Below the pieces are notes generated by a model, which saw only the letters and a program-made list of their open reading frames with translations, had not been told where the DNA came from and ran no database searches. A stretch of 64,000 bases of DNA, from positions 124,001-188,000 of the forward strand of contig NZ_CANMSJ010000002.1 of the NCBI RefSeq assembly GCF_947500605.1, read 5' to 3'. Position 1 is the stretch's first letter. Every line of letters starts with the position of its first letter. This DNA comes from an uncultured Lacinutrix sp. (GTDB taxonomy: Bacteria > Bacteroidota > Bacteroidia > Flavobacteriales > Flavobacteriaceae). Shown piece after piece: positions 1 to 64,000 of this stretch. Made by a program: the position numbers and the translations under genes.

Positions 1-50
1 TAACCGAACTCAAGTTTAAAATTGAAAACCTATAAATTCTTTTAATATTA

Positions 51-76
51 AAATCCTGCTTCTCGCAGGATTTTTT
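51..76 (+). terminator. Rho-independent terminator of an upstream gene
   Basis: A 9-bp perfect stem (AAATCCTGC / GCAGGATTT) with a 5-nt loop runs into a T run. It probably ends a plus-strand gene lying left of the window; the first three bases, TAA, may be that gene's stop codon, but this cannot be confirmed here. Confidence 0.8.
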
Positions 77-99
77 GTTACTTTGATTTAAGTAACAAA
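74..99. promoter_or_regulatory. Inverted repeat just upstream of the ClC gene
   Basis: Two 10-bp arms (TTTGTTACTT and AAGTAACAAA) flank a 6-bp centre and end 2 bp before the start codon at 102. The repeat overlaps the T run of the preceding terminator. It could be an operator or a leader hairpin covering the ribosome landing site; nothing in the sequence decides between them. Confidence 0.35.
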
Positions 100-101
100 T
101 C

Positions 102-1904
102 ATGCCAAAAAAAACACTACTTAAGCGCATTTTAATTTGGAGGTATAAACATATCTCACAAAAAAACTTTGTCTTTATATTAAGTGTTTTGGTAGGTCTT
201 TTTGCTGGAATTGCATCGGTAACTCTTAAAAACCTAACTTTTACCATACAAGCCGCTTTAGAAAAAGGTATTATTTTTTCTCAAAAGCAACTCTATTTTA
301 TTCTCCCTTTTATTGGTTTGCTTTCGGTCTATTTAATAAAGAAATACTTTTTTAGAAAAGCATTTAATCCTGCAACTCCAACATTTATTAAAAGAGCTAT
401 TCCGTCGTTATTATACTCTCTATTAAGACAAAAAGGATTATTATCTTATAAGTTAATATTTCATCCTTTAATTATGGCACCGTTAACAGTTGGTTTTGGA
501 GGTTCGGTTGGGTTATTAGGTCCTGCAATTACATCGGGCTCTGCTATAAGTTCTAATTTAAGTAGACTGCTTCATATCGATAAAAAAACAAGAACGTTAC
601 TTATTGCCTGTGCAACAGCTGGAGCCATGGCATCTATGTTTAAATCGCCAATTGCTGCAATTGTTTTCGCCGTAGAAGTCTTTAGTTTAGATTTAACATT
701 CGCATCATTATTACCACTTTTAATAGCTTCTATATCTTCGGTATTAACATCCTATTTTTTTCTAGGAGACGAGGTGCTTTTCAACTTTACAATAACAGAT
801 AAATTTACCATTAACGATACGCTATTTTTTATAGCATTAGGCATTTGCACAGGCGTAGCTTCTTTATATTTCACAAAAATATACTTTGCTATTTATTCCT
901 TTTTTGAGCAATTTAAAACACGCTTTTTAAAATTACTTGTTGGTGGTTTTTCTATTGGTACCATGTTATATTTTATCCCACCTCTTTATGGTGAAGGTTT
1001 AAGTTTTACCAAAGATTTATTTGACGGTAATCATTTACACGCCTTAGGCTCATCATTTTTCGATGATTATTTAGACAACATCTGGGTTGTAATTGCTTTA
1101 CTTATTGGTTTCACAATATTTAAAGCCATTGCCATGACTACAACTTTTGCTGCAGGTGGTGTTGGCGGTGTTATTGTACCAACCATGGTAATGGGAAGTG
1201 CTTTAGGAAATGTTGCTGCTAAGATTATTAATAATTTAGGTTTAGGACATCAAGTTTCTGAAGCTAATTTCACCTTAGTTGGTATGGCTGGTTTAATTGC
1301 AGGAGTAATTCATGCGCCTTTAACTGCTATTTTCTTGATTGCTGAAATTACCGGTGGTTACGAATTGTTTATCCCGTTAATGATTACGGTTGCCATTTCG
1401 TATATGATTACAAAAAACTATATGGAGCATACCATATTTACTAAAGAATTAGCAGAAAGAGGCGATTTACTAACGGACGATAAAGATCAAAACGTTTTAA
1501 CATTAATGAGAATTGATGCCATTATTGAAAAAAACTTTGTGCAACTACATCCAGAAATGTCTTTAGGCGAAATGTTACATGAAGGTGTTGCTAAATCTAA
1601 TAGAAATTTATTTCCGGTTACAAACACCAAAAGCGAACTCGTAGGTATTATACTCTTAGATGATATTAGAACTGTTATGTTCGATCAATCTTTATACGAA
1701 TGTACAAGTGCCGAAACTTTTATGCATAACCCACCTGATTACATTATCTACGAAAAAGATACCATGCAAAAGGTTATGAAAAAATTTCAAAGTTCTGGAG
1801 CTTGGAATTTGCCTGTAATTAAAAACGGGAAGTATGTTGGTTTTGTTTCTAAATCGAAACTACTTACAGCTTATAGACAACAATTAATTAATGTGTCTTC
1901 TTAG
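102..1904 (+). CDS. ClC-family voltage-gated chloride channel/transporter with CBS domains
   Basis: Integral inner-membrane ClC protein of 600 residues. About ten hydrophobic helices fill residues 20-430, and a cytoplasmic pair of CBS domains fills roughly 470-590. The family signature appears as GGSVGLLGPA near residues 133-142 and as an AAGGVGGVIVP stretch in the second half. In most relatives the first motif reads GxEGP or GLEGP, with a gating glutamate. Here Leu139 occupies that place, so proton-coupled exchange may be altered. The CBS pair usually binds adenine nucleotides to regulate transport. The small membrane protein at 1947 follows at once. The family call is firm; the transported ion and mechanism are inference. 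Confidence 0.93.
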   Translation: MPKKTLLKRILIWRYKHISQKNFVFILSVLVGLFAGIASVTLKNLTFTIQAALEKGIIFSQKQLYFILPFIGLLSVYLIKKYFFRKAFNPATPTFIKRAIPSLLYSLLRQKGLLSYKLIFHPLIMAPLTVGFGGSVGLLGPAITSGSAISSNLSRLLHIDKKTRTLLIACATAGAMASMFKSPIAAIVFAVEVFSLDLTFASLLPLLIASISSVLTSYFFLGDEVLFNFTITDKFTINDTLFFIALGICTGVASLYFTKIYFAIYSFFEQFKTRFLKLLVGGFSIGTMLYFIPPLYGEGLSFTKDLFDGNHLHALGSSFFDDYLDNIWVVIALLIGFTIFKAIAMTTTFAAGGVGGVIVPTMVMGSALGNVAAKIINNLGLGHQVSEANFTLVGMAGLIAGVIHAPLTAIFLIAEITGGYELFIPLMITVAISYMITKNYMEHTIFTKELAERGDLLTDDKDQNVLTLMRIDAIIEKNFVQLHPEMSLGEMLHEGVAKSNRNLFPVTNTKSELVGIILLDDIRTVMFDQSLYECTSAETFMHNPPDYIIYEKDTMQKVMKKFQSSGAWNLPVIKNGKYVGFVSKSKLLTAYRQQLINVSS

Positions 1905-1946
1905 CAGTTAATTTTGATTAATTTTGCAATACAATATCTTATAAAA

Positions 1947-2180
1947 ATGAAATATATTATCTGGTTTTTCTTTATTGCAGCTTTCACCTCTATAATCTGT
2001 GGTTACGCTTTAGATGTTTCGTACTCTCAAAAGCTAATTGGTTATGGTGTTTTAGGCTTCTTTTTTATTGTAATTCCTTTGTTTTCATGGTACAGTTGGA
2101 AAGATAAGAATCCTAAAGACTACATGTTAAATAAAGAGAATTTAGATAAAATGCGTGAACGCGAAAACCGAAAAAAATAA
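1947..2180 (+). CDS. Small two-helix membrane protein, unknown function
   Basis: A 77-residue protein with two hydrophobic segments (about residues 3-20 and 28-48) and a lysine/arginine-rich, charged C-terminal tail. I chose the ATG at 1947; an in-frame TTG at 1914 would add eleven residues but lies only 10 bp past the ClC stop. It sits 42 bp downstream of the ClC gene on the same strand and may share its transcript. I recognise no named family. The predicted topology puts the basic tail in the cytoplasm. Confidence 0.75.
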   Translation: MKYIIWFFFIAAFTSIICGYALDVSYSQKLIGYGVLGFFFIVIPLFSWYSWKDKNPKDYMLNKENLDKMRERENRKK

Positions 2181-2213
2181 TATACTCTCTGTACACTTAT
2201 TCGTGCTAAATAA

Positions 2214-2663
2214 CTAATTCAAGTTTCGTCTTTCAACAAAAAAACGTTTCATTAGCTTAGACGCTTCTTCTTCAAGAATACCTCCTTCTATTTTAGTTTT
2301 AGGATGGAGCTTAGTTTTTAAGTTAATACAACCACGATCTTCATCCCTAGCAGCATAAACTATTTTAGAAATCTGACTCCAATACAAAGCACCTGCACAC
2401 ATTTGGCAAGGTTCTAAAGTCACATACAAAGTGCAATTTTTTAAATATTTTCCGCCTAAAAAATTGGCAGCCGCTGTAATAGCTTGCATTTCTGCATGCG
2501 CAGTAACATCGTTTAAAAGCTCTGTAAGGTTATGTGCTCTAGCTATAATTCTATCTTCAATAACAATAACAGCACCAACAGGAATCTCTCCTTTTTCGTA
2601 AGCTGCTTCTGCTTCTTGCAATGCTCTTTGCATGAAATATTTGTCGTCGTATGGTTTTATCAT
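2214..2663 (-). CDS. tadA: tRNA-specific adenosine deaminase
   Basis: Zinc-dependent deaminase that converts the wobble adenosine of tRNA-Arg(ACG) to inosine in the cytoplasm. The 149 residues match the family's usual length. The catalytic set is complete: His56 and Glu58 in HAEMQ, and Cys86 and Cys89 in PCQMC. It lies between the ClC pair and the secreted M36 peptidase. Guanine deaminases and other CDA-fold enzymes are alternatives, but the motif spacing and length favour TadA. Confidence 0.93.
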   Translation of the reverse strand: MIKPYDDKYFMQRALQEAEAAYEKGEIPVGAVIVIEDRIIARAHNLTELLNDVTAHAEMQAITAAANFLGGKYLKNCTLYVTLEPCQMCAGALYWSQISKIVYAARDEDRGCINLKTKLHPKTKIEGGILEEEASKLMKRFFVERRNLN

Positions 2664-2664
2664 T

Positions 2665-2706
2665 TTATAAAAATAAAAAAGGCAACCATAAAAATGATTG
2701 CCTTTT
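2665..2706 (-). terminator. Terminator of the M36 peptidase gene
   Basis: On the minus strand, AAAAGGCAA and TTGCCTTTT arms extended by CAT/ATG form a hairpin followed by a T-rich run. It lies between the M36 stop codon (2730) and the tadA start (2663), so it isolates tadA from readthrough. Confidence 0.75.
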
Positions 2707-2729
2707 CAATATTTGTTTAAAAATTATTT

Positions 2730-5393
2730 CTAATTTTTAAGAATCTTATCATTTGTATTAATTCCTTCTCCTTTAATAGTAAGAATATACATTCCAGATT
2801 GTAATGCGCTAATATTTAATTGAGCATCTGAAGATAGATTAGCGTTTTTAGTTAACACTATTCTGCCATTAATATCTGTTAATGTCATTGTAACATCTCC
2901 AAAACTCTTCTTAACCTTAATGTTCAACACATTATTAGCTGGATTAGGGAAAATTGAGTAATTAGAAGTTTTAAATTCATCTACACTTAAACTTGTACAG
3001 TTTTGTAAAGATGCATCTGTATCTGGAGGAGTATCGAAATTCTCTACCTGATCTGTTCTTGATCCAAAAGAACCTTGTGAGGCAGTAAACCCAACACCTC
3101 TAGCGGCAAAAGCTTCCCATATCATACATTGATCCTCTCCACCTGTTATTGCCATATCAGCTGCTAAAATTCCATTTCTACCAGCAACAAATCCAGCGTT
3201 ACAACCTTGTAGTTTAATGCCATCTATAACCAACTGCATTATTTTATTATTTCCTCCTGATCCATTATATACATCCGCATCAAATCCATACTTCTCTATA
3301 TATTTCCATGTTAAATCCCATAAAACTGTTGCCCATACAGTTCCTATACCGTGAGGTTGTGAAATTGTTGTTACATCATTAGTACTTGCGTAAGTTAAAC
3401 CGTTTATTGATGTATCTGTGCTATAAGGAGCTGGTCTAATACCAGGGCCATCTAATCCTTGTCCAGATGAATATGTAACAAAACCTCTAGCATCAGTAGG
3501 TTGATCTGTAGCTTTCATTGTTATCATCATTCCAAACCAGTCTGACCATCCTTCTCCCATTTGCTCAGCATTACCTAAACAATTAGAGTTTGATGCTCCT
3601 CCTGCAAGTCTTGTAGATATACCATGACCATATTCATGAGCAACAATCTCATTATCTAAACTACCGTCTACCAATGCTCTAAAAATAGTTGCATTAATTA
3701 CTGTGTTATTTTGTAAAGCTAATATTAGTTCTTCACCATCTGCATTATTAATAAATATAGAAGGTATTGTAAATGCTGGATTAGTTAATCCTGCCATATT
3801 AACATATTCTGTATAAGTTGGATCGTTTGTCGGATTGTTATGATTAACCATAATAACTCCTACCGCTCCTGCATTTTGAGCATTTTGAATTTTTGCAGTA
3901 AAATTACAACTACCTCTTTTAATTACTGCTATTTTACCATTTAACTCTGCTCCATTTATAAGCGCATTACAACCTTCTGATGAAGTCGCTCCCGTACCAT
4001 CATCTACAATAACAAGATCTGCCGTTACTGGTATATTAGATGGTCCCGTTATATTATTATCTACATCATTTGGAGGGATAGAAGCAACCACCTCTCCTAA
4101 TAGTGTTCCTCCAGAATTAATATTTAGTGGGCTACTATTTGTGTCCCATAAAAACATTTGCATTCCTGGATTAAAACCATCTGGTGGTGTGCTAAAATTT
4201 GCATTATTGAAAGCGATTCCATCCTGACCATCTGCTATAACATAATCGTTTTGAGCTCCACCATTTCCGTAATTATTTTGCTGAAAATTACCACTAACCT
4301 CATCAAAACCATACTGATACCATACGTCATGCATGATATTATTTATATAAAATAAATTAGTTAAAGACAAGTCTTGAAACTCTGTTGGCCTTAAAGTTAT
4401 AGCTGAAGAAGAATAATCAAAATTTAAAGTAGCTCCTCCATTTGGAGCTGCTCCAAAACCATCATTCCCGTTTTGATCTTCTTGAGCATAAACATTATTA
4501 CCTCTAGTAATATTAAATTCGGCTCCAGTCACTCCATTTGTATCATGCCACCCAAATGGAGAAGCTATGATATTAGCTGGTTCTGAAACTAAAGTTAGAG
4601 GCCCATCAGTTGGATTTTTAAAAGGAATAGGAAACACACTATATTGAGAACCATCTACCATCATAGAGGTAGATTTAAATAAGTTAAACGTATCATCCTC
4701 ATTAGCTTCATGATTTGTATGACCTAGATGATTTCCATCACCAAAATTACAGCTAACAACCCAATCATTAGTGTCTAAAATTTGACCATTAACAGCATCA
4801 ACTCTTACACTATACCAGTTTTTTCCATTTAAAGACTGAATATTTAAATCCCATGCTAATTTTATTTCTCCATTTTCAATTGGTTGATACACCAAAGTAA
4901 CAGGAATGTTAACTTTAGACACGTTACCTGTAGAAAACTCATAGTTATTATTAGAACTATTAATCAGTACTAAATCAGAAAGGCTTCCTAAGTTATAGTG
5001 ATTTACAACCGTATTAATTGCTCCTTCTGCATTAATCGTAGGAGTAACCGTATTGATTTTTGTTTCAATATCGCTAATCAAACCATTAGCATAATAAAAT
5101 ACATAGTTGTCTTTTACAGCAACACTTGAAACTGCATTATGTATTTTCACACCTTGGTAGCCTTGATTAACATAGACATGATTAATTCTAGTTTTTTTAG
5201 AAAAATAGGCATCCGTTACCAATAAGTTAGATAGATCATTCTCTAATAAATCATATTTTTCTTTATTTTGGTCTAACCAATTTTGAATTAGCGAACCAAA
5301 TTGGTTATCATTTAGCTCATTTTGTGCTTGTCCCTGTTGGAAAACAAACAAAAATACAGTAGCAATTAAGCCAAGAATGTAATTTTTCTTCAT
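2730..5393 (-). CDS. Secreted M36-family (fungalysin-type) metallopeptidase with PA domain and T9SS sorting domain
   Basis: Exported zinc endopeptidase of 887 residues. Domain order: signal peptide (1-23), FTP-type propeptide region (about 30-215), a PA (protease-associated) domain inserted around residues 430-560, the catalytic core with HEYGH at about 586-590 and the third-ligand region GEGWSDW some 35 residues later, and a C-terminal type A T9SS sorting domain (last ~80 residues, starting with an FPNPANN motif). It should cross the outer membrane by type IX secretion and act on the cell surface or in the medium, probably digesting protein for nutrition. A perfect TATATTTG -7 element lies upstream at 5435-5442. 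Confidence 0.95.
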   Translation of the reverse strand: MKKNYILGLIATVFLFVFQQGQAQNELNDNQFGSLIQNWLDQNKEKYDLLENDLSNLLVTDAYFSKKTRINHVYVNQGYQGVKIHNAVSSVAVKDNYVFYYANGLISDIETKINTVTPTINAEGAINTVVNHYNLGSLSDLVLINSSNNNYEFSTGNVSKVNIPVTLVYQPIENGEIKLAWDLNIQSLNGKNWYSVRVDAVNGQILDTNDWVVSCNFGDGNHLGHTNHEANEDDTFNLFKSTSMMVDGSQYSVFPIPFKNPTDGPLTLVSEPANIIASPFGWHDTNGVTGAEFNITRGNNVYAQEDQNGNDGFGAAPNGGATLNFDYSSSAITLRPTEFQDLSLTNLFYINNIMHDVWYQYGFDEVSGNFQQNNYGNGGAQNDYVIADGQDGIAFNNANFSTPPDGFNPGMQMFLWDTNSSPLNINSGGTLLGEVVASIPPNDVDNNITGPSNIPVTADLVIVDDGTGATSSEGCNALINGAELNGKIAVIKRGSCNFTAKIQNAQNAGAVGVIMVNHNNPTNDPTYTEYVNMAGLTNPAFTIPSIFINNADGEELILALQNNTVINATIFRALVDGSLDNEIVAHEYGHGISTRLAGGASNSNCLGNAEQMGEGWSDWFGMMITMKATDQPTDARGFVTYSSGQGLDGPGIRPAPYSTDTSINGLTYASTNDVTTISQPHGIGTVWATVLWDLTWKYIEKYGFDADVYNGSGGNNKIMQLVIDGIKLQGCNAGFVAGRNGILAADMAITGGEDQCMIWEAFAARGVGFTASQGSFGSRTDQVENFDTPPDTDASLQNCTSLSVDEFKTSNYSIFPNPANNVLNIKVKKSFGDVTMTLTDINGRIVLTKNANLSSDAQLNISALQSGMYILTIKGEGINTNDKILKN

Positions 5394-5434
5394 AATATTG
5401 TAATAGTTTTATAGTATTTCTTATATACAAGTCT

Positions 5435-5442
5435 CAAATATA
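5435..5442 (-). promoter_or_regulatory. -7 promoter element of the M36 peptidase
   Basis: TATATTTG on the minus strand matches the Bacteroidota TAnnTTTG consensus exactly, 42 bp upstream of the start codon. No clear -33 TTTG was found. Confidence 0.5.
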
Positions 5443-5544
5443 GCAAGTAACTTACAATTATTTCAATATTAAGCTTAATTTACTGATAATATCTTTAAAC
5501 TCAACCTGTGTTTTTAATAATTTCACAAATTCTTTAATCGCATA

Positions 5545-7317
5545 ATGCATAAAAAACTATTAAATTCTATTGGTACTTTAGAATCATTACGAAACCTAAA
5601 ACAAGAAGAACTTTCTCTTTTAACCAAAGAATTACGCACATTTATTATTGAGGCAGTTGCTGCAAAGGCTGGACATTTAGGTGCTAGCTTAGGAGTAGTT
5701 GAACTAACAATTGCAATTCATTATGTTTTTAACACTCCAAAAGATGAACTAATTTGGGATGTTGGACACCAAGCTTATGGTCACAAAATATTAACCGGAA
5801 GAAAAGACCTATTCGATACCAATAGACAAAAAAATGGTATTAGTGGTTTCCCTAAACGAAGTGAAAGTGTTTTTGACAGTTTTGGAGTTGGACATTCCTC
5901 TACATCTATTTCTGCAGCTCTAGGAATGGCAGTTGCATCTAAATTAAAAGGTGATTTAAAAAAACAGCATATTGCTGTAATAGGTGATGCATCCATAGCT
6001 AGCGGGATGGCTTTTGAAGGCTTAAACCATGCTGGAGTAACAAACTGCAACTTACTGGTTATTTTAAATGACAACGCCATTGGCATTGATCCAAGTGTTG
6101 GTGCTCTTAAACAATACTTTACCAATGTAAAAAAAGGCACTCAAAAACAAGATAATATTTTTGAAGCTTTAAATTTCGATTATTCTGGACCTATTGATGG
6201 ACACAATTTACCTCTTTTAATTTCAGAATTAAACCGTTTAAAAAACGTAAATGGCCCTAAATTCTTGCATATTATTACAACCAAGGGTAAAGGGTTACGT
6301 CAGGCTGAGGAAAATCAAGTTACCTATCATGCTCCTGGCAAATTTGACCCAAAAACTGGAGATTTATATAATCAAATAGACTCTATTCAGCCTCCAAAAT
6401 TTCAAGATGTTTTTGGTTATACTATTGTAGAACTGGCTCACCAAAATAAAAATATAATAGGTATTACTCCTGCTATGCCAACAGGGAGCTCATTAAAATA
6501 CATGATGGAAAAAATTCCTGAACGTGCATTTGATGTGGGTATTGCAGAGCAACACGCTGTGACTTTTGCTGCAGGTCTAGCAACACAAGGCATGGTACCA
6601 TTTTGTAATATATACTCTACATTTTTACAACGTGCTTATGACCAAGTCATACATGATGTAGCAATACAAAGCTTACCTGTTATTTTTTGCTTAGATCGTG
6701 CCGGTTTAGTAGGTGAAGATGGAGCAACTCATCATGGAGTTTTTGACATAGCCTATTTACGTTGCATACCAAACCTTATTATTTTTGCACCTAGAAATGA
6801 AATAGAATTACGCAACATTATGTATACAGCTCAATTAGGTTTAAAACAACCTATAGCTATAAGGTATCCAAGAGGAAGAGGATTTAATATTGAATGGAAA
6901 CAACCTTTTTCTAAAATAAAAATTGGCAAAGGTTATTGTCTTAAAAAAGGAACAAAAACGGCTATTCTTTCTATTGGAAGTATAGCTCAAAATATCACTA
7001 AAGCGTTAGAGTTAATAGAAGATACTACTCTATTTTCTCACTTCGACATGCGTTTTGTAAAACCGTTAGATCTTGAAATGTTACATGATATATTTAAAAG
7101 CCATGAAACAATAGTAACAATTGAAGACTCTTCAATAAAAGGAGGTTTTGGCAGTGCTATTGCGGAATTTTCTGCAGAACACAATTACACAAATAAAATA
7201 ATAACGAAAGGAATTCCCGATACTTTTATAGAACATGGCACAATTTTAGAATTACAACAATCTCTACATCTTGACCCAAAAAGCTTAAGTTTATTCTTAA
7301 AAAAAATGACAGACTAA
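5545..7317 (+). CDS. dxs: 1-deoxy-D-xylulose-5-phosphate synthase
   Basis: Thiamine-diphosphate enzyme that condenses pyruvate with glyceraldehyde 3-phosphate, the first step of the MEP isoprenoid pathway in the cytosol. The N-terminal TPP domain shows AGHLGASLG (catalytic-histidine region), the cofactor/metal motif GDASIASG with a downstream NDN, and then the pyrimidine-binding domain with DVGIAEQHAVTFAAG and a transketolase C-terminal domain. At 590 residues it is slightly shorter than the ~620 of E. coli Dxs but complete. The stop codon lies inside the stem of a convergent terminator shared with the opposing lipoprotein gene. Confidence 0.96.
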   Translation: MHKKLLNSIGTLESLRNLKQEELSLLTKELRTFIIEAVAAKAGHLGASLGVVELTIAIHYVFNTPKDELIWDVGHQAYGHKILTGRKDLFDTNRQKNGISGFPKRSESVFDSFGVGHSSTSISAALGMAVASKLKGDLKKQHIAVIGDASIASGMAFEGLNHAGVTNCNLLVILNDNAIGIDPSVGALKQYFTNVKKGTQKQDNIFEALNFDYSGPIDGHNLPLLISELNRLKNVNGPKFLHIITTKGKGLRQAEENQVTYHAPGKFDPKTGDLYNQIDSIQPPKFQDVFGYTIVELAHQNKNIIGITPAMPTGSSLKYMMEKIPERAFDVGIAEQHAVTFAAGLATQGMVPFCNIYSTFLQRAYDQVIHDVAIQSLPVIFCLDRAGLVGEDGATHHGVFDIAYLRCIPNLIIFAPRNEIELRNIMYTAQLGLKQPIAIRYPRGRGFNIEWKQPFSKIKIGKGYCLKKGTKTAILSIGSIAQNITKALELIEDTTLFSHFDMRFVKPLDLEMLHDIFKSHETIVTIEDSSIKGGFGSAIAEFSAEHNYTNKIITKGIPDTFIEHGTILELQQSLHLDPKSLSLFLKKMTD

Positions 7318-7337
7318 TATTTATTTAGTCTGTCATT
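7305..7337. terminator. Convergent terminator overlapping the dxs stop codon
   Basis: A perfect 13-bp stem (AATGACAGACTAA / TTAGTCTGTCATT) with a 7-nt loop. On the minus strand it is followed by a run of Ts, so it terminates the lipoprotein gene ending at 7361. On the plus strand the tail is weaker. The left arm contains the last dxs codons and the TAA stop. Confidence 0.85.
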
Positions 7338-7360
7338 ATAAATTTATTTAAATAAACGTA

Positions 7361-8074
7361 TTAGTTTGTAGTAAATGACCACTCTTGCCCTATACTTTTA
7401 GCTCCATTATCATCCTTAGTATCCACTCTCCAATAATAAGTAGTTGCAGCAAGAGTTGTTACATCAAAATTTGATACTGCTATATCTGCTTGCGTTAAAA
7501 CTGGATCTGTAGTATCACCAAAATAAAGTTCGTAAGTTAAACTATCATCTGTATCAACATCACTACCTGACCAATCTAAAGTCGTTATCCCTGCACTTAT
7601 AGAAGCGCCTAAAACTGGCGCATTTAAAGAAGCTGCAAATGGTGTATGGTTAGATATTCCTTCTCCTTCAGTATAAAAAGCATAAGTTTCAGAAGCTGTT
7701 GCTTCATCTTCATTATCAAAAGCTACAACATTCCAATAATAAGCAGTTCCATTATCTAATGCTACTGTTATGTTTGTTGCTGTAGTTGTAATTTGTTCAA
7801 CAATACTTGCTTGGTTATGGTTTCTATTTGTTGCAATTGTAAGCTTATAACTAATTGCATCTCCATCTATATCCGTTGCTGCAGCCCATTGAAAGTTAAT
7901 ATCACTTTCTATACATAATAAATCTGAACTAGGGTATGTTAATATATCAACAGCTGTAGGGGCTGTATTTGGTGTTGAAACTACATTAGCACCGCCTCCA
8001 TCATCGCTACTACTACAAGAAACAGCAAACACTAATAGTAATAATACTGGTAAAAATTTTATTTTCTTAATCAT
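7361..8074 (-). CDS. Lipoprotein with fibronectin-type-III-like repeats
   Basis: A 237-residue lipoprotein. The signal peptide ends in a lipobox (VSC, Cys20) followed by SSSDDGGG, a serine/aspartate-rich tether. Two Ig/FnIII-like units of about 95 residues follow, each with a TAYYWNVVAFD or TTYYWRVDTKD signature of the kind seen in extracellular FnIII-like modules. It starts 5 bp past the stop of the large T9SS protein at 8080-12081 and is very likely co-transcribed with it. A role as a surface partner of that protein is inference; no enzymatic motif is visible. Confidence 0.85.
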   Translation of the reverse strand: MIKKIKFLPVLLLLVFAVSCSSSDDGGGANVVSTPNTAPTAVDILTYPSSDLLCIESDINFQWAAATDIDGDAISYKLTIATNRNHNQASIVEQITTTATNITVALDNGTAYYWNVVAFDNEDEATASETYAFYTEGEGISNHTPFAASLNAPVLGASISAGITTLDWSGSDVDTDDSLTYELYFGDTTDPVLTQADIAVSNFDVTTLAATTYYWRVDTKDDNGAKSIGQEWSFTTN

Positions 8075-8079
8075 ATCTT

Positions 8080-11000
8080 TTATTTTTTAACAATTCTTAA
8101 AACTTCTGATGTATCTAAATTCATTTTAATAAAATATACTCCTGAATTTAAATTAGCAAAAGGAACATCTAAAGTATTAGAGTTATTATTTCTATAGTTT
8201 TTATTAATAACCAACTTACCATTTACGTCAAAAACTTGAAGTTTTATCTCTGTCTGCTTAATAGAGTTTGGCAATGTTATTTTAAGATTATCAATAACTG
8301 GATTTGGACTAGCGATAATATTTAACGTATTATCAATAGTTGTTTTAAAAGTACCTTCACAAGCTTTTGCTGTTTTAATTTCTAATGTTCCAGAACCTAA
8401 TAACTCTAACTCAAAAGATGGATTGCTTGTTATTTTAATAACTTCATCGTTAAACAAAACAGTAAACGGTGCTGTACCCCTACTAACCTCTATATCACTA
8501 ACATTAGAACCATCATAATTATTTACAAATTCCAATTCAATAAGATCTGCTGCTTCAATGTTTATCTCGAAACACTGCTCATAAGCTGTTCCATTTACCA
8601 TTACACAAACCGTGTATGAACCTACCTCCATATCTTCAAAGGTGTACGCACTTGATGTAACTTGTTCTGATAAATTTAATCCGTTACCAACAACAGTTGC
8701 TGTATAAGTAACATATGTTTCGTTAACATTTACTACAATCTTACCATTGTTCTCTCCAAGACAGGTTTCTGAAATAGTTTCTAAAGAAATGTTATCTGGA
8801 TTCGTATAACTTGTATCACAAATGTCTCCTATTCCGTTTCCATTAGTATCATTTTGATTTGCATTCGCTACATTTATACAATTATCAATATCATCAAACA
8901 CACCATCACCATCTGTATCTTGACAAACATCTCCAACGCCATCGTTATCTGTATCTAATTGATCAGGATTTGCTGTTGTTGGGCAATTATCAATAACATC
9001 TAAAACACCATCATTATCGGTATCTTGACAAACATCACCTATACCATTTCCATCTATATCTGCCTGATCTGCATTAGGAGTATTTAAACAGTTATCTACA
9101 CCATTATTTACACCATCTCCATCTTCATCACCATTTGCATCTAATTTAAATTCTCCAGAAAAAACACCTCTCCCATAGGTTGCCGCAAAGACCATATTAT
9201 CATCTCTTAAGTCTAAATCTGTAACTTTTACATTAGACATTCCATTAAAAGCTTGATTCCAAATGGGATTAACATCAGAAAAATTATTTGTAAACCAAAC
9301 ACCTAATTCTGTCCCAATAATTACTTCATTTAAGCTTAGTGGATTTTGAAGAATCGCTTTAACAGGCATATCTGGCAAGTCTCCTTCTTTGGCCTGCCAT
9401 GTAGCACCACCATTATTAGTGTACCAAATACTTTGTACACCATAATTATGCATAGTAATAAAAATCTCATTTTCAGATTGTCCAAATTCAATATCTGAAA
9501 TACTTCCTACTATTACATTTGTTAAATCTAATTCTGTCCAAGTTTGAGATGCAGCATCTGCATTTTCAACTTTAAACACATCACCAAGAACCGTACCTAC
9601 CAATAATGTAGAAGAACTTGTAGTATAAGGAGAGACTTCGAAAGCGCTAGGAGAGGTATCCATATCTACAAATGTTAAATTTGTACCTTCTACTGTATTT
9701 TGAGATTTTATTCCAGAATAACGTCTAATTATACTATTCCCTCCTGAAGAATAATTTGAATATAAGATGTCTAAGTTTGAATCTAATGCTTGTGGGTTAA
9801 TAAAATCTCCATTAGAACTTCCTTCATCATTAATAGTAACATTCGTATTATTATTTAAATTTAAAAGATTAACACCTGAGTTATACACATAATTTCTTAT
9901 CATATATCTATCTGTACCATCTTGATCAAAGAAGGTATATGCTCCATCTCCTCCATAAGGTTCTGTAGAAGAGTCTGGTGCATTTGGGTTAGCATCTTGA
10001 AATAATTGCGTTCCATTATCTTGTAAACCTCCTGCAAAGTAATCTCCTGTAAAAGCTGTTGTAGGACCTACCGCGACAGTATAAAATTGAGATGTATTAA
10101 AATCTTTGTTTCTAGAACTTGTTGTAGTTCCAGAATTTCCAGAATAATAAACACCTCCATCGTTACCAAATGCAACTACACTAGAAGATCCATTTGCAAA
10201 TGTCATTGCATGTTGATCAGCATGTACTTCTTGAGATCCAAAACCTCCATACCAATGACTAAATTGAGCCCAAGAACTACCAGCACTTGTAGATCTAAAT
10301 AAATCAATACCTCCTGCATAAACAACTTGATCATCATTTGGATCTACTTCTAACATTAAATCGTAAAATGCTTGACCTCTGGTAAAGTCATTTGCATCAA
10401 TTCCTGTATCCGCATCATTAGGTAAATTTACCGACAAAATTGTAGAAAAACCATCTTCCGTTCTTTCCATAAGCACTGGGTTAGTAGCATCACCTTGAGC
10501 TAAAACAAAGATTTTTTCTGGGTTAGAAGATGACACAGCAATTTGAGTTCTATTACCATTTGGAACTGTTCTTGCTAAAGTAAAGTTTGTTCCATCGGTA
10601 GAGCGAAATATTTTTCCTCCTCCATCTCCAAAAACCCTACTATTAATAGTCGATACCCAAACATTATTATCTGCTCCTATTTCAATATCATTAGGACAAT
10701 GCTTTCTAGAATTATCTGTTAGTGGCATTGCTATTTCATTCCAATTAGCTCCATTATCTATTGATTTATATAACCCATATTCTGGACCTGTTAAAAAAGT
10801 TGTTGATGATCCCGATGAACCACCATAAAAACTATCACCTGCTGCTACATACACCTCAGAAACACCTGCATTATCCCTAACTTTTATATCATTTACAAAT
10901 TGTATTCCAGGCACCAAATTACCTGTAAACGTATCCGTAGAAGGGTTTATTGACCCTGTAACAGTTCCTGCTAATACAGCAGCCTCAATAAGATCACCAT

Positions 11001-12081
11001 CTGCCTTAGATAACATAACAGATGGTATAGTAATTGTTGGATCAGAACCTCCCATTGGAATAGGTTCTCCATCGTTATTATTCATCATTATAACCCCAAT
11101 TGCTCCAGCATCTTCAGCACTTTTCACTTTTACTGTAAAATTACATACACCTCTTCTAATTAAAACTATTTTTCCACTAAGAGCAGTTGGATTTGTTACT
11201 GTGCCACATCCTTGCGGAGAAGTAGATGTGTTTCCTGCAATTGTTACACTTTCTGATTCTATTAATACGATTTCGGCACTTAACACCGTACTAGTTTCTG
11301 TTCCAAAAGCTGTAGTTGGATAAGACGAATAATCTCCTGCAATAGTAGCAGGTGCGTTTATTGTAATATTTGAAGCTGATTCAAAAGTAGTTGGTCCAGT
11401 AATGCCACCAAAAACTTTTGCCCATGTAACTCCTCCATCTACAGATTTCCAAACACCATCTCCATTAACATCTCCACCTACATAAGACTCTCCTGTTCCT
11501 AAATAAAAAATATTTGTATTATTAGGGTCATAAGTAATACAACTTACAGCTAAATTTTCTGGAATATCAACTCTTGTCCATGTTGTATTTGCATCAGAAA
11601 TCTTAGTGTTTTTCCATAAACCACCACTAACTCCTCCGGCAAAAAGAGTCTCATTAGTACTATCGTTAGGATCAAACATGATTGCTCTTGTTCTACCTCC
11701 AACATTATTTGGACCTCTTTCTATCCAACTATTATCTATAGCATCTCCAGGCACTCTTGAAGAAGCTAAAAAAGCATCTCTTTTTGCTATTTGATCTGCT
11801 TTTATTTGTTTTAGATTTTCAGAAGTTGGCCTGCCCAATAAAGGATTCATTGTCAGCTCCCATTCTTGCTCAAAATACTTATTAGGTGTTAATCCAGACG
11901 CTTTTCTTTCTGGTTTAGTTAACTTAAGCGTTTTTGTAAAAGGACTTTTTTCTAAGTTTTCTTTATGAAGTTTTTTAATTGTATCCTGGTGTGTTAATTG
12001 CCTTTCCTCTTTATTAGAAAACGTAAAAAGCGCAGCAAAAACTAGAATACAAGATGTTAGAATAATAATTTTCTTTTTCAT
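8080..12081 (-). CDS. Giant T9SS-exported beta-propeller protein with PA domain and thrombospondin type 3 repeats
   Basis: A 1333-residue exported protein. The order is signal anchor (about 1-22), sortilin/GH74-like propeller blades with recurring GGVTW, NGANW and GGATW (BNR/Asp-box-like) turns, a PA domain inserted at about residues 240-385 (RRGVCNFTVK, AGAIGVIMMNN), more propeller, four calcium-binding thrombospondin type 3 repeats (about 984-1087, DxDxDG...DNC pattern), a short Ig-like region, and a type A T9SS sorting domain with the SPNPVIDN motif. VPS10/sortilin-type propellers in Bacteroidota are often annotated as glycosyl hydrolase-like, but I see no catalytic residues that prove hydrolysis. 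Surface adhesion or protein binding is an equal possibility. Confidence 0.9.
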   Translation of the reverse strand: MKKKIIILTSCILVFAALFTFSNKEERQLTHQDTIKKLHKENLEKSPFTKTLKLTKPERKASGLTPNKYFEQEWELTMNPLLGRPTSENLKQIKADQIAKRDAFLASSRVPGDAIDNSWIERGPNNVGGRTRAIMFDPNDSTNETLFAGGVSGGLWKNTKISDANTTWTRVDIPENLAVSCITYDPNNTNIFYLGTGESYVGGDVNGDGVWKSVDGGVTWAKVFGGITGPTTFESASNITINAPATIAGDYSSYPTTAFGTETSTVLSAEIVLIESESVTIAGNTSTSPQGCGTVTNPTALSGKIVLIRRGVCNFTVKVKSAEDAGAIGVIMMNNNDGEPIPMGGSDPTITIPSVMLSKADGDLIEAAVLAGTVTGSINPSTDTFTGNLVPGIQFVNDIKVRDNAGVSEVYVAAGDSFYGGSSGSSTTFLTGPEYGLYKSIDNGANWNEIAMPLTDNSRKHCPNDIEIGADNNVWVSTINSRVFGDGGGKIFRSTDGTNFTLARTVPNGNRTQIAVSSSNPEKIFVLAQGDATNPVLMERTEDGFSTILSVNLPNDADTGIDANDFTRGQAFYDLMLEVDPNDDQVVYAGGIDLFRSTSAGSSWAQFSHWYGGFGSQEVHADQHAMTFANGSSSVVAFGNDGGVYYSGNSGTTTSSRNKDFNTSQFYTVAVGPTTAFTGDYFAGGLQDNGTQLFQDANPNAPDSSTEPYGGDGAYTFFDQDGTDRYMIRNYVYNSGVNLLNLNNNTNVTINDEGSSNGDFINPQALDSNLDILYSNYSSGGNSIIRRYSGIKSQNTVEGTNLTFVDMDTSPSAFEVSPYTTSSSTLLVGTVLGDVFKVENADAASQTWTELDLTNVIVGSISDIEFGQSENEIFITMHNYGVQSIWYTNNGGATWQAKEGDLPDMPVKAILQNPLSLNEVIIGTELGVWFTNNFSDVNPIWNQAFNGMSNVKVTDLDLRDDNMVFAATYGRGVFSGEFKLDANGDEDGDGVNNGVDNCLNTPNADQADIDGNGIGDVCQDTDNDGVLDVIDNCPTTANPDQLDTDNDGVGDVCQDTDGDGVFDDIDNCINVANANQNDTNGNGIGDICDTSYTNPDNISLETISETCLGENNGKIVVNVNETYVTYTATVVGNGLNLSEQVTSSAYTFEDMEVGSYTVCVMVNGTAYEQCFEINIEAADLIELEFVNNYDGSNVSDIEVSRGTAPFTVLFNDEVIKITSNPSFELELLGSGTLEIKTAKACEGTFKTTIDNTLNIIASPNPVIDNLKITLPNSIKQTEIKLQVFDVNGKLVINKNYRNNNSNTLDVPFANLNSGVYFIKMNLDTSEVLRIVKK

Positions 12082-12163
12082 GTTATTTTTTTAAGTTTTT
12101 AAAAGTACTTGATTTTATTATTTTTATAATAGTATTATTGTTAAATTTTTATTGATTATCCCG

Positions 12164-13504
12164 TTAAATACTAAATCCCTTTATTTTTCTGTATTGAATA
12201 ATTGCTTGGCTATCGCTTAACAATGATATATAATGACAAACACTTAAAAGTCTTTCATATAAACTTTCTTGATCTGTATTTATCGTTTTAGGTAAACCTT
12301 TAAGAATTAACTTATCGTAATTAGACGCTGTATTATCAAAACAATTATTTACCGCACTTGTGTATGTTTCAAGCAAAGTACTTAACACTCCATAACCAGC
12401 AATTTCCTTATCTACAACCTCTGTAGATTGGTATATTCTCTCAACACTTAACTTAATGATGTCATTAATTTGAGCTTCGTATTTGCTTTTATCTAATAAC
12501 CCATCACTAAACGTTCCTGCTAAAATGGCTTCTTCATTTTTCATAAACATATCAATAGCTTCTTCAATTAATGCTCCAATTGCTAAAGCTCTTAAATAGC
12601 TAATACGGTCTTCGGTATTAGAAAGCGTGTGATATTTTTCTGTTTTAATTTTATCTCTAACCAAGTTTATTAGATACTCTAAAGCAAAAGCTTCTGGTAT
12701 TAATCCTAAATTAATACCATCTTCAAAATCTATAATCGTGTAACAAATATCGTCTGCTGCCTCTACTAAAAAAGCTAAAGGATGCCTAGCGTAACTAATA
12801 TCTTTTTCACTTCTCTTTTCTAATCCTAATTCTTCTGCAACATCTATAAATGCTTCTTTTTCATTCTGAAAAAATCCATACTTCTTATCTGCAATATGCT
12901 TGGTTGGTTTTTTAGGTAACGACTCTTTTGGATATTTTGTAAAAGCACCTAATGTTGCATAACTTAATCTTAAACCTCCTTCTCTACCTACTCGACTTTG
13001 AGTAACAATTTTAAACCCGTTAGCATTACCTTCAAAATCACATAAGTCTTGGTATTCTTTTTCACTTAACTTATCCTTATGCTCTTTTCCTTTTCCAGAC
13101 TTAAAGAATTCACCAATCGCTTTTTCTCCAGAATGACCAAAAGGAGGATTACCAATATCATGTGCTAGAGCTGCTGCTGCTACAATAGCTCCAAAATCAT
13201 GCGCTTGGTATCCATGAGTACTTTGTAAATGTGGATGCTTTTCTAATATCTTCTGTCCAACACGTCTTCCCAAAGAACGACCAACAACACTAACCTCCAA
13301 ACTATGCGTTAAACGCGTGTGCACAAAATCGGTTTTCGATAATGGAATAACCTGAGTTTTATCCTGAAGACTTCTAAATTCTGAAGAAAAAATAATACGA
13401 TCGTAATCGACCTCAAAACCTAAACGTGTTTCATCTTGTTCTTTACGTAATCTTTTGTTTGTGTCGCCAAAACGTTTTAACGATAGTAGTTGCTCCCAGT
13501 TCAT
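12164..13504 (-). CDS. dgt: Deoxyguanosinetriphosphate triphosphohydrolase (HD domain)
   Basis: HD-superfamily enzyme that cleaves dGTP (or other dNTPs) to deoxynucleoside and triphosphate, adjusting dNTP pools. The metal-binding set is visible: an RLTHSLEV histidine, LAHDIGNPPFGHSGE (the HD motif with its conserved follow-on), and a later EAADDICYTIIDFED aspartate. At 446 residues it belongs to the shorter dGTPase-like group rather than E. coli Dgt (about 505 residues), so its true dNTP preference is uncertain. It is separated by 82 bp from the T9SS gene downstream and is divergent from the TonB receptor. Confidence 0.92.
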   Translation of the reverse strand: MNWEQLLSLKRFGDTNKRLRKEQDETRLGFEVDYDRIIFSSEFRSLQDKTQVIPLSKTDFVHTRLTHSLEVSVVGRSLGRRVGQKILEKHPHLQSTHGYQAHDFGAIVAAAALAHDIGNPPFGHSGEKAIGEFFKSGKGKEHKDKLSEKEYQDLCDFEGNANGFKIVTQSRVGREGGLRLSYATLGAFTKYPKESLPKKPTKHIADKKYGFFQNEKEAFIDVAEELGLEKRSEKDISYARHPLAFLVEAADDICYTIIDFEDGINLGLIPEAFALEYLINLVRDKIKTEKYHTLSNTEDRISYLRALAIGALIEEAIDMFMKNEEAILAGTFSDGLLDKSKYEAQINDIIKLSVERIYQSTEVVDKEIAGYGVLSTLLETYTSAVNNCFDNTASNYDKLILKGLPKTINTDQESLYERLLSVCHYISLLSDSQAIIQYRKIKGFSI

Positions 13505-13585
13505 ATTAAGATATTAAGTGGATGCAAGATATAAATTTCAATGTTAAATTAAGGTTTCCTAATTACAAAAAGACAACTTCTTTGA

Positions 13586-13662
13586 TAACATTAAACTAAC
13601 GTTTTGATGAAAAAGGTTTAACCTGTAGTTAACCTTGACTTTACATGTTGATGGTTTCTTTG
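13586..13662 (+). promoter_or_regulatory. 11-bp-phased repeat array and -7 box: putative Pho-type promoter of the TonB receptor
   Basis: Heptads occur at exact 11-bp spacing: TAACATT 13586, TAACGTT 13597, a degenerate unit at 13608, TAACCTG 13619, TAACCTT 13630 and TTACATG 13641. A 7-bp gap and a -7-like box, TTTCTTTG, follow at 13655-13662. Heptads with 4-bp spacers are the layout of PhoB boxes. The box lies downstream of the alternative ATG at 13645, which supports the start codon at 13684. Confidence 0.55.
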
Positions 13663-13683
13663 CAGCAGAAATTAAACTATAAA

Positions 13684-16509
13684 ATGAAACAATTTTTACT
13701 TACCATCACCTTACTAACATCATTACTTACTTTTTCCCAGAACAGTGCTTCAATTTCAGGAAAAGTATTAGACCAAGAGTTTAACAACGAACCGCTACCT
13801 TTTGCAAACGTTTTAATTAAAGGAACTGATAAAGGAACGTCTTCAGATTTTGATGGACTTTATAAAATTGAAAATTTAGACGCAGGTTCTTATATTATTG
13901 AATTTAGTTTTATTGGTTACGAAACACAAAACATCCCTTTTCAAGTAAAAACTAACGAAAGTAAAGTTTTAGACATTACTTTAAAAGCAAGTGCTGCTGC
14001 TCTAGACGAGGTTGTATTACAAACCACTACAAAACGTGAAAGTGAAACCGCTTTACTTTTAGACCAAAAGAAAGCAGTAGACATTAAACAAAGTATTGGA
14101 GCAGACGAATTATCTAGAAAAGGTGTTAGCGATGCTGCTGGTGCAGTTGCTAAAATCTCTGGTGTATCTAAACAAGAAGGATCAAGTAATGTTTATGTAC
14201 GTGGCCTTGGTGACAGATACTTAAACACTACTATGAATGGCCTATCATTGCCATCTAACGATGTTAATAAAAAGAACATCGACTTAAATTTATTTTCTTC
14301 AGACGTTATACAAAACGTATCTATAAGCAAAGCATACTCTTCTAGATTCTATGGCGATTTTTCTGCGGGAAACATAGATATAACTTCAAAAGAACATAAA
14401 GGTAATTTATCTTTTAATGTATCGACTGGCTCTGGCTTTAACACAAACGCAATAGATAAAAACTTTGTAAGAAGCGAAGGCACTGGATATTTTGGTTACT
14501 ATGGTAGATACGAGCATAATCCTTTTGCTATTATTTTATCTCATGGTATCGATCCAGAAAATGTAAGCTCACCTATAAACATTAACTACGGAGCATCTAT
14601 AGGCAACACGTTTGAGTTTAATGAAGAGTCTCGTTTAAGTGTTTTTGCTACTGCTTCTTTCGAAAACAATTACGAGTACAGATTTGGTAAAGCTGTAGAT
14701 TTTTCGACTGTAGAAAAAAAGCGTTTTGATGCAGCCGAAGAATACGAATATAGCACAACGACAACGGCTATGGCAAATTTAAACTATAGAATAAATAGTG
14801 ATAATAGTTTAAAATTCAACTCTGTTTTTATTAATAGCTCTTCAGACGAAGTTGGTTATTACGGTATTGATGGTAAAGGAAAAAACAGAGATGCAATTCT
14901 TAACACAGACGAAGGTTTTTACCAAATGAATGTACAATTCGATCAAACTAGAATGTTTGTAAACCAATTATTAGGAAATCATAAATCTGGAAAATACGAA
15001 TTAGATTGGGGATTCGGATACAATAAGGTATACGCAAACCAACCAGATAGAAAACGTATAAGTTTAGAAAACTATCACCTTGCTTTTGATAATGATCCTA
15101 CTACAAACCCAAGTTTTTATAGCAATGTAGATTTCGATAATCAACGTTATTTTCAAAACATTGAAGACGATGAGTACAATAGCAAACTTAACTTAGCCTA
15201 CGAAGCTAATGAGAACCTGAAATTAAATTTTGGTTACAACGGAAGATACAAAACAAGACAATTTGATAACATCCGTTATGGTTACGACATCCAAGATAAT
15301 GGCTATGCAGTAACAGATGTAAATAATTTTGATAGCTTCTTTACCTTATCAAACATTAGTTTTGATAGCAACACAACAGGATACGATACTTCAGTAATAA
15401 ACGGAATTCCTGTAAGTACAACAGATCCAAACCAAACTTTAGGAAACACTAACTTACCTGGTTTACCAGAAAACACTTACTCTGGTAAATTAAGTATTGC
15501 TGCTGGTTATGCAGATGCTGAAATTAAAGCTGGCGAAAAATGGCTATTTGTTCCTGGTGTTAGATTAGAGTCTTTCGACCAGTCTATTAAATACGATGTT
15601 ATTAATTTAGGTAATCAAGGAAACAGCGAGCGCTCGTTTAAAGAGACTTTTATTCTTCCTACTTTAAATGTAAAATATGCTTTAAACGAAGATCAAAACC
15701 TACGTTTCTCTGCAAGTCAAACAGTTTCTGTTCCAGAATTTAAAGAAGTTGCTCCTTTTGTATACGAAGATGTATCTACAAGAATTGGTGGTAACCCAGA
15801 TGTTTTAGGGTATTCTAAAATTTTAAATGTCGATTTAAAATACGAATGGTTCTTTAGCAGAAGTGAAATCTTCTCTGTAGGTGCTTTTACGAAACAAATT
15901 AACGATCCAATTAACTTAGTTGTAGTTGGTGATGCCACTGGAACACAACGTTATGTTAGAACTGGAGAAAAAGCTAACGTATATGGTGTTGAAGTAGAAT
16001 TAAGAAAAAACATTTTAGTAGATAACGAAGACAACACAAGCTTATCTTTTGGTATTAATGCTACTTACATGAAAACTAAGCAAGATTTATATCCAACAAT
16101 AGATGAAACTTTCGATTTAGCTTTCAATAAAACTGAAGACGAATTACAAGGTGCTTCTCCATTAATATTAAATGCAGACATAAGCTACTCGCCAACTTTT
16201 AAAAACTACAAACCAATAGCTAACCTAGTATTCTCTTATTTCTCTGACAGAATTGATGCTTTAGGATCTGGAGATTTAGGAAACATTGTAGAAAAAGGTG
16301 TTCCTACTTTAGATTTTATTTGGAAAAACACCATAAACAAAGATTTTGAAATCAACTTTAGTGCTAAAAACATATTAGATCCTTCTATACAATATGTAAG
16401 AGAAGATGCCAGAGCTGGTGACATATTTGTGACTTCGGCAAACGGAAAAGGTATTACAGATTACAAACGTGGATTAAACATAAACCTTCAACTTAAATAT
16501 AAATTTTAA
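13684..16509 (+). CDS. TonB-dependent outer-membrane receptor with CarboxypepD_reg-like domain
   Basis: Outer-membrane active transporter, 941 residues from the ATG at 13684. Signal peptide (about 1-18, ending in TFSQN), a carboxypeptidase-regulatory-like beta-sandwich (about 20-105), a plug domain with VYVRGLGDRYLNTTMNG, then a 22-strand-type barrel ending in the aromatic LQLKYKF terminus. I reject the ATG at 13645 because the probable promoter box lies inside it. The beta-helix lipoprotein 38 bp downstream is probably in the same operon. The Pho-like repeat array and phosphate genes nearby suggest uptake of a phosphorus compound; the substrate itself cannot be read from the sequence. Confidence 0.92.
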   Translation: MKQFLLTITLLTSLLTFSQNSASISGKVLDQEFNNEPLPFANVLIKGTDKGTSSDFDGLYKIENLDAGSYIIEFSFIGYETQNIPFQVKTNESKVLDITLKASAAALDEVVLQTTTKRESETALLLDQKKAVDIKQSIGADELSRKGVSDAAGAVAKISGVSKQEGSSNVYVRGLGDRYLNTTMNGLSLPSNDVNKKNIDLNLFSSDVIQNVSISKAYSSRFYGDFSAGNIDITSKEHKGNLSFNVSTGSGFNTNAIDKNFVRSEGTGYFGYYGRYEHNPFAIILSHGIDPENVSSPININYGASIGNTFEFNEESRLSVFATASFENNYEYRFGKAVDFSTVEKKRFDAAEEYEYSTTTTAMANLNYRINSDNSLKFNSVFINSSSDEVGYYGIDGKGKNRDAILNTDEGFYQMNVQFDQTRMFVNQLLGNHKSGKYELDWGFGYNKVYANQPDRKRISLENYHLAFDNDPTTNPSFYSNVDFDNQRYFQNIEDDEYNSKLNLAYEANENLKLNFGYNGRYKTRQFDNIRYGYDIQDNGYAVTDVNNFDSFFTLSNISFDSNTTGYDTSVINGIPVSTTDPNQTLGNTNLPGLPENTYSGKLSIAAGYADAEIKAGEKWLFVPGVRLESFDQSIKYDVINLGNQGNSERSFKETFILPTLNVKYALNEDQNLRFSASQTVSVPEFKEVAPFVYEDVSTRIGGNPDVLGYSKILNVDLKYEWFFSRSEIFSVGAFTKQINDPINLVVVGDATGTQRYVRTGEKANVYGVEVELRKNILVDNEDNTSLSFGINATYMKTKQDLYPTIDETFDLAFNKTEDELQGASPLILNADISYSPTFKNYKPIANLVFSYFSDRIDALGSGDLGNIVEKGVPTLDFIWKNTINKDFEINFSAKNILDPSIQYVREDARAGDIFVTSANGKGITDYKRGLNINLQLKYKF

Positions 16510-16547
16510 CTACAACTCTTAATTAAAAACAAATTAAAAAAAACACG

Positions 16548-17714
16548 ATGAAAAAACAACTAATTTTAGGCTTAGCAATATTAGCTTCGGTATTTTCTTG
16601 CACAACTGATGATACTTCTGACATTGTAATAAACTCTACAACAAATAACACTACTGGTGGTGGAACTGAAACTGATCCATCAACAATTTTCTTATCTGGT
16701 ACTTATACTGAAGATTTAACACTTGACGCTAACAACACATACAAAATCAATGGTTCTTTAATTATGGCAAGCGGAACAACATTAACTATTCCTCCTTGTA
16801 TGACTATTGAAGCTTTATCTTCTGGTGCAGATGTTTATGTTGCCATTTCTCAAGGTGCTAAAATTATAGCAAACGGCACAGCAAGTTGTCCAATTGTATT
16901 TACTTCAGATTCATCTAATCCATTAGCTGGAGATTGGGGAGGATTAATTTTATTAGGAAAAGCGCCAATAAACTCTGTAACAGGAACAGCTACTGCAACT
17001 TCAGAAATTGCTAGTTTACCTTACGGTGGAAATACTGCAAATGATAATTCTGGTTCTTTAAGCTATGTAAGAGTTGAATATTCTGGTGGTGCAGCAGATG
17101 GACAATCTGAAAACAACGGATTTTCATTCTACGGTGTAGGAAATGGTACAACTGTAAACCACATTCAAGCTATCGAAGGAAAAGATGATGGTATTGAGTT
17201 TTTTGGAGGTACAGTAAATGCTAGTTATATCTCTGTTGTAAATGCTGAAGATGACTCGGTAGATTGGACAGAAGGTTTTTCTGGAACATTAACAGATGTT
17301 TACATTTCTAATAGAGCTACAGACGATAAAGCAATTGAAGCAGATGGTTACAATACAGACTTTAGTAATGCTACCGGTATTTTCTCTAAGCCAACATTAA
17401 ACAATGTAACTATTGTTGGTGAAGGTTCTGCAAATTCTTCGGAAGCGGTAAGATTAAGAGCAGGTACTCAAGGTATCTTTTCTAACATTCATATTACTGG
17501 TTACGCTGAAGGTTTTGATTTAGATGATTTAGATACAGGAAATGGTGTAGTAAGCGACGATTTACAAGTTACTGGAGTTACTTTTGTTGATGTTACATTA
17601 AACATGAAAAACGATACAACTGTTACTTTTACAATTGCAGATTTTTACACAAATGAAGGTACTGCAACTGGAACAGATTATGCTACTTGGGGAGCAAACT
17701 GGACTGTTCAATAA
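16548..17714 (+). CDS. Outer-membrane-anchored beta-helix lipoprotein, partner of the TonB receptor
   Basis: A 388-residue lipoprotein with a lipobox (FSC, Cys18) and a Thr/Asn/Gly-rich linker (about 20-45). The rest has the short repeating strands and turns of a right-handed parallel beta-helix (LTIPPCMTIEA, SLSYVRVEYSGG, VNHIQAIEGKDDG, LNNVTIVGEG). It follows the receptor by 38 bp and is followed by a strong terminator, so the two form a transcription unit. Such receptor-lipoprotein pairs often bind substrate at the surface, but no named family is recognised and the ligand is unknown. Confidence 0.85.
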   Translation: MKKQLILGLAILASVFSCTTDDTSDIVINSTTNNTTGGGTETDPSTIFLSGTYTEDLTLDANNTYKINGSLIMASGTTLTIPPCMTIEALSSGADVYVAISQGAKIIANGTASCPIVFTSDSSNPLAGDWGGLILLGKAPINSVTGTATATSEIASLPYGGNTANDNSGSLSYVRVEYSGGAADGQSENNGFSFYGVGNGTTVNHIQAIEGKDDGIEFFGGTVNASYISVVNAEDDSVDWTEGFSGTLTDVYISNRATDDKAIEADGYNTDFSNATGIFSKPTLNNVTIVGEGSANSSEAVRLRAGTQGIFSNIHITGYAEGFDLDDLDTGNGVVSDDLQVTGVTFVDVTLNMKNDTTVTFTIADFYTNEGTATGTDYATWGANWTVQ

Positions 17715-17735
17715 TAGACAATAATTTTACAAAAT

Positions 17736-17770
17736 AAAAAAAGCATCTTCAAATTGAAGATGCTTTTTTT
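17736..17770. terminator. Bidirectional terminator
   Basis: A 15-bp stem (AAAAAAAGCATCTTC / GAAGATGCTTTTTTT) with a 5-nt loop lies between the convergent beta-helix lipoprotein (stop 17714) and YwqK-like gene (stop 17791). It has T runs on both strands. Confidence 0.9.
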
Positions 17771-17790
17771 ATTTTTTTAATTTCAATAAT

Positions 17791-18150
17791 TTAATTGCTA
17801 TCAGCAACAGAAGCTTTTACTTTCCATTCGCTAACACTTGCAATAGCATTATTGCTATAATCTACTTCTTTTAAAGTAGCATCTTTCCAGATTAACCACT
17901 TGCCGACTTTTTTACCATTATCATAATTTGCAGAAACTTGTTTCTTGCCTTGTGCGTCATAACTAAGCCACTCTCCTTGTAATTTACCATCTGCAGTATA
18001 AGCACCTGTTTGGCTTACAACTCCATTGTCATGATAATAAACAACTTCAATTAAATTAGTGTCTTTATTAAGTTTTAAATCTCGCTTATCTTGAGCGAAA
18101 CTTACCGCAGCAATTAAAAAGGCAATTGAAAATAAAATTGATTTCTTCAT
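17791..18150 (-). CDS. Secreted YwqK/MORN-repeat-like protein
   Basis: A 119-residue protein with a signal peptide (about 1-19, ending in VSFAQ) and three repeats of the MORN/YwqK kind: YYHDNGVVSQTGAY, GEWLSYDAQGKKQVSANY and VGKWLIWKDATLKEVDY. I chose the ATG at 18150, which begins the signal peptide and leaves the perfect -7 box at 18176-18183 upstream. An in-frame start at 18198 would place that box inside the gene. YwqK relatives are sometimes called antitoxins, but nothing here supports a toxin partner. Its position in the phosphate block suggests co-regulation, although the nearby repeat array points the opposite way. Confidence 0.8.
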   Translation of the reverse strand: MKKSILFSIAFLIAAVSFAQDKRDLKLNKDTNLIEVVYYHDNGVVSQTGAYTADGKLQGEWLSYDAQGKKQVSANYDNGKKVGKWLIWKDATLKEVDYSNNAIASVSEWKVKASVADSN

Positions 18151-18175
18151 AATTATGGGTTTTAATATTATATTC

Positions 18176-18183
18176 CAAAGATA
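18176..18183 (-). promoter_or_regulatory. -7 promoter element of the YwqK-like gene
   Basis: TATCTTTG on the minus strand is a perfect TAnnTTTG match, 26 bp upstream of the chosen start codon. Confidence 0.6.
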
Positions 18184-18192
18184 AGCAATACA

Positions 18193-18232
18193 TAACATTA
18201 AAACAACAATTACGTAACATTAAATTAACATT
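18193..18232 (+). promoter_or_regulatory. Four-unit 11-bp-phased TAACATT array (Pho-box-like)
   Basis: TAACATT at 18193, CAACAAT at 18204, TAACATT at 18215 and TAACATT at 18226 are spaced exactly 11 bp. This is the cleanest array in the window. It sits 9 bp upstream of the YwqK-like -7 box but in inverted orientation relative to that promoter, so it may be used in reverse or act at a distance on the porin side. Confidence 0.5.
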
Positions 18233-18301
18233 GAATATTTAAGACACTGATTTTCATCGTTTTAAAAATTAAATTTAACATTAAAAAGCTTAATAATTAC
18301 T

Positions 18302-18345
18302 TAATATTAGCTTTACACTAACTTTAACTAAGGTTAGCATCTTTG
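18302..18345 (+). promoter_or_regulatory. Putative promoter of a small RNA, with degenerate 11-bp array
   Basis: CATCTTTG (18338-18345, 7 of 8 matches to TAnnTTTG) is preceded by a 7-bp gap and degenerate heptads TTAACTA (18324), TTACACT (18313) and TAATATT (18302). This repeats the spacing seen at the receptor and porin promoters. The heptads alone are weak in such AT-rich DNA. Confidence 0.35.
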
Positions 18346-18350
18346 CTAAG

Positions 18351-18456
18351 TCTTAAGACAAATCAATTAGTTTTTCATATAATCTATTTAGTTTTTGTCG
18401 ACTACATTATTATGATTTCTAATGAGGCTGTCTTGGCCAAGGCAGCCTCTTTTTTG
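18351..18456 (+). ncRNA. Candidate small RNA upstream of the porin gene
   Basis: About 105 nt runs from a predicted start just past the CATCTTTG box to a strong GC-rich terminator. The interval has no convincing open reading frame, although no plus-strand gene precedes the terminator. The RNA would contain the palindrome GTCTTAAGAC near its 5' end and the terminator hairpin at its 3' end. It is a prediction from promoter plus orphan terminator only; a long porin leader with attenuation is the alternative. Confidence 0.35.
18424..18456 (+). terminator. Orphan rho-independent terminator
   Basis: An 11-bp stem (GAGGCTGTCTT / AAGGCAGCCTC, one G-U pair) with GGCC loop is followed by six Ts. It lies 90 bp upstream of the porin start with no gene in front of it on this strand. 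Confidence 0.85.
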
Positions 18457-18476
18457 CTTATATTTATATTAAAAGT

Positions 18477-18520
18477 TAATCATTTAGAAACATTTAGTTA
18501 ACATTAGAATCGGTTATTTG
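18477..18520 (+). promoter_or_regulatory. Pho-box-like array and -7 box of the porin gene
   Basis: Heptads TAATCAT (18477), AAACATT (18488) and TAACATT (18499) are in 11-bp phase. They are followed after 7 bp by GTTATTTG (18513-18520), a -7-like box ending in TTTG. The start codon is at 18548. Confidence 0.5.
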
Positions 18521-18547
18521 CATCGACAAAAAACTAAAAGATTAATA

Positions 18548-19750
18548 ATGAAAATTAAATTTATCCTTACGGCACTATTGGTGTGCGCGTTATTCTCATT
18601 GAATGCACAAGAAATAAGCGACACTAAATTTGGTAAAGGCCTAATAAATTTTACAGCTAAAGACAGTTCTTTTAGTATAAAGTTTGCACCACGCTTTCAG
18701 TTTCGATCAACATCTTCTTGGGACTATGACGGAAATCAATACGAAAGCCCAGACCATAATTTTATTATACGTCGTGCACGTTTAAAATTTAATGGTTTTG
18801 CATATTCTCCTAAATTAAAATACAAAATAGAACTAGGGCTATCTAACAGAGATATTTCTGGAGCAAATGATTTTAACAGAAATACACCACGAATTATTCT
18901 TGATGCCGTCGTTATGTGGAACTTTGCCAAAAACTTTGAGCTTTGGGCAGGTCAAACAAAATTACCTGGCAATATAGATCGTGTTGTTTCTTCAGCAAAC
19001 CTACAATTAACAGATCGTTCTTTATTAAACAGTCGTTTTAATCTTGATCGTGATGTAGGCGTTCAATTACGTCATAAATCAAACTTAGGAGGTCATTTTT
19101 TAATGCGTGAAAAAATTGCTATTTCTCAAGGAGAAGGACGTAATGTTAGCGAAGGTAATATTGGCGGTTTACAGTACACTGGTCGTTTAGAGTTATTACC
19201 TTTTGGCGAATTTCAATCTAAAGGAGATTATATTCAGGCCGCAATAAAAAGAGAAGAAACACCTAAATTAATGGTAGGAGCAACATATAACTATAACCAA
19301 GATGCGGTTAGAGAACGTAGCGGATTAGGTGATTATATGTTTAGAAGCGATGATTCTTTATACGAAACAGATATTACTACAGTATTTGTAGACGCCATGT
19401 TTAAATACCAAGGCTTCTCCTTTATGGGAGAATATGCTTCACGAAGTGCAGAAAATGCTATTGCTATAGACTTAGATGGTACACCAACTGGAGATATTGT
19501 TTTAACAGGGAATGCAGTAAATTTACAAGCTGGATATATGTTTAAAAGTAATTATGAAATTGCTGCGCGTTTTACTACTTTAGATTTTGATCCTGAAACA
19601 GGAACCGATCCTCAAGAACAATACACATTAGGTGCATCAAGATACATTGTAGGTCACAAATTGAAGGTCCAAAGTGATTTAAGCTATACAACTTTAAATG
19701 GAACCGAAGACAACATCACTTTTAGAATTGGATTCGATATTCACTTTTAA
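18548..19750 (+). CDS. Phosphate-selective-porin-like outer-membrane protein (OprO/OprP type)
   Basis: A 400-residue beta-barrel porin. Signal peptide (about 1-20, ending in LNAQE), then amphipathic strands typical of the OprP/OprO group, for example FAPRFQFRSTSSW, HNFIIRRARLKFNGF, FELWAGQTKLPG and a terminal FRIGFDIHF ending in an aromatic residue. I chose the ATG at 18548, which opens the signal peptide, over 18518, which lies at the likely transcription start. The PiT-PhoU transporter follows 78 bp downstream with its own Pho-like repeats. Passive anion or phosphate entry across the outer membrane is inferred from family and context. Confidence 0.88.
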   Translation: MKIKFILTALLVCALFSLNAQEISDTKFGKGLINFTAKDSSFSIKFAPRFQFRSTSSWDYDGNQYESPDHNFIIRRARLKFNGFAYSPKLKYKIELGLSNRDISGANDFNRNTPRIILDAVVMWNFAKNFELWAGQTKLPGNIDRVVSSANLQLTDRSLLNSRFNLDRDVGVQLRHKSNLGGHFLMREKIAISQGEGRNVSEGNIGGLQYTGRLELLPFGEFQSKGDYIQAAIKREETPKLMVGATYNYNQDAVRERSGLGDYMFRSDDSLYETDITTVFVDAMFKYQGFSFMGEYASRSAENAIAIDLDGTPTGDIVLTGNAVNLQAGYMFKSNYEIAARFTTLDFDPETGTDPQEQYTLGASRYIVGHKLKVQSDLSYTTLNGTEDNITFRIGFDIHF

Positions 19751-19761
19751 CCACGAATTAA

Positions 19762-19805
19762 TAACATTGAGGTAACATTGTACTCGATAACACTAAAGAT
19801 ATTTG
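19762..19805 (+). promoter_or_regulatory. Pho-box-like repeat and -7 box of the PiT-PhoU gene
   Basis: Two perfect TAACATT heptads (19762 and 19773) are separated by GAGG. The next 11-bp unit (19784) is degenerate. After a 7-bp gap comes GATATTTG (19798-19805), matching TAnnTTTG except the first base. Start codon at 19829. Confidence 0.55.
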
Positions 19806-19828
19806 CAAACTTATTTTAATTAAAAATT

Positions 19829-22105
19829 ATGGATAATATTTATTTATTTATGTTGATTGCCATTACGGTTTTAGCTGTAGCTGATATTGTAGTTGGAGTT
19901 AGTAATGACGCGATTAATTTCTTAAACTCTGCGATTGGTTCTAAAGCCATTTCTATGCGAACTATCATGATAGTTGCAAGTTTAGGTATTTTTATTGGAG
20001 CTGTATTTTCTAGCGGAATGATGGAAGTAGCTCGAAAAGGTATTTTTGTACCTAGTATGTTTAGTTTCGAAGAGATTATGTACATTTTTATGGCTGTAAT
20101 GATTACAGACATTTTATTACTAGATTTCTTTAACACCTTAGGTTTACCAACCTCTACAACAGTATCTATTGTATTTAACTTATTAGGAGCTGCAGTAGTA
20201 ATGTCTCTAATAAAAATTAATGCTCCAGATAGCACACAGACTTTAGCAGATATTGGCAGTTATATTAATACAAAAAAAGCCGTCGAAATTATTCGAGGTA
20301 TTGTAATGTCTGTTTTTATAGCATTTACTGTTGGTGCATTAGTACAGTGGGTCTCTCGATTGGTATTTACTTTTCAATATGAGAAAAAAATAAAAAACTT
20401 TGGAGCCTTTTTTGGTGCTTTCTGTTTAACAGCCATTACTTACTTTATCTTTTTAAAAGGATTAAAAGGATCTCCATATTATAATGAATTAAAAGGTTTT
20501 ATTGAAGGTAAAGAAATAATAATAATCCTTGGTAGTTTTTTACTATGGACAGGTGTTTCGTTTGCATTTCAAGCTGCAACAAAAAAATCAATCTTATTAG
20601 TAGTAATTGCAGTAGGTACTTTTGGTTTAGCATTAGCATTCTCTGGTAACGATTTAGTAAATTTTATTGGTGTACCAATGGCAGCTTACCACTCTTACGA
20701 AGCATGGATTGCTGGAGGTATGGATAGCACAATGTCTATGTCTATATTAAGCAAAAAAATGCCTGCAGAGCCTTTTCTACTATTTATTGCTGGTGCAATA
20801 ATGGTATTAACATTATGGTTTTCTAAAAAAGCAAAAACTGTTGCTGAAACAGAATTAAGTTTATCGCGTCAAGGTGATACACACGAAAAATTTGAACCAA
20901 ACATGTTATCTAGAGGTGTTGTAAAAGGAACAACTTATTTATCTAATGCTATAAGCGCTATTATACCAAAATCTCTTCAAGAGAGTATGGATAAAAGTTT
21001 TCAAAAGCCTGATGCAGCTTTAACTAAAGATCAAAGTATAGACGCTCCTGCTTTCGATATGATTAGAGCTTCGGTAAACCTAATGGTTGCCGGTGTATTA
21101 ATTGCTATAGCAACTTCAATGAAATTACCTTTATCTACAACATATGTAACATTTATGGTTGCAATGGGAACCTCGTTTGCAGATCGTGCTTGGGGAAGAG
21201 AAAGCGCTGTTTATAGAGTTGCCGGTGTATTAAATGTTATTGGTGGTTGGTTTGGTACTGCTTTTGGTGCTTTTGTAGCTGCTGGTATTGTAGTGTTTTT
21301 AATAAACTGGAATCCACAAGTAATGACTCCTATATTATTATTAATAACTGGATTCTTATTAGTTAGAAATTACTTAGCACACAAAAAATCTTCAAACAAA
21401 ACAATTGATGAAGATAGCTTAAAGGAAACAGGAAGTAGTTCTGTACAAGGTGTAATACATGAAAGTGCTAGTAATATTGCTAGTGTTGTAAAGCGTGGAA
21501 ACACTATTTATAGTAATGCGATTAGAGGTCTTGCAAAGCAGGATACTTCATTACTTAAAAAGAATAAAAAACAAGTGACTAAATTATCAGATGAGGTTGA
21601 TAGTTTAAGAGATAATATCTTCTACTTTATTAAAAATTTAGACGAAACAAGTTTAAGAGCTAGTAGTTTTTATATTAATATTTTAGGTTACTTACAAGAT
21701 ATGACACAGTCTTTAGAATACATTTCTAAAGCAAGTCATAAACATATTAATAACAATCACAAAAATCTTAAATTTAGTCAAATTAAAGAATTAAAAGAAG
21801 TTAATGATGCATTAGAAATTTTATTTAATGATACTAAAAACGCTTTCGACTCTAGATCTTTTGAACAAATTGGAGATATTATTGGACGTAAAAAAGACTT
21901 ATTCGATTTAGTAACTTCAAAAATTGTAAAGCAAGTTGCTCGTACAAGAACTGAAGAGTCTAGCCCAAAAAACACAACGTTATACTTTAGTTTATTATTA
22001 GAAACTAAAGATTTATTATCTGCAACAATGAACCTATTAGAAGAGTATTATGGCTCTCATGATAGTTCTGTAGAAATAGCAACTATTCCAGATACTGAAG
22101 AATAG
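19829..22105 (+). CDS. PiT-family inorganic phosphate transporter fused to a PhoU-like domain
   Basis: A 758-residue inner-membrane protein. The N-terminal ~520 residues form a PHO4/PiT permease, with the duplicated signature visible as VSNDAINFLNSAIGS and GNDLVNFIGVPMAA, and LGLPTSTTVSIVFN and MKLPLSTTYVTFM repeats. After a linker, residues of about 560-740 are helical and resemble the PhoU/DUF47 domain (KKQVTKLSDEVDSLRDNIFYFIKNLDE). Phosphate would enter with a cation, and the fused domain probably senses or gates flux. Separate DUF47 proteins commonly accompany PiT; here they are one chain. The gene is preceded by a Pho-like repeat and followed by a perfect palindromic terminator. Confidence 0.94.
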   Translation: MDNIYLFMLIAITVLAVADIVVGVSNDAINFLNSAIGSKAISMRTIMIVASLGIFIGAVFSSGMMEVARKGIFVPSMFSFEEIMYIFMAVMITDILLLDFFNTLGLPTSTTVSIVFNLLGAAVVMSLIKINAPDSTQTLADIGSYINTKKAVEIIRGIVMSVFIAFTVGALVQWVSRLVFTFQYEKKIKNFGAFFGAFCLTAITYFIFLKGLKGSPYYNELKGFIEGKEIIIILGSFLLWTGVSFAFQAATKKSILLVVIAVGTFGLALAFSGNDLVNFIGVPMAAYHSYEAWIAGGMDSTMSMSILSKKMPAEPFLLFIAGAIMVLTLWFSKKAKTVAETELSLSRQGDTHEKFEPNMLSRGVVKGTTYLSNAISAIIPKSLQESMDKSFQKPDAALTKDQSIDAPAFDMIRASVNLMVAGVLIAIATSMKLPLSTTYVTFMVAMGTSFADRAWGRESAVYRVAGVLNVIGGWFGTAFGAFVAAGIVVFLINWNPQVMTPILLLITGFLLVRNYLAHKKSSNKTIDEDSLKETGSSSVQGVIHESASNIASVVKRGNTIYSNAIRGLAKQDTSLLKKNKKQVTKLSDEVDSLRDNIFYFIKNLDETSLRASSFYINILGYLQDMTQSLEYISKASHKHINNNHKNLKFSQIKELKEVNDALEILFNDTKNAFDSRSFEQIGDIIGRKKDLFDLVTSKIVKQVARTRTEESSPKNTTLYFSLLLETKDLLSATMNLLEEYYGSHDSSVEIATIPDTEE

Positions 22106-22127
22106 AATAAACGTTCTAAATATTAAG

Positions 22128-22161
22128 AAAGCCATCATTATATAATGATGGCTTTTTGTTT
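22128..22161. terminator. Bidirectional terminator after PiT-PhoU
   Basis: A 14-bp perfect inverted repeat (AAAGCCATCATTAT / ATAATGATGGCTTT) is followed by Ts. It separates the convergent PiT-PhoU and chromate-transporter genes. Confidence 0.9.
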
Positions 22162-22169
22162 TTAAAAAT

Positions 22170-23294
22170 TTATATGAATTTAATTAAAACGTAACCAAGT
22201 AAAGATCCCATTATAATAATCCAGATAGGACTTACTTTCGTTTTAAAAACCAAAACTGTAGCAATTAAAGCAATTACTACTCCCCTCCAATCTAGTAATG
22301 TTTCTTTAGTCATTACAATTAGCACAGATAACATAACAGCTACTGCTGCAACATTTACTGCATCTAAAAAATAGCGTAGCATTTTAGAGTTTCTCATTTT
22401 CGGAATAAACGGATTGAGAATTAAAACAAACAAAAAAGAAGGCAAAAACATTCCTGCTGTTGCCACTAAAGCACCTGTAAATCCGGAAAGTTGGTAACCA
22501 ATAAAAGTAGATGTAGATAACACCGGTCCGGGTGTAAATTGCCCTACAGCAATAGCGTCTATTAACTCTGCTCTAGTTAACCAGCCTCTTGTAACCAACT
22601 CAGCATCTAAGTAAGCAAAAAGAACATAACCACTTCCATATAAAATTGCTCCTACTTTTAAAAAAACTAAAAACACTTTTAATGTAGATAGTTTTGTTAA
22701 TGCTAAACCTAGACTAGAAGAAAAGAGCATTGGCGAAAAACTGTTTAAACTCGATATCTTTTTCTCTTTAATATAAAAATATAACATACCTAAAATTCCT
22801 GCGCTTAAAAGCGCTACAATTTCATTTACACCTAATAGTGTAACAATTAATACTAATACGCCTAAAACAGTTAACTCTGTTGTTTTAACAGCTTTCTTAC
22901 CTAGCTTTAATACAGCAGAAGCTATAATTGCCAATACAGCAGGCTTAATACCAAATATAAATGGTGCTACTTCAGGTAATTCACCATACTTAACATATAA
23001 GTAAGCCAATAAAGCTGTTATAACTATTGCTGGAAAAATAAAAGATATACCGGCTACAAAAAGTCCTTTCTTGCCAGCACGTTCGTAACCACAATGCATA
23101 GTCATTTCGGTAGAGTTTGGTCCTGGAATTAAATTAGTAGTTCCAATAAGATCTAAAAAAGAGTCACGCGTTAGCCATTTTCGTTTTTCTACAACCTCAT
23201 CTTCCATCATTGCAATATGTGCTGCTGGTCCACCAAATGCAAAACAACCTAATTTAAAAAATACTAAAGCAACCTCTTTAAGTCTATTATTCAT
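22170..23294 (-). CDS. chrA: Chromate transporter, ChrA family (two-domain)
   Basis: A 374-residue inner-membrane protein of the CHR family, which exports chromate. Two homologous halves are visible. The first carries CFAFGGPAAHIAMMEDEVV and LIPGPNSTEM; the second carries AILYGSGYVLFAYLDAELV and GQFTPGPVLSTSTFIGYQ. About ten to twelve hydrophobic helices. Length is typical of the long-chain CHR group. It is convergent with the phosphate transporter and divergent from the OmpA-like lipoprotein. Some family members act on other oxyanions, so the chromate specificity is by homology. Confidence 0.9.
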   Translation of the reverse strand: MNNRLKEVALVFFKLGCFAFGGPAAHIAMMEDEVVEKRKWLTRDSFLDLIGTTNLIPGPNSTEMTMHCGYERAGKKGLFVAGISFIFPAIVITALLAYLYVKYGELPEVAPFIFGIKPAVLAIIASAVLKLGKKAVKTTELTVLGVLVLIVTLLGVNEIVALLSAGILGMLYFYIKEKKISSLNSFSPMLFSSSLGLALTKLSTLKVFLVFLKVGAILYGSGYVLFAYLDAELVTRGWLTRAELIDAIAVGQFTPGPVLSTSTFIGYQLSGFTGALVATAGMFLPSFLFVLILNPFIPKMRNSKMLRYFLDAVNVAAVAVMLSVLIVMTKETLLDWRGVVIALIATVLVFKTKVSPIWIIIMGSLLGYVLIKFI

Positions 23295-23315
23295 CGTTTA
23301 TTTTATAACTTTAAA

Positions 23316-23360
23316 AATAGGAATAAATTAATTTAACACTAAACTAAACAGGTTCCTATT
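23316..23360. repeat. Inverted repeat between chrA and the OmpA-like gene
   Basis: AATAGGAA (23316-23323) and TTCCTATT (23353-23360) are 8-bp inverted arms 29 bp apart in the divergent promoter region. A regulator site is possible, but no supporting context is seen. Confidence 0.25.
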
Positions 23361-23443
23361 TGTTAAAGTTTTTTTAAAATTAGTTTTAAGGAAGTCTACA
23401 ATTACAAATTCCACGTAACTATACTAAATTCTAAAACTTAATT

Positions 23444-24301
23444 ATGACTATTAAAAAAACAGCAATCTCGGTATTCGCATTTATTATTTTAGCAAGTTGT
23501 GTTTCAAAAAAGAAATACGTTGCATTAGAACAAGAAAAAGGAGAGGTAGTTAGTGAACTAACAAAGACTAAAGTTGAGAAAGAAGAACTAGAAGCAAAAT
23601 TTGCAAAAATTGAAGCTCGTGTAAGTGATTACAACGCTAAAATTAATTCTCTAGTTACAGATAACGAAGGTTTACAATTGGAAAACGATAGTAAACTCGA
23701 TATTTCACCAGATGGTACGGTTGCATCAAAATTAACTAAGCAACAAATGCGTAACACATTAACTAAAGTAGATCCTTACAAATTAAGTCAGGCTAAAACT
23801 TTAAAAGATTCTATGAATCTTGCTGTAGAATACAGTTTAAATCGTGTAATTGATACAAGCTCTTTAAATGAAGATGAAGACATCTCTGTAAATATTAACG
23901 AAACTGTAGTAATGATTTCTATTAGTGACAAAATGCTTTTTAACACAGGAAGCTATAGATTAAGCAATAAAGCTAATGGTATTTTACAAAAATTAGCAGA
24001 TGTTATTAACTCTGAACCAAGCATAGATGTTATGGTAGAAGGACATACAGATGCAAGATCAATTAGTACTGCTAAAGTTTCAGACAATTGGGATTTAAGT
24101 GTTTTAAGAGCAACATCTGTTGTAAGAAAATTACAAAATAGCTTTGGTGTAGCACCAGAAAAATTAATAGCTTCTGGACGTAGTAGTTACCAACCTTTAA
24201 CAGATAATGATACTAGAGAAGGACGTTCTAAAAACAGACGTACTAGAATAATTTTGCTTCCTAATATCGATAAGTTTTTTGCTTTAATGGCATCTAACTA
24301 A
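23444..24301 (+). CDS. OmpA-family lipoprotein with coiled coil
   Basis: A 285-residue outer-membrane lipoprotein. The signal peptide ends in a lipobox (ASC, Cys19). A charged coiled coil spans about residues 25-75 (EKGEVVSELTKTKVEKEEL), and the C-terminal OmpA domain (about 155-275) has the peptidoglycan-binding signature VEGHTDARS, LRATSVVRKL and GRSKNRRTRI. It should anchor the outer membrane to peptidoglycan. It is monocistronic: divergent from chrA and closed by a strong bidirectional terminator. Confidence 0.93.
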   Translation: MTIKKTAISVFAFIILASCVSKKKYVALEQEKGEVVSELTKTKVEKEELEAKFAKIEARVSDYNAKINSLVTDNEGLQLENDSKLDISPDGTVASKLTKQQMRNTLTKVDPYKLSQAKTLKDSMNLAVEYSLNRVIDTSSLNEDEDISVNINETVVMISISDKMLFNTGSYRLSNKANGILQKLADVINSEPSIDVMVEGHTDARSISTAKVSDNWDLSVLRATSVVRKLQNSFGVAPEKLIASGRSSYQPLTDNDTREGRSKNRRTRIILLPNIDKFFALMASN

Positions 24302-24344
24302 TAAGGTGTTTTAATAACGTTTAGGCATTATTAAACAAAACATT

Positions 24345-24384
24345 AAAAAAGCCACAAGTCTTTATAAAGACTTGTGGCTTTTTT
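24345..24384. terminator. Bidirectional terminator
   Basis: A stem of 18 bp or more (AAAAAAGCCACAAGTCTT / AAGACTTGTGGCTTTTTT) with a TATA loop lies between the convergent OmpA-like and ArsR-like genes. Confidence 0.92.
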
Positions 24385-24448
24385 GTGTTTACTTAAAATC
24401 ATCTCAAGTTTTTATTTGACTTGATATTAAAAACGTAATATGATTAGA

Positions 24449-24793
24449 CTATTTTAAAGAAGAAACAGTATTAGAGCAATTAACTTGCGTTTTAACAAAG
24501 AAGTCGTTTATTAAACGTCTACACTCGTTTAGTTTATCTTGATTTATACTGTAATAAAGGTTTTTACCTTTTACAGTTTGTTTTAACAAACCTGTTTTTC
24601 TTATTTCTGCCAAATGTTGAGAAATAGTAGGCTGTGCCAACCCAATAGCTTTTACTAAATTGTTACAATTAGAATCTTCATTCTGACTTATATATTGAAT
24701 AATAGATACTCTAGCAGGATGCCCAATCATTTTAGTGAAATTAGCAATCTGGTTTTGTTGCTCATCGAAAATATGTTTTTTTGTAAAGCCCAT
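24449..24793 (-). CDS. ArsR-family winged-helix transcriptional regulator
   Basis: A 114-residue DNA-binding dimeric repressor. The winged helix is clear: KMIGHPARVSIIQYI, then the recognition helix AQPTISQHLAEIRKTGLL and the wing KGKNLYYSI. The arsenic/cadmium metal box of classical ArsR proteins (ELCxCD) is not present; only scattered cysteines (residues 43, 92, 107) are seen, so the signal is unknown. A perfect 18-bp palindrome lies 15 bp upstream of the start and is probably its own operator. No transport or detoxification gene is adjacent in the same orientation; an upstream terminator separates it from the TM2 gene. Confidence 0.88.
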   Translation of the reverse strand: MGFTKKHIFDEQQNQIANFTKMIGHPARVSIIQYISQNEDSNCNNLVKAIGLAQPTISQHLAEIRKTGLLKQTVKGKNLYYSINQDKLNECRRLINDFFVKTQVNCSNTVSSLK

Positions 24794-24808
24794 TGTAATT
24801 ATTTAATT

Positions 24809-24826
24809 GTGATATTGCAATATCAC
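24809..24826. promoter_or_regulatory. Perfect 18-bp palindrome, probable ArsR-like operator
   Basis: GTGATATTGCAATATCAC is fully self-complementary and lies 15 bp upstream of the ArsR-like start codon. Size and position fit autoregulation by a dimeric winged-helix repressor. Confidence 0.7.
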
Positions 24827-24841
24827 GTTTATTTGTGAATT

Positions 24842-24875
24842 AAAAAAAGCCAAAGATGTAATTACCTTGGCTTTT
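24842..24875 (-). terminator. Terminator of the TM2-domain gene
   Basis: On the minus strand, AAAAGCCAA / TTGGCTTTT arms are followed by a T run, just after the TM2 stop codon at 24885 and before the ArsR operator. Confidence 0.8.
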
Positions 24876-24884
24876 AGCAATTAT

Positions 24885-25349
24885 TTAGAACCAAGCTTTT
24901 TTACCTACTTGGTATGTGTTGTAAAATTCTTCGTCAGATTTTGTTAAATAAATAATACCTTCTACTAGCCCAATAACACCTGGAATCCATACAAAAAGTA
25001 AACCTATTGCAAAACATGATAAAAGATACATTATTAATGAAAAGCCAAGTAAAATAGCTCCTTCTTTATTGTATCCTAAAATAAATTTATGAACTCCTAA
25101 AGAACCTAAAAGTATAGCCAATATTCCAGCCATTAATTTTTTATTCTCTCCATTAGCACCACCAAAAGTTTCTTTAGCACTATCACTAAATTCTTTTGCT
25201 GTCTCTTTAGCATCATCAGCAAACTCACTTGCTTTTTCTTTTGCTTCGCCAGCGAACTCACTAGCTTTGTCTGCTGCTTTTTTAGCTCCTTCTTTAGCGT
25301 CTCCTAACATATCGTCAAGGCCATCTTTTAAATTTTTTTCGTCGGACAT
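24885..25349 (-). CDS. TM2-domain membrane protein with charged helical N-terminus
   Basis: A 154-residue protein. Residues about 10-65 form a repetitive lysine/alanine/glutamate helix (units such as AKEKASEFADDAKE and AKETFGG), like late-embryogenesis/YtxH-type amphipathic helices. Residues about 70-150 are a TM2 domain with two membrane helices (LGSLGVHKFILGYNKEGA, GVIGLVEGIIYL). TM2 proteins are widespread and poorly understood. The helical part may contact the membrane or buffer stress, but that is inference. It lies between VOC and ArsR-like genes and has its own terminator. Confidence 0.85.
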   Translation of the reverse strand: MSDEKNLKDGLDDMLGDAKEGAKKAADKASEFAGEAKEKASEFADDAKETAKEFSDSAKETFGGANGENKKLMAGILAILLGSLGVHKFILGYNKEGAILLGFSLIMYLLSCFAIGLLFVWIPGVIGLVEGIIYLTKSDEEFYNTYQVGKKAWF

Positions 25350-25403
25350 TATTTTAGTTTTTGTAGTTGATTTATTCTTTAAAAGTACTAAAAAAAGTAC
25401 CGT

Positions 25404-25790
25404 TTACAAAAAAGCCTTATCTATTGGCTCCCATAGCTCTATTTTATTCCCATCGTTATCGAGTATCCAACCAAATTTCCCATAGTCGTATTCTTCAACT
25501 TTTCCAACAATAGTAACGCCTTCTTCTTTTAAAGCAGCTAATAGTTCGTGTAAGTTTTCTACACGATAATTAAACATGAACTCTTTTTTTGAAGGCTCGA
25601 AATATTTTGTGTCGTCTTTAAAAGGAGACCATTGTGTGGAACAGTCATTTCCTTCTTTATCTTTTGTCCAGAAAGTACAACCGTAATCGTCTGTATTAAA
25701 ACCTAAATGTTTATTGTACCAATCTTTAGCTGCTTTTGGGTCTTTGCTTTTAAAAAACAAGCCTCCAATACCTGTAACTCTTTTTTTCAT
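25404..25790 (-). CDS. VOC/glyoxalase-fold family protein
   Basis: A 128-residue single-module vicinal oxygen chelate protein. The betaalpha-beta-beta-beta fold signature is visible: GIGGLFFKSKDPKAAKDWY at the N-terminus, a FNYRVENLHELLAAL middle, and the C-terminal YDYGKFGWILDNDGNKIELWEP with the conserved glutamate. Such proteins dimerise to make a metal site; substrates range from methylglyoxal adducts to antibiotics and cannot be told here. It is 54 bp upstream of the TM2 gene on the same strand. Confidence 0.88.
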   Translation of the reverse strand: MKKRVTGIGGLFFKSKDPKAAKDWYNKHLGFNTDDYGCTFWTKDKEGNDCSTQWSPFKDDTKYFEPSKKEFMFNYRVENLHELLAALKEEGVTIVGKVEEYDYGKFGWILDNDGNKIELWEPIDKAFL

Positions 25791-25807
25791 AAAAACTATT
25801 TTATTTC

Positions 25808-25833
25808 TATTCCCTTAAAAAAGGGAATCTAGT
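25808..25833. terminator. Weak hairpin between the DUF1801 and VOC genes
   Basis: ATTCCCTT and AAGGGAAT arms form a small stem-loop downstream of the DUF1801 stop (25890). The following sequence is A/T-rich without a clean T run, so termination may be partial. Confidence 0.35.
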
Positions 25834-25889
25834 TATAATTTATTTCAAGATTTCATAGATTGAATTCCTGAATATTATTAAATTAATAA

Positions 25890-26345
25890 TTATTTTTTAA
25901 TCGTACTCTCGTAAATTTCAATCCATTCTTCTACACTCATTTTGCCTAGAAGCTCTTCAATTAAATCGTAAGGAATATCGTCAATTTTTTTAAACCTAAC
26001 ACAACTTTTACCCATATCTAGTTTGTACTTGCAATGTTTAGGATACTCTGCTACAAACCAATTATAAAGTTCCTTTTTAGCATATATTCCTGAATGGTAT
26101 AATGCTATAAAATTTTTCTGTGATGCTAGATTAATAAAAGGCAAAGGCGGAAATGGTTTACAATGGTAGCCGTTAGGGTAAATAGATTTTGACACATAAT
26201 AAGCTAGCATTCCATAACTTATTCCAGCTTCTAAACCTTTTGGCATGTGCTTTATTATAAGATTATTTAATTTAGTAACTGCTGCTTTCCTGTCTTCTGG
26301 AAGTTGCGCAATATAATCTTCGGGAGTGGTTGCTTGAGAAGTCAT
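25890..26345 (-). CDS. DUF1801 (YdhG-like) domain protein
   Basis: A 151-residue cytoplasmic protein. The domain signature includes a helical start PEDYIAQLPEDRKAAVTKLN, ISYGMLAYYVSKS, and a late CVRFKKIDDIPYDLIEELL. Related proteins (YdhG-like, frataxin-like fold) have been linked to iron handling, but no activity can be assigned from sequence. It lies 28 bp downstream of the 2-hydroxyacid dehydrogenase gene on the same strand and may be co-transcribed with it. Confidence 0.85.
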   Translation of the reverse strand: MTSQATTPEDYIAQLPEDRKAAVTKLNNLIIKHMPKGLEAGISYGMLAYYVSKSIYPNGYHCKPFPPLPFINLASQKNFIALYHSGIYAKKELYNWFVAEYPKHCKYKLDMGKSCVRFKKIDDIPYDLIEELLGKMSVEEWIEIYESTIKK

Positions 26346-26373
26346 TTTAAGTATTAATATTTAAAGCTTAAAG

Positions 26374-27312
26374 TTAATAAAATTTTGCTTTAATCTTATC
26401 TACTATAGTTTGCGCTAATTTCTCTTTACTTTCAATAGTCCAACCTGCTACGTGTGGTGATAACAATACGTTTTCTGATTGAATTAAATATTGAAATGCC
26501 TCTGGCATATTACCGTCGCTAAACAGGTTTTCGAAGGAGGCTTTTTCGTATTCTAAAACATCTAAACCTGCTCCTAAAATCTTTCCAGTTTTTAATGCTG
26601 AAACCAAAGCTGATGTATCAACACTTTTCCCTCTTGCTGTATTTATTAACCAAAAGTCTTTTTTAAACGTATTGATAAATGCTTGATTAACCATACCAAC
26701 AGTTAAATCTGTTTCTGGTGTGTGCAAGCTTAAAACATCTGCTTTTTCCTGAAGTTCTTCTAAAGAGACTTGCTTTGCGTTATTGTCTCCTACATTCGGT
26801 TTTAGGTCGTAACAAAGTACTTGGACATCGAACCCTCTAAGTTTCTTAGCAAATGCTTTTCCCATGTTTCCGTAGCCTATAAGCCCTACTGTTTTACCAT
26901 CTAGTTCAAGTCCTCGATTGTCTTCTCGTAACCATTGGCCTTCTCTTACTTCTCTATCGGCTTTATTTAGTTTATTAAATAAAGATAAAAGCATTGCTAA
27001 ACTATGTTCGCCAACAGCATTTCTGTTACCTTCTGGTGCTGCAATTAACGTGATGCCTTTTTCTTGAGCGTAATCGCAATCTATGTTTTCTAATCCTGCA
27101 CCTACTCGACCTATAAATTTTAAGTTTTTTGCTGAATCGATAAAATCGCGATTGATACTAAAACGACTTCTAATTATAAAACCATCGTATTCGTGAATTA
27201 TTTTTTGAATGTCTTCTTTTGAATCTGAATAATTTTCGTGATTAGTGAAACCTAAATCGTTTAATTGATTTATTAAAAGCGGATGATTTGTGTCTAGGTG
27301 AAGTATTTTCAT
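26374..27312 (-). CDS. D-isomer-specific 2-hydroxyacid dehydrogenase
   Basis: A 312-residue NAD-dependent dehydrogenase of the SerA/PdxB/GhrA superfamily. The Rossmann motif is GLIGYGNMGKAFAKKL at about residues 143-158. The catalytic Arg lies in INTARGKSVD, the Glu in the GAGLDVLEYE stretch and the His in LSPHVAGWT. There is no ACT domain, so it is shorter than classical SerA. 3-Phosphoglycerate, glyoxylate or other 2-oxoacids are possible substrates. It is separated from mgtE by a structured intergenic repeat. Confidence 0.9.
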   Translation of the reverse strand: MKILHLDTNHPLLINQLNDLGFTNHENYSDSKEDIQKIIHEYDGFIIRSRFSINRDFIDSAKNLKFIGRVGAGLENIDCDYAQEKGITLIAAPEGNRNAVGEHSLAMLLSLFNKLNKADREVREGQWLREDNRGLELDGKTVGLIGYGNMGKAFAKKLRGFDVQVLCYDLKPNVGDNNAKQVSLEELQEKADVLSLHTPETDLTVGMVNQAFINTFKKDFWLINTARGKSVDTSALVSALKTGKILGAGLDVLEYEKASFENLFSDGNMPEAFQYLIQSENVLLSPHVAGWTIESKEKLAQTIVDKIKAKFY

Positions 27313-27393
27313 ATTGAAGGTATTGCCTATTCGTTTTATTATTTTTCGACCGAACTGCTTTAAATTAAACAGCTTTTAAAGTTACGAAGATTT

Positions 27394-27521
27394 GCGTTAG
27401 TGGTAGAAACGGCATCCTTTTTTTTGTTGCATATATGCAAAAAAAAGATATAGTGGATAACACGACCTTTTGCGATACTGCAAGGTTCTATAGACCTTGT
27501 GGTATCGCAAAAGGTAACGCC
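27394..27521 (+). repeat. Structured intergenic repeat, copy A (long)
   Basis: Begins GCGTTAG and ends GGTAACGCC; the ends can pair. It shares blocks with copy B (34321-34399, opposite strand): GCGTTAG, GAAACGGCATC, a T-run/A-run hairpin, AGATATAGTG and CGACCTTT. Between the last blocks copy A carries an extra long hairpin (27465-27515; arms ACCTTTTGCGATAC and GTATCGCAAAAGGT, then CAAGGT/ACCTTG). It lies just past the mgtE stop codon. Confidence 0.7.
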
Positions 27522-27530
27522 CAAAAAATA

Positions 27531-28904
27531 TTAAAAGCCTAAAATAAATTTAGCGATTAAAAAGTAAGTTAATATACCAAAAACATCGTTACTGGTAGTA
27601 ATAAATGGTCCAGTAGCAACTGCTGGATCTATACCTCTTTTGTCTAAAAATATAGGTACAAATGTGCCAATTAACGCAGCCATAACAATTACAGCAACTA
27701 AAGCAATAGCAATGGTTATTGATATATTATATGGTGTACCGAAGGCAAAATGAGTGATTAACAAACCTATTATTGCAATGGCAACGCCGTTTACTAAGCC
27801 TAATAAAAACTCTTTAAAAAGACGTTTTAAAATATTACCGTCTAAGCTGTTATTTGCTAGTGCTTGCACAACAATTGCCGACGATTGTACGCCTACGTTT
27901 CCTGCGGTTGCTTGAATTAACGGCACGAAGCTTAGTAATACTATAAAACCTCCCATACTATCGTTAAAAGACTCTATAATACTTGCTGCACCTAAACCTC
28001 CAAACATACCTATTAATAACCAAGGTAGTCTTGCTATTGTTAGTTTTTTAATACTATCGTCTGCTTCTACATCTCGCGATATACCGGCTGCCATTTGGTA
28101 ATCTTTTTCGGCTTCTTCTTTTATTACATCTACAATATCGTCTATGGTAATACGGCCAACAAGTACTTTGTTTTCATCGACAACTGGAATGGCTTCCAAA
28201 TCGTATTTTTGCATTATTCTGGCTACTTCTTCTGCATCTTCATTTACATCTACGAAATCTACTTTAGGAATGTAAACCGTTGAAATATGTGCTCGTGGTG
28301 AAGCCATTAGTAAATCTTTTAGAGAGAGGCGACCTATTAGTTTTTCGTCTCCATCTACTACGTAAATAGAATGTACTCTTGTAACGTTTTCGGCTTGCGC
28401 TCGCATTTCTCTTACACACTCTGTAATGGTCCAATTTTCGTTAACTCTTACAAGTTCTTTTGCCATTAAACCACCTGCTGTATCTTCGTCGTAGGTAAGT
28501 AACTCTCGAATTTCGGCTTTGTGCTCTTCGTCTTCAATGTATGCAATAACTTCCTCTTGACGTTGTTCGGAAAGTTCGGCAATCATATCTGCCGCATCAT
28601 CTGTATCAAGCTCCTCAATTTCTTCGGCAATTTCCTTTGTAGATAGTGTTGCTAAGATTTTCTCACGATCGTCTTCATCCATTTCCATAAGGATCTCGGA
28701 TGTAATGTCACTATCTAAAAGTCTAATAATGTATGATGCCTGATCTGTACTTAGATCTTCAAGAATCTCTGCTATATCTGCGTAATGGTATTCGGTTAGT
28801 AAATCTAAAATACCGTTATCGTCTTTAGAATCTACTAATTGCTCTACGCTTTCAATAAGCTCATCGTTTATTGAGAATTTGATGTTTTCGTCTTGTTCTT
28901 CCAC
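27531..28904 (-). CDS. mgtE: Magnesium transporter MgtE
   Basis: Homodimeric Mg2+ channel of 457 residues in the inner membrane. Order: cytosolic MgtE N domain of helical repeats (about 1-125, for example HYADIAEILEDLSTDQASYII), a CBS pair (about 135-255) that senses Mg2+, a connecting helix, and five membrane helices from about 280 with the family motif GNVGVQSSA and the terminal FLDKRGIDPAVATGPFITTSNDVFG. All expected elements are present. It follows rsmA by 69 bp on the same strand. Confidence 0.96.
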   Translation of the reverse strand: MEEQDENIKFSINDELIESVEQLVDSKDDNGILDLLTEYHYADIAEILEDLSTDQASYIIRLLDSDITSEILMEMDEDDREKILATLSTKEIAEEIEELDTDDAADMIAELSEQRQEEVIAYIEDEEHKAEIRELLTYDEDTAGGLMAKELVRVNENWTITECVREMRAQAENVTRVHSIYVVDGDEKLIGRLSLKDLLMASPRAHISTVYIPKVDFVDVNEDAEEVARIMQKYDLEAIPVVDENKVLVGRITIDDIVDVIKEEAEKDYQMAAGISRDVEADDSIKKLTIARLPWLLIGMFGGLGAASIIESFNDSMGGFIVLLSFVPLIQATAGNVGVQSSAIVVQALANNSLDGNILKRLFKEFLLGLVNGVAIAIIGLLITHFAFGTPYNISITIAIALVAVIVMAALIGTFVPIFLDKRGIDPAVATGPFITTSNDVFGILTYFLIAKFILGF

Positions 28905-28973
28905 TAAAGATATGTTTTATATTTTCCAATTAAAACTTACAGGTTGTCGAAAGTTTTTGGTTAATATTTAGTG

Positions 28974-29783
28974 TTAATCGATTTCTTTTTCGTCGTTTTC
29001 TATTAAACTTGTTAAATCAATAAAAGCTTGAACATCTAGCTGTTCAGGACGTTTGTCAAATATAACGTTTGCTTTTAGACTATCGCTTAATTCTAATGTT
29101 TTTAAACTGTTACGCAAGGTCTTTCTTCTATGCATAAATGCTTGTTTTACTACTCTAAAAAGTAGTTTCTCATCGCAAGACAACGTAAAATTTTCTTTAC
29201 GTGTTAATTTTAACACTCCAGATTCTACTTTTGGTGGCGGATTAAATACCGTTGGAGGAACGGTAAATAAATACTCGGCATGGTAAAAAGCTTGTGTTAA
29301 CACAGATAGAATACCATAGGCTTTGCTACCTTCTTTAGAGCAAATACGTTGGGCAACTTCTTTTTGGAACATTCCAGAAAACTCTGGTATTTGATGCCTT
29401 AGTTCTAATGTTTTAAAAACAATTTGTGTTGATATATTATAAGGAAAATTACCACATATAGCAAAAGGTTCGTCTTCAAAGGTTTCGGACAAATCGTACT
29501 TTAAAAAATCTTTTTCTATAATTCTTGGCGCAAGAGTTAGATAGTTGTTTTTAAGATATTCTACACTTTCTGTATCTATTTCGATAGCGTAAAGCGTTAT
29601 TGGTTTTTTAAGTAAAAATTTAGTTAGAACTCCCATTCCTGGACCAATTTCTAATACTTTATCGTAACCTTTTAATGATAATGCATCACCAATTTGCTCT
29701 GCAATAGTTTCATCTTCTAAAAAATGCTGACCTAAAAACTTCTTAGCTTTTACTTGGTGTGGATTGTGAAATTTCTTTGCCAT
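28974..29783 (-). CDS. rsmA: 16S rRNA (adenine(1518)-N(6)/adenine(1519)-N(6))-dimethyltransferase
   Basis: SAM-dependent enzyme (KsgA) that dimethylates two adjacent adenines in helix 45 of 16S rRNA during small-subunit maturation. 269 residues from the ATG at 29783, which gives the typical N-terminus with [11 protein letters not shown]; a GTG six codons earlier is less likely. The SAM motif [12 protein letters not shown], the acidic AIEID, and the catalytic motif GNFPYNIST are all present, followed by the C-terminal helical domain with [12 protein letters not shown]. Lies in the conserved run TPR - GNAT - DUF4286 - rsmA - mgtE. Confidence 0.96.
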
Positions 29784-29891
29784 ATTTTTTTGTTTTACCA
29801 CGAATACACGAATTTAATTAATGTGATTTCGCTTATTAAAGTGGTGTATAATTTAATTACAAGAATTTAAAGCTATGTTTAAATAAAATTA

Positions 29892-30215
29892 TTATTTAAC
29901 GTCTACAGTATACTCATCTACAACTTCTAGTTCTGTTCTAAAAGCAAGCATTTTATCTGCAAATAGTTTTGCTCCTTCTGCTCGTAATCGGTCTGCATCT
30001 TCTTTATAATATAAATCTAATGTTTCGCGAGAATGTGCTCTATACTGTATAGAATAGGTTTGTCCACCCATTTCTTCTTCGATTAAAACTTTAGTTAGCT
30101 TTGCCTCTTTAAACTTTCCGGTTGCTAATACTTGTGGAATATGTTCTTTAATCCATTTTAGCCATTGGTCGTGAGCGCTATCGTCTATGTTTACTGTAAC
30201 GTTATAAATTACCAT
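29892..30215 (-). CDS. DUF4286 family protein
   Basis: A 107-residue protein with the DUF4286 pattern: YNVTVNIDDSAHDQWLKWI at the start, TGKFKEAKLTKVL in the middle and ADRLRAEGAKLFADKMLAFRTELEVV at the end. The fold is expected to be ferredoxin-like, as in dimeric alpha-beta barrel proteins. The function is unknown. It sits 6 bp past the GNAT gene and 108 bp before rsmA, an order common in flavobacteria. Confidence 0.88.
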   Translation of the reverse strand: MVIYNVTVNIDDSAHDQWLKWIKEHIPQVLATGKFKEAKLTKVLIEEEMGGQTYSIQYRAHSRETLDLYYKEDADRLRAEGAKLFADKMLAFRTELEVVDEYTVDVK

Positions 30216-30221
30216 TTTATA

Positions 30222-30731
30222 TTATATTGTTTTTGCAAATAACAGAAGTTCTTGGTCATCATCAAAAGGTTTTACTTTTTTTTCGAAGTAAAAACCTAGT
30301 TTTTCTAACAGTTTTATAGAGTTCTTGTTTATTTCGAGTGTTATTGCTACTAATTTTTCTATTTTAAATTTCTCTTTTGCTAATTTAATAATGGCTTGAG
30401 AAGATTCGAACCCGAAACCAAAACCTTCATATTCTGGTAACATTGCGAAACCAAGATCTATATTATCTAATGTCTCTCTTTTTATTAAACCACAACTTCC
30501 AATAGGTTTTGGGCTGTCTTTTAAACGTAAAACATAAAAGCCAAAACCGTTATTTTTATAACTGTTTAAATGTCCGTTTTCAATCCTTTCTTCAGCTTGC
30601 TCTACAGTTGTTACATTTCTATCTCCTATGTATTTTAACCAATGCGGTGTATTAACTAATTCCATAAAGAAAGCAGCATCCTTAATTGTAAACTCCGAGA
30701 TAATTAGTCGGTTAGTTTTAGCAACTATCAT
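30222..30731 (-). CDS. GNAT-family N-acetyltransferase (RimJ/RimL-like)
   Basis: A 169-residue acetyl-CoA-dependent acyltransferase. RimJ/L-type features: TNRLIISEFTIKDAAFFMELV at the start, a GSCGLIKRE strand, the LPEYEGFGFGFESSQ motif that replaces the usual Q/RxxGxG/A CoA loop, and ITLEINKNSIKLLEKLGF. The CoA loop (GFGFGFE) is compatible with binding. The substrate could be a protein N-terminus, an amine or an antibiotic and cannot be determined. Overlaps nothing; 6 bp ahead of DUF4286. Confidence 0.87.
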   Translation of the reverse strand: MIVAKTNRLIISEFTIKDAAFFMELVNTPHWLKYIGDRNVTTVEQAEERIENGHLNSYKNNGFGFYVLRLKDSPKPIGSCGLIKRETLDNIDLGFAMLPEYEGFGFGFESSQAIIKLAKEKFKIEKLVAITLEINKNSIKLLEKLGFYFEKKVKPFDDDQELLLFAKTI

Positions 30732-30798
30732 AGTTTAATGTTATTAGTTGAAATTTTTGGAGTTAAATGATAATGTATTACTGCTATAATTGCAATAA

Positions 30799-32574
30799 TT
30801 AGTTAATAGCATCACCACGTAAAGCACGATACTTCTTTCTTGATTCTACAAAATAAATACTATCGGCATGTTCGAAAATAATGCTTTCGTAAAGTGCTTT
30901 TGCTTTTTCTGGTTGGTTTAATTTATTCGCATAAATTTCGGCTAAAGCATAAATAGCATCATCTACTAATATACCGTCTTTAAAATCTAAAATTATACGC
31001 TCGTAATTTTCTTTAGCATTATCAAACTGAGCTTTTTCTTCAAGTAACTGTGCTTGTTTTAAAAGTGTTTGTGCTACAATAACTTCGGTTTTATAATCTT
31101 TTAATATAGTGTTTAAAAGGGAAATGGATTCTTCTTTTTTATTCTGAAAAGCTAACAAATCTGCTTTAGCATACACTTTTAATGCCGTTTGTAAAGAGTC
31201 TTCCGTTTTATTATCTCCTATTAATAATTTTAAATCTAAAGCATCGTTTGCTGTAAGCTGAGATGTCGAGGCTTTTAATATTTTAAGCTGAGATTCTGCC
31301 CATTTAAAATCGCCTTTATAATAACTTGTTTTTGCAACTTTAAAACGCGCTTCTTGAGAAATAGTACTGTTTTTAAGGCTGCGCTGTATTTGGGTATAGT
31401 AAATTAATGCTTCGTTAAACTTTTCTTCTAAAACAAGAATATCTCCTAACTCCATTTTAATTGGTGCCGAACTGTAATTATCTATACCAGATTTTAAACT
31501 GTCTTTTAAAAACGAAATGGCTTCTGTAGTTTTATTAAGATAAAAGGCTAGGAAATGAGCGTAAGCAATTTGAATATTTAGAGTGCGTCCATCTTTCCCA
31601 TAAGTTTCCAATAGCTTTACATAACTCTCATTTATTGACTTATAATCGTCTTTAGTCGCTTGTTCTGTTTCTATTTTAAGAAGATTATACTGTCCATTAA
31701 TTTTAATATCTATATCCTGAGTATTATCCACAATAAATTGAAAGATCTCTTTTGCAAGCTCTGGTTGCTTTTGCGTGTATGCAATATTTGCTAATTCTTC
31801 TACACGGTCTAGAGATTCCATTTCTCTTTTATAAATAGCCTTTTCTTGGGTAAAAGCTTTTTTATAATCTTTTTGCTGAATAAACAACCAACTCAACATA
31901 TCGTTCCATTTTAAATCTGGATCGGTTTGTATTTTTTTAAGTATAATTTTTCTTAAAATAGTATTGTTTTCATTCTCTTTATTCTCACTTATAAAACTGC
32001 TAAATTCTCTTTTTATAAGGTTTATGTAAGCATCATTAATTTCAGAAAAATTAATATAACTATTAAACATTTTTTCAATATCACCTTGCTCTCCATAAAT
32101 ACGAGCTAATTGCATATTAAAATTTAATTCTGGTTTTGCAACCATCGCTTTTTTATAAGTTTCAATAGCTTGGTCTAAAAGCGAATATTCTTCAAACGTT
32201 CGACCAATCATTCCTGCATAGTTAGGTTTCAACTCTAATTCATGTAGTGCTTTTTGGTAATTAATGTTAGCATTAATACTATCGTTTTGCAGTTTGTAAT
32301 TATAGCCCAATTGTATAAGTGCTGGAGGATAATTTACAAGAGAAGTATATTTTAAAAGTAAGGCTTCTGCCTCTTTGTATTGTTCTAACTGTTGATGTGT
32401 TTTTACTAACGCAGTTAAATACCTTCTATTCTTTATATTTTTAGAATACAGCTTTTTGTAAGAAATTAAGGCTTTTTCGAACTTTCCATTTTTAAAATAT
32501 TCGCGCGCAACAATATCGTCTTGAGAAAACGCATTGAAACAAAATAAAAAACAAAAAATATAAAGTAAACGCAT
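30799..32574 (-). CDS. Secreted tetratricopeptide-repeat protein
   Basis: A 591-residue protein with a signal peptide (about 1-17, ending in NAFSQ), followed by TPR-type helical pairs nearly end to end (for example FEKALISYKKLY, LDQAIETYKKAM, FNEALIYYTQIQ, PEKAKALYESIIF). It is likely a periplasmic scaffold that holds protein complexes. The sequence does not tie it to a named complex. It heads the run of genes leading to rsmA. Confidence 0.85.
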   Translation of the reverse strand: MRLLYIFCFLFCFNAFSQDDIVAREYFKNGKFEKALISYKKLYSKNIKNRRYLTALVKTHQQLEQYKEAEALLLKYTSLVNYPPALIQLGYNYKLQNDSINANINYQKALHELELKPNYAGMIGRTFEEYSLLDQAIETYKKAMVAKPELNFNMQLARIYGEQGDIEKMFNSYINFSEINDAYINLIKREFSSFISENKENENNTILRKIILKKIQTDPDLKWNDMLSWLFIQQKDYKKAFTQEKAIYKREMESLDRVEELANIAYTQKQPELAKEIFQFIVDNTQDIDIKINGQYNLLKIETEQATKDDYKSINESYVKLLETYGKDGRTLNIQIAYAHFLAFYLNKTTEAISFLKDSLKSGIDNYSSAPIKMELGDILVLEEKFNEALIYYTQIQRSLKNSTISQEARFKVAKTSYYKGDFKWAESQLKILKASTSQLTANDALDLKLLIGDNKTEDSLQTALKVYAKADLLAFQNKKEESISLLNTILKDYKTEVIVAQTLLKQAQLLEEKAQFDNAKENYERIILDFKDGILVDDAIYALAEIYANKLNQPEKAKALYESIIFEHADSIYFVESRKKYRALRGDAIN

Positions 32575-32642
32575 AAAAAGTATTTGTGTAAATATAGCAA
32601 ATGTTATGCCTTAAGCGAATATAGTAAATTACAAAAAGGCAT

Positions 32643-32671
32643 AAAAAAATGCCTGAACTTAATCAGGCATT
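32643..32671 (-). terminator. Terminator downstream of the 41-aa gene
   Basis: On the minus strand a 9-bp perfect stem (AATGCCTGA / TCAGGCATT) with a 6-nt loop is followed by Ts. It lies 86 bp past the stop of the small ORF at 32757 and 360 bp past serS. Confidence 0.8.
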
Positions 32672-32756
32672 AGCCAATCTAAATAAATGTGCTATTAATC
32701 ATTATATTTAAAATGATTCAATTACTCGACTGGAGAATTTTCTATTTAAAAACTAA

Positions 32757-32882
32757 TTATTTGTTCGCCATTACTATGTTAGTTGTTTTCTCTGTTTTCA
32801 ATTTGTCGAAATCCGACGAAAAGACTTTCACAGCTAAAACAATTAACGCAGCAAGTAGGAATAAGCGTTTAATGTTTTTCAT
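32757..32882 (-). CDS. Possible 41-residue exported or membrane peptide
   Basis: A small ORF in the serS-TPR gap: ATG at 32882, TAA at 32757. The product starts MKNIKRLFLLAALIVLAVKV, a basic end followed by a hydrophobic stretch like a signal or membrane helix, then a polar tail rich in Lys and Thr. A -7-like box AATATTTG (minus strand, 32921-32928) lies upstream and a strong terminator downstream. The plus-strand ORF over the same bases (32689-32997) looks like its shadow. No family is recognised; it could be a chance ORF. Confidence 0.45.
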   Translation of the reverse strand: MKNIKRLFLLAALIVLAVKVFSSDFDKLKTEKTTNIVMANK

Positions 32883-33035
32883 TTCCAAGGTTGTTACTAT
32901 TTGGGGAATTAAATATGTAACAAATATTCTTAAAAAAGAAACAAACCAATGCTTTTTCGTTAAACAGCGTATTTTTTTAACACTTTATCGGTGGTAAAAT
33001 ACTTTTTAGAATGATTTTGTAAGAATAATCTTATG

Positions 33036-34307
33036 TTAATCAATAATAGAAAAACCAGTATATGGTATTAAAGCTTCAGGAATTTCAATTCCTTTTTCTG
33101 TTTGGTAGTTTTCTAAAATTCCAGCTAAAACTCTTGGTAAAGCTAAAGAGCTTCCGTTAAGTGTATGTGCTAATTCGTTTTTACCATCGCTATTTTTAAA
33201 ACGAAGCTTTAAACGGTTAGCTTGGTAAGTTTCAAAGTTAGAAACACTAGAAATTTCTAGCCAACGATCTTGCGCTGTAGAAAATAATTCAAAATCATAA
33301 GTCATTGCAGCAGGAAAACCAGTATCTCCTCCACATAATCTTAAAATTCTAAATGGTAATTTAAGCTCGCGTAAAATATCTTTTACATGCTCAATCATAC
33401 CATCAAAAGCCTTGTAAGAATTGTCTGGATGCTCAACTCTAATAATTTCAACTTTATCAAATTGATGTAGTCTATTTAAACCACGAACATGTGCACCATA
33501 ACTACCAGCTTCACGTCTAAAACAAGGCGTGTAACCTGTAATACCAATTGGTAACTCACTTTCATTTAATAAAACATCTCTAAAAACATTTGTTCCTGGC
33601 ACTTCGGCAGTAGGAATTAAATATAAATTATCTCTAGAATCATGATACATCTGTCCTTCTTTATCTGGTAACTGTCCAGTACCATAACAAGACGCTTCGT
33701 TTACTAAATGTGGTAATTGGTATTCTGTGTAACCGGCATCAGTATTTTTATCTAAAAAATAAGCAATAAGCGCACGTTGTAACCTTGCACCTTTTCCTTT
33801 ATATACTGGAAAACCAGCTCCGGCAATTTTATTACCTAATTCGAAATCTATAATGTCGTATTTTTTTGCTAATTCCCAATGTGGTTGTGCTCCATCGTAT
33901 AATTCAGGAATACTTCCTTCGCTATAAATCTCTTCATTATCCTCTTCAGATTTTCCTGCAGGGACAGATTCGTGAGGTACATTTGGTAATTGGTACAGTA
34001 AACTTTGTAATTTATCTGCCGCAGCACTTAAATCGTCAGACAATGTTTTAGAGTCTTCCTTTAATGCACTTACCTTTTCTTTTAACTGGTTAGCTTCAGC
34101 AGCTTTACCAGTTTTATACAAGTTCCCTATTTCCTTAGATAAAACGTTAGATTCAGCCAAAGTGTTATCTAGTTTTGTTTGTAAACTACGACGAGAATCG
34201 TCTAACGCAATCACTTCTTCAACTATATCTTTAGCATCAAAATTTCTTTTCGCTAAACCTGTAATAACAGTTTCTTTGTTGTCTCTTATAAATGGTACTT
34301 GTAACAT
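33036..34307 (-). CDS. serS: Seryl-tRNA synthetase
   Basis: Class II aminoacyl-tRNA synthetase charging tRNA-Ser (and tRNA-Sec where present). The 423 residues match the usual length. An N-terminal antiparallel coiled coil (about 30-100) is followed by the class II core: motif 2 (FRREAGSYGAHVRGLNRLHQF) around 255-280 and motif 3 (NGSSLALPRVLAGILEN) near 385-405. It is followed by a possible small gene and preceded by copy B of the intergenic repeat. Confidence 0.97.
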   Translation of the reverse strand: MLQVPFIRDNKETVITGLAKRNFDAKDIVEEVIALDDSRRSLQTKLDNTLAESNVLSKEIGNLYKTGKAAEANQLKEKVSALKEDSKTLSDDLSAAADKLQSLLYQLPNVPHESVPAGKSEEDNEEIYSEGSIPELYDGAQPHWELAKKYDIIDFELGNKIAGAGFPVYKGKGARLQRALIAYFLDKNTDAGYTEYQLPHLVNEASCYGTGQLPDKEGQMYHDSRDNLYLIPTAEVPGTNVFRDVLLNESELPIGITGYTPCFRREAGSYGAHVRGLNRLHQFDKVEIIRVEHPDNSYKAFDGMIEHVKDILRELKLPFRILRLCGGDTGFPAAMTYDFELFSTAQDRWLEISSVSNFETYQANRLKLRFKNSDGKNELAHTLNGSSLALPRVLAGILENYQTEKGIEIPEALIPYTGFSIID

Positions 34308-34320
34308 ATTTTTTGTTTTT

Positions 34321-34399
34321 GGCGTTACCTAAAGGTCGGGCTGTACACTATATCTTTTTTAAGAAAAATAAAAAAAGATGCCGTTTCCATCCCTAACGC
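34321..34399 (-). repeat. Structured intergenic repeat, copy B (short)
   Basis: On the minus strand it reads GCGTTAGGGATGGAAACGGC, then ATC with a T run, an A run with GAT, TATAGTG, GACCTTT and GGTAACGCC. It shares all blocks with copy A (27394-27521), but the last hairpin is nearly absent. It lies between the serS start and the HTTM gene's stop. Confidence 0.7.
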
Positions 34400-34466
34400 G
34401 AAATTATAACTCTTGTTTTAAAGTGGTAAAAATAGTAAGATTTTGTTAGCCAAAAAATAAGTATTG

Positions 34467-35789
34467 CTAATTGTTTTTTAATTTTGAAGGTAATATCCAA
34501 TCGTTATGTGTAAAGTAGTTCCATTCTACATTTGCAAGATCTACTTTTGGATCTATAAGCTGCCTGAACGGCCTACTATTTACACTCACTTTGGCATTAA
34601 CAAAAACTTGTATATCCTCTCCTTTACTCTTATATTCCTTTTTTAAATATTGTGCAAATTGCCAAATACCATCTGGTTTAGAACTTACCAAACGAATTTG
34701 CTTTTTGGTAAGGTAAGCACTCAATTTAATTGGCGTTTCAACTTTTGTATTAATATTAACCACCTTAAAACTTGCTTGTCCAGATTTAGAACGCAACATC
34801 ATGCGCCAAGACATTCTATGGCCTTCTTCAGTCCATAGAACATTGTCCTCTATAAAATGATGCCGAATTGGTAATAGTAACTGAATAATAAAATAAAGAC
34901 TTCCTAACGTTACTAAAATAGGTTTATAGCTTGGCACAATAATTTCTGCTTTAGCATAATATTCTTTCCTCTTTAAAAAAATGTTCTTAATAGTTTCTGG
35001 GTTAAAAAAGAATAATGAAAAAGCTAAAGATAAATATGGAAATACACCAACCTGAAAAACGATAGAATTAAATAAATGAAAGAAAATTGAAGCGAAAAAA
35101 GCATACTTTCTAGTTTGCTTAAATAACAATAATGGTATTATTAAACCATCAAATAGAATACCACCATAACCAACAAGGTATGGCATAAAATCATTTTGCA
35201 ATAAACCACCAATAATAGGATAGTTAACTTTACTTTGCATTAGTATTCTTGGCATAGTTAAATCTAACCAATCGGGATACATTTTTGCTTTAGAGGCATA
35301 AGTATAAAGTATTAATAACTGAATTACAAAAATCCATTTACACCAAGCAGGCATAGAAATGCTTTTAATTTTAGGATTTAGTTTTACATCTAGAGACGCG
35401 TATTTATTTGCAGGTAAAAGAACCATAAATGCACTAAGTAAAACCAATAAGTAGTAATGATTATTATAGGACGTTTTCTGCATAAAATATACAGAACTCC
35501 ACATTACAAAAAATAAAAATGCACTCACTCTATATTTATAGCCTAGCATTATAAGTAAACCAAAACTACCCATAATAACATAATAAACATACATCCAATC
35601 ACCTGGCAATGGCTGTAACCACCCGAAACCTAAAAAAGTAAATGTAAACTTGGGTTCTACAAGTGTTCTTGTAATCCAGCCTGTAAAAATCGCTCCTACA
35701 GATTCTAAAAAACAGAGTAACCCAAAAATAATTCTAAAAACTATTAAAGCACTATTATCTATCTGTTTAAAAAGAAATTTATTGAGCAT
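34467..35789 (-). CDS. HTTM-domain membrane protein
   Basis: A 440-residue integral membrane protein with about eight hydrophobic helices in the first 290 residues and a soluble C-terminal part. The N-terminal pattern (DNSALIVFRIIFGLLCFLESV, SSVYFMQKTSYNNHYYLL) fits the horizontally transferred transmembrane (HTTM) domain related to vitamin-K-dependent gamma-carboxylase, but carboxylase activity has not been shown for most bacterial members. I chose the ATG at 35789; it overlaps the ribF stop by 11 bp, so translation is probably coupled. The TTG at 35795 is the alternative. Confidence 0.85.
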   Translation of the reverse strand: MLNKFLFKQIDNSALIVFRIIFGLLCFLESVGAIFTGWITRTLVEPKFTFTFLGFGWLQPLPGDWMYVYYVIMGSFGLLIMLGYKYRVSAFLFFVMWSSVYFMQKTSYNNHYYLLVLLSAFMVLLPANKYASLDVKLNPKIKSISMPAWCKWIFVIQLLILYTYASKAKMYPDWLDLTMPRILMQSKVNYPIIGGLLQNDFMPYLVGYGGILFDGLIIPLLLFKQTRKYAFFASIFFHLFNSIVFQVGVFPYLSLAFSLFFFNPETIKNIFLKRKEYYAKAEIIVPSYKPILVTLGSLYFIIQLLLPIRHHFIEDNVLWTEEGHRMSWRMMLRSKSGQASFKVVNINTKVETPIKLSAYLTKKQIRLVSSKPDGIWQFAQYLKKEYKSKGEDIQVFVNAKVSVNSRPFRQLIDPKVDLANVEWNYFTHNDWILPSKLKNN

Positions 35790-36699
35790 AATCAATTATA
35801 AATTGTAAAGCGTTCGTTTTATCTTTTAACAATTGCTTTTTAAGGGCATCAACCGATTCGAATTTCTCCTCATCACGAAGTCTTTCGAGTAATTCGATAG
35901 TTAATGTTTTACCATATATTTTTTCATCAAAATTAAAAAAATTGACTTCTATTGTTTGTGTTTTACCATTAACAGTTGGGTTTGTACCAATATTCATCAT
36001 ACCAAAAATAGTTTTTTCATCTATGGTAGATTTCACAATGTAAACGCCTTGCTTTGGTATTAATTTATAATTTTCACTTATATTAATATTTGCAGTTGGA
36101 AAACCTAATGTTCTTCCTAATCCTTTACCTTCCTCTACAATTCCAGAAATAATAAAAGGATAGCCTAAATAACTATTTGCTGTTTCTATATCTCCTTCTA
36201 ATAATGCTGTTCTAATCTTTGTAGAACTTACAGCAACATCGTTTATATCTTGAGCAGTTATTTCTTCAACGTCAAAATTATACTGCTTACCAAAAGCCTT
36301 TAAATCGTCGATATTTGCTGTTCTATTTCTTCCAAAATGATGATCGTAGCCTATTATTACATGTTTTACTTTTAATTGCTTCACCAAAATAGACTCAACA
36401 AACTCCTCTGCTGTTAATCGAGAAAAATCCTTTGTAAATTTTTTAACTACTAAGTTTTCAAGACCAAATTGTTTAAGAATTTGCTCTTTTTCACTTAAGG
36501 TATTTAAAAGTTTAATATCTGCATCTTTTTGCAACACCATTCTTGGATGAGGAAAAAAGGTAAGAATGGTTGGTAACAAGTCTTTACTTTCACCAACTTC
36601 AATAAGCCGTTGAATAATTTTTTGATGCCCAATATGCACACCATCAAAGGTGCCAATGGTTACTACTGTATTTCTATTATCGATTAGATCTGGTTTCAA
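35779..36699 (-). CDS. ribF: Bifunctional riboflavin kinase/FAD synthetase
   Basis: Makes FMN and then FAD from riboflavin in the cytoplasm. 306 residues. The N-terminal nucleotidyltransferase half has GTFDGVHIGHQKI (HxGH) at about 17-29 and the VSSTKIR motif near 160; the C-terminal kinase half has GLGRTLGFPTANI at about 195-207 and the VNFFNFDEKIYG stretch. The neighbouring HTTM gene overlaps its 3' end. Confidence 0.96.
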   Translation of the reverse strand: MKPDLIDNRNTVVTIGTFDGVHIGHQKIIQRLIEVGESKDLLPTILTFFPHPRMVLQKDADIKLLNTLSEKEQILKQFGLENLVVKKFTKDFSRLTAEEFVESILVKQLKVKHVIIGYDHHFGRNRTANIDDLKAFGKQYNFDVEEITAQDINDVAVSSTKIRTALLEGDIETANSYLGYPFIISGIVEEGKGLGRTLGFPTANINISENYKLIPKQGVYIVKSTIDEKTIFGMMNIGTNPTVNGKTQTIEVNFFNFDEKIYGKTLTIELLERLRDEEKFESVDALKKQLLKDKTNALQFIIDYAQ

Positions 36700-36727
36700 C
36701 GCTTAACAATTTAATTACAAAAATAGA

Positions 36728-36761
36728 AAAAGCGGATTGAAATTACTTTCAATCCGCTTTT
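36728..36761 (-). terminator. Terminator between ribF and the M43 protease gene
   Basis: A 15-bp stem (AAAAGCGGATTGAAA / TTTCAATCCGCTTTT) with a 4-nt loop. On the minus strand it follows the M43 stop at 36782 and runs into Ts. Confidence 0.88.
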
Positions 36762-36781
36762 AAATATATATTAAGTAAAAA

Positions 36782-38686
36782 TTACTCTTTAATAAACTTG
36801 ATAGTTTTCGTTGCGTTTGCTGTGTTTAACTTTAAAAAATAAACACCATTTGCAATTGCACTAACATTTATTGTTTCTAAGTTAGTTACAATACTGAATA
36901 CTTTTTTACCAGTAACACTATATATTTCAACACTTTCTAAAGTAGACTCTAATCCTTTTATATTTAAAGCATCTTTTGTTGGGTTAGGAAATATTGAAAC
37001 TCCTGATAAAGCAAATTCATCAACGCTTAATGAATTTGTAGAAATATTAGTATTTTCTATTGATGCAAAATCACCTCCTGCAAATATAACATCTCCAGTA
37101 GATGTTGTTAAATCATAAGAACCAATACCATAAGCACAACATATACCATCTCCAAAAGCATCTTCGATTGTAAATGTGTAACATTCGTTAGGATCTACAT
37201 CAAATGTTTCTGTATAACTCGTATTATTTGCATAAGAATTTCCTGAATACAGAACAGTTCCTGCTCCGTTTTTAAATTCCCATGAAGTTTCAGAACCATA
37301 ATCATCAGTTAATAAATTAAAAATTATTTGAGGCGTTGTAGGATAAGATGATGCCGCAGAAAAATCTCTACTATCATCATTATTACAACTACGAGCATCT
37401 GCCAAACTATTTACATCTATAATACTAGCATTAAATGTTTGTGTTCCTCCTGTTGTCGTAATAACTGGTAATGCAATTTCATCATATTCACCATAAGCTA
37501 AAGAACCAGACCAGCTATAATTTAATGCCGTTCCACCATCTACATTATATGAAATATTAGCGGTAGTTAAATTACTAGTTCCCCAGTTTGTTATTTTAAT
37601 GTTAGCATTTAATTCTGGATTACAATCTCCAACAGATAAACACTCTACAGTCACTTCAGCATCATTTGCTTCAACAGCAGGAGCAGTTGCTCCATTAGAT
37701 GTTGCTAAACCGCTTCTAGGACCAGCAAGAACAGCTTGAACTCTAGCTTTCTGTCCAGCAGTAAAAGTATTCATACAAGTATCGTCTGTATAATCCATGT
37801 AATTTTCAATCATGTCTGTTGTAGAACAAGATTGGTGTCCTGTTGGACAACCATAGTTTGGTGCATCTACAGCAGGTGTATCAGCTACTTCGTCACCAAC
37901 TCCTGCACAACCTCCTTGAAAAGTATGATATAAACCTAAGTAATGACCTACTTCATGAGTCATTGTTCTTCCTTTATCGTAAGGAGCAGAAGTATTAAAT
38001 GTACCATCGTTGTAATCCGAACTACCAAAATAAGTATGCCCTGCACTTACTCCATCTGTGCTTGCTGCACCACCAGGAAATTGAGCAAATCCTAAAATTC
38101 CATTTAAATCACCAACATATTTAGAAGACCACATGTTCATGTATAAATCACGATCCCAAATTGTTTGAGTTTTCCAATAATCTACATCACTACTATTTGT
38201 TCCATCTTGACATATATTAACACGGTTAATACCATTTGTAATACAACCATCAGGCGTTTGTTTTGCCATAACAAAATTAACCTCTACATCTACTCCTCCA
38301 GCTGTACTTTGTCCAGGTGTGCCAGCAAGCATTCTAAAATCTTCGTTCATAACTGTAACTTGAGAAAGAACTTGCGCGTCACTAATGTTTGCACCAGTAC
38401 CTAATGGTTCTCCATTATGAAGTACGTGAATAACAAGAGGGATAGTTACTACTACCATATTGTTTCTATTGCTATTATTACTTGTTACTCTAGCAATTTC
38501 AGTATCTATTTTATTTTTGAAATATTCACTACCCATCATATTTGGGTTAGTTTCTAGTAATCTAGCATTATACTCATCAGATCCACATCTAATAATTTGC
38601 CCATCATTACTCTTACTTTGAGCCAGCACTAAAGCAGGCAAACAAAATAATGTTAGAAGAAATAATTTGAAAGTAATTTTTTTCAT
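36782..38686 (-). CDS. Secreted M43-family zinc metalloprotease with T9SS sorting domain
   Basis: An exported pappalysin-type protease of 634 residues. Signal peptide (about 1-22), pro-region, catalytic domain with the metzincin motif HEVGHYLGLYH at about residues 245-255 and the Met-turn ENYMDY about 45 residues later, a CARDB-like middle module, a module with TFTIEDAFGDGICC, and a C-terminal type A sorting domain with IFPNPTKDA. It should be released by the type IX system and digest protein outside the cell. It is monocistronic, with its own terminator. The family call is firm; the target is unknown. Confidence 0.94.
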   Translation of the reverse strand: MKKITFKLFLLTLFCLPALVLAQSKSNDGQIIRCGSDEYNARLLETNPNMMGSEYFKNKIDTEIARVTSNNSNRNNMVVVTIPLVIHVLHNGEPLGTGANISDAQVLSQVTVMNEDFRMLAGTPGQSTAGGVDVEVNFVMAKQTPDGCITNGINRVNICQDGTNSSDVDYWKTQTIWDRDLYMNMWSSKYVGDLNGILGFAQFPGGAASTDGVSAGHTYFGSSDYNDGTFNTSAPYDKGRTMTHEVGHYLGLYHTFQGGCAGVGDEVADTPAVDAPNYGCPTGHQSCSTTDMIENYMDYTDDTCMNTFTAGQKARVQAVLAGPRSGLATSNGATAPAVEANDAEVTVECLSVGDCNPELNANIKITNWGTSNLTTANISYNVDGGTALNYSWSGSLAYGEYDEIALPVITTTGGTQTFNASIIDVNSLADARSCNNDDSRDFSAASSYPTTPQIIFNLLTDDYGSETSWEFKNGAGTVLYSGNSYANNTSYTETFDVDPNECYTFTIEDAFGDGICCAYGIGSYDLTTSTGDVIFAGGDFASIENTNISTNSLSVDEFALSGVSIFPNPTKDALNIKGLESTLESVEIYSVTGKKVFSIVTNLETINVSAIANGVYFLKLNTANATKTIKFIKE

Positions 38687-38767
38687 AACGACACCGTGTG
38701 TTAAATTTTAGTTAATTTTCTTTAAAAATAGTAAAAAATCAAACTATAACGCAAAATTATCGTTAAT

Positions 38768-39403
38768 TTATTTTCCATTAAAACTGTTCATTGTATTGTT
38801 TATTCCTGCAAGACCAAAAGATTTTATTAGTTCTATGCTTTTTTCTAATCGTTCATCTAGTTGGGAGTTTTCATCATCAGTCCATTCTCCAAGAACGTAA
38901 TCTACCTGTCTACCTTTACTAAAAGCATCACTTATACCAAACCTAAATCGATTATATTTTGTTGTATTTAATTTGTCTTGGGTATCTTTTAAACCATTGT
39001 GTCCTCCATCACTTCCTTTCATTTTCACTCTAATACTACCAAACGGAAGGTTTAAATCATCAGTAATAACCATCAAGTTTTCTAATGGTATTTTCTCTTT
39101 TGTTAACCAATATAAAATAGCCTTACCACTTAAGTTCATATAAGTATTTGGCTTTAAGAAAATAAAAGTTCTTCCTTTTATTTTATAAGTTGCGATATCT
39201 CCAAGTTTTTGAGTTTCGAAGGTTAATTCTTCTTTTTTAGCGAAGTAATCTAAAATTTTAAATCCAATGTTGTGACGTGTATTTGCATATTCTCCTCCTA
39301 TATTTCCTAGGCCAACAATTAAAAATTTCTTCATAGGGTTTATTTCTTCAACAATGTTTGCTTTCTTATTTCCGCTAAAATATTTAATAATACACTCAAA
39401 CAT
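38768..39403 (-). CDS. pth: Peptidyl-tRNA hydrolase
   Basis: Releases stalled peptidyl-tRNAs by cleaving the ester bond. The core (from the internal Met24) has GLGNIGGEYANTRHNIGF with the catalytic His, FLKPNTYMNLSG, DDLNLPFGSIR and GGHNGLKD. The listed start gives 211 residues with a 23-residue extension (MFECIIKYFSGNKK...) that resembles N-termini I associate with other flavobacterial Pth. The internal ATG at 39334 would give the classical 188-residue form. Part of the conserved set pth-rplY-prs. Confidence 0.94.
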   Translation of the reverse strand: MFECIIKYFSGNKKANIVEEINPMKKFLIVGLGNIGGEYANTRHNIGFKILDYFAKKEELTFETQKLGDIATYKIKGRTFIFLKPNTYMNLSGKAILYWLTKEKIPLENLMVITDDLNLPFGSIRVKMKGSDGGHNGLKDTQDKLNTTKYNRFRFGISDAFSKGRQVDYVLGEWTDDENSQLDERLEKSIELIKSFGLAGINNTMNSFNGK

Positions 39404-39421
39404 ATTTAAAATTATTTTAGT

Positions 39422-39460
39422 AAAAATAAAAAAGCATCCTGAATATTTCAGAATGCTTTA
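39422..39460 (-). terminator. Terminator after rplY
   Basis: On the minus strand, AAAGCATTCTGAA / TTCAGGATGCTTT arms (one mismatch) are followed by Ts. It lies 26 bp past the rplY stop and separates it from pth. Confidence 0.8.
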
Positions 39461-39485
39461 ATAATTTCTTTAAAAGAATGATTTT

Positions 39486-40103
39486 TTATTCAGCTGCAGC
39501 TTCTCCTTCAGCTCCTTCTGCTTCATCTTCATCATCTTCGTCATCTACTATAACAGCAGCTCTAGAACGTCTTACTAAACATACAACAGTATTATCTGGG
39601 TGCATGAATGTATACTTTTCTGATGCTAATTTACCAATATATAGTTTATCACCAATTTTAAGATCTTCGATGTTAGTATCGATAAAATCTGGTAAGTTTC
39701 CTGGTAAAGCTTTAACTCTTAAGCTACGCTTGTTTTTACGTAAAACACCACCATTTCTAACTCCTCTTGGGTTTCCAATATAGTTTACTGGAATATCCAT
39801 AGTAATTTCTTTATCCTCGAAAACTTGGTAGAAATCTACATGTAGAATTCTATCAGTAACTGGGTGAAATTGGATGTCTTGTAAAATAGCATTAAAAGTT
39901 TCTCCACCTTCTAATTCGATTACAACTGTATGCGCATTAGGTGTGTAAACCAATTTAGAGAATGCTAATTCAGCTGCTGAAAAATGTACTGATTTGTCTC
40001 CTCCGTATAATACGCAAGGAACCTGACCAGCATTACGTAAGGCTTTAGTTGCTTTGCCGCCCACGCTTTCTCTTTGAGATCCGTTGATTGTAATTGACTT
40101 CAT
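39486..40103 (-). CDS. rplY: 50S ribosomal protein bL25 (CTC/TL5 long form)
   Basis: 5S-rRNA-binding protein of the large subunit. At 205 residues it is the long CTC/TL5 type: an N-terminal L25 domain (about 1-92, [19 protein letters not shown] and [20 protein letters not shown]), a C-terminal beta domain (about 95-185), and an acidic tail ([14 protein letters not shown]) common in Bacteroidota. It is 52 bp downstream of prs on the same strand. Confidence 0.96.
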
Positions 40104-40155
40104 TTTATTATTTATATTTAATTATTAATATACTTATTCAAATAACCGATTAAGG

Positions 40156-41097
40156 TTACATTAAAAATTTTGAACTAATCGATTTGTTATAATGTACGTT
40201 ATGCATTACTTCAGCAAATAAATCTGCACAACTTATAACTTTAATCTTTTTACTTTTTTGTTTTAGCGGAATTGAATCTGTTACAATTAACTCCTCTAAC
40301 TTAGAATTTTCTAATCTTTCGTAAGCATTACCAGATAATATTGGATGTGTACATATAGCTCTTACGCTTAATGCACCACGCTCCATCATTAAATCGGCAG
40401 CTTTAGTTAATGTTCCAGCTGTATCAACCATATCGTCTACTAAAACTACATTTTTACCAGTTACATCACCAATTAATTCCATGTGAGAAATTACATTAGC
40501 CTTAGCACGTTGCTTATAACATATTACTACATCACTTTCTAGTGCTTTAGAATATGCATATGCTCTTTTACTTCCTCCCATATCTGGAGAAGCAATAGTT
40601 AAGTTATCTAAATTTAATTCTTTTAGGTAAGGTAAAAATACAGTGGATGCAAATAAATGATCTACTGGTTTTTCAAAGAACCCTTGAATTTGATCTGCAT
40701 GCAAATCCATGGTAATAATTCTAGTAGCACCTGCTACTTCTAACATTTTAGCAACTAATTTAGCTGCAATTGGCACTCTTGGTTTGTCTTTTCTATCTTG
40801 TCTTGCCCATCCAAAGTATGGTAAAACTGCTGTTATATGTCTAGCAGAAGCACGCTTTGCGGCATCAAGCATTAATAACATTTCCATTAAATTTTCAGAA
40901 CTTGGATTTGTTGATCCAATTATAAAAACTCTTGATCCACGAATAGACTCTTCGTAAGATGGTTGAAATTCGCCATCACTATAAGTAGAAGTAATCACGT
41001 TACCTAATTGGGCACCATATGCCGCTGCAATTTTCTCGGCTAAAGTTTTACTTTGCGTTATTGAAAAAATTTTTGCGTCTGGCTTAGTATTTGGCAT
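40156..41097 (-). CDS. prs: Ribose-phosphate pyrophosphokinase
   Basis: Makes PRPP from ribose 5-phosphate and ATP for nucleotide, histidine and tryptophan synthesis. 313 residues, the standard length. The ATP/Mg loop VLPYFGWARQDRKDKPR, the flexible-loop region, SPDMGGSKRA and the PRPP-binding motif VVLVDDMVDTAGTL are all intact. A perfect -7 box TAAATTTG (minus strand, 41150-41157) lies upstream. The tRNA-Leu gene is divergent. Confidence 0.97.
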   Translation of the reverse strand: MPNTKPDAKIFSITQSKTLAEKIAAAYGAQLGNVITSTYSDGEFQPSYEESIRGSRVFIIGSTNPSSENLMEMLLMLDAAKRASARHITAVLPYFGWARQDRKDKPRVPIAAKLVAKMLEVAGATRIITMDLHADQIQGFFEKPVDHLFASTVFLPYLKELNLDNLTIASPDMGGSKRAYAYSKALESDVVICYKQRAKANVISHMELIGDVTGKNVVLVDDMVDTAGTLTKAADLMMERGALSVRAICTHPILSGNAYERLENSKLEELIVTDSIPLKQKSKKIKVISCADLFAEVMHNVHYNKSISSKFLM

Positions 41098-41149
41098 CGT
41101 AAAAATGGTTTAAAGTAGTGGAAAACACTACGTTATTTTTAATGAGGTG

Positions 41150-41157
41150 CAAATTTA
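41150..41157 (-). promoter_or_regulatory. -7 promoter element of prs
   Basis: TAAATTTG on the minus strand is an exact TAnnTTTG match 53 bp upstream of the prs start codon. Confidence 0.55.
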
Positions 41158-41221
41158 TAACTTTTTTTTATCTATGAAGCATAATCCCTACTATTTTTAG
41201 GACAATTAACAAAAAAAGATA

Positions 41222-41229
41222 TATTTTTG
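41222..41229 (+). promoter_or_regulatory. -7 promoter element of tRNA-Leu
   Basis: TATTTTTG is an exact TAnnTTTG match 12 bp before the mature tRNA 5' end. Confidence 0.55.
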
Positions 41230-41241
41230 CATACACAATTT

Positions 41242-41323
41242 GCTCAAATGGCGGAATTGGTAGACGCGTTGGATTCAAAATCCAATTTCTTCGGAAGTGT
41301 GGGTTCGATTCCCACTTTGAGTA
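41242..41323 (+). tRNA. tRNA-Leu (anticodon CAA)
   Basis: An 82-nt gene folds as a type II tRNA. Acceptor stem GCTCAAA pairs with TTTGAGT (G-U at position 1-72), discriminator A; the anticodon loop TTCAAAA carries CAA for the TTG leucine codon between TTGGA and TCCAA arms; a short variable arm and the T arm GTGGG TTCGATT CCCAC follow. No CCA is encoded. Its 3' end is the attachment site of the integrated element that begins here. Confidence 0.96.
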
Positions 41324-41324
41324 C
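41312..41324 (+). repeat. attL core
   Basis: CCACTTTGAGTAC covers the last 12 bases of the tRNA-Leu gene plus one base. It is identical to 51145-51157. Confidence 0.85.
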
Positions 41325-41332
41325 TAAGTATT

Positions 41333-41371
41333 ACCGTAATTAGTTGTTTTTCAATTGATTACGGTTTTTTT
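41333..41371 (+). terminator. Element-borne terminator for tRNA-Leu
   Basis: A 14-bp stem with two G-U pairs (ACCGTAATTAGTTG / CAATTGATTACGGT), a T5 loop and a following T run, 10 bp past the tRNA. It belongs to the inserted element and now ends the tRNA transcript. Confidence 0.85.
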
Positions 41372-41380
41372 ACGCTTTAT

Positions 41381-41399
41381 TTTGCCGAGAATTTGCCGA
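41381..41399 (+). repeat. Left-end paired TTTGCCGA sites (putative integrase arm-type sites)
   Basis: TTTGCCGA at 41381-41388 and 41392-41399 form direct repeats with an 11-bp period. The same pair with the same period and orientation occurs at the right end (50987-51005). Confidence 0.65.
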
Positions 41400-42015
41400 C
41401 AAGAAGTAAAAAACAAACCAAAAAACAAGCCTAAAACAGCTTAATAAAACCCGAAAAAACACCTTTAATCAATGAATATTTACAGTGTTTTTAACTTCTT
41501 TAAAGCAAAACCTACACTTAAAGTAATGCATAAACGATTCTTTTCAACTCACAATCGTTGATAAATAGATTTTTTACAAAAAATTCTATTTTATAGTTTT
41601 AGCAACAGAATACCAACAACAAACCAACAATAAAAAAAAAGAGCGCATACTACTATAAAAAATCGTTAACCATTATTAATACACTAGTCACAAGCACTAT
41701 ACTGCACAACCAACAATAACCAACACTGTTGCTATTAACTACTGTTGTTTACTGTTGTTTACTGTTGGTTCTTGATAAATTTACAACTTCAAAGCATTAC
41801 GAGATGAACACATTATTTATTGTTAAATGCAAAGGAAATAATTCTTAAATGAGGTAAACCGTAATACAAAACCGATTTATATTTATATTTTTAAGGATTA
41901 AATAAACCAACAGCTATTAATTTCACTTACTAAAAACCATTGTTTTATACTAATTTCCAGATAAAAAATATTAATTATCTATTAAAGTTTTGAAATTATT
42001 AAAAACACTTAATCT
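41400..42015. other. Non-coding left region of the element with iteron-like repeats (candidate replication origin)
   Basis: About 615 bp without a convincing gene. It holds two groups of short repeats: CCAACAACAAA CCAACAATAAA at 41613-41634 (11-bp period), and at 41710-41770 CCAACAATAA, CCAACACTGTT, then ACTGTTG at 41725, 41741, 41751 and 41761 (the last three in a 10-bp tandem). The CAACA and TGTTG forms are inverted copies of one another. Such arrays next to a helicase/primase gene set suggest a replication origin or a regulator-binding region. Confidence 0.45.
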
Positions 42016-43071
42016 ATGGACATTTTTAAATACTTATACCACTATCACACAACAGAGCATACACGTATTAATCCTTTAGGTAAAGAAATTAGAGGAATTA
42101 CACCCGTAATAAATGATACTTATTTTGAATATAATTTCGAAAACGCCTTGGACTTTCTCGATGTATTTGATGTAAATAGATCAGAGCTATATAAGGACGA
42201 TGGCACTGACATTAGGACAAGTTATATATATAGAGGCCACAAACATCACTACTGGGATCTATTACCAAGTTTTTTTAGACAAAACCAAGATTATAAAGCA
42301 GCTTACTTAAGTGGCAATGGTCATTCTTCAGGAGAAGTTGACAACTTTTTACATTTCATTAAAGGTATTGATAGTATTGGTTATAATGTTAGCGACTATT
42401 CTTTTGAATTATTACAATTAATTAAAACCAGAGACAACGCGTCGTCTTCAAATTTCGACTTATCAAGTATGCTTTTTCATTTCCCTAACAAAAAACAATT
42501 AGAAGAATTAGCACTGGCACAACACTTTGGAGTAGAAACAAGATTATTGGATTTTACTGAAAACCCATTGACTGCTTTATTTTTTGCCAGTGAAAGCATT
42601 TACCCATATGATTTCCATTCAAAAAATGAAAATGACAAAATAGGAGTTTGGGTAATACCCAAACTATTAATAGACGCCATAAAACACGAAAGATTTCTCC
42701 ACTATGTAGATGTTAAGAAGTACCAAAATAAATATATTTCTGCTCAAAAAGGAGTTTTTTTACATTATTTCCCATCCGTTAAAGAAGCTAGTAATAAATC
42801 CATAAACCTAGAGACAGACAACCTATTAGATATAACTTATAAACTAGACCAATTACTAACTTCAAAATTCAAAAACGAATCACTTAACAAGTTGATAAAG
42901 GAACATATTGGAAAACCTATGCTTTTTACTTTGCCACACAATGAATTATTCCCTATAGCCTCCAGATTAAATCAATTAAACATTAATTGGACAACATTAA
43001 TGCCTAGTCTTGACGGTGTAAAAAAAGAGGTAATACGACAAAACAACAAACCTTTCTCTAATATTATTTAA
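42016..43071 (+). CDS. FRG-domain protein (candidate defence effector)
   Basis: A 351-residue cytoplasmic protein. The FRG domain is plain: YIYRGHKHHYWDLLPSFFR at about 71-88 and the hallmark LAQHFGVETRLLDFTENPLTALFFA at about 167-191, followed by a GVWVIPK strand. FRG domains are frequent in mobile elements and defence islands and in predicted toxins; the biochemical activity is not established as far as I know. There is no toxin-antitoxin partner overlapping it. It is the first plus-strand gene of the element, 276 bp ahead of the DUF3800 gene. A -7-like AAGTTTTG lies near 41985. A role in phage defence is inference from family and location. Confidence 0.85.
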   Translation: MDIFKYLYHYHTTEHTRINPLGKEIRGITPVINDTYFEYNFENALDFLDVFDVNRSELYKDDGTDIRTSYIYRGHKHHYWDLLPSFFRQNQDYKAAYLSGNGHSSGEVDNFLHFIKGIDSIGYNVSDYSFELLQLIKTRDNASSSNFDLSSMLFHFPNKKQLEELALAQHFGVETRLLDFTENPLTALFFASESIYPYDFHSKNENDKIGVWVIPKLLIDAIKHERFLHYVDVKKYQNKYISAQKGVFLHYFPSVKEASNKSINLETDNLLDITYKLDQLLTSKFKNESLNKLIKEHIGKPMLFTLPHNELFPIASRLNQLNINWTTLMPSLDGVKKEVIRQNNKPFSNII

Positions 43072-43346
43072 GAAAGCAAAAATATTGAGATTTGCAAGAA
43101 GAAAAATCTGAACTAACTATAATCAAGAAGAGCCTAAGGATGCCTTAAATAAATTATAATAAATACAGGCAACAACTAACAAAGTCAATTATAGATTTAG
43201 ATCATATAAGAAGTCATAAAAGTCTTTCTTTCTGAATTTTAAATCCTAAAAAAGTTCACAATCTCACACAAAAAAATATTACATCAGATGAAGCTTAGAC
43301 TAGACTGGTTAAATAAGAATATTAATAATAGAAAACAGTTAATCCT

Positions 43347-44495
43347 ATGAGTGAAAAGGTTTTTATATATGGTGATGAGTTTGGCACAAGTCATTTAGAT
43401 ATTAATATTCAAGGTAATATTTCTCATTTTATCTATGCATCATTAATCATTCAAGAAAAGGATTTAAAACAAGCATATAAAATCAGAAAACATTTAAGTG
43501 ATAAATATTTCTCAGGAGGCAAGCTTAAGTCCAATTCTCGAGGCATGAAGGACAAGAATTTTGATAAAAGACTCGAAATACTCAGCTATATAGTCGATAA
43601 TTTAGATTTCAAAATAAATACTATTGTTGCCGATAAATCTCTAATAAAAAGCAAAGGTCTTGAGTTCAAAGAAGTATTTTACAAGTATTTTCAATCTATG
43701 CTAGTACATAATATTATTACAGAGTATGAAAGATTTGAAGTTTATGCTCATAGAATTATAAGTGATAGCTTTGCAAAAGAAATGTATATTTATTTAGACA
43801 ATAAGTTAAACACAAATACACTCTTTAGTAGTTATAAAATGGTTGATGACAAGGACGAGGTACTTGTTCAATTGTCGGATGTAATTGTTGGCTCTTTAGG
43901 GCGAGTTTTTACTCACTCACATTATCACAGTAGGTCAAATGAAATAATGGATATTTTGCATTTAAAAATGAATACACCTACCTTTTTTCCTTATAAAATT
44001 AACAATCATCTTAAGTCAAGTGCTGCCGATTTCAATGTGGATAATGATATAAACCAAATGGTAATCAATGATGTTGTTAACTATGTTGAAAACGATACAA
44101 ATAGCAAAGAGAAGAAGGATTTACTAAAGTATTTACTTTTTATGAACAAAGTTTCTCCTTTCAAAATGAATGAGATATACGAAATAGTATCAAAAATGAA
44201 TTTTCTACATAACAATATCACAAAAGACAATGTTAGGAGTATGATAAAAGATCTAAGATATGATGGTATATTAGTAATTAGTGCTTCAGGCAAAAGTGGC
44301 TACAAGCTTGCTTGTAACGAAACAGATGTTGTTAATTATTTTAGTCACTATTTTAAATATGTAGAACCTATGTTGGCTAAAATTGAAGTTGCTGATAAAA
44401 AAATCAAAGAAAGTAAAGGCTCGGAATATTCTTTATTAGACAATCCGAAATTCAACCTATTAAAGCATCTTATGACTATTTATAATAAATATTAA
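43347..44495 (+). CDS. DUF3800 protein with C-terminal winged-helix-like region
   Basis: A 382-residue protein. The DUF3800 domain (about 1-215), predicted to have an RNase H-like fold, shows the acidic start FIYGDEFG (Asp10, Glu11) and the later QLSDVIVGSLGR (Asp178), the two carboxylate clusters expected of a metal-dependent nuclease. The extra 150 residues include NNITKDNVRSMIKDLRYDGIL and a SGKSGYKLA wing-like hairpin at about residues 290-325, suggesting a winged helix that could bind nucleic acid. DUF3800 genes are common in mobile elements. Nuclease activity is inferred, not shown. Confidence 0.82.
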   Translation: MSEKVFIYGDEFGTSHLDINIQGNISHFIYASLIIQEKDLKQAYKIRKHLSDKYFSGGKLKSNSRGMKDKNFDKRLEILSYIVDNLDFKINTIVADKSLIKSKGLEFKEVFYKYFQSMLVHNIITEYERFEVYAHRIISDSFAKEMYIYLDNKLNTNTLFSSYKMVDDKDEVLVQLSDVIVGSLGRVFTHSHYHSRSNEIMDILHLKMNTPTFFPYKINNHLKSSAADFNVDNDINQMVINDVVNYVENDTNSKEKKDLLKYLLFMNKVSPFKMNEIYEIVSKMNFLHNNITKDNVRSMIKDLRYDGILVISASGKSGYKLACNETDVVNYFSHYFKYVEPMLAKIEVADKKIKESKGSEYSLLDNPKFNLLKHLMTIYNKY

Positions 44496-44627
44496 CTAAT
44501 GTGCAAAAAAATAGTTGAAAACGTTTTATTCATGTGAACTTTAGATAACACATAAACAAAACAGACCAACAGAGACAGATTGAATATCCCATTAATTAAC
44601 AATAAAATATTTAGAAATTAGTTAAGA

Positions 44628-45536
44628 ATGAATTTTATACCACCATTAGAAATAGCCTCAAAAATTATGACTTTAATTGAGGAGTCCAAAAAAGAGCTCA
44701 TTTTGGTTTCCCCATATGTGGAGTTGTCAAAATGGAATAAAATGAGAAAATGTATTGATCGAGCAATAAATAGAGGAGTAAAAATCACCTTTGTTGCACG
44801 AAAAAATGCCAAGCAGAATTTAAGCTTTTTACAACGTCCAGAAATTAATTTAGTTCTAGTTAACGACTTACATGCAAAACTATATCTAAATGATGATTAT
44901 GCGATTGTTACATCTCAAAATATTGTATATTATTCAGATATCAACTCCATAGATATAGCTTACAAAACCACCAACACGGAGCAAAGACTTGAGTTGGTTG
45001 ATTTTATTAATAAGTATGTCGTTAATATAGAAGAACAGCAAAAGGAGGCTGCTAAAATAGTAGGTGAACCTAAAAAAACTATTAAAATAATTGACAAAAC
45101 AATTGATTATGATGTGAAATTTTTAACTGCAAGTGAATTAGATAAATTGTCAGATTATTTTAACACCACATATAGTGATGTGAAATTTGTTACAACTAAG
45201 GACTATGTTTTTAGTAAGCACTTAGTCTCATTTGCTGATATTATGATTGCTTCTGTTTATACGGTTAAAACCCGAAAAGAGGACAATGATAATATTGAAT
45301 ACTTTATTAAGGAGATTTCCACATTTAATTTAAACCTACAAAATGATATTTCTGTTAAACTAAACACAGATCACAACAAATTTAATTATATCTATTTCGC
45401 ACCTAAAGTTAGCTATGAAATTGAAGGCTTAATTAATGATTTTGAGTTAATAACTAACGCTATTTTGGAGTCAAAATACAAAAAGAAGCGAGATATAAGA
45501 GTAAATGTCAATGGGTGTAAAGTTATTTATAAATGA
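44628..45536 (+). CDS. Phospholipase D-like (single HKD) protein
   Basis: A 302-residue protein. The N-terminal ~130 residues form one PLD-type module: ELILVSPYVELSKW, GVKITFVARK and the HxKx4D catalytic motif with His82, Lys84 and Asp89 (LHAKLYLNDD), then an SQNIVYYSDINSIDIAY stretch. A single HKD motif implies dimerisation, as in Nuc/BfiI-type nucleases. The remaining ~170 residues are of no recognised family and may bind a target. The family includes nucleases and restriction-type enzymes, which suits a defence role, but phosphodiester activity on another substrate cannot be excluded. Confidence 0.83.
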   Translation: MNFIPPLEIASKIMTLIEESKKELILVSPYVELSKWNKMRKCIDRAINRGVKITFVARKNAKQNLSFLQRPEINLVLVNDLHAKLYLNDDYAIVTSQNIVYYSDINSIDIAYKTTNTEQRLELVDFINKYVVNIEEQQKEAAKIVGEPKKTIKIIDKTIDYDVKFLTASELDKLSDYFNTTYSDVKFVTTKDYVFSKHLVSFADIMIASVYTVKTRKEDNDNIEYFIKEISTFNLNLQNDISVKLNTDHNKFNYIYFAPKVSYEIEGLINDFELITNAILESKYKKKRDIRVNVNGCKVIYK

Positions 45537-45575
45537 TGTTGAGGTTAGCTTGTTCTCATATAATAGAAATAAAGC

Positions 45576-45704
45576 TTAATCCTTGTTCCAATATTTTGTG
45601 AACTCATCTTGTTCTGCTCCTAGTGGGAATAATACATGATACCAAAGACAATTAAACATATATTTGATTATTCTAACCCATCGAGGTAATTTTGATTTTG
45701 TCAT
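45576..45704 (-). CDS. Possible 42-residue small protein of the element
   Basis: ATG at 45704 and TAA at 45576, 45 bp past the stop of the TOPRIM gene on the same strand. The product starts MTKSKLPRWVRIIKYMF and continues NCLWYHVLFPLGAEQ, an aromatic-rich, amphipathic stretch with a polar tail. It fills an otherwise empty gap between convergent genes. No family is recognised. It could be a chance ORF. Confidence 0.4.
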   Translation of the reverse strand: MTKSKLPRWVRIIKYMFNCLWYHVLFPLGAEQDEFTKYWNKD

Positions 45705-45748
45705 AATAATTAAGTTCTTAGAGATTAGAATATAATGATTTAGAGACT

Positions 45749-46702
45749 CTACTCTATTATTGTTCTAAAAATATCTTCCAGATCACAGTTGTAATCTCCA
45801 TCTGTTTTTAGTTGCTCGTCGGTTCTACCATTCGTCATGTCCCAAATGGAAGCTTTTACTCCTATTCTTGTTAATTCAATAATTTTATTACTAATTATTT
45901 CAACATCTTTTTCGCTCATATCTGGAATAATTAGAACCGTATGACCTATTAAGCAATTATATTTTGCTTCCGTTAAGCCATTACGTCCAGAATAAGACAG
46001 CCAAACAAATTCAGGCAATAAAATAGCACCAATTATTGCTGTTTTCTCGCTTTCAACTAAAACCAATTTATCTACTCCTTTTTTATTGTCAATTATTAAA
46101 TGCTCTCCAAATAAACATGAAAAATACCCATCGCTGTTTTTATATGGAGCATTAAATTTATTTGTTCTTTTACCATTTTGGTTATAATATGCAACTTTAC
46201 CTTTTTGAACTAGATTTTGCTTATTAATATTCCAAAAAACAGCACCTCCATCTGTTGTTGTTCCTAAAGCGTAGTCTTTAAATACTTCGTCAACATTGCT
46301 ATTATTATAAGTATTTCTAATATATTTCATTAAATTATTTTCTGGAGTGTTTAAATAGTAGCTCCATATTGTTTTTTCTTCAATATACTTTTGTTTAATT
46401 ACTGTTGTTGGTTTGTTGTTGGCTTGTTGTTGCCTTGTTGTTGGTGCTTTATGAGTTGTATCAAATGTGATAGGTTCGTACCTATTAGTATTATCGTTCC
46501 ACATAAATTCTTTATTGCTTTCATCTAAATATATTGCAGGTGGCAGCGTTGCTTTACCGCAAGAATGACAATACCCATAGTTTTTAGATGAATTTTTGAA
46601 AGTAATAAATTTACCGTTTTTATTTACTTTATTGCAACAAGGCGTTATTAGTTTGTAATTTCTTTTGGTGTTAAAACTGTGTTTTGTTTCTTGCTTTTTC
46701 AT
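45749..46702 (-). CDS. Zinc-ribbon/TOPRIM primase-like protein of the element
   Basis: A 317-residue protein of the kind found in Bacteroidota mobile elements (DUF6371-like). A CHC2-like zinc ribbon comes first (CC pair at 22-23, CHSC near 45-48), then a Thr/Gln/Asn-rich linker (about 85-105), and a TOPRIM-like fold with LVLVESEKTAI around residues 210-220 and a later VLIIPDMSEKD acidic pair. It probably supplies primase function to the helicase gene directly upstream. The linker's DNA is an 11-bp tandem repeat (see 46401-46444). Confidence 0.75.
   Translation of the reverse strand: MKKQETKHSFNTKRNYKLITPCCNKVNKNGKFITFKNSSKNYGYCHSCGKATLPPAIYLDESNKEFMWNDNTNRYEPITFDTTHKAPTTRQQQANNKPTTVIKQKYIEEKTIWSYYLNTPENNLMKYIRNTYNNSNVDEVFKDYALGTTTDGGAVFWNINKQNLVQKGKVAYYNQNGKRTNKFNAPYKNSDGYFSCLFGEHLIIDNKKGVDKLVLVESEKTAIIGAILLPEFVWLSYSGRNGLTEAKYNCLIGHTVLIIPDMSEKDVEIISNKIIELTRIGVKASIWDMTNGRTDEQLKTDGDYNCDLEDIFRTIIE
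46401..46444. repeat. 11-bp tandem repeat inside the TOPRIM gene
   Basis: On the minus strand, CAACAACAAGG, CAACAACAAGC, CAACAACAAAC and CAACAACAG follow one another every 11 bp. Since 11 is not a multiple of 3, the repeat does not give a repeated peptide. It matches the CCAACAACAAA units in the left non-coding region. Confidence 0.6.
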
Positions 46703-46895
46703 TGCATTTTGTAAAATTTACTCTTTTGCTTAATTCATTGGTTACTTTCATTTGCCAACAACAAAGTAACAACGGAGTTGGTTTGTTGTTGTTAATTAGT
46801 TAGCATATAATATTTTCTTATTTATACATGCATTTCCTACATAAGCTACATAGGCAAAAAATAAAAATGTATGTTATGTGTGAAATGTAGATAGA
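46703..46895. other. Intergenic region with inverted CCAACAACAAA units
   Basis: Holds CCAACAACAAA at 46755-46765 and its inverse TTTGTTGTTG at 46781-46790, and then (46830-46850) a partial inverted repeat CCTACATAAGCTACATAGG. It lies between the helicase stop and the TOPRIM start. No gene is seen in it. Confidence 0.45.
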
Positions 46896-48407
46896 TTAAA
46901 AAACTTTTTTTTCTACATAAACACTAATACCGTAACTTTTTCTAATTACTTCAAAATTGTTTTTCTTTAATCTTGTAGAAAATGTTTTTTTAGAACAACA
47001 ACGCATTCCAGAATCAATACAATACACTTTGTATTCGTTGTATAAGTTTTTTAGTGTGTAATTTTCTGTTGTAGATACAATGTAATTTTCATCTTCCATA
47101 AAGGTTAGAACACTATCAGAATATTTTTGATAGTTTAGAACTTCTTTTTCTGCAATTTCGCTACTCGTAAAATCATTCTGTTTTAATAATCTTTCTAGAC
47201 CGTTTAGCATCCAGTTAAAAACACCTGAAAGTTCACTTTTAATAATTTTATTTGATAATTTTTTATCCTGATCGGCTTCTGGAATAGTAACATTAAATGG
47301 TATTATAATAAATCTTCTAAAAAAGGCATTTGTGTTCTCTACTTCTTTTGGTAATTCATTACAATTAAATAAGAGTTTAGCGTATTCAGTAATTACCCTA
47401 TCTTGTTTGTATAAAACTTGTACGGGTAGTGGTTCTCCAGAAACCATTGATTTAAAAATATCACTTTTTAATTTACCATCTATTTCACTAGCATAGTTTA
47501 AAAGCTTGTATTCTATATTAATTCTAGATTTACTATTATCTTGAGTTAAGGAACTTAATGTATAATTGGTTGTGTTTTCGCTTCCCAATAGCGCCATTAC
47601 AATCTCGTAAAAAACACTTTTCCCATTTGCTCCACTACCATAAAGCAAAAGACATTTTTCAAGTTTTAAAACATCATTTTTTATAAAAATTGAACCTAAA
47701 TATTCTGCAAGTATGTCTTGTAGTTCTTTTTCTGGTAATACTTTATTAAGAAAACTTTGAAATAATGGAGATTTAGCGTTTTCATTATAACTGAAGGGTA
47801 ATTGATACTTAATAAAGTCTTCTTTTTTAAATTTTCTTAAAGCAGTCATGTTTTCAGAAACTTCAAATGTTCCGTTTTTCAAATTAATCAATGTCGTTCC
47901 TTTTGAAATACTCATGCTTTTTAGTCCTCCCGCAGATAAAAATTGTTTGTACAGCTCCTCTTTAAATTTATAGTGTTTCGATTCATATTTATCAATGCCC
48001 AGTTTTAAAGCAGCAAGCCCTAAAAAGTCTGTAAAACTCTCATCTGTAACACTTTCCCAAAACTCTGAATTGTAGATGTAAATATTACTATTGCTCCTAC
48101 ATAGACTGAATCCATTCTTATTAGCAATGTTTATTATTTCCTCGATAGTGGTTACTAAATAATGTTTCTTCTGAAGCTTGTCATCTTCTTTGGGGAGATT
48201 AACTTTTTTTCTAAAATTTATAGGCTGAATAAGTTTTATAATTTCATTCAATAAATTCTCTGCATCAAGACTAATTCTATTACTTTTTAGGAAGTTTTTT
48301 TTAATATTAGCTCTAATGTTTTCGATACTGCTAGTTTCTGTATCTTTACCTTGATTTTTGGCGAAATCATTGGTGCTGTTTTTAGCACCTTTTTTATTGT
48401 CTTTCAT
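46896..48407 (-). CDS. P4/D5-type primase-helicase (SF3 helicase) of the element
   Basis: A 503-residue replicative helicase. After a charged N-terminus (about 1-50) and a D5_N-type region (about 120-245), the SF3 helicase domain shows Walker A LLYGSGANGKSVFYE near residues 250-265, Walker B-type NYASEID and the sensor FNCNELP about 70 residues on. The C-terminus ends in a winged-helix-like D5-Pox region. I chose the ATG at 48407; the TTG at 48413 is the alternative. Such helicases drive autonomous replication of P4-like satellites and plasmids. It follows the HTH gene by 11 bp. Confidence 0.85.
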   Translation of the reverse strand: MKDNKKGAKNSTNDFAKNQGKDTETSSIENIRANIKKNFLKSNRISLDAENLLNEIIKLIQPINFRKKVNLPKEDDKLQKKHYLVTTIEEIINIANKNGFSLCRSNSNIYIYNSEFWESVTDESFTDFLGLAALKLGIDKYESKHYKFKEELYKQFLSAGGLKSMSISKGTTLINLKNGTFEVSENMTALRKFKKEDFIKYQLPFSYNENAKSPLFQSFLNKVLPEKELQDILAEYLGSIFIKNDVLKLEKCLLLYGSGANGKSVFYEIVMALLGSENTTNYTLSSLTQDNSKSRINIEYKLLNYASEIDGKLKSDIFKSMVSGEPLPVQVLYKQDRVITEYAKLLFNCNELPKEVENTNAFFRRFIIIPFNVTIPEADQDKKLSNKIIKSELSGVFNWMLNGLERLLKQNDFTSSEIAEKEVLNYQKYSDSVLTFMEDENYIVSTTENYTLKNLYNEYKVYCIDSGMRCCSKKTFSTRLKKNNFEVIRKSYGISVYVEKKVF

Positions 48408-48418
48408 ATTCAAGGAAA

Positions 48419-48703
48419 TTAATCGAATTGGTTCATTTTCTTAAGAGCCGATAAAACCTCAGATTTTTTATATCGAACCTTAGTACCTATTCTAAATGCA
48501 GGTAGAACATTGTTTTTACTGTATTTCCATAAGGTTACTAAGGAAATTGATAGCATTTGGGCTGTTTCCTCTCTCGTTAGTAGTTTATCATCTTCTGTGC
48601 TGTCTTTTTTGAAGTTTAAAAGAAGCTCTTTAACACCTCCTAAAATTTCGTTTTTGAAATCTTCGTTGTTGGTGTTTTCAATTTGTAGAATTTTTTTAAT
48701 CAT
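48419..48703 (-). CDS. Excisionase-type helix-turn-helix protein
   Basis: A 94-residue DNA-binding protein. The C-terminal half carries a MerR-like HTH: LLTREETAQMLSISLVTLWKYSKNNVLPAFRIGTKVRYKKSEV (about 46-85, with the wing residues RIGTKVRY), as in the excisionase/Xis-like family common in Bacteroidota elements. The N-terminal half is a charged helix. A 6-bp-armed inverted repeat lies directly upstream. It probably controls the helicase operon, excision, or both. Confidence 0.8.
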   Translation of the reverse strand: MIKKILQIENTNNEDFKNEILGGVKELLLNFKKDSTEDDKLLTREETAQMLSISLVTLWKYSKNNVLPAFRIGTKVRYKKSEVLSALKKMNQFD

Positions 48704-48705
48704 TG

Positions 48706-48729
48706 CCTTGTTGTTTAATTGTTACAAGG
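48706..48729. promoter_or_regulatory. Inverted repeat upstream of the HTH gene
   Basis: CCTTGT (48706-48711) and ACAAGG (48724-48729) flank a 12-bp centre, 2 bp before the HTH start codon. A likely operator for the HTH protein. Confidence 0.4.
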
Positions 48730-48775
48730 GCAAAACTATTTTACTTTACTAAATTTAATAAATTTGGGTAACCCA

Positions 48776-49726
48776 TTAAATACCCAAATTACTTAAAAGT
48801 TGATTTATTTTATCTTGTGATTTTATAGCTACTTCTGATTTTTCAGATGGTTTTTTATCTATTTCAGAAATATAATCTCTGATATTTCTTTCACTAGCAT
48901 TAATTAAAGGATTAAAGAGTTTCTCTTTGTCCGTTGGCTTTAAATTTTCCCATATATCAGATTTAATATCCCTTATTGCCTGTATCAACAAAACCTTTTC
49001 TCTTATGGTTAAAGGCTTACGTGCTTTTGAAGTCTGTTTTTCTGGAACATTCTGTTGTAATTTTCTAATTTGATCTTCATAGAAACGATCAAGATTAACT
49101 ATTACAAAAAAACTGTACCATAATTTCAATATATCATTTTTTACTGAAAACATATTTTCAGAATCATCAACAAAATAATCCAAACCATCATCAAAAACAT
49201 ACTCTTCATTTAAATACTTATTAATCGTTTTAGGAGAAAAAATTATATTGTTTTTAACAGTATTTTTCCAATTATAATTCTTGTTTAAATGACCACCAGT
49301 GTATTCCTTATAAGAAAAATGATCTTTCACTTTTAACAAGTTTTTCTTTCGTTTTTTTAAACAATATTTTATTTTTTTATCATTCTCAAAATGAGCATTT
49401 AAATAGTGTTTTTCAATTTCTATCTCATTTTCAACACCCCATTCAACTGATAAATTGTTATTTTTTTCCATTATTGGATATTCTAAAACTTCAACTTCTC
49501 TTTTAAGAATATTATAAATATCTTCAAAAATGATATCATTAAATTTATATTCTTTTCTATTGAAGTAAATGCTTCTACCAAATACTTTGTTTTCAAAATC
49601 ATAGTCAAAATCTTCAATTAAAAGTTGAATTACATTAGCTTTTAATAAAGCCTCAACTAACTCATTATTTAAAATAGTTATGTCTATACCATTCATTATA
49701 CCTCTAAACATTGTGATATCTTTCAT
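48776..49726 (-). CDS. Conserved-type unknown protein coupled to the integrase
   Basis: A 316-residue protein. The chosen ATG at 49726 overlaps the integrase stop in an ATGA arrangement, which indicates translational coupling; a TTG at 49744 is the alternative. It has no signal peptide or membrane helix. Lysine-rich middle (KYCLKKRKKNLLKVK) and a C-terminal helical segment (LTIREKVLLIQAIRDI, INASERNIRDYISEID) resembling those that end several Bacteroidota mobile-element proteins. I do not recognise a named family. A role in integration/excision or replication control is suggested only by position. Confidence 0.75.
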   Translation of the reverse strand: MKDITMFRGIMNGIDITILNNELVEALLKANVIQLLIEDFDYDFENKVFGRSIYFNRKEYKFNDIIFEDIYNILKREVEVLEYPIMEKNNNLSVEWGVENEIEIEKHYLNAHFENDKKIKYCLKKRKKNLLKVKDHFSYKEYTGGHLNKNYNWKNTVKNNIIFSPKTINKYLNEEYVFDDGLDYFVDDSENMFSVKNDILKLWYSFFVIVNLDRFYEDQIRKLQQNVPEKQTSKARKPLTIREKVLLIQAIRDIKSDIWENLKPTDKEKLFNPLINASERNIRDYISEIDKKPSEKSEVAIKSQDKINQLLSNLGI

Positions 49727-50982
49727 TCGTACTCTTTTTTCCAATTATTGTTTATAACCTCTATGTGTTGTTCTTGAGTTGCTTTAACGTATTGCGAAAA
49801 CTGTTTTTCAGATTTATGTCCAGTTGCAGCCATAATTAGCCTTATTTGCACACCATCTAAATATAAATTAGTAGCCATGCTTCTTCTCCCTGTATGACTG
49901 GTTATAAGCTCCCACTTTTCGTAAATACCTTCCTTTTTTCGTTTTGTTTTTTCGTCTATTTTAGAGCCAAAAACCCTTTTTTTAATCCCCACATCTTTAA
50001 CCACATCCTTTATGTATTTATTAAATTTTTGATCTGAAATAGTTTTTGGCAATTCTCCAGATCGTTTAGCTAAAATTTTAGTAATATTTTCATGTATTGG
50101 GATATGTAAATTTTGATTGGTCTTAGTAGTGGTAATATTAATCGATTTCTCTAAAAAGTTTTCTTTTGATAATTTAGAAATATCTGAAACTCTTAATCCA
50201 GTTCTTAGAGCTATTATAAATAAATCCCTAACGTTATTTAGTTTTTCATTGTCGCTAAAATCGTGTTTCAATATTTTCTCTATTTCTATGTTACTTAGAT
50301 AAACATCATGAGTTTCATTTTTAGGCGCACTAAATCTCTTGTGCTTGTAAATTGGATTTATTGGTAAATTTTCAAATTCAATATTTTTACAAAATGTTTT
50401 AATCCTAGAGATCAAGACACCTGTAGAATTATTATTTAAATTTTCAACCGTTTTACAATAGTGAATAAAATCACGATGAAAGTCTAAATTAATATCCTCA
50501 TGTCTATATCTTAACTTTTGATGTTTTTCAAATGCTTCAATCTTATTTTCAGCAGATTTGTAATTTTTAATCGTATTTTTTGATAGAGGAGATCCGTTAT
50601 GCAATTGTTTATGCAACTGCTTTACATATTGTTTTATCCAGTCTAAAAAATAAGTTTTATGAGTTTCCTCAATAGTAGCTCTATTAAAAAAGGAATTAAC
50701 AGCCTCTTTAAGCCACTTATCGTTTATTGAAGTGTTACTATTATAATCTCTATTATATCTATCAATAATATACAACTCTAGCTTTTCTAGCTTGTTATTA
50801 ATAAAATCAACGTTGTTTGTTGTTGCTGTAATTTTTAAGCGTTGTTTAGCTTTAGACCAATCACTAAATACCACAGAAAAACCTGTTGTAGTTTTTTGAT
50901 CTATACGTTTACTATCCCAAAAACGGACATAAATACTTGAGTGCTTTTTCTTACCTTTGATTATAAAGTATTTAACGTTCAT
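49723..50982 (-). CDS. Tyrosine-type site-specific integrase of the element
   Basis: A 419-residue tyrosine recombinase. An N-terminal arm-binding region (1-100), a SAM-like core-binding domain (about 105-205), then the catalytic domain with Arg in RTGLRVSDI (about 262), the HTGRR motif with His and Arg (about 362), GHKSEKQFSQYVK with His and the nucleophilic Tyr (about 391-400). It inserts the element at tRNA-Leu. The gene starts 5 bp from the paired TTTGCCGA sites, so binding there may repress its own expression. Confidence 0.94.
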   Translation of the reverse strand: MNVKYFIIKGKKKHSSIYVRFWDSKRIDQKTTTGFSVVFSDWSKAKQRLKITATTNNVDFINNKLEKLELYIIDRYNRDYNSNTSINDKWLKEAVNSFFNRATIEETHKTYFLDWIKQYVKQLHKQLHNGSPLSKNTIKNYKSAENKIEAFEKHQKLRYRHEDINLDFHRDFIHYCKTVENLNNNSTGVLISRIKTFCKNIEFENLPINPIYKHKRFSAPKNETHDVYLSNIEIEKILKHDFSDNEKLNNVRDLFIIALRTGLRVSDISKLSKENFLEKSINITTTKTNQNLHIPIHENITKILAKRSGELPKTISDQKFNKYIKDVVKDVGIKKRVFGSKIDEKTKRKKEGIYEKWELITSHTGRRSMATNLYLDGVQIRLIMAATGHKSEKQFSQYVKATQEQHIEVINNNWKKEYE

Positions 50983-50986
50983 ATAT

Positions 50987-51005
50987 TTTGCCGATATTTT
51001 GCCGA
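50987..51005 (+). repeat. Right-end paired TTTGCCGA sites (putative integrase arm-type sites)
   Basis: TTTGCCGA at 50987-50994 and 50998-51005 repeat every 11 bp, as in the left-end pair. They abut the integrase start codon and lie 139 bp inside attR. Confidence 0.65.
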
Positions 51006-51144
51006 AAACAGTTAATTATTGTTAATTTATCTTAATCAAAATTAACTAAATTATTTTAATAATTAGCTTTAAAGCATTAAAAACAAAGGGATAGAGCCTA
51101 TTTTAGTGATTTAACTGAAAAGCACAAATTAAGGCAAGCTACTT

Positions 51145-51157
51145 CCACTTTGAGTAC
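51145..51157 (+). repeat. attR core
   Basis: CCACTTTGAGTAC is identical to the tRNA-Leu 3' end at 41312-41324 and marks the right junction of the element. Confidence 0.85.
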
Positions 51158-51160
51158 CAC

Positions 51161-51200
51161 AGAAAAGCATCAACTTAAAAGTTGATGCTTTTCTCTTTTT
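51161..51200 (+). terminator. Former terminator of tRNA-Leu, displaced past the element
   Basis: A 16-bp perfect stem (AGAAAAGCATCAACTT / AAGTTGATGCTTTTCT) and T run, 4 bp after attR. Before insertion it would have lain directly behind the tRNA. Confidence 0.85.
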
Positions 51201-51235
51201 ATTATATATTTACGTCTCCCTAAATATCATTTACA

Positions 51236-51826
51236 ATGCTTCAAGAATTATGGTTTAACATACAGTACGGAATCAATCACGTACTAGACATTAATGCTTA
51301 CGATCACGTATTATTTTTAATCGTTTTAACCGTGCCTTATTTATTTAAAGATTGGAAACGCATTTTCATGCTAGTCACAATTTTTACAATAGGCCATACT
51401 TTATCACTTATTCTGTCTACTTACGGAGCAGTTAAGATCTCTGGAAACCTTGTAGAATTTTTAATTCCTATTACTATATTAATTGTAGCTCTTTTTAATG
51501 TCTTCACTTCTGGTAAAGGTGCTCAGAAAGAAAAAATTGGCATACTTTTTATTTCAACGTTGTTTTTTGGGCTTGTACATGGATTAGGCTTTGCTAGAGA
51601 GTTTAAATTACTAGTTGGCGGAGAAGACAACAAGCTCCTAACGCTTCTTGAATTTGCTTTAGGCATAGAAATAGCCCAAGTAATAATAGTATTTATTATT
51701 CTATTTTTAGGCTACATTACGCAAACAGTTTTCAGATTTAACAAACGCGATTGGATAATGGTTGTTTCGGCAATTGTTGTTGGTTTAGTAATACCGATGT
51801 TATTAAATAGCCCTTATATAAAGTAG
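51236..51826 (+). CDS. HupE/UreJ-family membrane protein
   Basis: A 196-residue inner-membrane protein with about six hydrophobic helices. The family pattern HVLDINAYDHVLFLIVLTVPY at the N-terminus with histidine and aspartate, FTIGHTLSLIL, and FGLVHGLGFAREF provide the metal-handling histidines of nickel/cobalt-type HupE proteins. No hydrogenase or urease gene is in view, so substrate and metal are open. It is the first host gene after the integrated element, with a -7-like TATATTTA at 51205-51212. Confidence 0.88.
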   Translation: MLQELWFNIQYGINHVLDINAYDHVLFLIVLTVPYLFKDWKRIFMLVTIFTIGHTLSLILSTYGAVKISGNLVEFLIPITILIVALFNVFTSGKGAQKEKIGILFISTLFFGLVHGLGFAREFKLLVGGEDNKLLTLLEFALGIEIAQVIIVFIILFLGYITQTVFRFNKRDWIMVVSAIVVGLVIPMLLNSPYIK

Positions 51827-51999
51827 GATACGATAAAGTTTTCATAAATCTTCATTAATTGAATTGTAATTAAAATACTAACACGCTATCTTCGTTGTTA
51901 TTAGTGAAATATGCACTATAAATTCTCAATATTTAAGATTTACTCAAATAATTTTTGGGTGCTTTGATATACGTAAGACAAGAAAGACATAAAGTTAAT

Positions 52000-52431
52000 A
52001 TGCCAGAAAACAAACAGTATAAATACGATAAAGCTTATTTAAGAATTGCAAAAGAGTGGGGAAAACTATCTCATTGCGAGCGCAAACAAGTTGGAGCTGT
52101 AATTGTAAAAGGACGCATGATTATTAGCGATGGTTTTAATGGAACTCCTACAGGATTTGAAAACTATTGCGAAGACGACGAAGGTTACACAAAATGGTAT
52201 GTTTTACATGCAGAAGCAAATGCTATTTTAAAAGTTGCATCATCTACACAATCTTGCAAAGGAGCCACATTATACATAACACTATCACCTTGTAAGGAAT
52301 GTAGTAAACTAATACACCAAGCAGGTATAGTTCGTGTAGTTTATCAAGATGGATATAAAGACGATTCTGGTCTTCGTTTTTTAGAAAAAGCAGGCATTGA
52401 AATTGTTCAAATTGAAAATCTAACAGCTTAA
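52000..52431 (+). CDS. Deoxycytidylate (dCMP) deaminase family protein
   Basis: A 143-residue zinc enzyme from the ATG at 52000 (an in-frame TTG at 51955 adds 15 residues and lacks similarity). The zinc site is HAEANAI with Glu as the proton shuttle and the later LSPCKECSK; an N-terminal GKLSHCERKQVGAVIVK fits the dCMP-deaminase group, which makes dUMP for thymidylate synthesis. It lies just before the S41 protease gene. ComE-type dCMP deaminase homologues share the fold, so the name rests on motif spacing. Confidence 0.88.
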   Translation: MPENKQYKYDKAYLRIAKEWGKLSHCERKQVGAVIVKGRMIISDGFNGTPTGFENYCEDDEGYTKWYVLHAEANAILKVASSTQSCKGATLYITLSPCKECSKLIHQAGIVRVVYQDGYKDDSGLRFLEKAGIEIVQIENLTA

Positions 52432-52445
52432 AAAATTTTATACAA

Positions 52446-54050
52446 ATGAAATTGAAAAGAAAATACCTACCTCTACTTCTAGGCGCTGCTATTGCGGTTG
52501 GTATTTTTATAGGCGGTTCTCTAGATTTTAATGATAAATCTGATAGTCTTTTTACATCAAATAGCAAAAAGGACAAACTTAACAGACTTATAGATTATAT
52601 AGACCATGATTATGTTGAAGATGTAAATACCGATAGCATTGTAGACGTTACTGTTAATGGTATTTTAGAAAATCTAGATCCACATTCTGTATACATTCCA
52701 AAAGAAGACATGCAAAGTGTTACCGAAAATATGAAAGGTGATTTTGTAGGCATAGGCATTAGTTTTTATACACACCACGACACTATTACAGTAATTAAAA
52801 CTATAGAAAACGGACCTAGTGAACGTGCAGGACTAAGAGGTGGAGACAGAATAATTACCGCAGATGGCGATTCTATATTTGGACGAGACTTAACAAATGG
52901 CGACTTAGCCAAAAAGCTGAAAGGTAAAAAAAACACAGATGTCACTTTAAAAGTTATTAGAAAAGGAGAAGAAAACCCATTAGAGTTTAAAATAACTAGA
53001 GATAACATTCCAATTGTAAGTGTTGATGCCGCTTACATGCTATCCGAAAATTTAGGCTATATAAAAATTAATCGTTTTGCAGAATCTACTTATAAAGAAT
53101 TTAAAAAAGCATTAACAAAACTTGAAAAGGAAGGAGCCACAGAAATGGTTTTAGACCTTAGAGGAAATCCTGGTGGCTTTTTAGGTATAGCAGAACGTAT
53201 TGTTGATGAGTTTCTTGAAGATGACAAACTCATCCTTTTTACAAAAAACAAAAGAGGTAAGATTGAAAAAAACTTTGCAACCGGAAAAGGCTCTTTTGAA
53301 GATGGACATGTTTATGTTTTAATAGACGAAAACTCAGCATCGGCAAGTGAAATTGTTGCAGGAGCACTACAAGACAATGACAAAGGAACCATTGTTGGTC
53401 GTCGTTCTTACGGAAAAGGACTTGTACAACGCGAAATGCAATTGGGAGATGGAAGCGCAGTAAGACTTACGGTTTCTCGTTATTACACTCCAACTGGTCG
53501 CTCTATCCAGCGCGCTTACGATAAAGGAAACAGAGATTATTTTGACGATTACTACTCTAGAATAGATAGTGGCGAATTATTAGATCCTGAAAAGATTGAA
53601 ATAGCAGATTCTTTAAAATTTACTACTCCAAAAGGAAAAGTGGTTTATGGTGGTGGTGGCATAATACCAGATGTTTTTGTACCACTAGACGAAGGCATGC
53701 AAAATGAGACTATAACATTTTTAGACCGCAGAGGTTTTATAAGAAGTTTCGTTTTCGAACAGTTAGAAAAAGACCGAACCATCTACAAAGACATCTCTAA
53801 AGAAGACTTTTTAATTAATTTTGAAATTACAGATGAAGTGGTTGAAGATTTTCAAGATTATTTAAATGAAAAACGAAACACTAACATTGTTTTTATTGTT
53901 TACAAGGCAGAAATGAAACAATATCTTAAAGCAGCATTTGCAGATCAACTTTTTGGAAATGGCACATACGAAGAAGTCATTAACCAAAAGGATATTATGA
54001 TAAACGAAGTTATAAACTTGAGTTTAAATAAAGATTTTACAGAAGATTAG
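52446..54050 (+). CDS. S41-family C-terminal processing peptidase (CtpA-like)
   Basis: A 534-residue periplasmic serine protease. A signal anchor (about 8-25), a CtpA N-terminal helical region, a PDZ domain (about 95-175 with GLRGGDRIITADGDS), and the S41 core with LDLRGNPGG, the nucleophile in ENSASASEIVAGAL (Ser) and the general-base Lys in GRRSYGKGLVQ. It trims proteins at C-termini, for example in envelope quality control. It follows the dCMP deaminase by 14 bp, probably in one transcript. Confidence 0.94.
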   Translation: MKLKRKYLPLLLGAAIAVGIFIGGSLDFNDKSDSLFTSNSKKDKLNRLIDYIDHDYVEDVNTDSIVDVTVNGILENLDPHSVYIPKEDMQSVTENMKGDFVGIGISFYTHHDTITVIKTIENGPSERAGLRGGDRIITADGDSIFGRDLTNGDLAKKLKGKKNTDVTLKVIRKGEENPLEFKITRDNIPIVSVDAAYMLSENLGYIKINRFAESTYKEFKKALTKLEKEGATEMVLDLRGNPGGFLGIAERIVDEFLEDDKLILFTKNKRGKIEKNFATGKGSFEDGHVYVLIDENSASASEIVAGALQDNDKGTIVGRRSYGKGLVQREMQLGDGSAVRLTVSRYYTPTGRSIQRAYDKGNRDYFDDYYSRIDSGELLDPEKIEIADSLKFTTPKGKVVYGGGGIIPDVFVPLDEGMQNETITFLDRRGFIRSFVFEQLEKDRTIYKDISKEDFLINFEITDEVVEDFQDYLNEKRNTNIVFIVYKAEMKQYLKAAFADQLFGNGTYEEVINQKDIMINEVINLSLNKDFTED

Positions 54051-54080
54051 TTTTATTCCTTTGTAAGCACACAAGAATAC

Positions 54081-54683
54081 TTAGTGCTTATCGTGAACTT
54101 TAGTCTGTTTACCGTTATTCCAAAGTGTTAGAATATCTGTAGCAACATGCGCTCCACTACCAGAAGCTATTGCAAATTGACTACGCCAACCAGCCAAAGT
54201 ACCAGCTACATATAAATTATCATCAATTAAATGATCTGTATTTTCTAACCAAATTCTATCCTTTTCTATTGCTGCTCTTGGGTGTGGTTTTATATAATCT
54301 TCTAAACCATCAATATTAAGTAAATTAGTGTAACCAACCGCAACAACAACACGCTTAGTATTGTATACTTTTTTATTAGTCGTAACTAAAAAACCTTCTG
54401 TTGTTTTAGAAATCCCATTTACTTTTTCATTTTCAATTTGAAGTACTTCAGGATACAATTGTGTTAATTGCTGTACACCTTCAATTAAAATGTCCTTACC
54501 CAATGTACCAGGTTTTAATCCTAACACATTATTAAACAAAGCATTTTGTAAATGAGAGCTTTTTTGATGCGTAATAATAGCTACCTTCCTACCTTCAGCA
54601 AATGGCTTTTTTAAACCAGAACCCAAAACTAAAGCACAAGACAAACCTGCCGCACCACCACCAATAATGAGAGTATCTAGCAT
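54081..54683 (-). CDS. Short FAD-dependent oxidoreductase (thioredoxin-reductase-like)
   Basis: A 200-residue flavoprotein. The FAD dinucleotide motif LIIGGGAAGLSCALVLG stands at about 4-20 and the distal FAD motif LYVAGTLAGWRSQFAIASGSG at about 155-178. It lacks the CxxC redox pair and the whole NADPH domain of thioredoxin reductases (about 310 residues). Such reduced forms occur in Bacteroidota; the electron donor and substrate are unknown. The start codon overlaps the stop of the 65-residue membrane protein by one base (TAATG), implying translational coupling. Confidence 0.85.
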   Translation of the reverse strand: MLDTLIIGGGAAGLSCALVLGSGLKKPFAEGRKVAIITHQKSSHLQNALFNNVLGLKPGTLGKDILIEGVQQLTQLYPEVLQIENEKVNGISKTTEGFLVTTNKKVYNTKRVVVAVGYTNLLNIDGLEDYIKPHPRAAIEKDRIWLENTDHLIDDNLYVAGTLAGWRSQFAIASGSGAHVATDILTLWNNGKQTKVHDKH

Positions 54684-54880
54684 TAGCCTTTGCTTTTTTC
54701 TTCAATTTTTTTAGAAATTCTTAAAACCTGAAGCAATAAGATTGCACAAAGTGCAGCTACAATAGTAATTACAGCAATCATGCTTTCATCTTTAAAAAAC
54801 CCTTGAAAATCTAGTTTTGTAGCATTGTAAATTATTAATCCTACTGCAACAATATTAAGTATAAGTGTAAATATTTTCAT
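54683..54880 (-). CDS. Small two-helix membrane protein
   Basis: A 65-residue protein with two hydrophobic helices (about 3-20 and 33-52) and a charged C-terminal KKIEEKSKG tail. It starts 9 bp past the marC stop and its own stop overlaps the oxidoreductase start, so marC, this gene and the oxidoreductase look like one operon. No family recognised. Confidence 0.75.
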   Translation of the reverse strand: MKIFTLILNIVAVGLIIYNATKLDFQGFFKDESMIAVITIVAALCAILLLQVLRISKKIEEKSKG

Positions 54881-54889
54881 AATACAAAT

Positions 54890-55471
54890 CTAAGCAAAAA
54901 GAATCTTAACGTTATGAGCAAATAGCTTAATTGAAATAGCCAATAATATAACTCCAAATACTTTTCTAATAATACTTATTCCGTTTTGTCCTATAAAACG
55001 CTCTATTCTACTAGATGTTTTTAAAACAATATAAATTAAAAGAACATTCAATAATACTGCAATAATAATATTACTTATTTCGTATTCTGCTCTAAGCGAT
55101 AATAGCGTTGTTAAACTTCCAGGACCGGCAATTAATGGAAAAGCTAACGGAAATACAGAGGCCGTCATTGGGTTAGTATCTTCTTCCTTATATAAGGTAA
55201 TACCTAAAATCATTTCTAAGGCAATAAAAAACAAAATAAAAGATCCAGCAACCGCAAAAGAGCTAACATCTATACCAATTAAATTTAATATGCTTTTTCC
55301 TAAAAATAAAAATGCAATTAATATTACTCCAGCAATAATTGAAGCCTTTTCACTTTGTATGTGACCCGCTTTTTTACGTAAGTCTATAATAATAGGAATG
55401 TTACCTACAACATCTATTACAGCAAACAGTACCATAAATACTGTAAATATTTCTTTAAAATCCAAACTCAT
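54890..55471 (-). CDS. MarC-family membrane protein
   Basis: A 193-residue inner-membrane protein with six hydrophobic helices. The MarC pattern is evident: FAVIDVVGNIPIIIDLRK at the start, ALEMILGIT, and FPLAFPLIAGPGSLTTL in the middle. The family was once linked to multiple-antibiotic resistance, but its function remains unsettled. It heads the operon with the small membrane protein and the flavoprotein and is divergent from DUF3109. Confidence 0.92.
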   Translation of the reverse strand: MSLDFKEIFTVFMVLFAVIDVVGNIPIIIDLRKKAGHIQSEKASIIAGVILIAFLFLGKSILNLIGIDVSSFAVAGSFILFFIALEMILGITLYKEEDTNPMTASVFPLAFPLIAGPGSLTTLLSLRAEYEISNIIIAVLLNVLLIYIVLKTSSRIERFIGQNGISIIRKVFGVILLAISIKLFAHNVKILFA

Positions 55472-55585
55472 AACTAAATTTCTTAAATTTTCGGCAAAAG
55501 TACTCCTTAATAAAAGAATTTCAAGATTAAATTAATGTTAAATTATAGTTGGAATTTAATATCTTAAAATTGAAGAATTTCGTCT

Positions 55586-55593
55586 TATCTTTG
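55586..55593 (+). promoter_or_regulatory. -7 promoter element of the DUF3109 gene
   Basis: TATCTTTG matches TAnnTTTG exactly, 25 bp before the start codon at 55619. Confidence 0.6.
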
Positions 55594-55618
55594 TATTCCA
55601 TTCGAGTTTAAATTAAGT

Positions 55619-56185
55619 ATGTTTCAAATAGGAAAAACAATAGTATCAGAGTCTATTATAGAAAACGATTTTGTTTGTAATTTATCAGCATGTAAAGGTG
55701 CTTGTTGTATTGATGGCGACGCTGGAGCGCCTTTAACAGAAGAAGAAGCGGGAATTCTTGAAGATATCTACCCAAAAGTAAAACCATTTTTAAGACAAGA
55801 AGGAATTGATGCTATCGAAGCACAAGGCACTTCTATTGTAGCCGATTTTGGAGAACTAGAAACGCCCTTAATTAACGGAGCAGATTGTGCATACGTTATT
55901 TTCGATGAGAAAAAGACTGCATTATGTGCTATAGAAGAAGCCTACAATCAAGGAGAAATAACATGGAAAAAACCCGTCTCTTGCCACTTATACCCTATTA
56001 GAATAAAAGAATACACAGAGTTTTCTGCTGTTAATTACGATAAATGGGAAATCTGCGACGACGCTTGCAGCCTAGGTAAAGAACTTCAAGTACCAGTTTA
56101 CAAATTTGTAAAAGAAGCATTGGTTAGAAAATTTGGTGAAGATTGGTACACCGAATTAGAAAAAGTTGCAGAAACAATGAAATAG
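55619..56185 (+). CDS. DUF3109 family cysteine-rich protein
   Basis: A 188-residue cytoplasmic protein with clustered cysteines typical of the DUF3109/YkgJ type of zinc- or iron-binding proteins: FVCNLSACKGACCIDGDAGAP at about residues 20-40, DCAYVIF, ALCAIEEAY, CHLYPIRI and ICDDACSLG. The spacing suggests a metal cluster. The function is unknown. It is monocistronic and precedes the long regulatory region before nrdB. Confidence 0.9.
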   Translation: MFQIGKTIVSESIIENDFVCNLSACKGACCIDGDAGAPLTEEEAGILEDIYPKVKPFLRQEGIDAIEAQGTSIVADFGELETPLINGADCAYVIFDEKKTALCAIEEAYNQGEITWKKPVSCHLYPIRIKEYTEFSAVNYDKWEICDDACSLGKELQVPVYKFVKEALVRKFGEDWYTELEKVAETMK

Positions 56186-56951
56186 TTACTTTACTATTTT
56201 AATACTACACTAACCTTTAGTTGTTCTTTTTAATAACGCCTTAATCAATTACCTCCTTTTATTAAAATTTCTGAAGCATTAAACTAAAGATTCCTGATTT
56301 ACTCTCGACTTTTTAGTTTATAAATAATCTTGTTATATATACTTTTTCTAATATTCAAAATAGACTTGTATTATCCAATTCTATAACTAAAATAAATACT
56401 TTATTCTTTAAGTAATTAAAATTTAAATCTTAAATAAGATAGTAAAGATTTGCTTAGTGAATTTTAAAATAAAATCAATAAATAATCTCACTTTTTTTCA
56501 AAAAATTAAAACATTTTACATCACTATTTTTTTTATTAAAAACAGGCGTTTTATTTATTTTTGTTTTTTCAAAAAACCCTTATTTCATTGCTTGTAGGCC
56601 GATATTCGTGTTTTTAAATTTCTATTAATCAGTTAATTATGTAAGCGATCTGTAATTCGCTGAAAAACAAGGCAGACACTACGTTGTTAAAAACTTGTTG
56701 ACAACGTTTACAAGATAGTCTTTCATTTTCGGGTACAATTGTCAATCTTTGTTGAGTACAAAATGAAGTCGATTTTTTGTTGTCTTAAACTCTTTAAAAA
56801 GAGAAACAATAAATCCTTTTTTTTTTAAAACACAAGTCCTTTTTGTTACCTAAATATAAGAGGAGAAAAATATAACACGTTTTTACAGTTTTACTAAATA
56901 TTTTTTGGATGATGTACATCCAATAAACAACTAGCTATTTGATTGAAATTT
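56186..56951. promoter_or_regulatory. Long AT-rich control region upstream of nrdB
   Basis: About 765 bp with no supported gene. Features seen: ACGTTGT (56681-56687) inverted against ACAACGT (56701-56707); CTTGT (56694) inverted against ACAAG (56710); direct GTACAA at 56733 and 56756; a -7-like box AATCTTTG at 56744-56751; and a perfect inverted repeat TTGGATG/CATCCAA at 56905-56923, 28 bp before the start codon. A start at about 56757 would give a ~195-nt leader. I see no NrdR box with the textbook sequence and no known riboswitch. Confidence 0.5.
56905..56923. promoter_or_regulatory. Inverted repeat just upstream of nrdB
   Basis: TTGGATG and CATCCAA flank ATGTA, giving a 7-bp perfect stem in the presumed leader, 28 bp before the ATG at 56952. 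Confidence 0.45.
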
Positions 56952-58226
56952 ATGGAAATTACACAAATTATAAAAAGAGATTACGAAACAACTCCTTTTG
57001 TTTTAAATAAAATCTCTAACGCTATAGAAAAAGCAATGCTTTCTGTAGGCAATGGAACTAAAGAAGATGCTCATGAGATTTCTTCTAACGTTTTAAAAGC
57101 ATTAATAAGCAGAAAGGAAGAGGATAGTAAATACTTGCCAACTGTAGAACAGGTACAAGATCTTGTTGAAGATAAATTAATGGAGAGCGCATTTCACGAT
57201 GTGGCTAAAGCCTATATTTTATATAGAGATGAGCAAACAAGAAATAGAAAGACAAATATTTTTGAAAAAAGAATAAACTTAAAGCCTTACGAATATCCAG
57301 CTCTTAACGAGTATGTAGATGCTATTAGACACTCTTACTGGATTCATTCTGAATTTAACTTTACAAGTGATATTCAAGATTTTAAAACAAAACTTACTAT
57401 AGTAGAACAAAACGCTATTAAAAACACAATGCTTGCAATTTCTCAAATAGAAGTTGCAGTAAAAAGTTTTTGGGGCGACTTGTATAACAAAATGCCTAAA
57501 CCAGAAATAGGATCTGTAGGTGCTACTTTCGCCGAAAGTGAAGTTAGGCATCATGATGCTTATTCGCATTTGTTAGAGATTTTAGGACTAAACAACGAAT
57601 TTAAAAACCTAAAAAAGAAACCGGTAATAATGCGTCGTGTTCAATATTTAGAAACAGCATTAAAAAACGCGAAAAGCGAAGACAATAAAGAATTTTCAGA
57701 ATCTATTTTGTTATTCTCTCTATTTATAGAGCACGTGTCTTTATTTTCTCAGTTTTTAATAATCATGGCTTTCAACAAGCATAAAAACATGCTTAAAGGT
57801 GTATCTAATGTTGTTGAGGCAACATCTAAAGAAGAACAGATTCACGGTGATTTTGGAATCGATATTCTTAAAATAATAAAAGAAGAAAACCCAACATGGT
57901 TTGATGCAGAACATGCAGCTCAAGTACAAGAACTATGTAAAGAAGCATTCGAATCTGAAAGTAATATTGTAGACTGGATTTTCGAAGCTGGAGAATTAGA
58001 TTTCTTACCAAAAGATGTTATTAACGAGTTCCTTAAAAATCGTTTTAATAATTCTTTAGAAAGTATTGGAATTGGAAAAGTATTTGAAGTAGATGAAACA
58101 TTAATTGCAAAAACCGAATGGTTTGATGACGAGATAATTGGAACTAAACATGGAGATTTCTTTGTTAAGCGATCAATAAACTATAGTAAAAGAACAAAAA
58201 GTATAACTAGCGACGACCTATTTTAA
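56952..58226 (+). CDS. nrdB: Ribonucleotide reductase class I, small (radical) subunit with N-terminal ATP-cone
   Basis: A 424-residue beta subunit that stores the radical for deoxynucleotide synthesis. Residues about 1-95 form an ATP-cone (EITQIIKRDYETTPFVLNKI, VQDLVEDKLMES), a regulatory domain normally found on the large subunit. The ferritin-like core follows with the metal ligands in AESEVRHHDAYSHLL (ExxH, Tyr four residues on) and EEQIHGDFG. Known for flavobacterial class I enzymes (Leeuwenhoekiella NrdB): dATP binding to this cone switches oligomer state. I start at the ATG 56952; a TTG at 56943 is the alternative. nrdA starts 1 bp after its stop. Confidence 0.95.
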   Translation: MEITQIIKRDYETTPFVLNKISNAIEKAMLSVGNGTKEDAHEISSNVLKALISRKEEDSKYLPTVEQVQDLVEDKLMESAFHDVAKAYILYRDEQTRNRKTNIFEKRINLKPYEYPALNEYVDAIRHSYWIHSEFNFTSDIQDFKTKLTIVEQNAIKNTMLAISQIEVAVKSFWGDLYNKMPKPEIGSVGATFAESEVRHHDAYSHLLEILGLNNEFKNLKKKPVIMRRVQYLETALKNAKSEDNKEFSESILLFSLFIEHVSLFSQFLIIMAFNKHKNMLKGVSNVVEATSKEEQIHGDFGIDILKIIKEENPTWFDAEHAAQVQELCKEAFESESNIVDWIFEAGELDFLPKDVINEFLKNRFNNSLESIGIGKVFEVDETLIAKTEWFDDEIIGTKHGDFFVKRSINYSKRTKSITSDDLF

Positions 58227-58227
58227 T

Positions 58228-60021
58228 ATGAGCAACGAAACGAAACAAAATACAGAGGCAAATTTAGGCCAAGACACAAAATCATCAAATTATGATGAAT
58301 TAATTAACGCTAGAAAAGAAACTATAAAAGAAGCTACTAAACAACCTGAGATTAAATGGTTGACAGAAAATAGCCGTAAATTCCTAGCTTCAGGATATTT
58401 AACAGGTGACACAACACCAGAAGAACGTATTAGAGAAATTGCAGAAAATGCAGAGTCTATTTTAAAAATAGATGGTTTTGCCGATAAGTTTTATGGCTAT
58501 ATGGCAGAAGGCTATTACTCATTAGCATCACCAGTTTGGTCTAACTTTGGAAAAAGAAGAGGTTTACCAATTAGTTGCTTTGGTTCGCATATAGACGATG
58601 ACATGGGAGATATTCTATACACACAGTCTGAAGTAGGTATGATGTCTAAATTAGGAGGTGGTACTTCTGGTTACTTTGGTAAATTACGTCATAGAGGTGC
58701 TCCTGTAAAAAATAACGGAGAATCTTCTGGAGCTGTACATATTATGCAACTGTTTGAAAAAATGGTAGATGTGGTAAGCCAAGGTTCTGTAAGAAGAGGT
58801 CGTTTTTCACCATACTTACCAATAGAACATGCAGATATTCACGAGTTTTTAGAAATAGGAACAGAAGGAAACCCAATACAAGAGTTAACACATGGTGTAA
58901 CTGTTGGAAACGATTGGATGCAAGAAATGATCGATGGTGATCAAGATAAAAGAGCCATTTGGGCAAAAGTATTACAACGTAGAGGAGAGATAGGTTATCC
59001 TTATATTTTCTTTAGAGATAATGCTAACAATACAGCACCAGATGTGTATCAAGATAAGAATCATGAAATCTACGCAAGTAATTTATGTTCGGAAATCATG
59101 TTACCAACAAACGACAGATGGTCTTTTGTATGTGTATTATCTTCAATAAACGTATTACACTACGATAAGTGGAAAGATACAGATGCAGTAGAAACTATGG
59201 TACAGTTTTTAGATGCCGTTTTAGAAGAGTTTATTACTAAGTTAGAAGATTATAGAGATTCGGATAGTAGAGACGATAGGCAAACATTCATGTTCATGGA
59301 AAAAGCTTATAACTTCTCTAAAGAAAATAGAGCTTTAGGTTTAGGTGCTTTAGGATGGCACTCTCTATTACAGTCTAAAATGTTGCCTTTTGACAGTCAA
59401 GAAGCATTTAATTTAAATAGTGAAATATTTAAAACCATTGAAGAGAAATCTAACAAAGCATCTCAAGAGTTAGCTAAGTTATTTGGTGAGCCAGAAGTAT
59501 TAAAAGGATACGGAAGACGTAATACTACATTAAATGCTGTAGCACCAACAACATCTTCTGCTTTTATTTTAGGACAAGTATCTCAAGGTATCGAGCCAAT
59601 TTGGTCTAACTGTTATGTAAAAGATATTGCAAAAATTAAAACGACTATTAAAAATCCATTTTTAGTAGAGCTTTTAAAAGAAAAAGGATTAAATACTGTA
59701 GATACTTGGAAGAGTATTCGTGATTATGATGGTTCTGTACAGCATTTAGAAGGACTTACAGATCAAGAAAAAGATGTATTTAAAACCTATTCTGAAATAG
59801 ATCAAATGACATTAATCTATCAAGCTGCAAATAGACAAAACCATATAGATCAAGGACAATCCTTAAACATAATGGTACATCCAGATATGCCAGTTAAAGA
59901 GATTAACAATATTTATGTTACAGCATGGAAATTAGGAGTTAAATCTCTGTATTATCAACACAGTATGAATGCAGCTCAGAAATTCAAGCAAAAGAAAGAG
60001 TGTGCTAGTTGTGAAGGATAA
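58228..60021 (+). CDS. nrdA: Ribonucleotide reductase class I, large (catalytic) subunit lacking an ATP-cone
   Basis: A 597-residue catalytic subunit that reduces ribonucleoside diphosphates. The 10-stranded barrel core is visible: SPVWSNFGKRRGLPISCFGSH with the first active-site cysteine, NLCSEIMLP with the radical cysteine, RRNTTLNAVAPTTSSAFILG and a C-terminal tail ECASCEG with the redox cysteine pair. It is much shorter than E. coli NrdA (about 760) because it lacks the N-terminal ATP-cone, consistent with regulation through NrdB. Directly joined to nrdB and closed by a strong terminator. Confidence 0.96.
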   Translation: MSNETKQNTEANLGQDTKSSNYDELINARKETIKEATKQPEIKWLTENSRKFLASGYLTGDTTPEERIREIAENAESILKIDGFADKFYGYMAEGYYSLASPVWSNFGKRRGLPISCFGSHIDDDMGDILYTQSEVGMMSKLGGGTSGYFGKLRHRGAPVKNNGESSGAVHIMQLFEKMVDVVSQGSVRRGRFSPYLPIEHADIHEFLEIGTEGNPIQELTHGVTVGNDWMQEMIDGDQDKRAIWAKVLQRRGEIGYPYIFFRDNANNTAPDVYQDKNHEIYASNLCSEIMLPTNDRWSFVCVLSSINVLHYDKWKDTDAVETMVQFLDAVLEEFITKLEDYRDSDSRDDRQTFMFMEKAYNFSKENRALGLGALGWHSLLQSKMLPFDSQEAFNLNSEIFKTIEEKSNKASQELAKLFGEPEVLKGYGRRNTTLNAVAPTTSSAFILGQVSQGIEPIWSNCYVKDIAKIKTTIKNPFLVELLKEKGLNTVDTWKSIRDYDGSVQHLEGLTDQEKDVFKTYSEIDQMTLIYQAANRQNHIDQGQSLNIMVHPDMPVKEINNIYVTAWKLGVKSLYYQHSMNAAQKFKQKKECASCEG

Positions 60022-60052
60022 TTAGTAAGATTTTTATTGAAATTAAATATAG

Positions 60053-60090
60053 AAGTGCCTTGATAAAGATTTTTCAAGGCACTTTTTTTT
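60053..60090 (+). terminator. Terminator of the nrdBA operon
   Basis: An 11-bp perfect stem (AAGTGCCTTGA / TCAAGGCACTT), 10-nt loop, followed by a run of Ts, 32 bp past the nrdA stop. Confidence 0.92.
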
Positions 60091-60106
60091 GCGTTTAAAC
60101 TGAATT

Positions 60107-60136
60107 AAAAAAGCATCCTAATAAGGGTGCTTTTTT
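60107..60136. terminator. Bidirectional terminator of the convergent 340-aa gene
   Basis: AAAAAAGCATCC / GGGTGCTTTTTT arms (one G-U pair) with a 6-nt loop, and T runs on both strands, 20 bp from the stop at 60156. Confidence 0.85.
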
Positions 60137-60155
60137 ATATGTAATAACAACAAGA

Positions 60156-61178
60156 CTACAAACCATAATCCAACGGTAAAACATCTCCAATTCTTTGGTT
60201 AGCCATAAAACCGCCAAACAATACTTTTTCTATTGGCGAGTGATTGCCATATGCATCTACAAAAAAGTGCCTTATTTCGCTTTTAATAGCAGATTGCCTG
60301 CCTTTGCATAGAATGTTAAGCTCTTTAGAGATAGTAACCTCAGTAAGCTTTAAACTGTCGTTTTTATAAGCTTTAATGTGCAATGAAGGTACAACCTGAT
60401 AGCTACCTTTAAATATTTTAAATTTTTCTTCCTTAAGCCTATCATTTACGATAGCTCTCATAAAATGCAATGCAGAACCTATATATGCTTTTTGCCTATT
60501 TTTTAATGCGCGTTTATGTTTTTTTGAGTCAATATTTTCGAAAAAAGTAGTTCCGGAGTAAGCGACAGAAGCCACGGTTTTAAACGCTCTTTCTAAGTCT
60601 AGATTCGACTCCAAATCTATATTGTAGTTAATATAGAAGTCTTTAATATCGTATTTAACAATATAATCTAAAGCTTCATTTTTTACTATTATTGGAGCTT
60701 TAGCAGAAGCAACTAATTGTTTAGTATCTCTTTCAAAAATTAAAACAAGAGCATCTTCATTTAAAATAGTACATTTATCTGCAAATTCAGATCTTCCTAA
60801 AAACTCTCTTCTAAATTGCTTAAGCTTAAATTCTCGAGACCACTCGTCTTTACTGTCTAAAAGAACTTCCTCTAGAGTATTTACATCTTCTTTTAACTTG
60901 AATGTTTTTTTAGTTTCGAAATTTTCTATTGAGACAATCTTTGTTTCATATCCAACAAAAGACACTACTAATGGCGCATTTATAGGCTGTTTTAAATCAA
61001 TAAAAAACTCACCATCGAAGTTTGTAATAGTACCTATAGAAGTATTATCGAAATAAACAGAAGCTCCAATTATTGGATCGTTGGTTTTTTCGCTTAAAAC
61101 TACACCGCTTAATTCTTGTGCAAATGAAGATAAGAAAGACAGAAAAAATATTAAAAAGGAAATATTTTTCATAGACAT
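60156..61178 (-). CDS. Carboxypeptidase-regulatory-like domain protein (exported)
   Basis: A 340-residue exported protein. Signal peptide (about 1-20, ending in SFAQE), then a CarboxypepD_reg-like beta-sandwich (about 21-105, GVVLSEKTNDPIIGASVYF, GYETKIVSI) of the kind at the start of TonB receptors, but here not followed by a plug or barrel. The remaining ~235 residues are alpha/beta-mixed with a conserved-looking FRREFLGRSEFADKCTILN stretch; no catalytic motif is recognised. It lies 7 bp downstream of the acyltransferase gene, so the two are probably co-transcribed. Confidence 0.83.
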   Translation of the reverse strand: MSMKNISFLIFFLSFLSSFAQELSGVVLSEKTNDPIIGASVYFDNTSIGTITNFDGEFFIDLKQPINAPLVVSFVGYETKIVSIENFETKKTFKLKEDVNTLEEVLLDSKDEWSREFKLKQFRREFLGRSEFADKCTILNEDALVLIFERDTKQLVASAKAPIIVKNEALDYIVKYDIKDFYINYNIDLESNLDLERAFKTVASVAYSGTTFFENIDSKKHKRALKNRQKAYIGSALHFMRAIVNDRLKEEKFKIFKGSYQVVPSLHIKAYKNDSLKLTEVTISKELNILCKGRQSAIKSEIRHFFVDAYGNHSPIEKVLFGGFMANQRIGDVLPLDYGL

Positions 61179-61185
61179 AAAGTTA

Positions 61186-63000
61186 TTAATCCTCTACAAT
61201 AGTACCAGTAAATTTACTTTCCAACTCCGCTTGAAACTCTTCCATTACTGGTCGTACGGTACTCTCTGGTAAATCGGATATTTTAATATACATTAAACCA
61301 TCTACCGCATTGTTAAATAACGGATCGACATTAAAACCTATAAGCCTACAGTTTTGTTTAATATACTTTTTTAGAAGTACAGGCAGCCTTAAAGCTCCTG
61401 GTTCTATTTCGTCTATTATTTTATCGAATTTATTCAAATCTGCTTCTGTAGCATCGAAAACAAAATCTTTATCTGCATCATTAAGTTTTACCTTAAATTC
61501 CTTTTTAGGATGAACGTATTGCGCCACATATGGATCGTAATAATGAGATTTCATAAACTCAATCATTAACGATTTAGAGAAATTTGAAAACTGATTACTA
61601 ATACTAACTCCACCTATTAGGTATTTATGCTCTGGATAACGTAATGTGGTATGCACAATACCTTTCCAAAGTAAAAATAAAGGCATTGGTTTTTGTTGGT
61701 ATTCTTTTATAATAAAAGCACGTCCTAACTCTAAAGACTCGCTCATCATTTTATACAACTCTGGCTCAAAACGGAATAAATCTTGAAGATAAAAACCATC
61801 GATACCATGCGCTTTAAAAATCTGAGAACCTAAGCCCATTCTATAGGCACCAGCTAATACTTTAGCTTCATTATCCCATAAAAACATGTGGTGATAGTAA
61901 GTATCAAAATCGTCTAAATCTATAGCCTCATTTGTTCCTTCTCCTACTGCTCTAAATGTAATTTCCCTAAGCCTTCCTATTTCTCTAAGTATGTTAGGAA
62001 TATCTTGAGCTGGCGCTAAATACACCTCATAATTTTTACTTACAAGTAGGCGTTTATCATTATTAAGTAAATTCTCTACCTCCTTAATCATTGTAGCAGA
62101 ATCGACAGGAGTTACAATCTTTTTAGGTGTTTTTGGCACTTTTAAACTAGACGAAATACTACTTATTCTATTTTCTTTTGGCTCGAAAGCATTAGACAAC
62201 ATGTAAGTTTTACGTCTAATAAAATCTGTAAATTCTCCTAGTGTTTTATGTTCGTCTTGAGCTTTAACAGTAATTGGTTTTCCTACTCTTACTTTTATTG
62301 TACGGTGCTTTTGTGTTAGTAACTCCGAAGGCAGTTTTGCTGTTCTAAAGATGTCACTAATTTTAGATAACTTATAAAATAACTTACTATTTTGAGCATG
62401 AAAATAAATAGGAACAATAGGAACATTAGCTTTTTGGGCTAATTTCATGGCCGCTTCTTCCCATGGCTTATCTACCATTAATTTTCCATCTTTATAAGTA
62501 GAAACTTCTCCAGCAGGAAATATTCCTAATGGATGACCTTCTCTTAAATGCATGATTGCATTTTTAAAACCAGCAATGCTTGACTTTACATCCTTACGAT
62601 CCTCAAAAGGATTAACGGGCATTATATATGGCTTCATCGGCTCTATACGATGTAATAAAAAGTTCGCTATTATTTTAAAATCGGCTCTTTGTTCTAGCAT
62701 TAATTTTAATAATAATATACCATCTATTCCTCCTAGCGGGTGATTAGAAACTGTAATGTATGCACCATCTTTTGGAAGTCTTTTTAAATCTTCTTCAGGA
62801 ATTTCAAATTTAATTTGAAACTCACCTAAAATAGCATCTAAAAACTTTATACCGCTTAAATGCTTGTTACGATTGTAGATTCTATTAAGTGTAGATATTT
62901 TTAAAACTTTCATCAATAGCCAGCCTATAAACGTTCCAAATACTCCGTATTTTTCTAAGTTTATAGCTTTTGAAACTTCTTTTGCAGAGACTAAAGACAT
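61186..63000 (-). CDS. Fused PlsC-type acyltransferase and GNAT N-acyltransferase (OlsF-like aminolipid synthase)
   Basis: A 604-residue bifunctional protein. The N-terminal ~290 residues form a lysophospholipid acyltransferase domain with the NHPLGGIDG motif near 86-94 and a later GIFPAGEVSTYK. The C-terminal ~280 residues form an OlsB/hemolysin-type N-acyltransferase (GNAT fold: LREITFRAVGEGTNEAIDLDDFDTYYHH, LAGAYRMGLG). This two-domain order is that of OlsF and GlsF-type enzymes that make ornithine- or glycine-type aminolipids in Bacteroidota: the C-terminal part N-acylates the amino acid and the N-terminal part adds the second chain. Which amino acid is used cannot be read. Confidence 0.9.
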   Translation of the reverse strand: MSLVSAKEVSKAINLEKYGVFGTFIGWLLMKVLKISTLNRIYNRNKHLSGIKFLDAILGEFQIKFEIPEEDLKRLPKDGAYITVSNHPLGGIDGILLLKLMLEQRADFKIIANFLLHRIEPMKPYIMPVNPFEDRKDVKSSIAGFKNAIMHLREGHPLGIFPAGEVSTYKDGKLMVDKPWEEAAMKLAQKANVPIVPIYFHAQNSKLFYKLSKISDIFRTAKLPSELLTQKHRTIKVRVGKPITVKAQDEHKTLGEFTDFIRRKTYMLSNAFEPKENRISSISSSLKVPKTPKKIVTPVDSATMIKEVENLLNNDKRLLVSKNYEVYLAPAQDIPNILREIGRLREITFRAVGEGTNEAIDLDDFDTYYHHMFLWDNEAKVLAGAYRMGLGSQIFKAHGIDGFYLQDLFRFEPELYKMMSESLELGRAFIIKEYQQKPMPLFLLWKGIVHTTLRYPEHKYLIGGVSISNQFSNFSKSLMIEFMKSHYYDPYVAQYVHPKKEFKVKLNDADKDFVFDATEADLNKFDKIIDEIEPGALRLPVLLKKYIKQNCRLIGFNVDPLFNNAVDGLMYIKISDLPESTVRPVMEEFQAELESKFTGTIVED

Positions 63001-63044
63001 AGTTGTTTTTTCTGTTTTTTTAGCTTACAAATGTAAGCAATAGA

Positions 63045-64000
63045 TTATTGAGTTACAATTTGTACTGTTTCTTGAAACAACTGCTTCAATAACACGGTTT
63101 TATCTTGCTCTAAATTTTTTATTGCTGCTTCGTTGTAATGCCTAATGGTATATAATGAAACATTTTCATGACACTCGACCTTAAATTTAGCTTTTAAGTG
63201 TAACAGCAGTTTTTCTAAATTATCGTAAGTGTTTTCAAAACACACCGAAAAACTAATTGCCGAATTCTGAATCACATCTACCTTCATTTTATAAAGCGCT
63301 AGTAAGTTAAAAATCTCGCTTATATTTTCTTCAACTACATAAGAGAAATCTAAAGTAGATAAAGATAATAATACTTGTTTTTGTTTTAAAATAAAACACG
63401 GCACTTTAGGCTCAATACCTTGAGATTTATTAACCGTTGTTCCAGCATTTTCTGGATTTAAAAAAGATTTTACATGTAAAGGAATCTCCTTACGCTGCAA
63501 TGGCTGTAATGTTTTTGGATGAATAACAGATGCGCCATAAAAAGCAAGTTCTATAGCCTCTGTATATGAGATAGTATTTAATAATTGTGTATTATTAAAA
63601 TGACGTGGATCTCCATTTAAAACTCCAGGAACGTCTTTCCATATTGTAACACTTTGTGCATTTAAACAATATGCAAAAATAGCGGCCGTATAATCACTAC
63701 CTTCTCTACCTAATGTGGTTGTAAAGTTATTACTATCGCTAGCTATAAAACCTTGGGTAATATATAAAGTAGACTCTTTAACTTTACTAATAATATTATG
63801 TTGTGTGGTTTCCCAATTTACATTTGCACGACGATAATAATCGTCTGTTTTAATACATTGCCTAACATCTAGCCATGTATTATTTAGGTGTAAACTATTT
63901 AAATAATGACTAATAATAGTTGTAGAAACTAATTCGCCATAACCAATAACTTGATCGTATATAAAATTATAATTTGGAGACTTATTACTTTTAAAAAACT
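63045..64000 (-). CDS. lysC: Aspartate kinase, C-terminal part (5' end beyond the window)
   Basis: First step of Lys/Thr/Met synthesis from aspartate. The reading frame stays open to the window edge, giving about 317 residues of the C-terminal part; the TTG at 63500 is internal, not a start. Visible: GYGELVSTTIIS, the catalytic-region FIASDSNNFTTTLGREGSDYTAAI, VPGVLNGDPR, EAIELAFYGASVIHPKTLQP, then two ACT-type segments for feedback control. Fused homoserine dehydrogenase is absent: the chain stops after the ACT region. 44 bp separate it from the acyltransferase gene downstream. Confidence 0.93.
   Translation of the reverse strand, partial: FFKSNKSPNYNFIYDQVIGYGELVSTTIISHYLNSLHLNNTWLDVRQCIKTDDYYRRANVNWETTQHNIISKVKESTLYITQGFIASDSNNFTTTLGREGSDYTAAIFAYCLNAQSVTIWKDVPGVLNGDPRHFNNTQLLNTISYTEAIELAFYGASVIHPKTLQPLQRKEIPLHVKSFLNPENAGTTVNKSQGIEPKVPCFILKQKQVLLSLSTLDFSYVVEENISEIFNLLALYKMKVDVIQNSAISFSVCFENTYDNLEKLLLHLKAKFKVECHENVSLYTIRHYNEAAIKNLEQDKTVLLKQLFQETVQIVTQ

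Follow-up and report, generated by a model that had tools for sequence, protein, structure and literature searches.

A 9.8-kb integrative element in a tRNA-Leu gene of Lacinutrix and its possible kinship with minimal phage satellites

Insertion site and non-coding features

We analysed a 64-kb window of the genome of an uncultured Lacinutrix sp. (contig NZ_CANMSJ010000002.1); coordinates below are positions within this window unless otherwise named. The integration target is a tRNA-Leu(CAA) gene on the plus strand (41242..41324; ARAGORN; Rfam RF00005, 62.1 bits). Its 3' end forms the attL core CCACTTTGAGTAC (41312..41324, plus strand), which recurs as the attR core at 51145..51157 (plus strand). 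A search of the whole 3,497,241-base assembly found exactly these two copies of the 13-bp sequence; with up to two mismatches allowed, the window holds one extra match, which is within chance. The site is uninterrupted in G005, the nearest relative among the genomes compared (HupE 98%, Prs 99%), and the element is therefore 9,833 bp long. In G005 the tRNA ends in the identical 13 bases, a near-identical terminator hairpin follows directly 3', and the spacing from tRNA to hupE is 77 bases. The tRNA also adjoins hupE in six more same-genus genomes, with the identical core in G006, G002, G012 and G010 and the variant core CCGCCTTGAGTAC in G004 and G009. The site is thus empty in 7 of 12 same-genus relatives, 5 of these 7 having the identical core; of the others, G008, G011 and G001 hold ordinary-looking genes and G003 and G007 were unclassed. 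The initial annotation had proposed a site-specific element in tRNA-Leu bracketed by a 13-bp repeat, and both the two genome copies and the empty site in the nearest relative uphold this. It had also called for a comparison with related genomes, naming as counter-evidence the same genes without the repeat, or element-free relatives lacking it; G005 and the six other genomes have empty sites, and the nearest relatives carry the core at the tRNA end. We considered the tRNA-hupE interval as an integration hotspot and dropped the idea because five of the larger gaps (G008, G011, G001, G025 and G040) hold, by eye, ordinary-looking chromosomal genes; in G050 the gap is about 0.5 kb.

An element-borne intrinsic terminator (41333..41365, plus strand; 14-pair stem and T run) replaces that of the tRNA, and the original terminator, parted from its tRNA by the element, lies at 51161..51194 (plus strand), as identified by comparison with G005 and a hairpin scan. 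The sequence thereby shows that insertion keeps the tRNA whole and supplies a new terminator. Paired candidate integrase arm sites, TTTGCCGA, lie near both ends and are 11 bp apart in each pair: one pair starts at 41381 and 41392 (41381..41399, plus strand), the other, just upstream of int, at 50987 and 50998 (50987..51005, plus strand). Besides these four copies, TTTGCCGA occurs three times in the 64-kb window. An arm-site pair of any such kind appeared in 1 of 200 shuffles, and pairs of one geometry are present in 7 of the 25 bounded elements described below. An iteron-like stretch at 41708..41770 (no strand assigned), with three copies of TACTGTTGTT at 41740-41769 (a single mismatch in the third) plus an 18-nt inverted repeat, is a candidate replication origin. 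A promoter scan gave 67 matches against 58.5 in shuffles (sd 7.7), which is little excess. The replacement terminator, the arm-type pairs at both ends and gene X (below) had not been listed before.

Core and cargo genes

The core genes all lie on the minus strand. The tyrosine integrase (419 aa, 49723..50982) matches PF00589 (E=8e-16) and PF13102 (E=5.4e-10) and has an HTGRR motif. It is followed by gene X (316 aa, 48776..49726), a core ORF of unassigned function whose ATG start overlaps the int stop codon (ATGA), the ORF list having begun at an upstream TTG. The C-terminal ~80 aa of gene X are related to the gene between int and the HTH gene in loci L159 and L160, and its single-sequence AlphaFold model has a mean pLDDT of 34.3. 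Next come an HTH_17 protein of excisionase/AlpA-like type (94 aa, 48419..48703; PF12728, E=7.2e-10; PHROG 66, annotated 'excisionase and transcriptional regulator', E=2.7e-7) and a D5/SF3-type helicase (505 aa, 46896..48413; PF19263, PF08706; GSGANGKS Walker A). The helicase scores 169.3 bits against TIGR01613 ('primase, P4 family'; E=8.4e-50), for which the cut-off is 108.7. A zinc/TOPRIM-type protein of the DUF6371 family (317 aa, 45749..46702; PF19898, E=1.4e-35) has a V-E-(S)-E-K-T-A stretch at about 216-222 that is invariant or nearly so in a 21-row alignment. The earlier proposal that P4-type replication functions are split over two proteins agrees with this pairing of a TIGR01613 helicase and a DUF6371 protein encoded by its own gene. 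The core ORFs are intact, as are the att sites.

Three plus-strand genes form the cargo, on the strand opposite to the core as had been described. The first encodes an FRG-domain protein (351 aa, 42016..43071; PF08867, E=1.7e-17; PADLOC PDC-S15, E=2.3e-27; YRG motif) and the second a DUF3800 protein (382 aa, 43347..44495; PF12686, E=9.6e-9; GDEFG near the N terminus). The third product (302 aa, 44628..45536) resembles PLD/HKD nucleases: it matches PHROG 9329 (E=5.6e-7) and the PADLOC models MkoB (E=3.5e-9) and DrmC (E=6.8e-6), and has a single HxKxxxxD motif (HAKLYLND). With no Pfam match, this call is weaker than the others, and the single-sequence AlphaFold model has a mean pLDDT of 38.7. 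PDB sequence searches with the three cargo proteins returned nothing below E=0.05. Some cargo relatives adjoin restriction genes, and by sequence the cargo looks defensive. A conserved three-gene defence operon was rejected: DUF3800, PLD-like and FRG proteins have matches in 10, 25 and 19 of 248 genomes (the element's own included), among which the trio was not met together elsewhere, and in G204, which has the best PLD and FRG relatives, these two lie about 292 kb apart.

Pfam cut-offs are exceeded for the integrase, HTH_17, D5/DUF5906 helicase, DUF6371, FRG and DUF3800 proteins, so the initial gene list holds for these and had missed core gene X. Its statement that virion, relaxase and conjugation genes are absent stands, as none of these families matched in the eight element proteins (Pfam, PHROG, PADLOC, NCBIfam). 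With the same four collections we recognised neither a TerS nor a gene for capsid-size control or another hijack function, and Pfam and PHROG gave no terminase, portal, capsid or tail gene.

A family of bounded elements and its phage relatives

We examined 54 distinct loci (57 minus L037, L039 and L041, copies of L063, L073 and L082). In 32 of the 54, a tRNA or tmRNA lies to the right with its 3' end towards the helicase, which was our search criterion, and 25 of these 32, the window element included, are bounded by a tRNA/tmRNA 3'-end repeat of at least 13 bp. L079 (12-bp repeat, not tRNA-like) and L067, L075, L086, L087, L095 and L101 (no repeat) were left out; the 25 include close relatives of one another (L062/L063, L080/L081). 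The family order is int - X - HTH - (wHTH) - D5 helicase - (TOPRIM) - cargo - tRNA, with int distal and the cargo next to the tRNA. The ~100-aa wHTH gene, found in 18 of the 25, is absent from the window element, and the ATGA overlap of int with the next gene occurs in two, the window element and L100. Sizes range from 6.5 to 12.9 kb (median 7,495 bp, n=25), and the elements are spread over several helicase clades. No virion, relaxase or T4SS family was found by Pfam among 89 non-core proteins of the 24 other elements. This statement rests on Pfam (23 of 23 families listed, though Pfam is blind to the TerS of L100) because the PHROG results cover 25 of 62 families. The initial annotation had suggested seeking the same module with other cargo in related genomes. 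We likewise found no described element with the exact gene set, as had been stated; the core, however, is a recurrent Bacteroidota module.

A single-sequence helicase query found no match among viral contigs, whereas an alignment query found four loci. The early block of phage contig L106 reads INT-X-HTH-wHTH-HEL-TOPRIM and is followed by portal (E=8.4e-57), head, TerS (3.5e-22), TerL (6.2e-102) and virion/tail-type genes. L107 has the same early block, and its portal, head, TerS and TerL are 90-96% identical to those of L106. TerS is also encoded by related circles in which the virion genes are incomplete, and one of these circles has a matching attP. In circle L185, the integrase shares 75% identity with the one in integrated L083, the att core is of tRNA-Arg and TerS is 63% identical to that of L106. 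Circle L168 encodes a helicase, a TOPRIM protein and a TerS-like protein. Circle L216, a distant relative with a protease, a major head protein and TerS, resembles cf-PICIs. In both L185 and L216, another replication gene takes the place of the helicase seen in the window element. Among integrated elements, L100 has a TerS-like protein (E=2.4e-7), so that at least 1 of the 25 bounded elements carries TerS among the matches listed; L100 is also the remotest of them in the helicase tree and is without a DUF6371 protein.

In that tree, two label changes account for the three phage rows set among bounded and unbounded elements; 23 of 500 shuffles gave a number as low, so that the phage rows cluster hardly beyond chance. 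The helicase of the window element sits on a long branch (0.97), and its smallest well-supported clade has 19 rows, none labelled phage and one relaxase-bearing (L066). Phages may have acquired this module from elements of a plasmid-like kind. Because phage contigs share the early block and related circles carry TerS, these comparisons support reading the module's lineage as a phage-satellite lineage, in keeping with the phage link proposed initially.

Satellite and alternative readings

In our view it is somewhat more likely than not that the window element integrates site-specifically and belongs to a lineage of minimal phage satellites in Bacteroidota. Int would carry out recombination between the 13-bp core and the end of the tRNA-Leu(CAA) gene, and HTH_17, probably with gene X, would turn Int to excision. 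Replication of the circle would be the task of the D5 helicase and the TOPRIM protein, perhaps starting at the iteron-like stretch close to attL, and the circle would be packaged in helper phage particles, with terminase and capsid from the helper. The three plus-strand genes would occupy the bay in which the family usually keeps its cargo, from TOPRIM to the tRNA, and would probably guard the host, and hence the element, against other phages. Helper packaging of this element we only infer, because it has no TerS, no helper was found and one relative bears a relaxase. No resident helper was seen: with two marker families tried, the host genome yielded nothing that matched an HK97 capsid, and the one phrog_979 match is, by eye, a PhoH-type ATPase. 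A wider version, to which we give a little less than even credence, posits a Bacteroidota continuum with a common early block (int - X - HTH - wHTH - replicase - TOPRIM), in which phages and satellites have exchanged the module repeatedly. It would run from complete temperate phages, through circles that carry head genes and TerS and satellites that have TerS alone, to bare 7-kb tRNA islands swapping defence cargo. The window element would then be one of the bare islands, with three genes in its defence bay; being without TerS, it would have to use the helper's own packaging signal.

In its predicted workings the element is like PICMI and P4 satellites, yet it falls outside both groups as they are defined. 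P4-like satellites integrate at tRNA-type sites, and P4 has one alpha protein and the hijack genes psu, delta, sid and epsilon. The window element shares a P4-family helicase (TIGR01613) but has two replication proteins rather than one alpha protein, and none of the four hijack genes matched in it (Pfam, PHROG, NCBIfam, E<=0.1). According to PMC9122126, P4-like satellites of Enterobacteriaceae have a defence hotspot, which would be comparable to the element's bay of defence-type genes. PICMI, the phage-inducible chromosomal minimalist islands of Vibrionaceae, have the order int - iolg (ATGA overlap with int) - AlpA (PF12728 among the models) - primase with DUF5906, a 6.1-kb prototype, direct repeats and no capsid-remodelling gene, and their authors regard integration at fis as a hallmark (PMC10803314). 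The window element likewise combines int, HTH_17/AlpA (PF12728) and DUF5906 (PF19263) and has the ATGA overlap; however, it targets tRNA-Leu(CAA) instead of fis, its helicase has D5_N and no DUF3987 match (Pfam, E<=0.1), it has a separate DUF6371 protein and its host belongs to another phylum. PICI, as described in PMC6092414, are typically 12-15 kb and have an att site never occupied by prophages. By that account the window element resembles PICI/SaPI in having int, a regulator (taking the HTH protein as such), a replication module and no structural or lytic genes, and some of its relatives carry TerS; it differs in size (9,833 bp; family median 7,495), with no stl-like repressor recognised and no TerS. 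The Riemerella anatipestifer 10K genomic island (PMC6764341) lies at tRNA-Arg, encodes a tyrosine integrase and excises to a circle; it is likened here by host order, size, tRNA site and tyrosine integrase (Flavobacteriales, ~10 kb), and has a 53-bp repeat as against 13 bp.

An unlikely alternative is a relaxase-less mobilizable island of NBU-type ancestry that excises and replicates by itself and is moved by a resident ICE via an oriT-like sequence. NBU1-type Bacteroides elements share the tRNA-Leu target, tyrosine integrase, HTH factor and primase. NBU1 is classed as an IME, and some IMEs without a relaxase are moved by ICE conjugation machinery (PMC5704250). No relaxase was recognised in the window element, a difference from NBU1 and canonical IMEs. 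This reading keeps some probability from L066 (Cellulophaga baltica), in which an INT-X-HTH-HEL start is combined with MobC and a MobA/VirD2 relaxase; L066 also has a ParA-like gene (by eye), and its helicase falls within the 19-row clade of the window element's helicase. Yet a blastp search of the 57-locus ORF set matched its relaxase to no other locus (E<=0.01), its TOPRIM protein is of another type (Toprim_2), Pfam found no relaxase family in the 89 non-core proteins, and it is TerS-like genes that accompany parts of the module in L100, L168, L185 and L216.

We also doubt that the element is a self-contained integrative replicon or degraded prophage, that is, an L106-like early region minus its late genes, kept for its cargo. 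The early block in phage contigs, the lack of a hijack gene and the long helicase branch would fit, but 25 bounded elements from several helicase clades share this form, kin occur as circles and the element's core ORFs and att sites are intact; random decay would hardly yield such recurrence, even allowing for the close relatedness of some of the 25. This reading supposes rare movement by transformation or generalized transduction. An accidental 13-bp match beside ordinary genes can practically be dismissed: the interval does vary, with genes that look ordinary by eye in G008, G011, G001, G040 and G025, but the nearest relative, whose empty site is clean and has matching flanks, already refutes it, and the integrase at the element end, the arm-site pairs at both ends and 24 analogous bounded elements also speak against it.

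To our knowledge, phage satellites have so far been those of Proteobacteria (Vibrio included) and Gram-positives, and our searches in the full text of open-licence papers yielded no described phage-satellite family in Bacteroidota. If the minimal-satellite reading is true, a simple gene order would find such satellites across Flavobacteriaceae, phages with the common early block would be candidate helpers, and the defined cargo bay beside the tRNA would be a place to seek new anti-phage genes.

Element boundaries and insertion site

The 13-mer CCACTTTGAGTAC forms the end of the tRNA-Leu(CAA) gene (41242-41324), the integration target, and has a second copy at 51145-51157 and no third anywhere in the assembly. 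The initial annotation had proposed looking for an empty tRNA-Leu site in related genomes, and one was found in G005, the closest relative in hand, in which a tRNA with an identical core precedes a hairpin terminator almost the same as the hairpin beyond attR in the window. That native tRNA terminator lies at 51161-51194, and the element's own terminator (41333-41365) takes its place behind the tRNA. The tRNA and hupE are adjacent in six further genomes of the genus (core identical in four, variant in two) and are separated by ordinary-looking genes in three more, a classification that covers 10 of the 12 same-genus relatives. Because of the repeat and the clean tRNA-hupE site in relatives, we conclude that the element is 9,833 bp long and was inserted with the tRNA kept whole. 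Its G+C content is 28.0%, versus 31.2 and 31.3% in the two flanking stretches of about 10 kb. The mobile element is real and intact, and the coordinates first assigned to it were correct. Elsewhere in the window, two Flavo-1 RNAs (RF01705) score above the gathering threshold, at 27389-27471 on the plus strand and 34330-34404 on the minus strand.

Core genes and the family of bounded elements

The minus-strand core consists, in order, of an integrase (PF00589 match, HTGRR motif), gene X, an HTH_17 protein, a D5/DUF5906 helicase assigned to the P4 primase family by a TIGR01613 match, and a DUF6371 protein. The genes listed in the initial annotation were all right; gene X was absent from that list. 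The ATG of X overlaps the integrase stop codon as ATGA, and its last 80 residues are 32-33% like those of the gene between integrase and HTH in two islands (L159, L160), which gave no helicase match within the DNA fetched.

With the window helicase as query, 4 of 198 genomes matched. The helicase's own genome was among the four; the 12 further genomes from the same genus were not. An alignment search of the GTDB collection, its query built from these four matches, returned 48 loci, mostly from Flavobacteriaceae. Alistipes, Dysgonomonas and Algoriphagus are also represented, as are a few records that carry the label of another phylum. A tRNA-end repeat of 13-55 bp lies beyond the integrase in 25 of the 32 distinct loci with a tRNA or tmRNA facing the helicase (window included). 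These bounded elements measure 6.5-12.9 kb (median 7.5) and target Arg (9), Ala (5), Leu (3), Ser (3), tmRNA (3), Val (1) and Met (1). A tRNA facing the helicase was part of the search and integrase position was not; in 24 of the 25, the first long gene encodes the integrase. Clustering placed the integrase and helicase in all 25, TOPRIM in 24, HTH in 22, X (two families) in 19 and a small wHTH in 18.

Inside both ends of the window element, TTTGCCGA is paired at 11 bp (41381/41392 and 50987/50998), and three copies occur elsewhere in the window. We searched both terminal 300 bp of each element for 7-mers paired 8-25 bp apart, against 200 shuffles. Seven of the 25 elements, not all independent (motifs are common to L062/L063 and to L061/L064), have such pairs at both ends, each with 11-bp spacing on either side and at broadly similar distances from the cores; one left-hand 7-mer of L062/L063 pairs at 22 bp too. 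For each element, at most one of the 200 shuffles gave such pairs. These pairs, TTTGCCGA included, are candidate arm sites for an integrase or excisionase.

Other proteins recur in the family. A conserved protein of about 195 aa (cluster c6) occupies the cargo bay of nine of the 25 elements (L080 12781-13365 and eight others) and occurs on circle L173; the L080 copy has no Pfam or PHROG match. A GRPKG..NKTT protein of about 93 aa (weak DUF5681) is found in five (L082 7444-7722, L077, L091, L093 and L094). In the Lutibacter locus L094, a second integrase and HTH gene (14518-17061) lie directly behind the first element's tRNA-Ala, perhaps as tandem elements.

Phage links and TerS-bearing kin

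On IMG/VR contig L106 the early block, its order kept, is followed by portal, head, TerS, TerL and a virion/tail-type gene; L107 also carries the block, with portal, head, TerS and TerL 90-96% identical to those of L106. In the version of the block on the 22-kb contig L109, two ORFs share the helicase between them; then come a large ORF that drew no Pfam hit but by eye resembles a terminase, and a head-gene match. L109 also encodes a GRPKG..NKTT protein (6701-6994) shortly upstream of the terminase-like ORF, a proximity by which the protein may be a packaging factor. In IMG/VR, DUF6371 proteins are common, with matches in 232 of 263 stretches; among 80 such loci kept, 11 encode a protein related to the large terminase of L106 or L109 and four have this helicase type. 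The helicase tree needs two label changes for three phage rows. The window helicase sits on a long branch within a 19-row clade (100/98) that takes in bounded elements, unbounded elements and the relaxase-bearing L066, with no row labelled phage. On the 54-kb contig L108 (1-11863), an HTH protein 69% identical to the window's is accompanied by a helicase and TOPRIM, and genes of, by eye, a prophage type come next. The 19-kb faecal record L057 (MT835758.1, 'Bacteriophage sp.') has an int-X-HTH-helicase start at 10476-14462, next to genes that by eye resemble those of a bacterial chromosome, and is probably an integrated element rather than a phage.

TerS also occurs on contigs without a full virion set. 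Circle L185 (6.8 kb; end overlap 99 bp with one N) encodes a TerS (E=9.8e-23) 63% identical to that of L106, an integrase 75% identical to that of integrated L083, and an att core as in tRNA-Arg elements. Circle L168 (IMGVR_UViG_3300024510_000176, 4.6 kb; overlap 125 bp, exact) carries helicase, TOPRIM, a 195-aa protein and a TerS-like protein (E=6.2e-10), has no integrase, and is perhaps a plasmid-like satellite. Circle L216 (IMGVR_UViG_3300012942_000311, 8.7 kb; overlap 123 bp, exact) combines int, X, HTH, a replication gene and TOPRIM with a head maturation protease, major head protein and TerS; no gene for a tail, a portal or a large terminase stood out among its ORFs, and it looks like a capsid-forming satellite. 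A different replication gene replaces the helicase in L185 and L216, which are therefore kin via integrase, HTH and TOPRIM only. The tRNA-Ser element L100, from a Sulfurimonas record, encodes a TerS-like protein (E=2.4e-7). In Cellulophaga baltica (L066 6384-15928), an INT-X-HTH-helicase start is joined to MobC, a relaxase and a ParA-like gene, by gene content a mobilizable version of the module.

Cargo, proposed mechanism and identity

The 4.4-kb cargo bay of the window element holds three genes, all on the strand opposite to the core; an opposite-strand ORF of at least 70 aa is present in the bay of 10 of the 24 elements with TOPRIM, window included. Passages of PMC9503650 place Frg in the ADP-ribosyltransferase superfamily and propose it as an NAD-linked immune effector, and passages of PMC10910872 describe DUF3800 as modelled with an RNase-H fold and found with Cas12a2. 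The third protein (PLD-like) has one HKD motif. Neighbourhoods were fetched for six DUF3800 relatives, and five of them (all but L156) were classified. Two lie beside restriction genes by Pfam (L154, Eco57I type; L162, type III subunit). By eye, L153 shares its neighbour with L154, and neither L155 nor L161 has a restriction gene nearby. The best PLD relative adjoins a GmrSD gene (L157), and the best FRG relative (L158) has ordinary-looking surroundings. We did not see the trio together elsewhere. In blastp clustering, no ORF of the 24 other bounded elements grouped with a window cargo gene. The cargo likely serves defence.

The sequence establishes that integration was precise and that the element's genes are intact. 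In the mechanism we propose, HTH and X would act as directionality factors, the helicase and TOPRIM protein would form the replicase, and a helper phage would package the element. According to passages of PMC10803314, PICMI excision requires an AlpA gene and an int-overlapping gene. Helper packaging is the weak step for the window element, which lacks TerS; PICMI, as described there, sets a precedent, being a small satellite that lacks genes for capsid remodelling. The window element would work like PICMI and P4, but by the features tested it is a member of neither. Some of its kin may already be recorded, since the PICMI authors count 135 PICMI-like hits among complete genomes, of which Vibrionaceae account for 67. 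A description of such a Bacteroidota satellite lineage was not found in the open-licence papers searched, and the element is most likely a satellite of a lineage of that kind.
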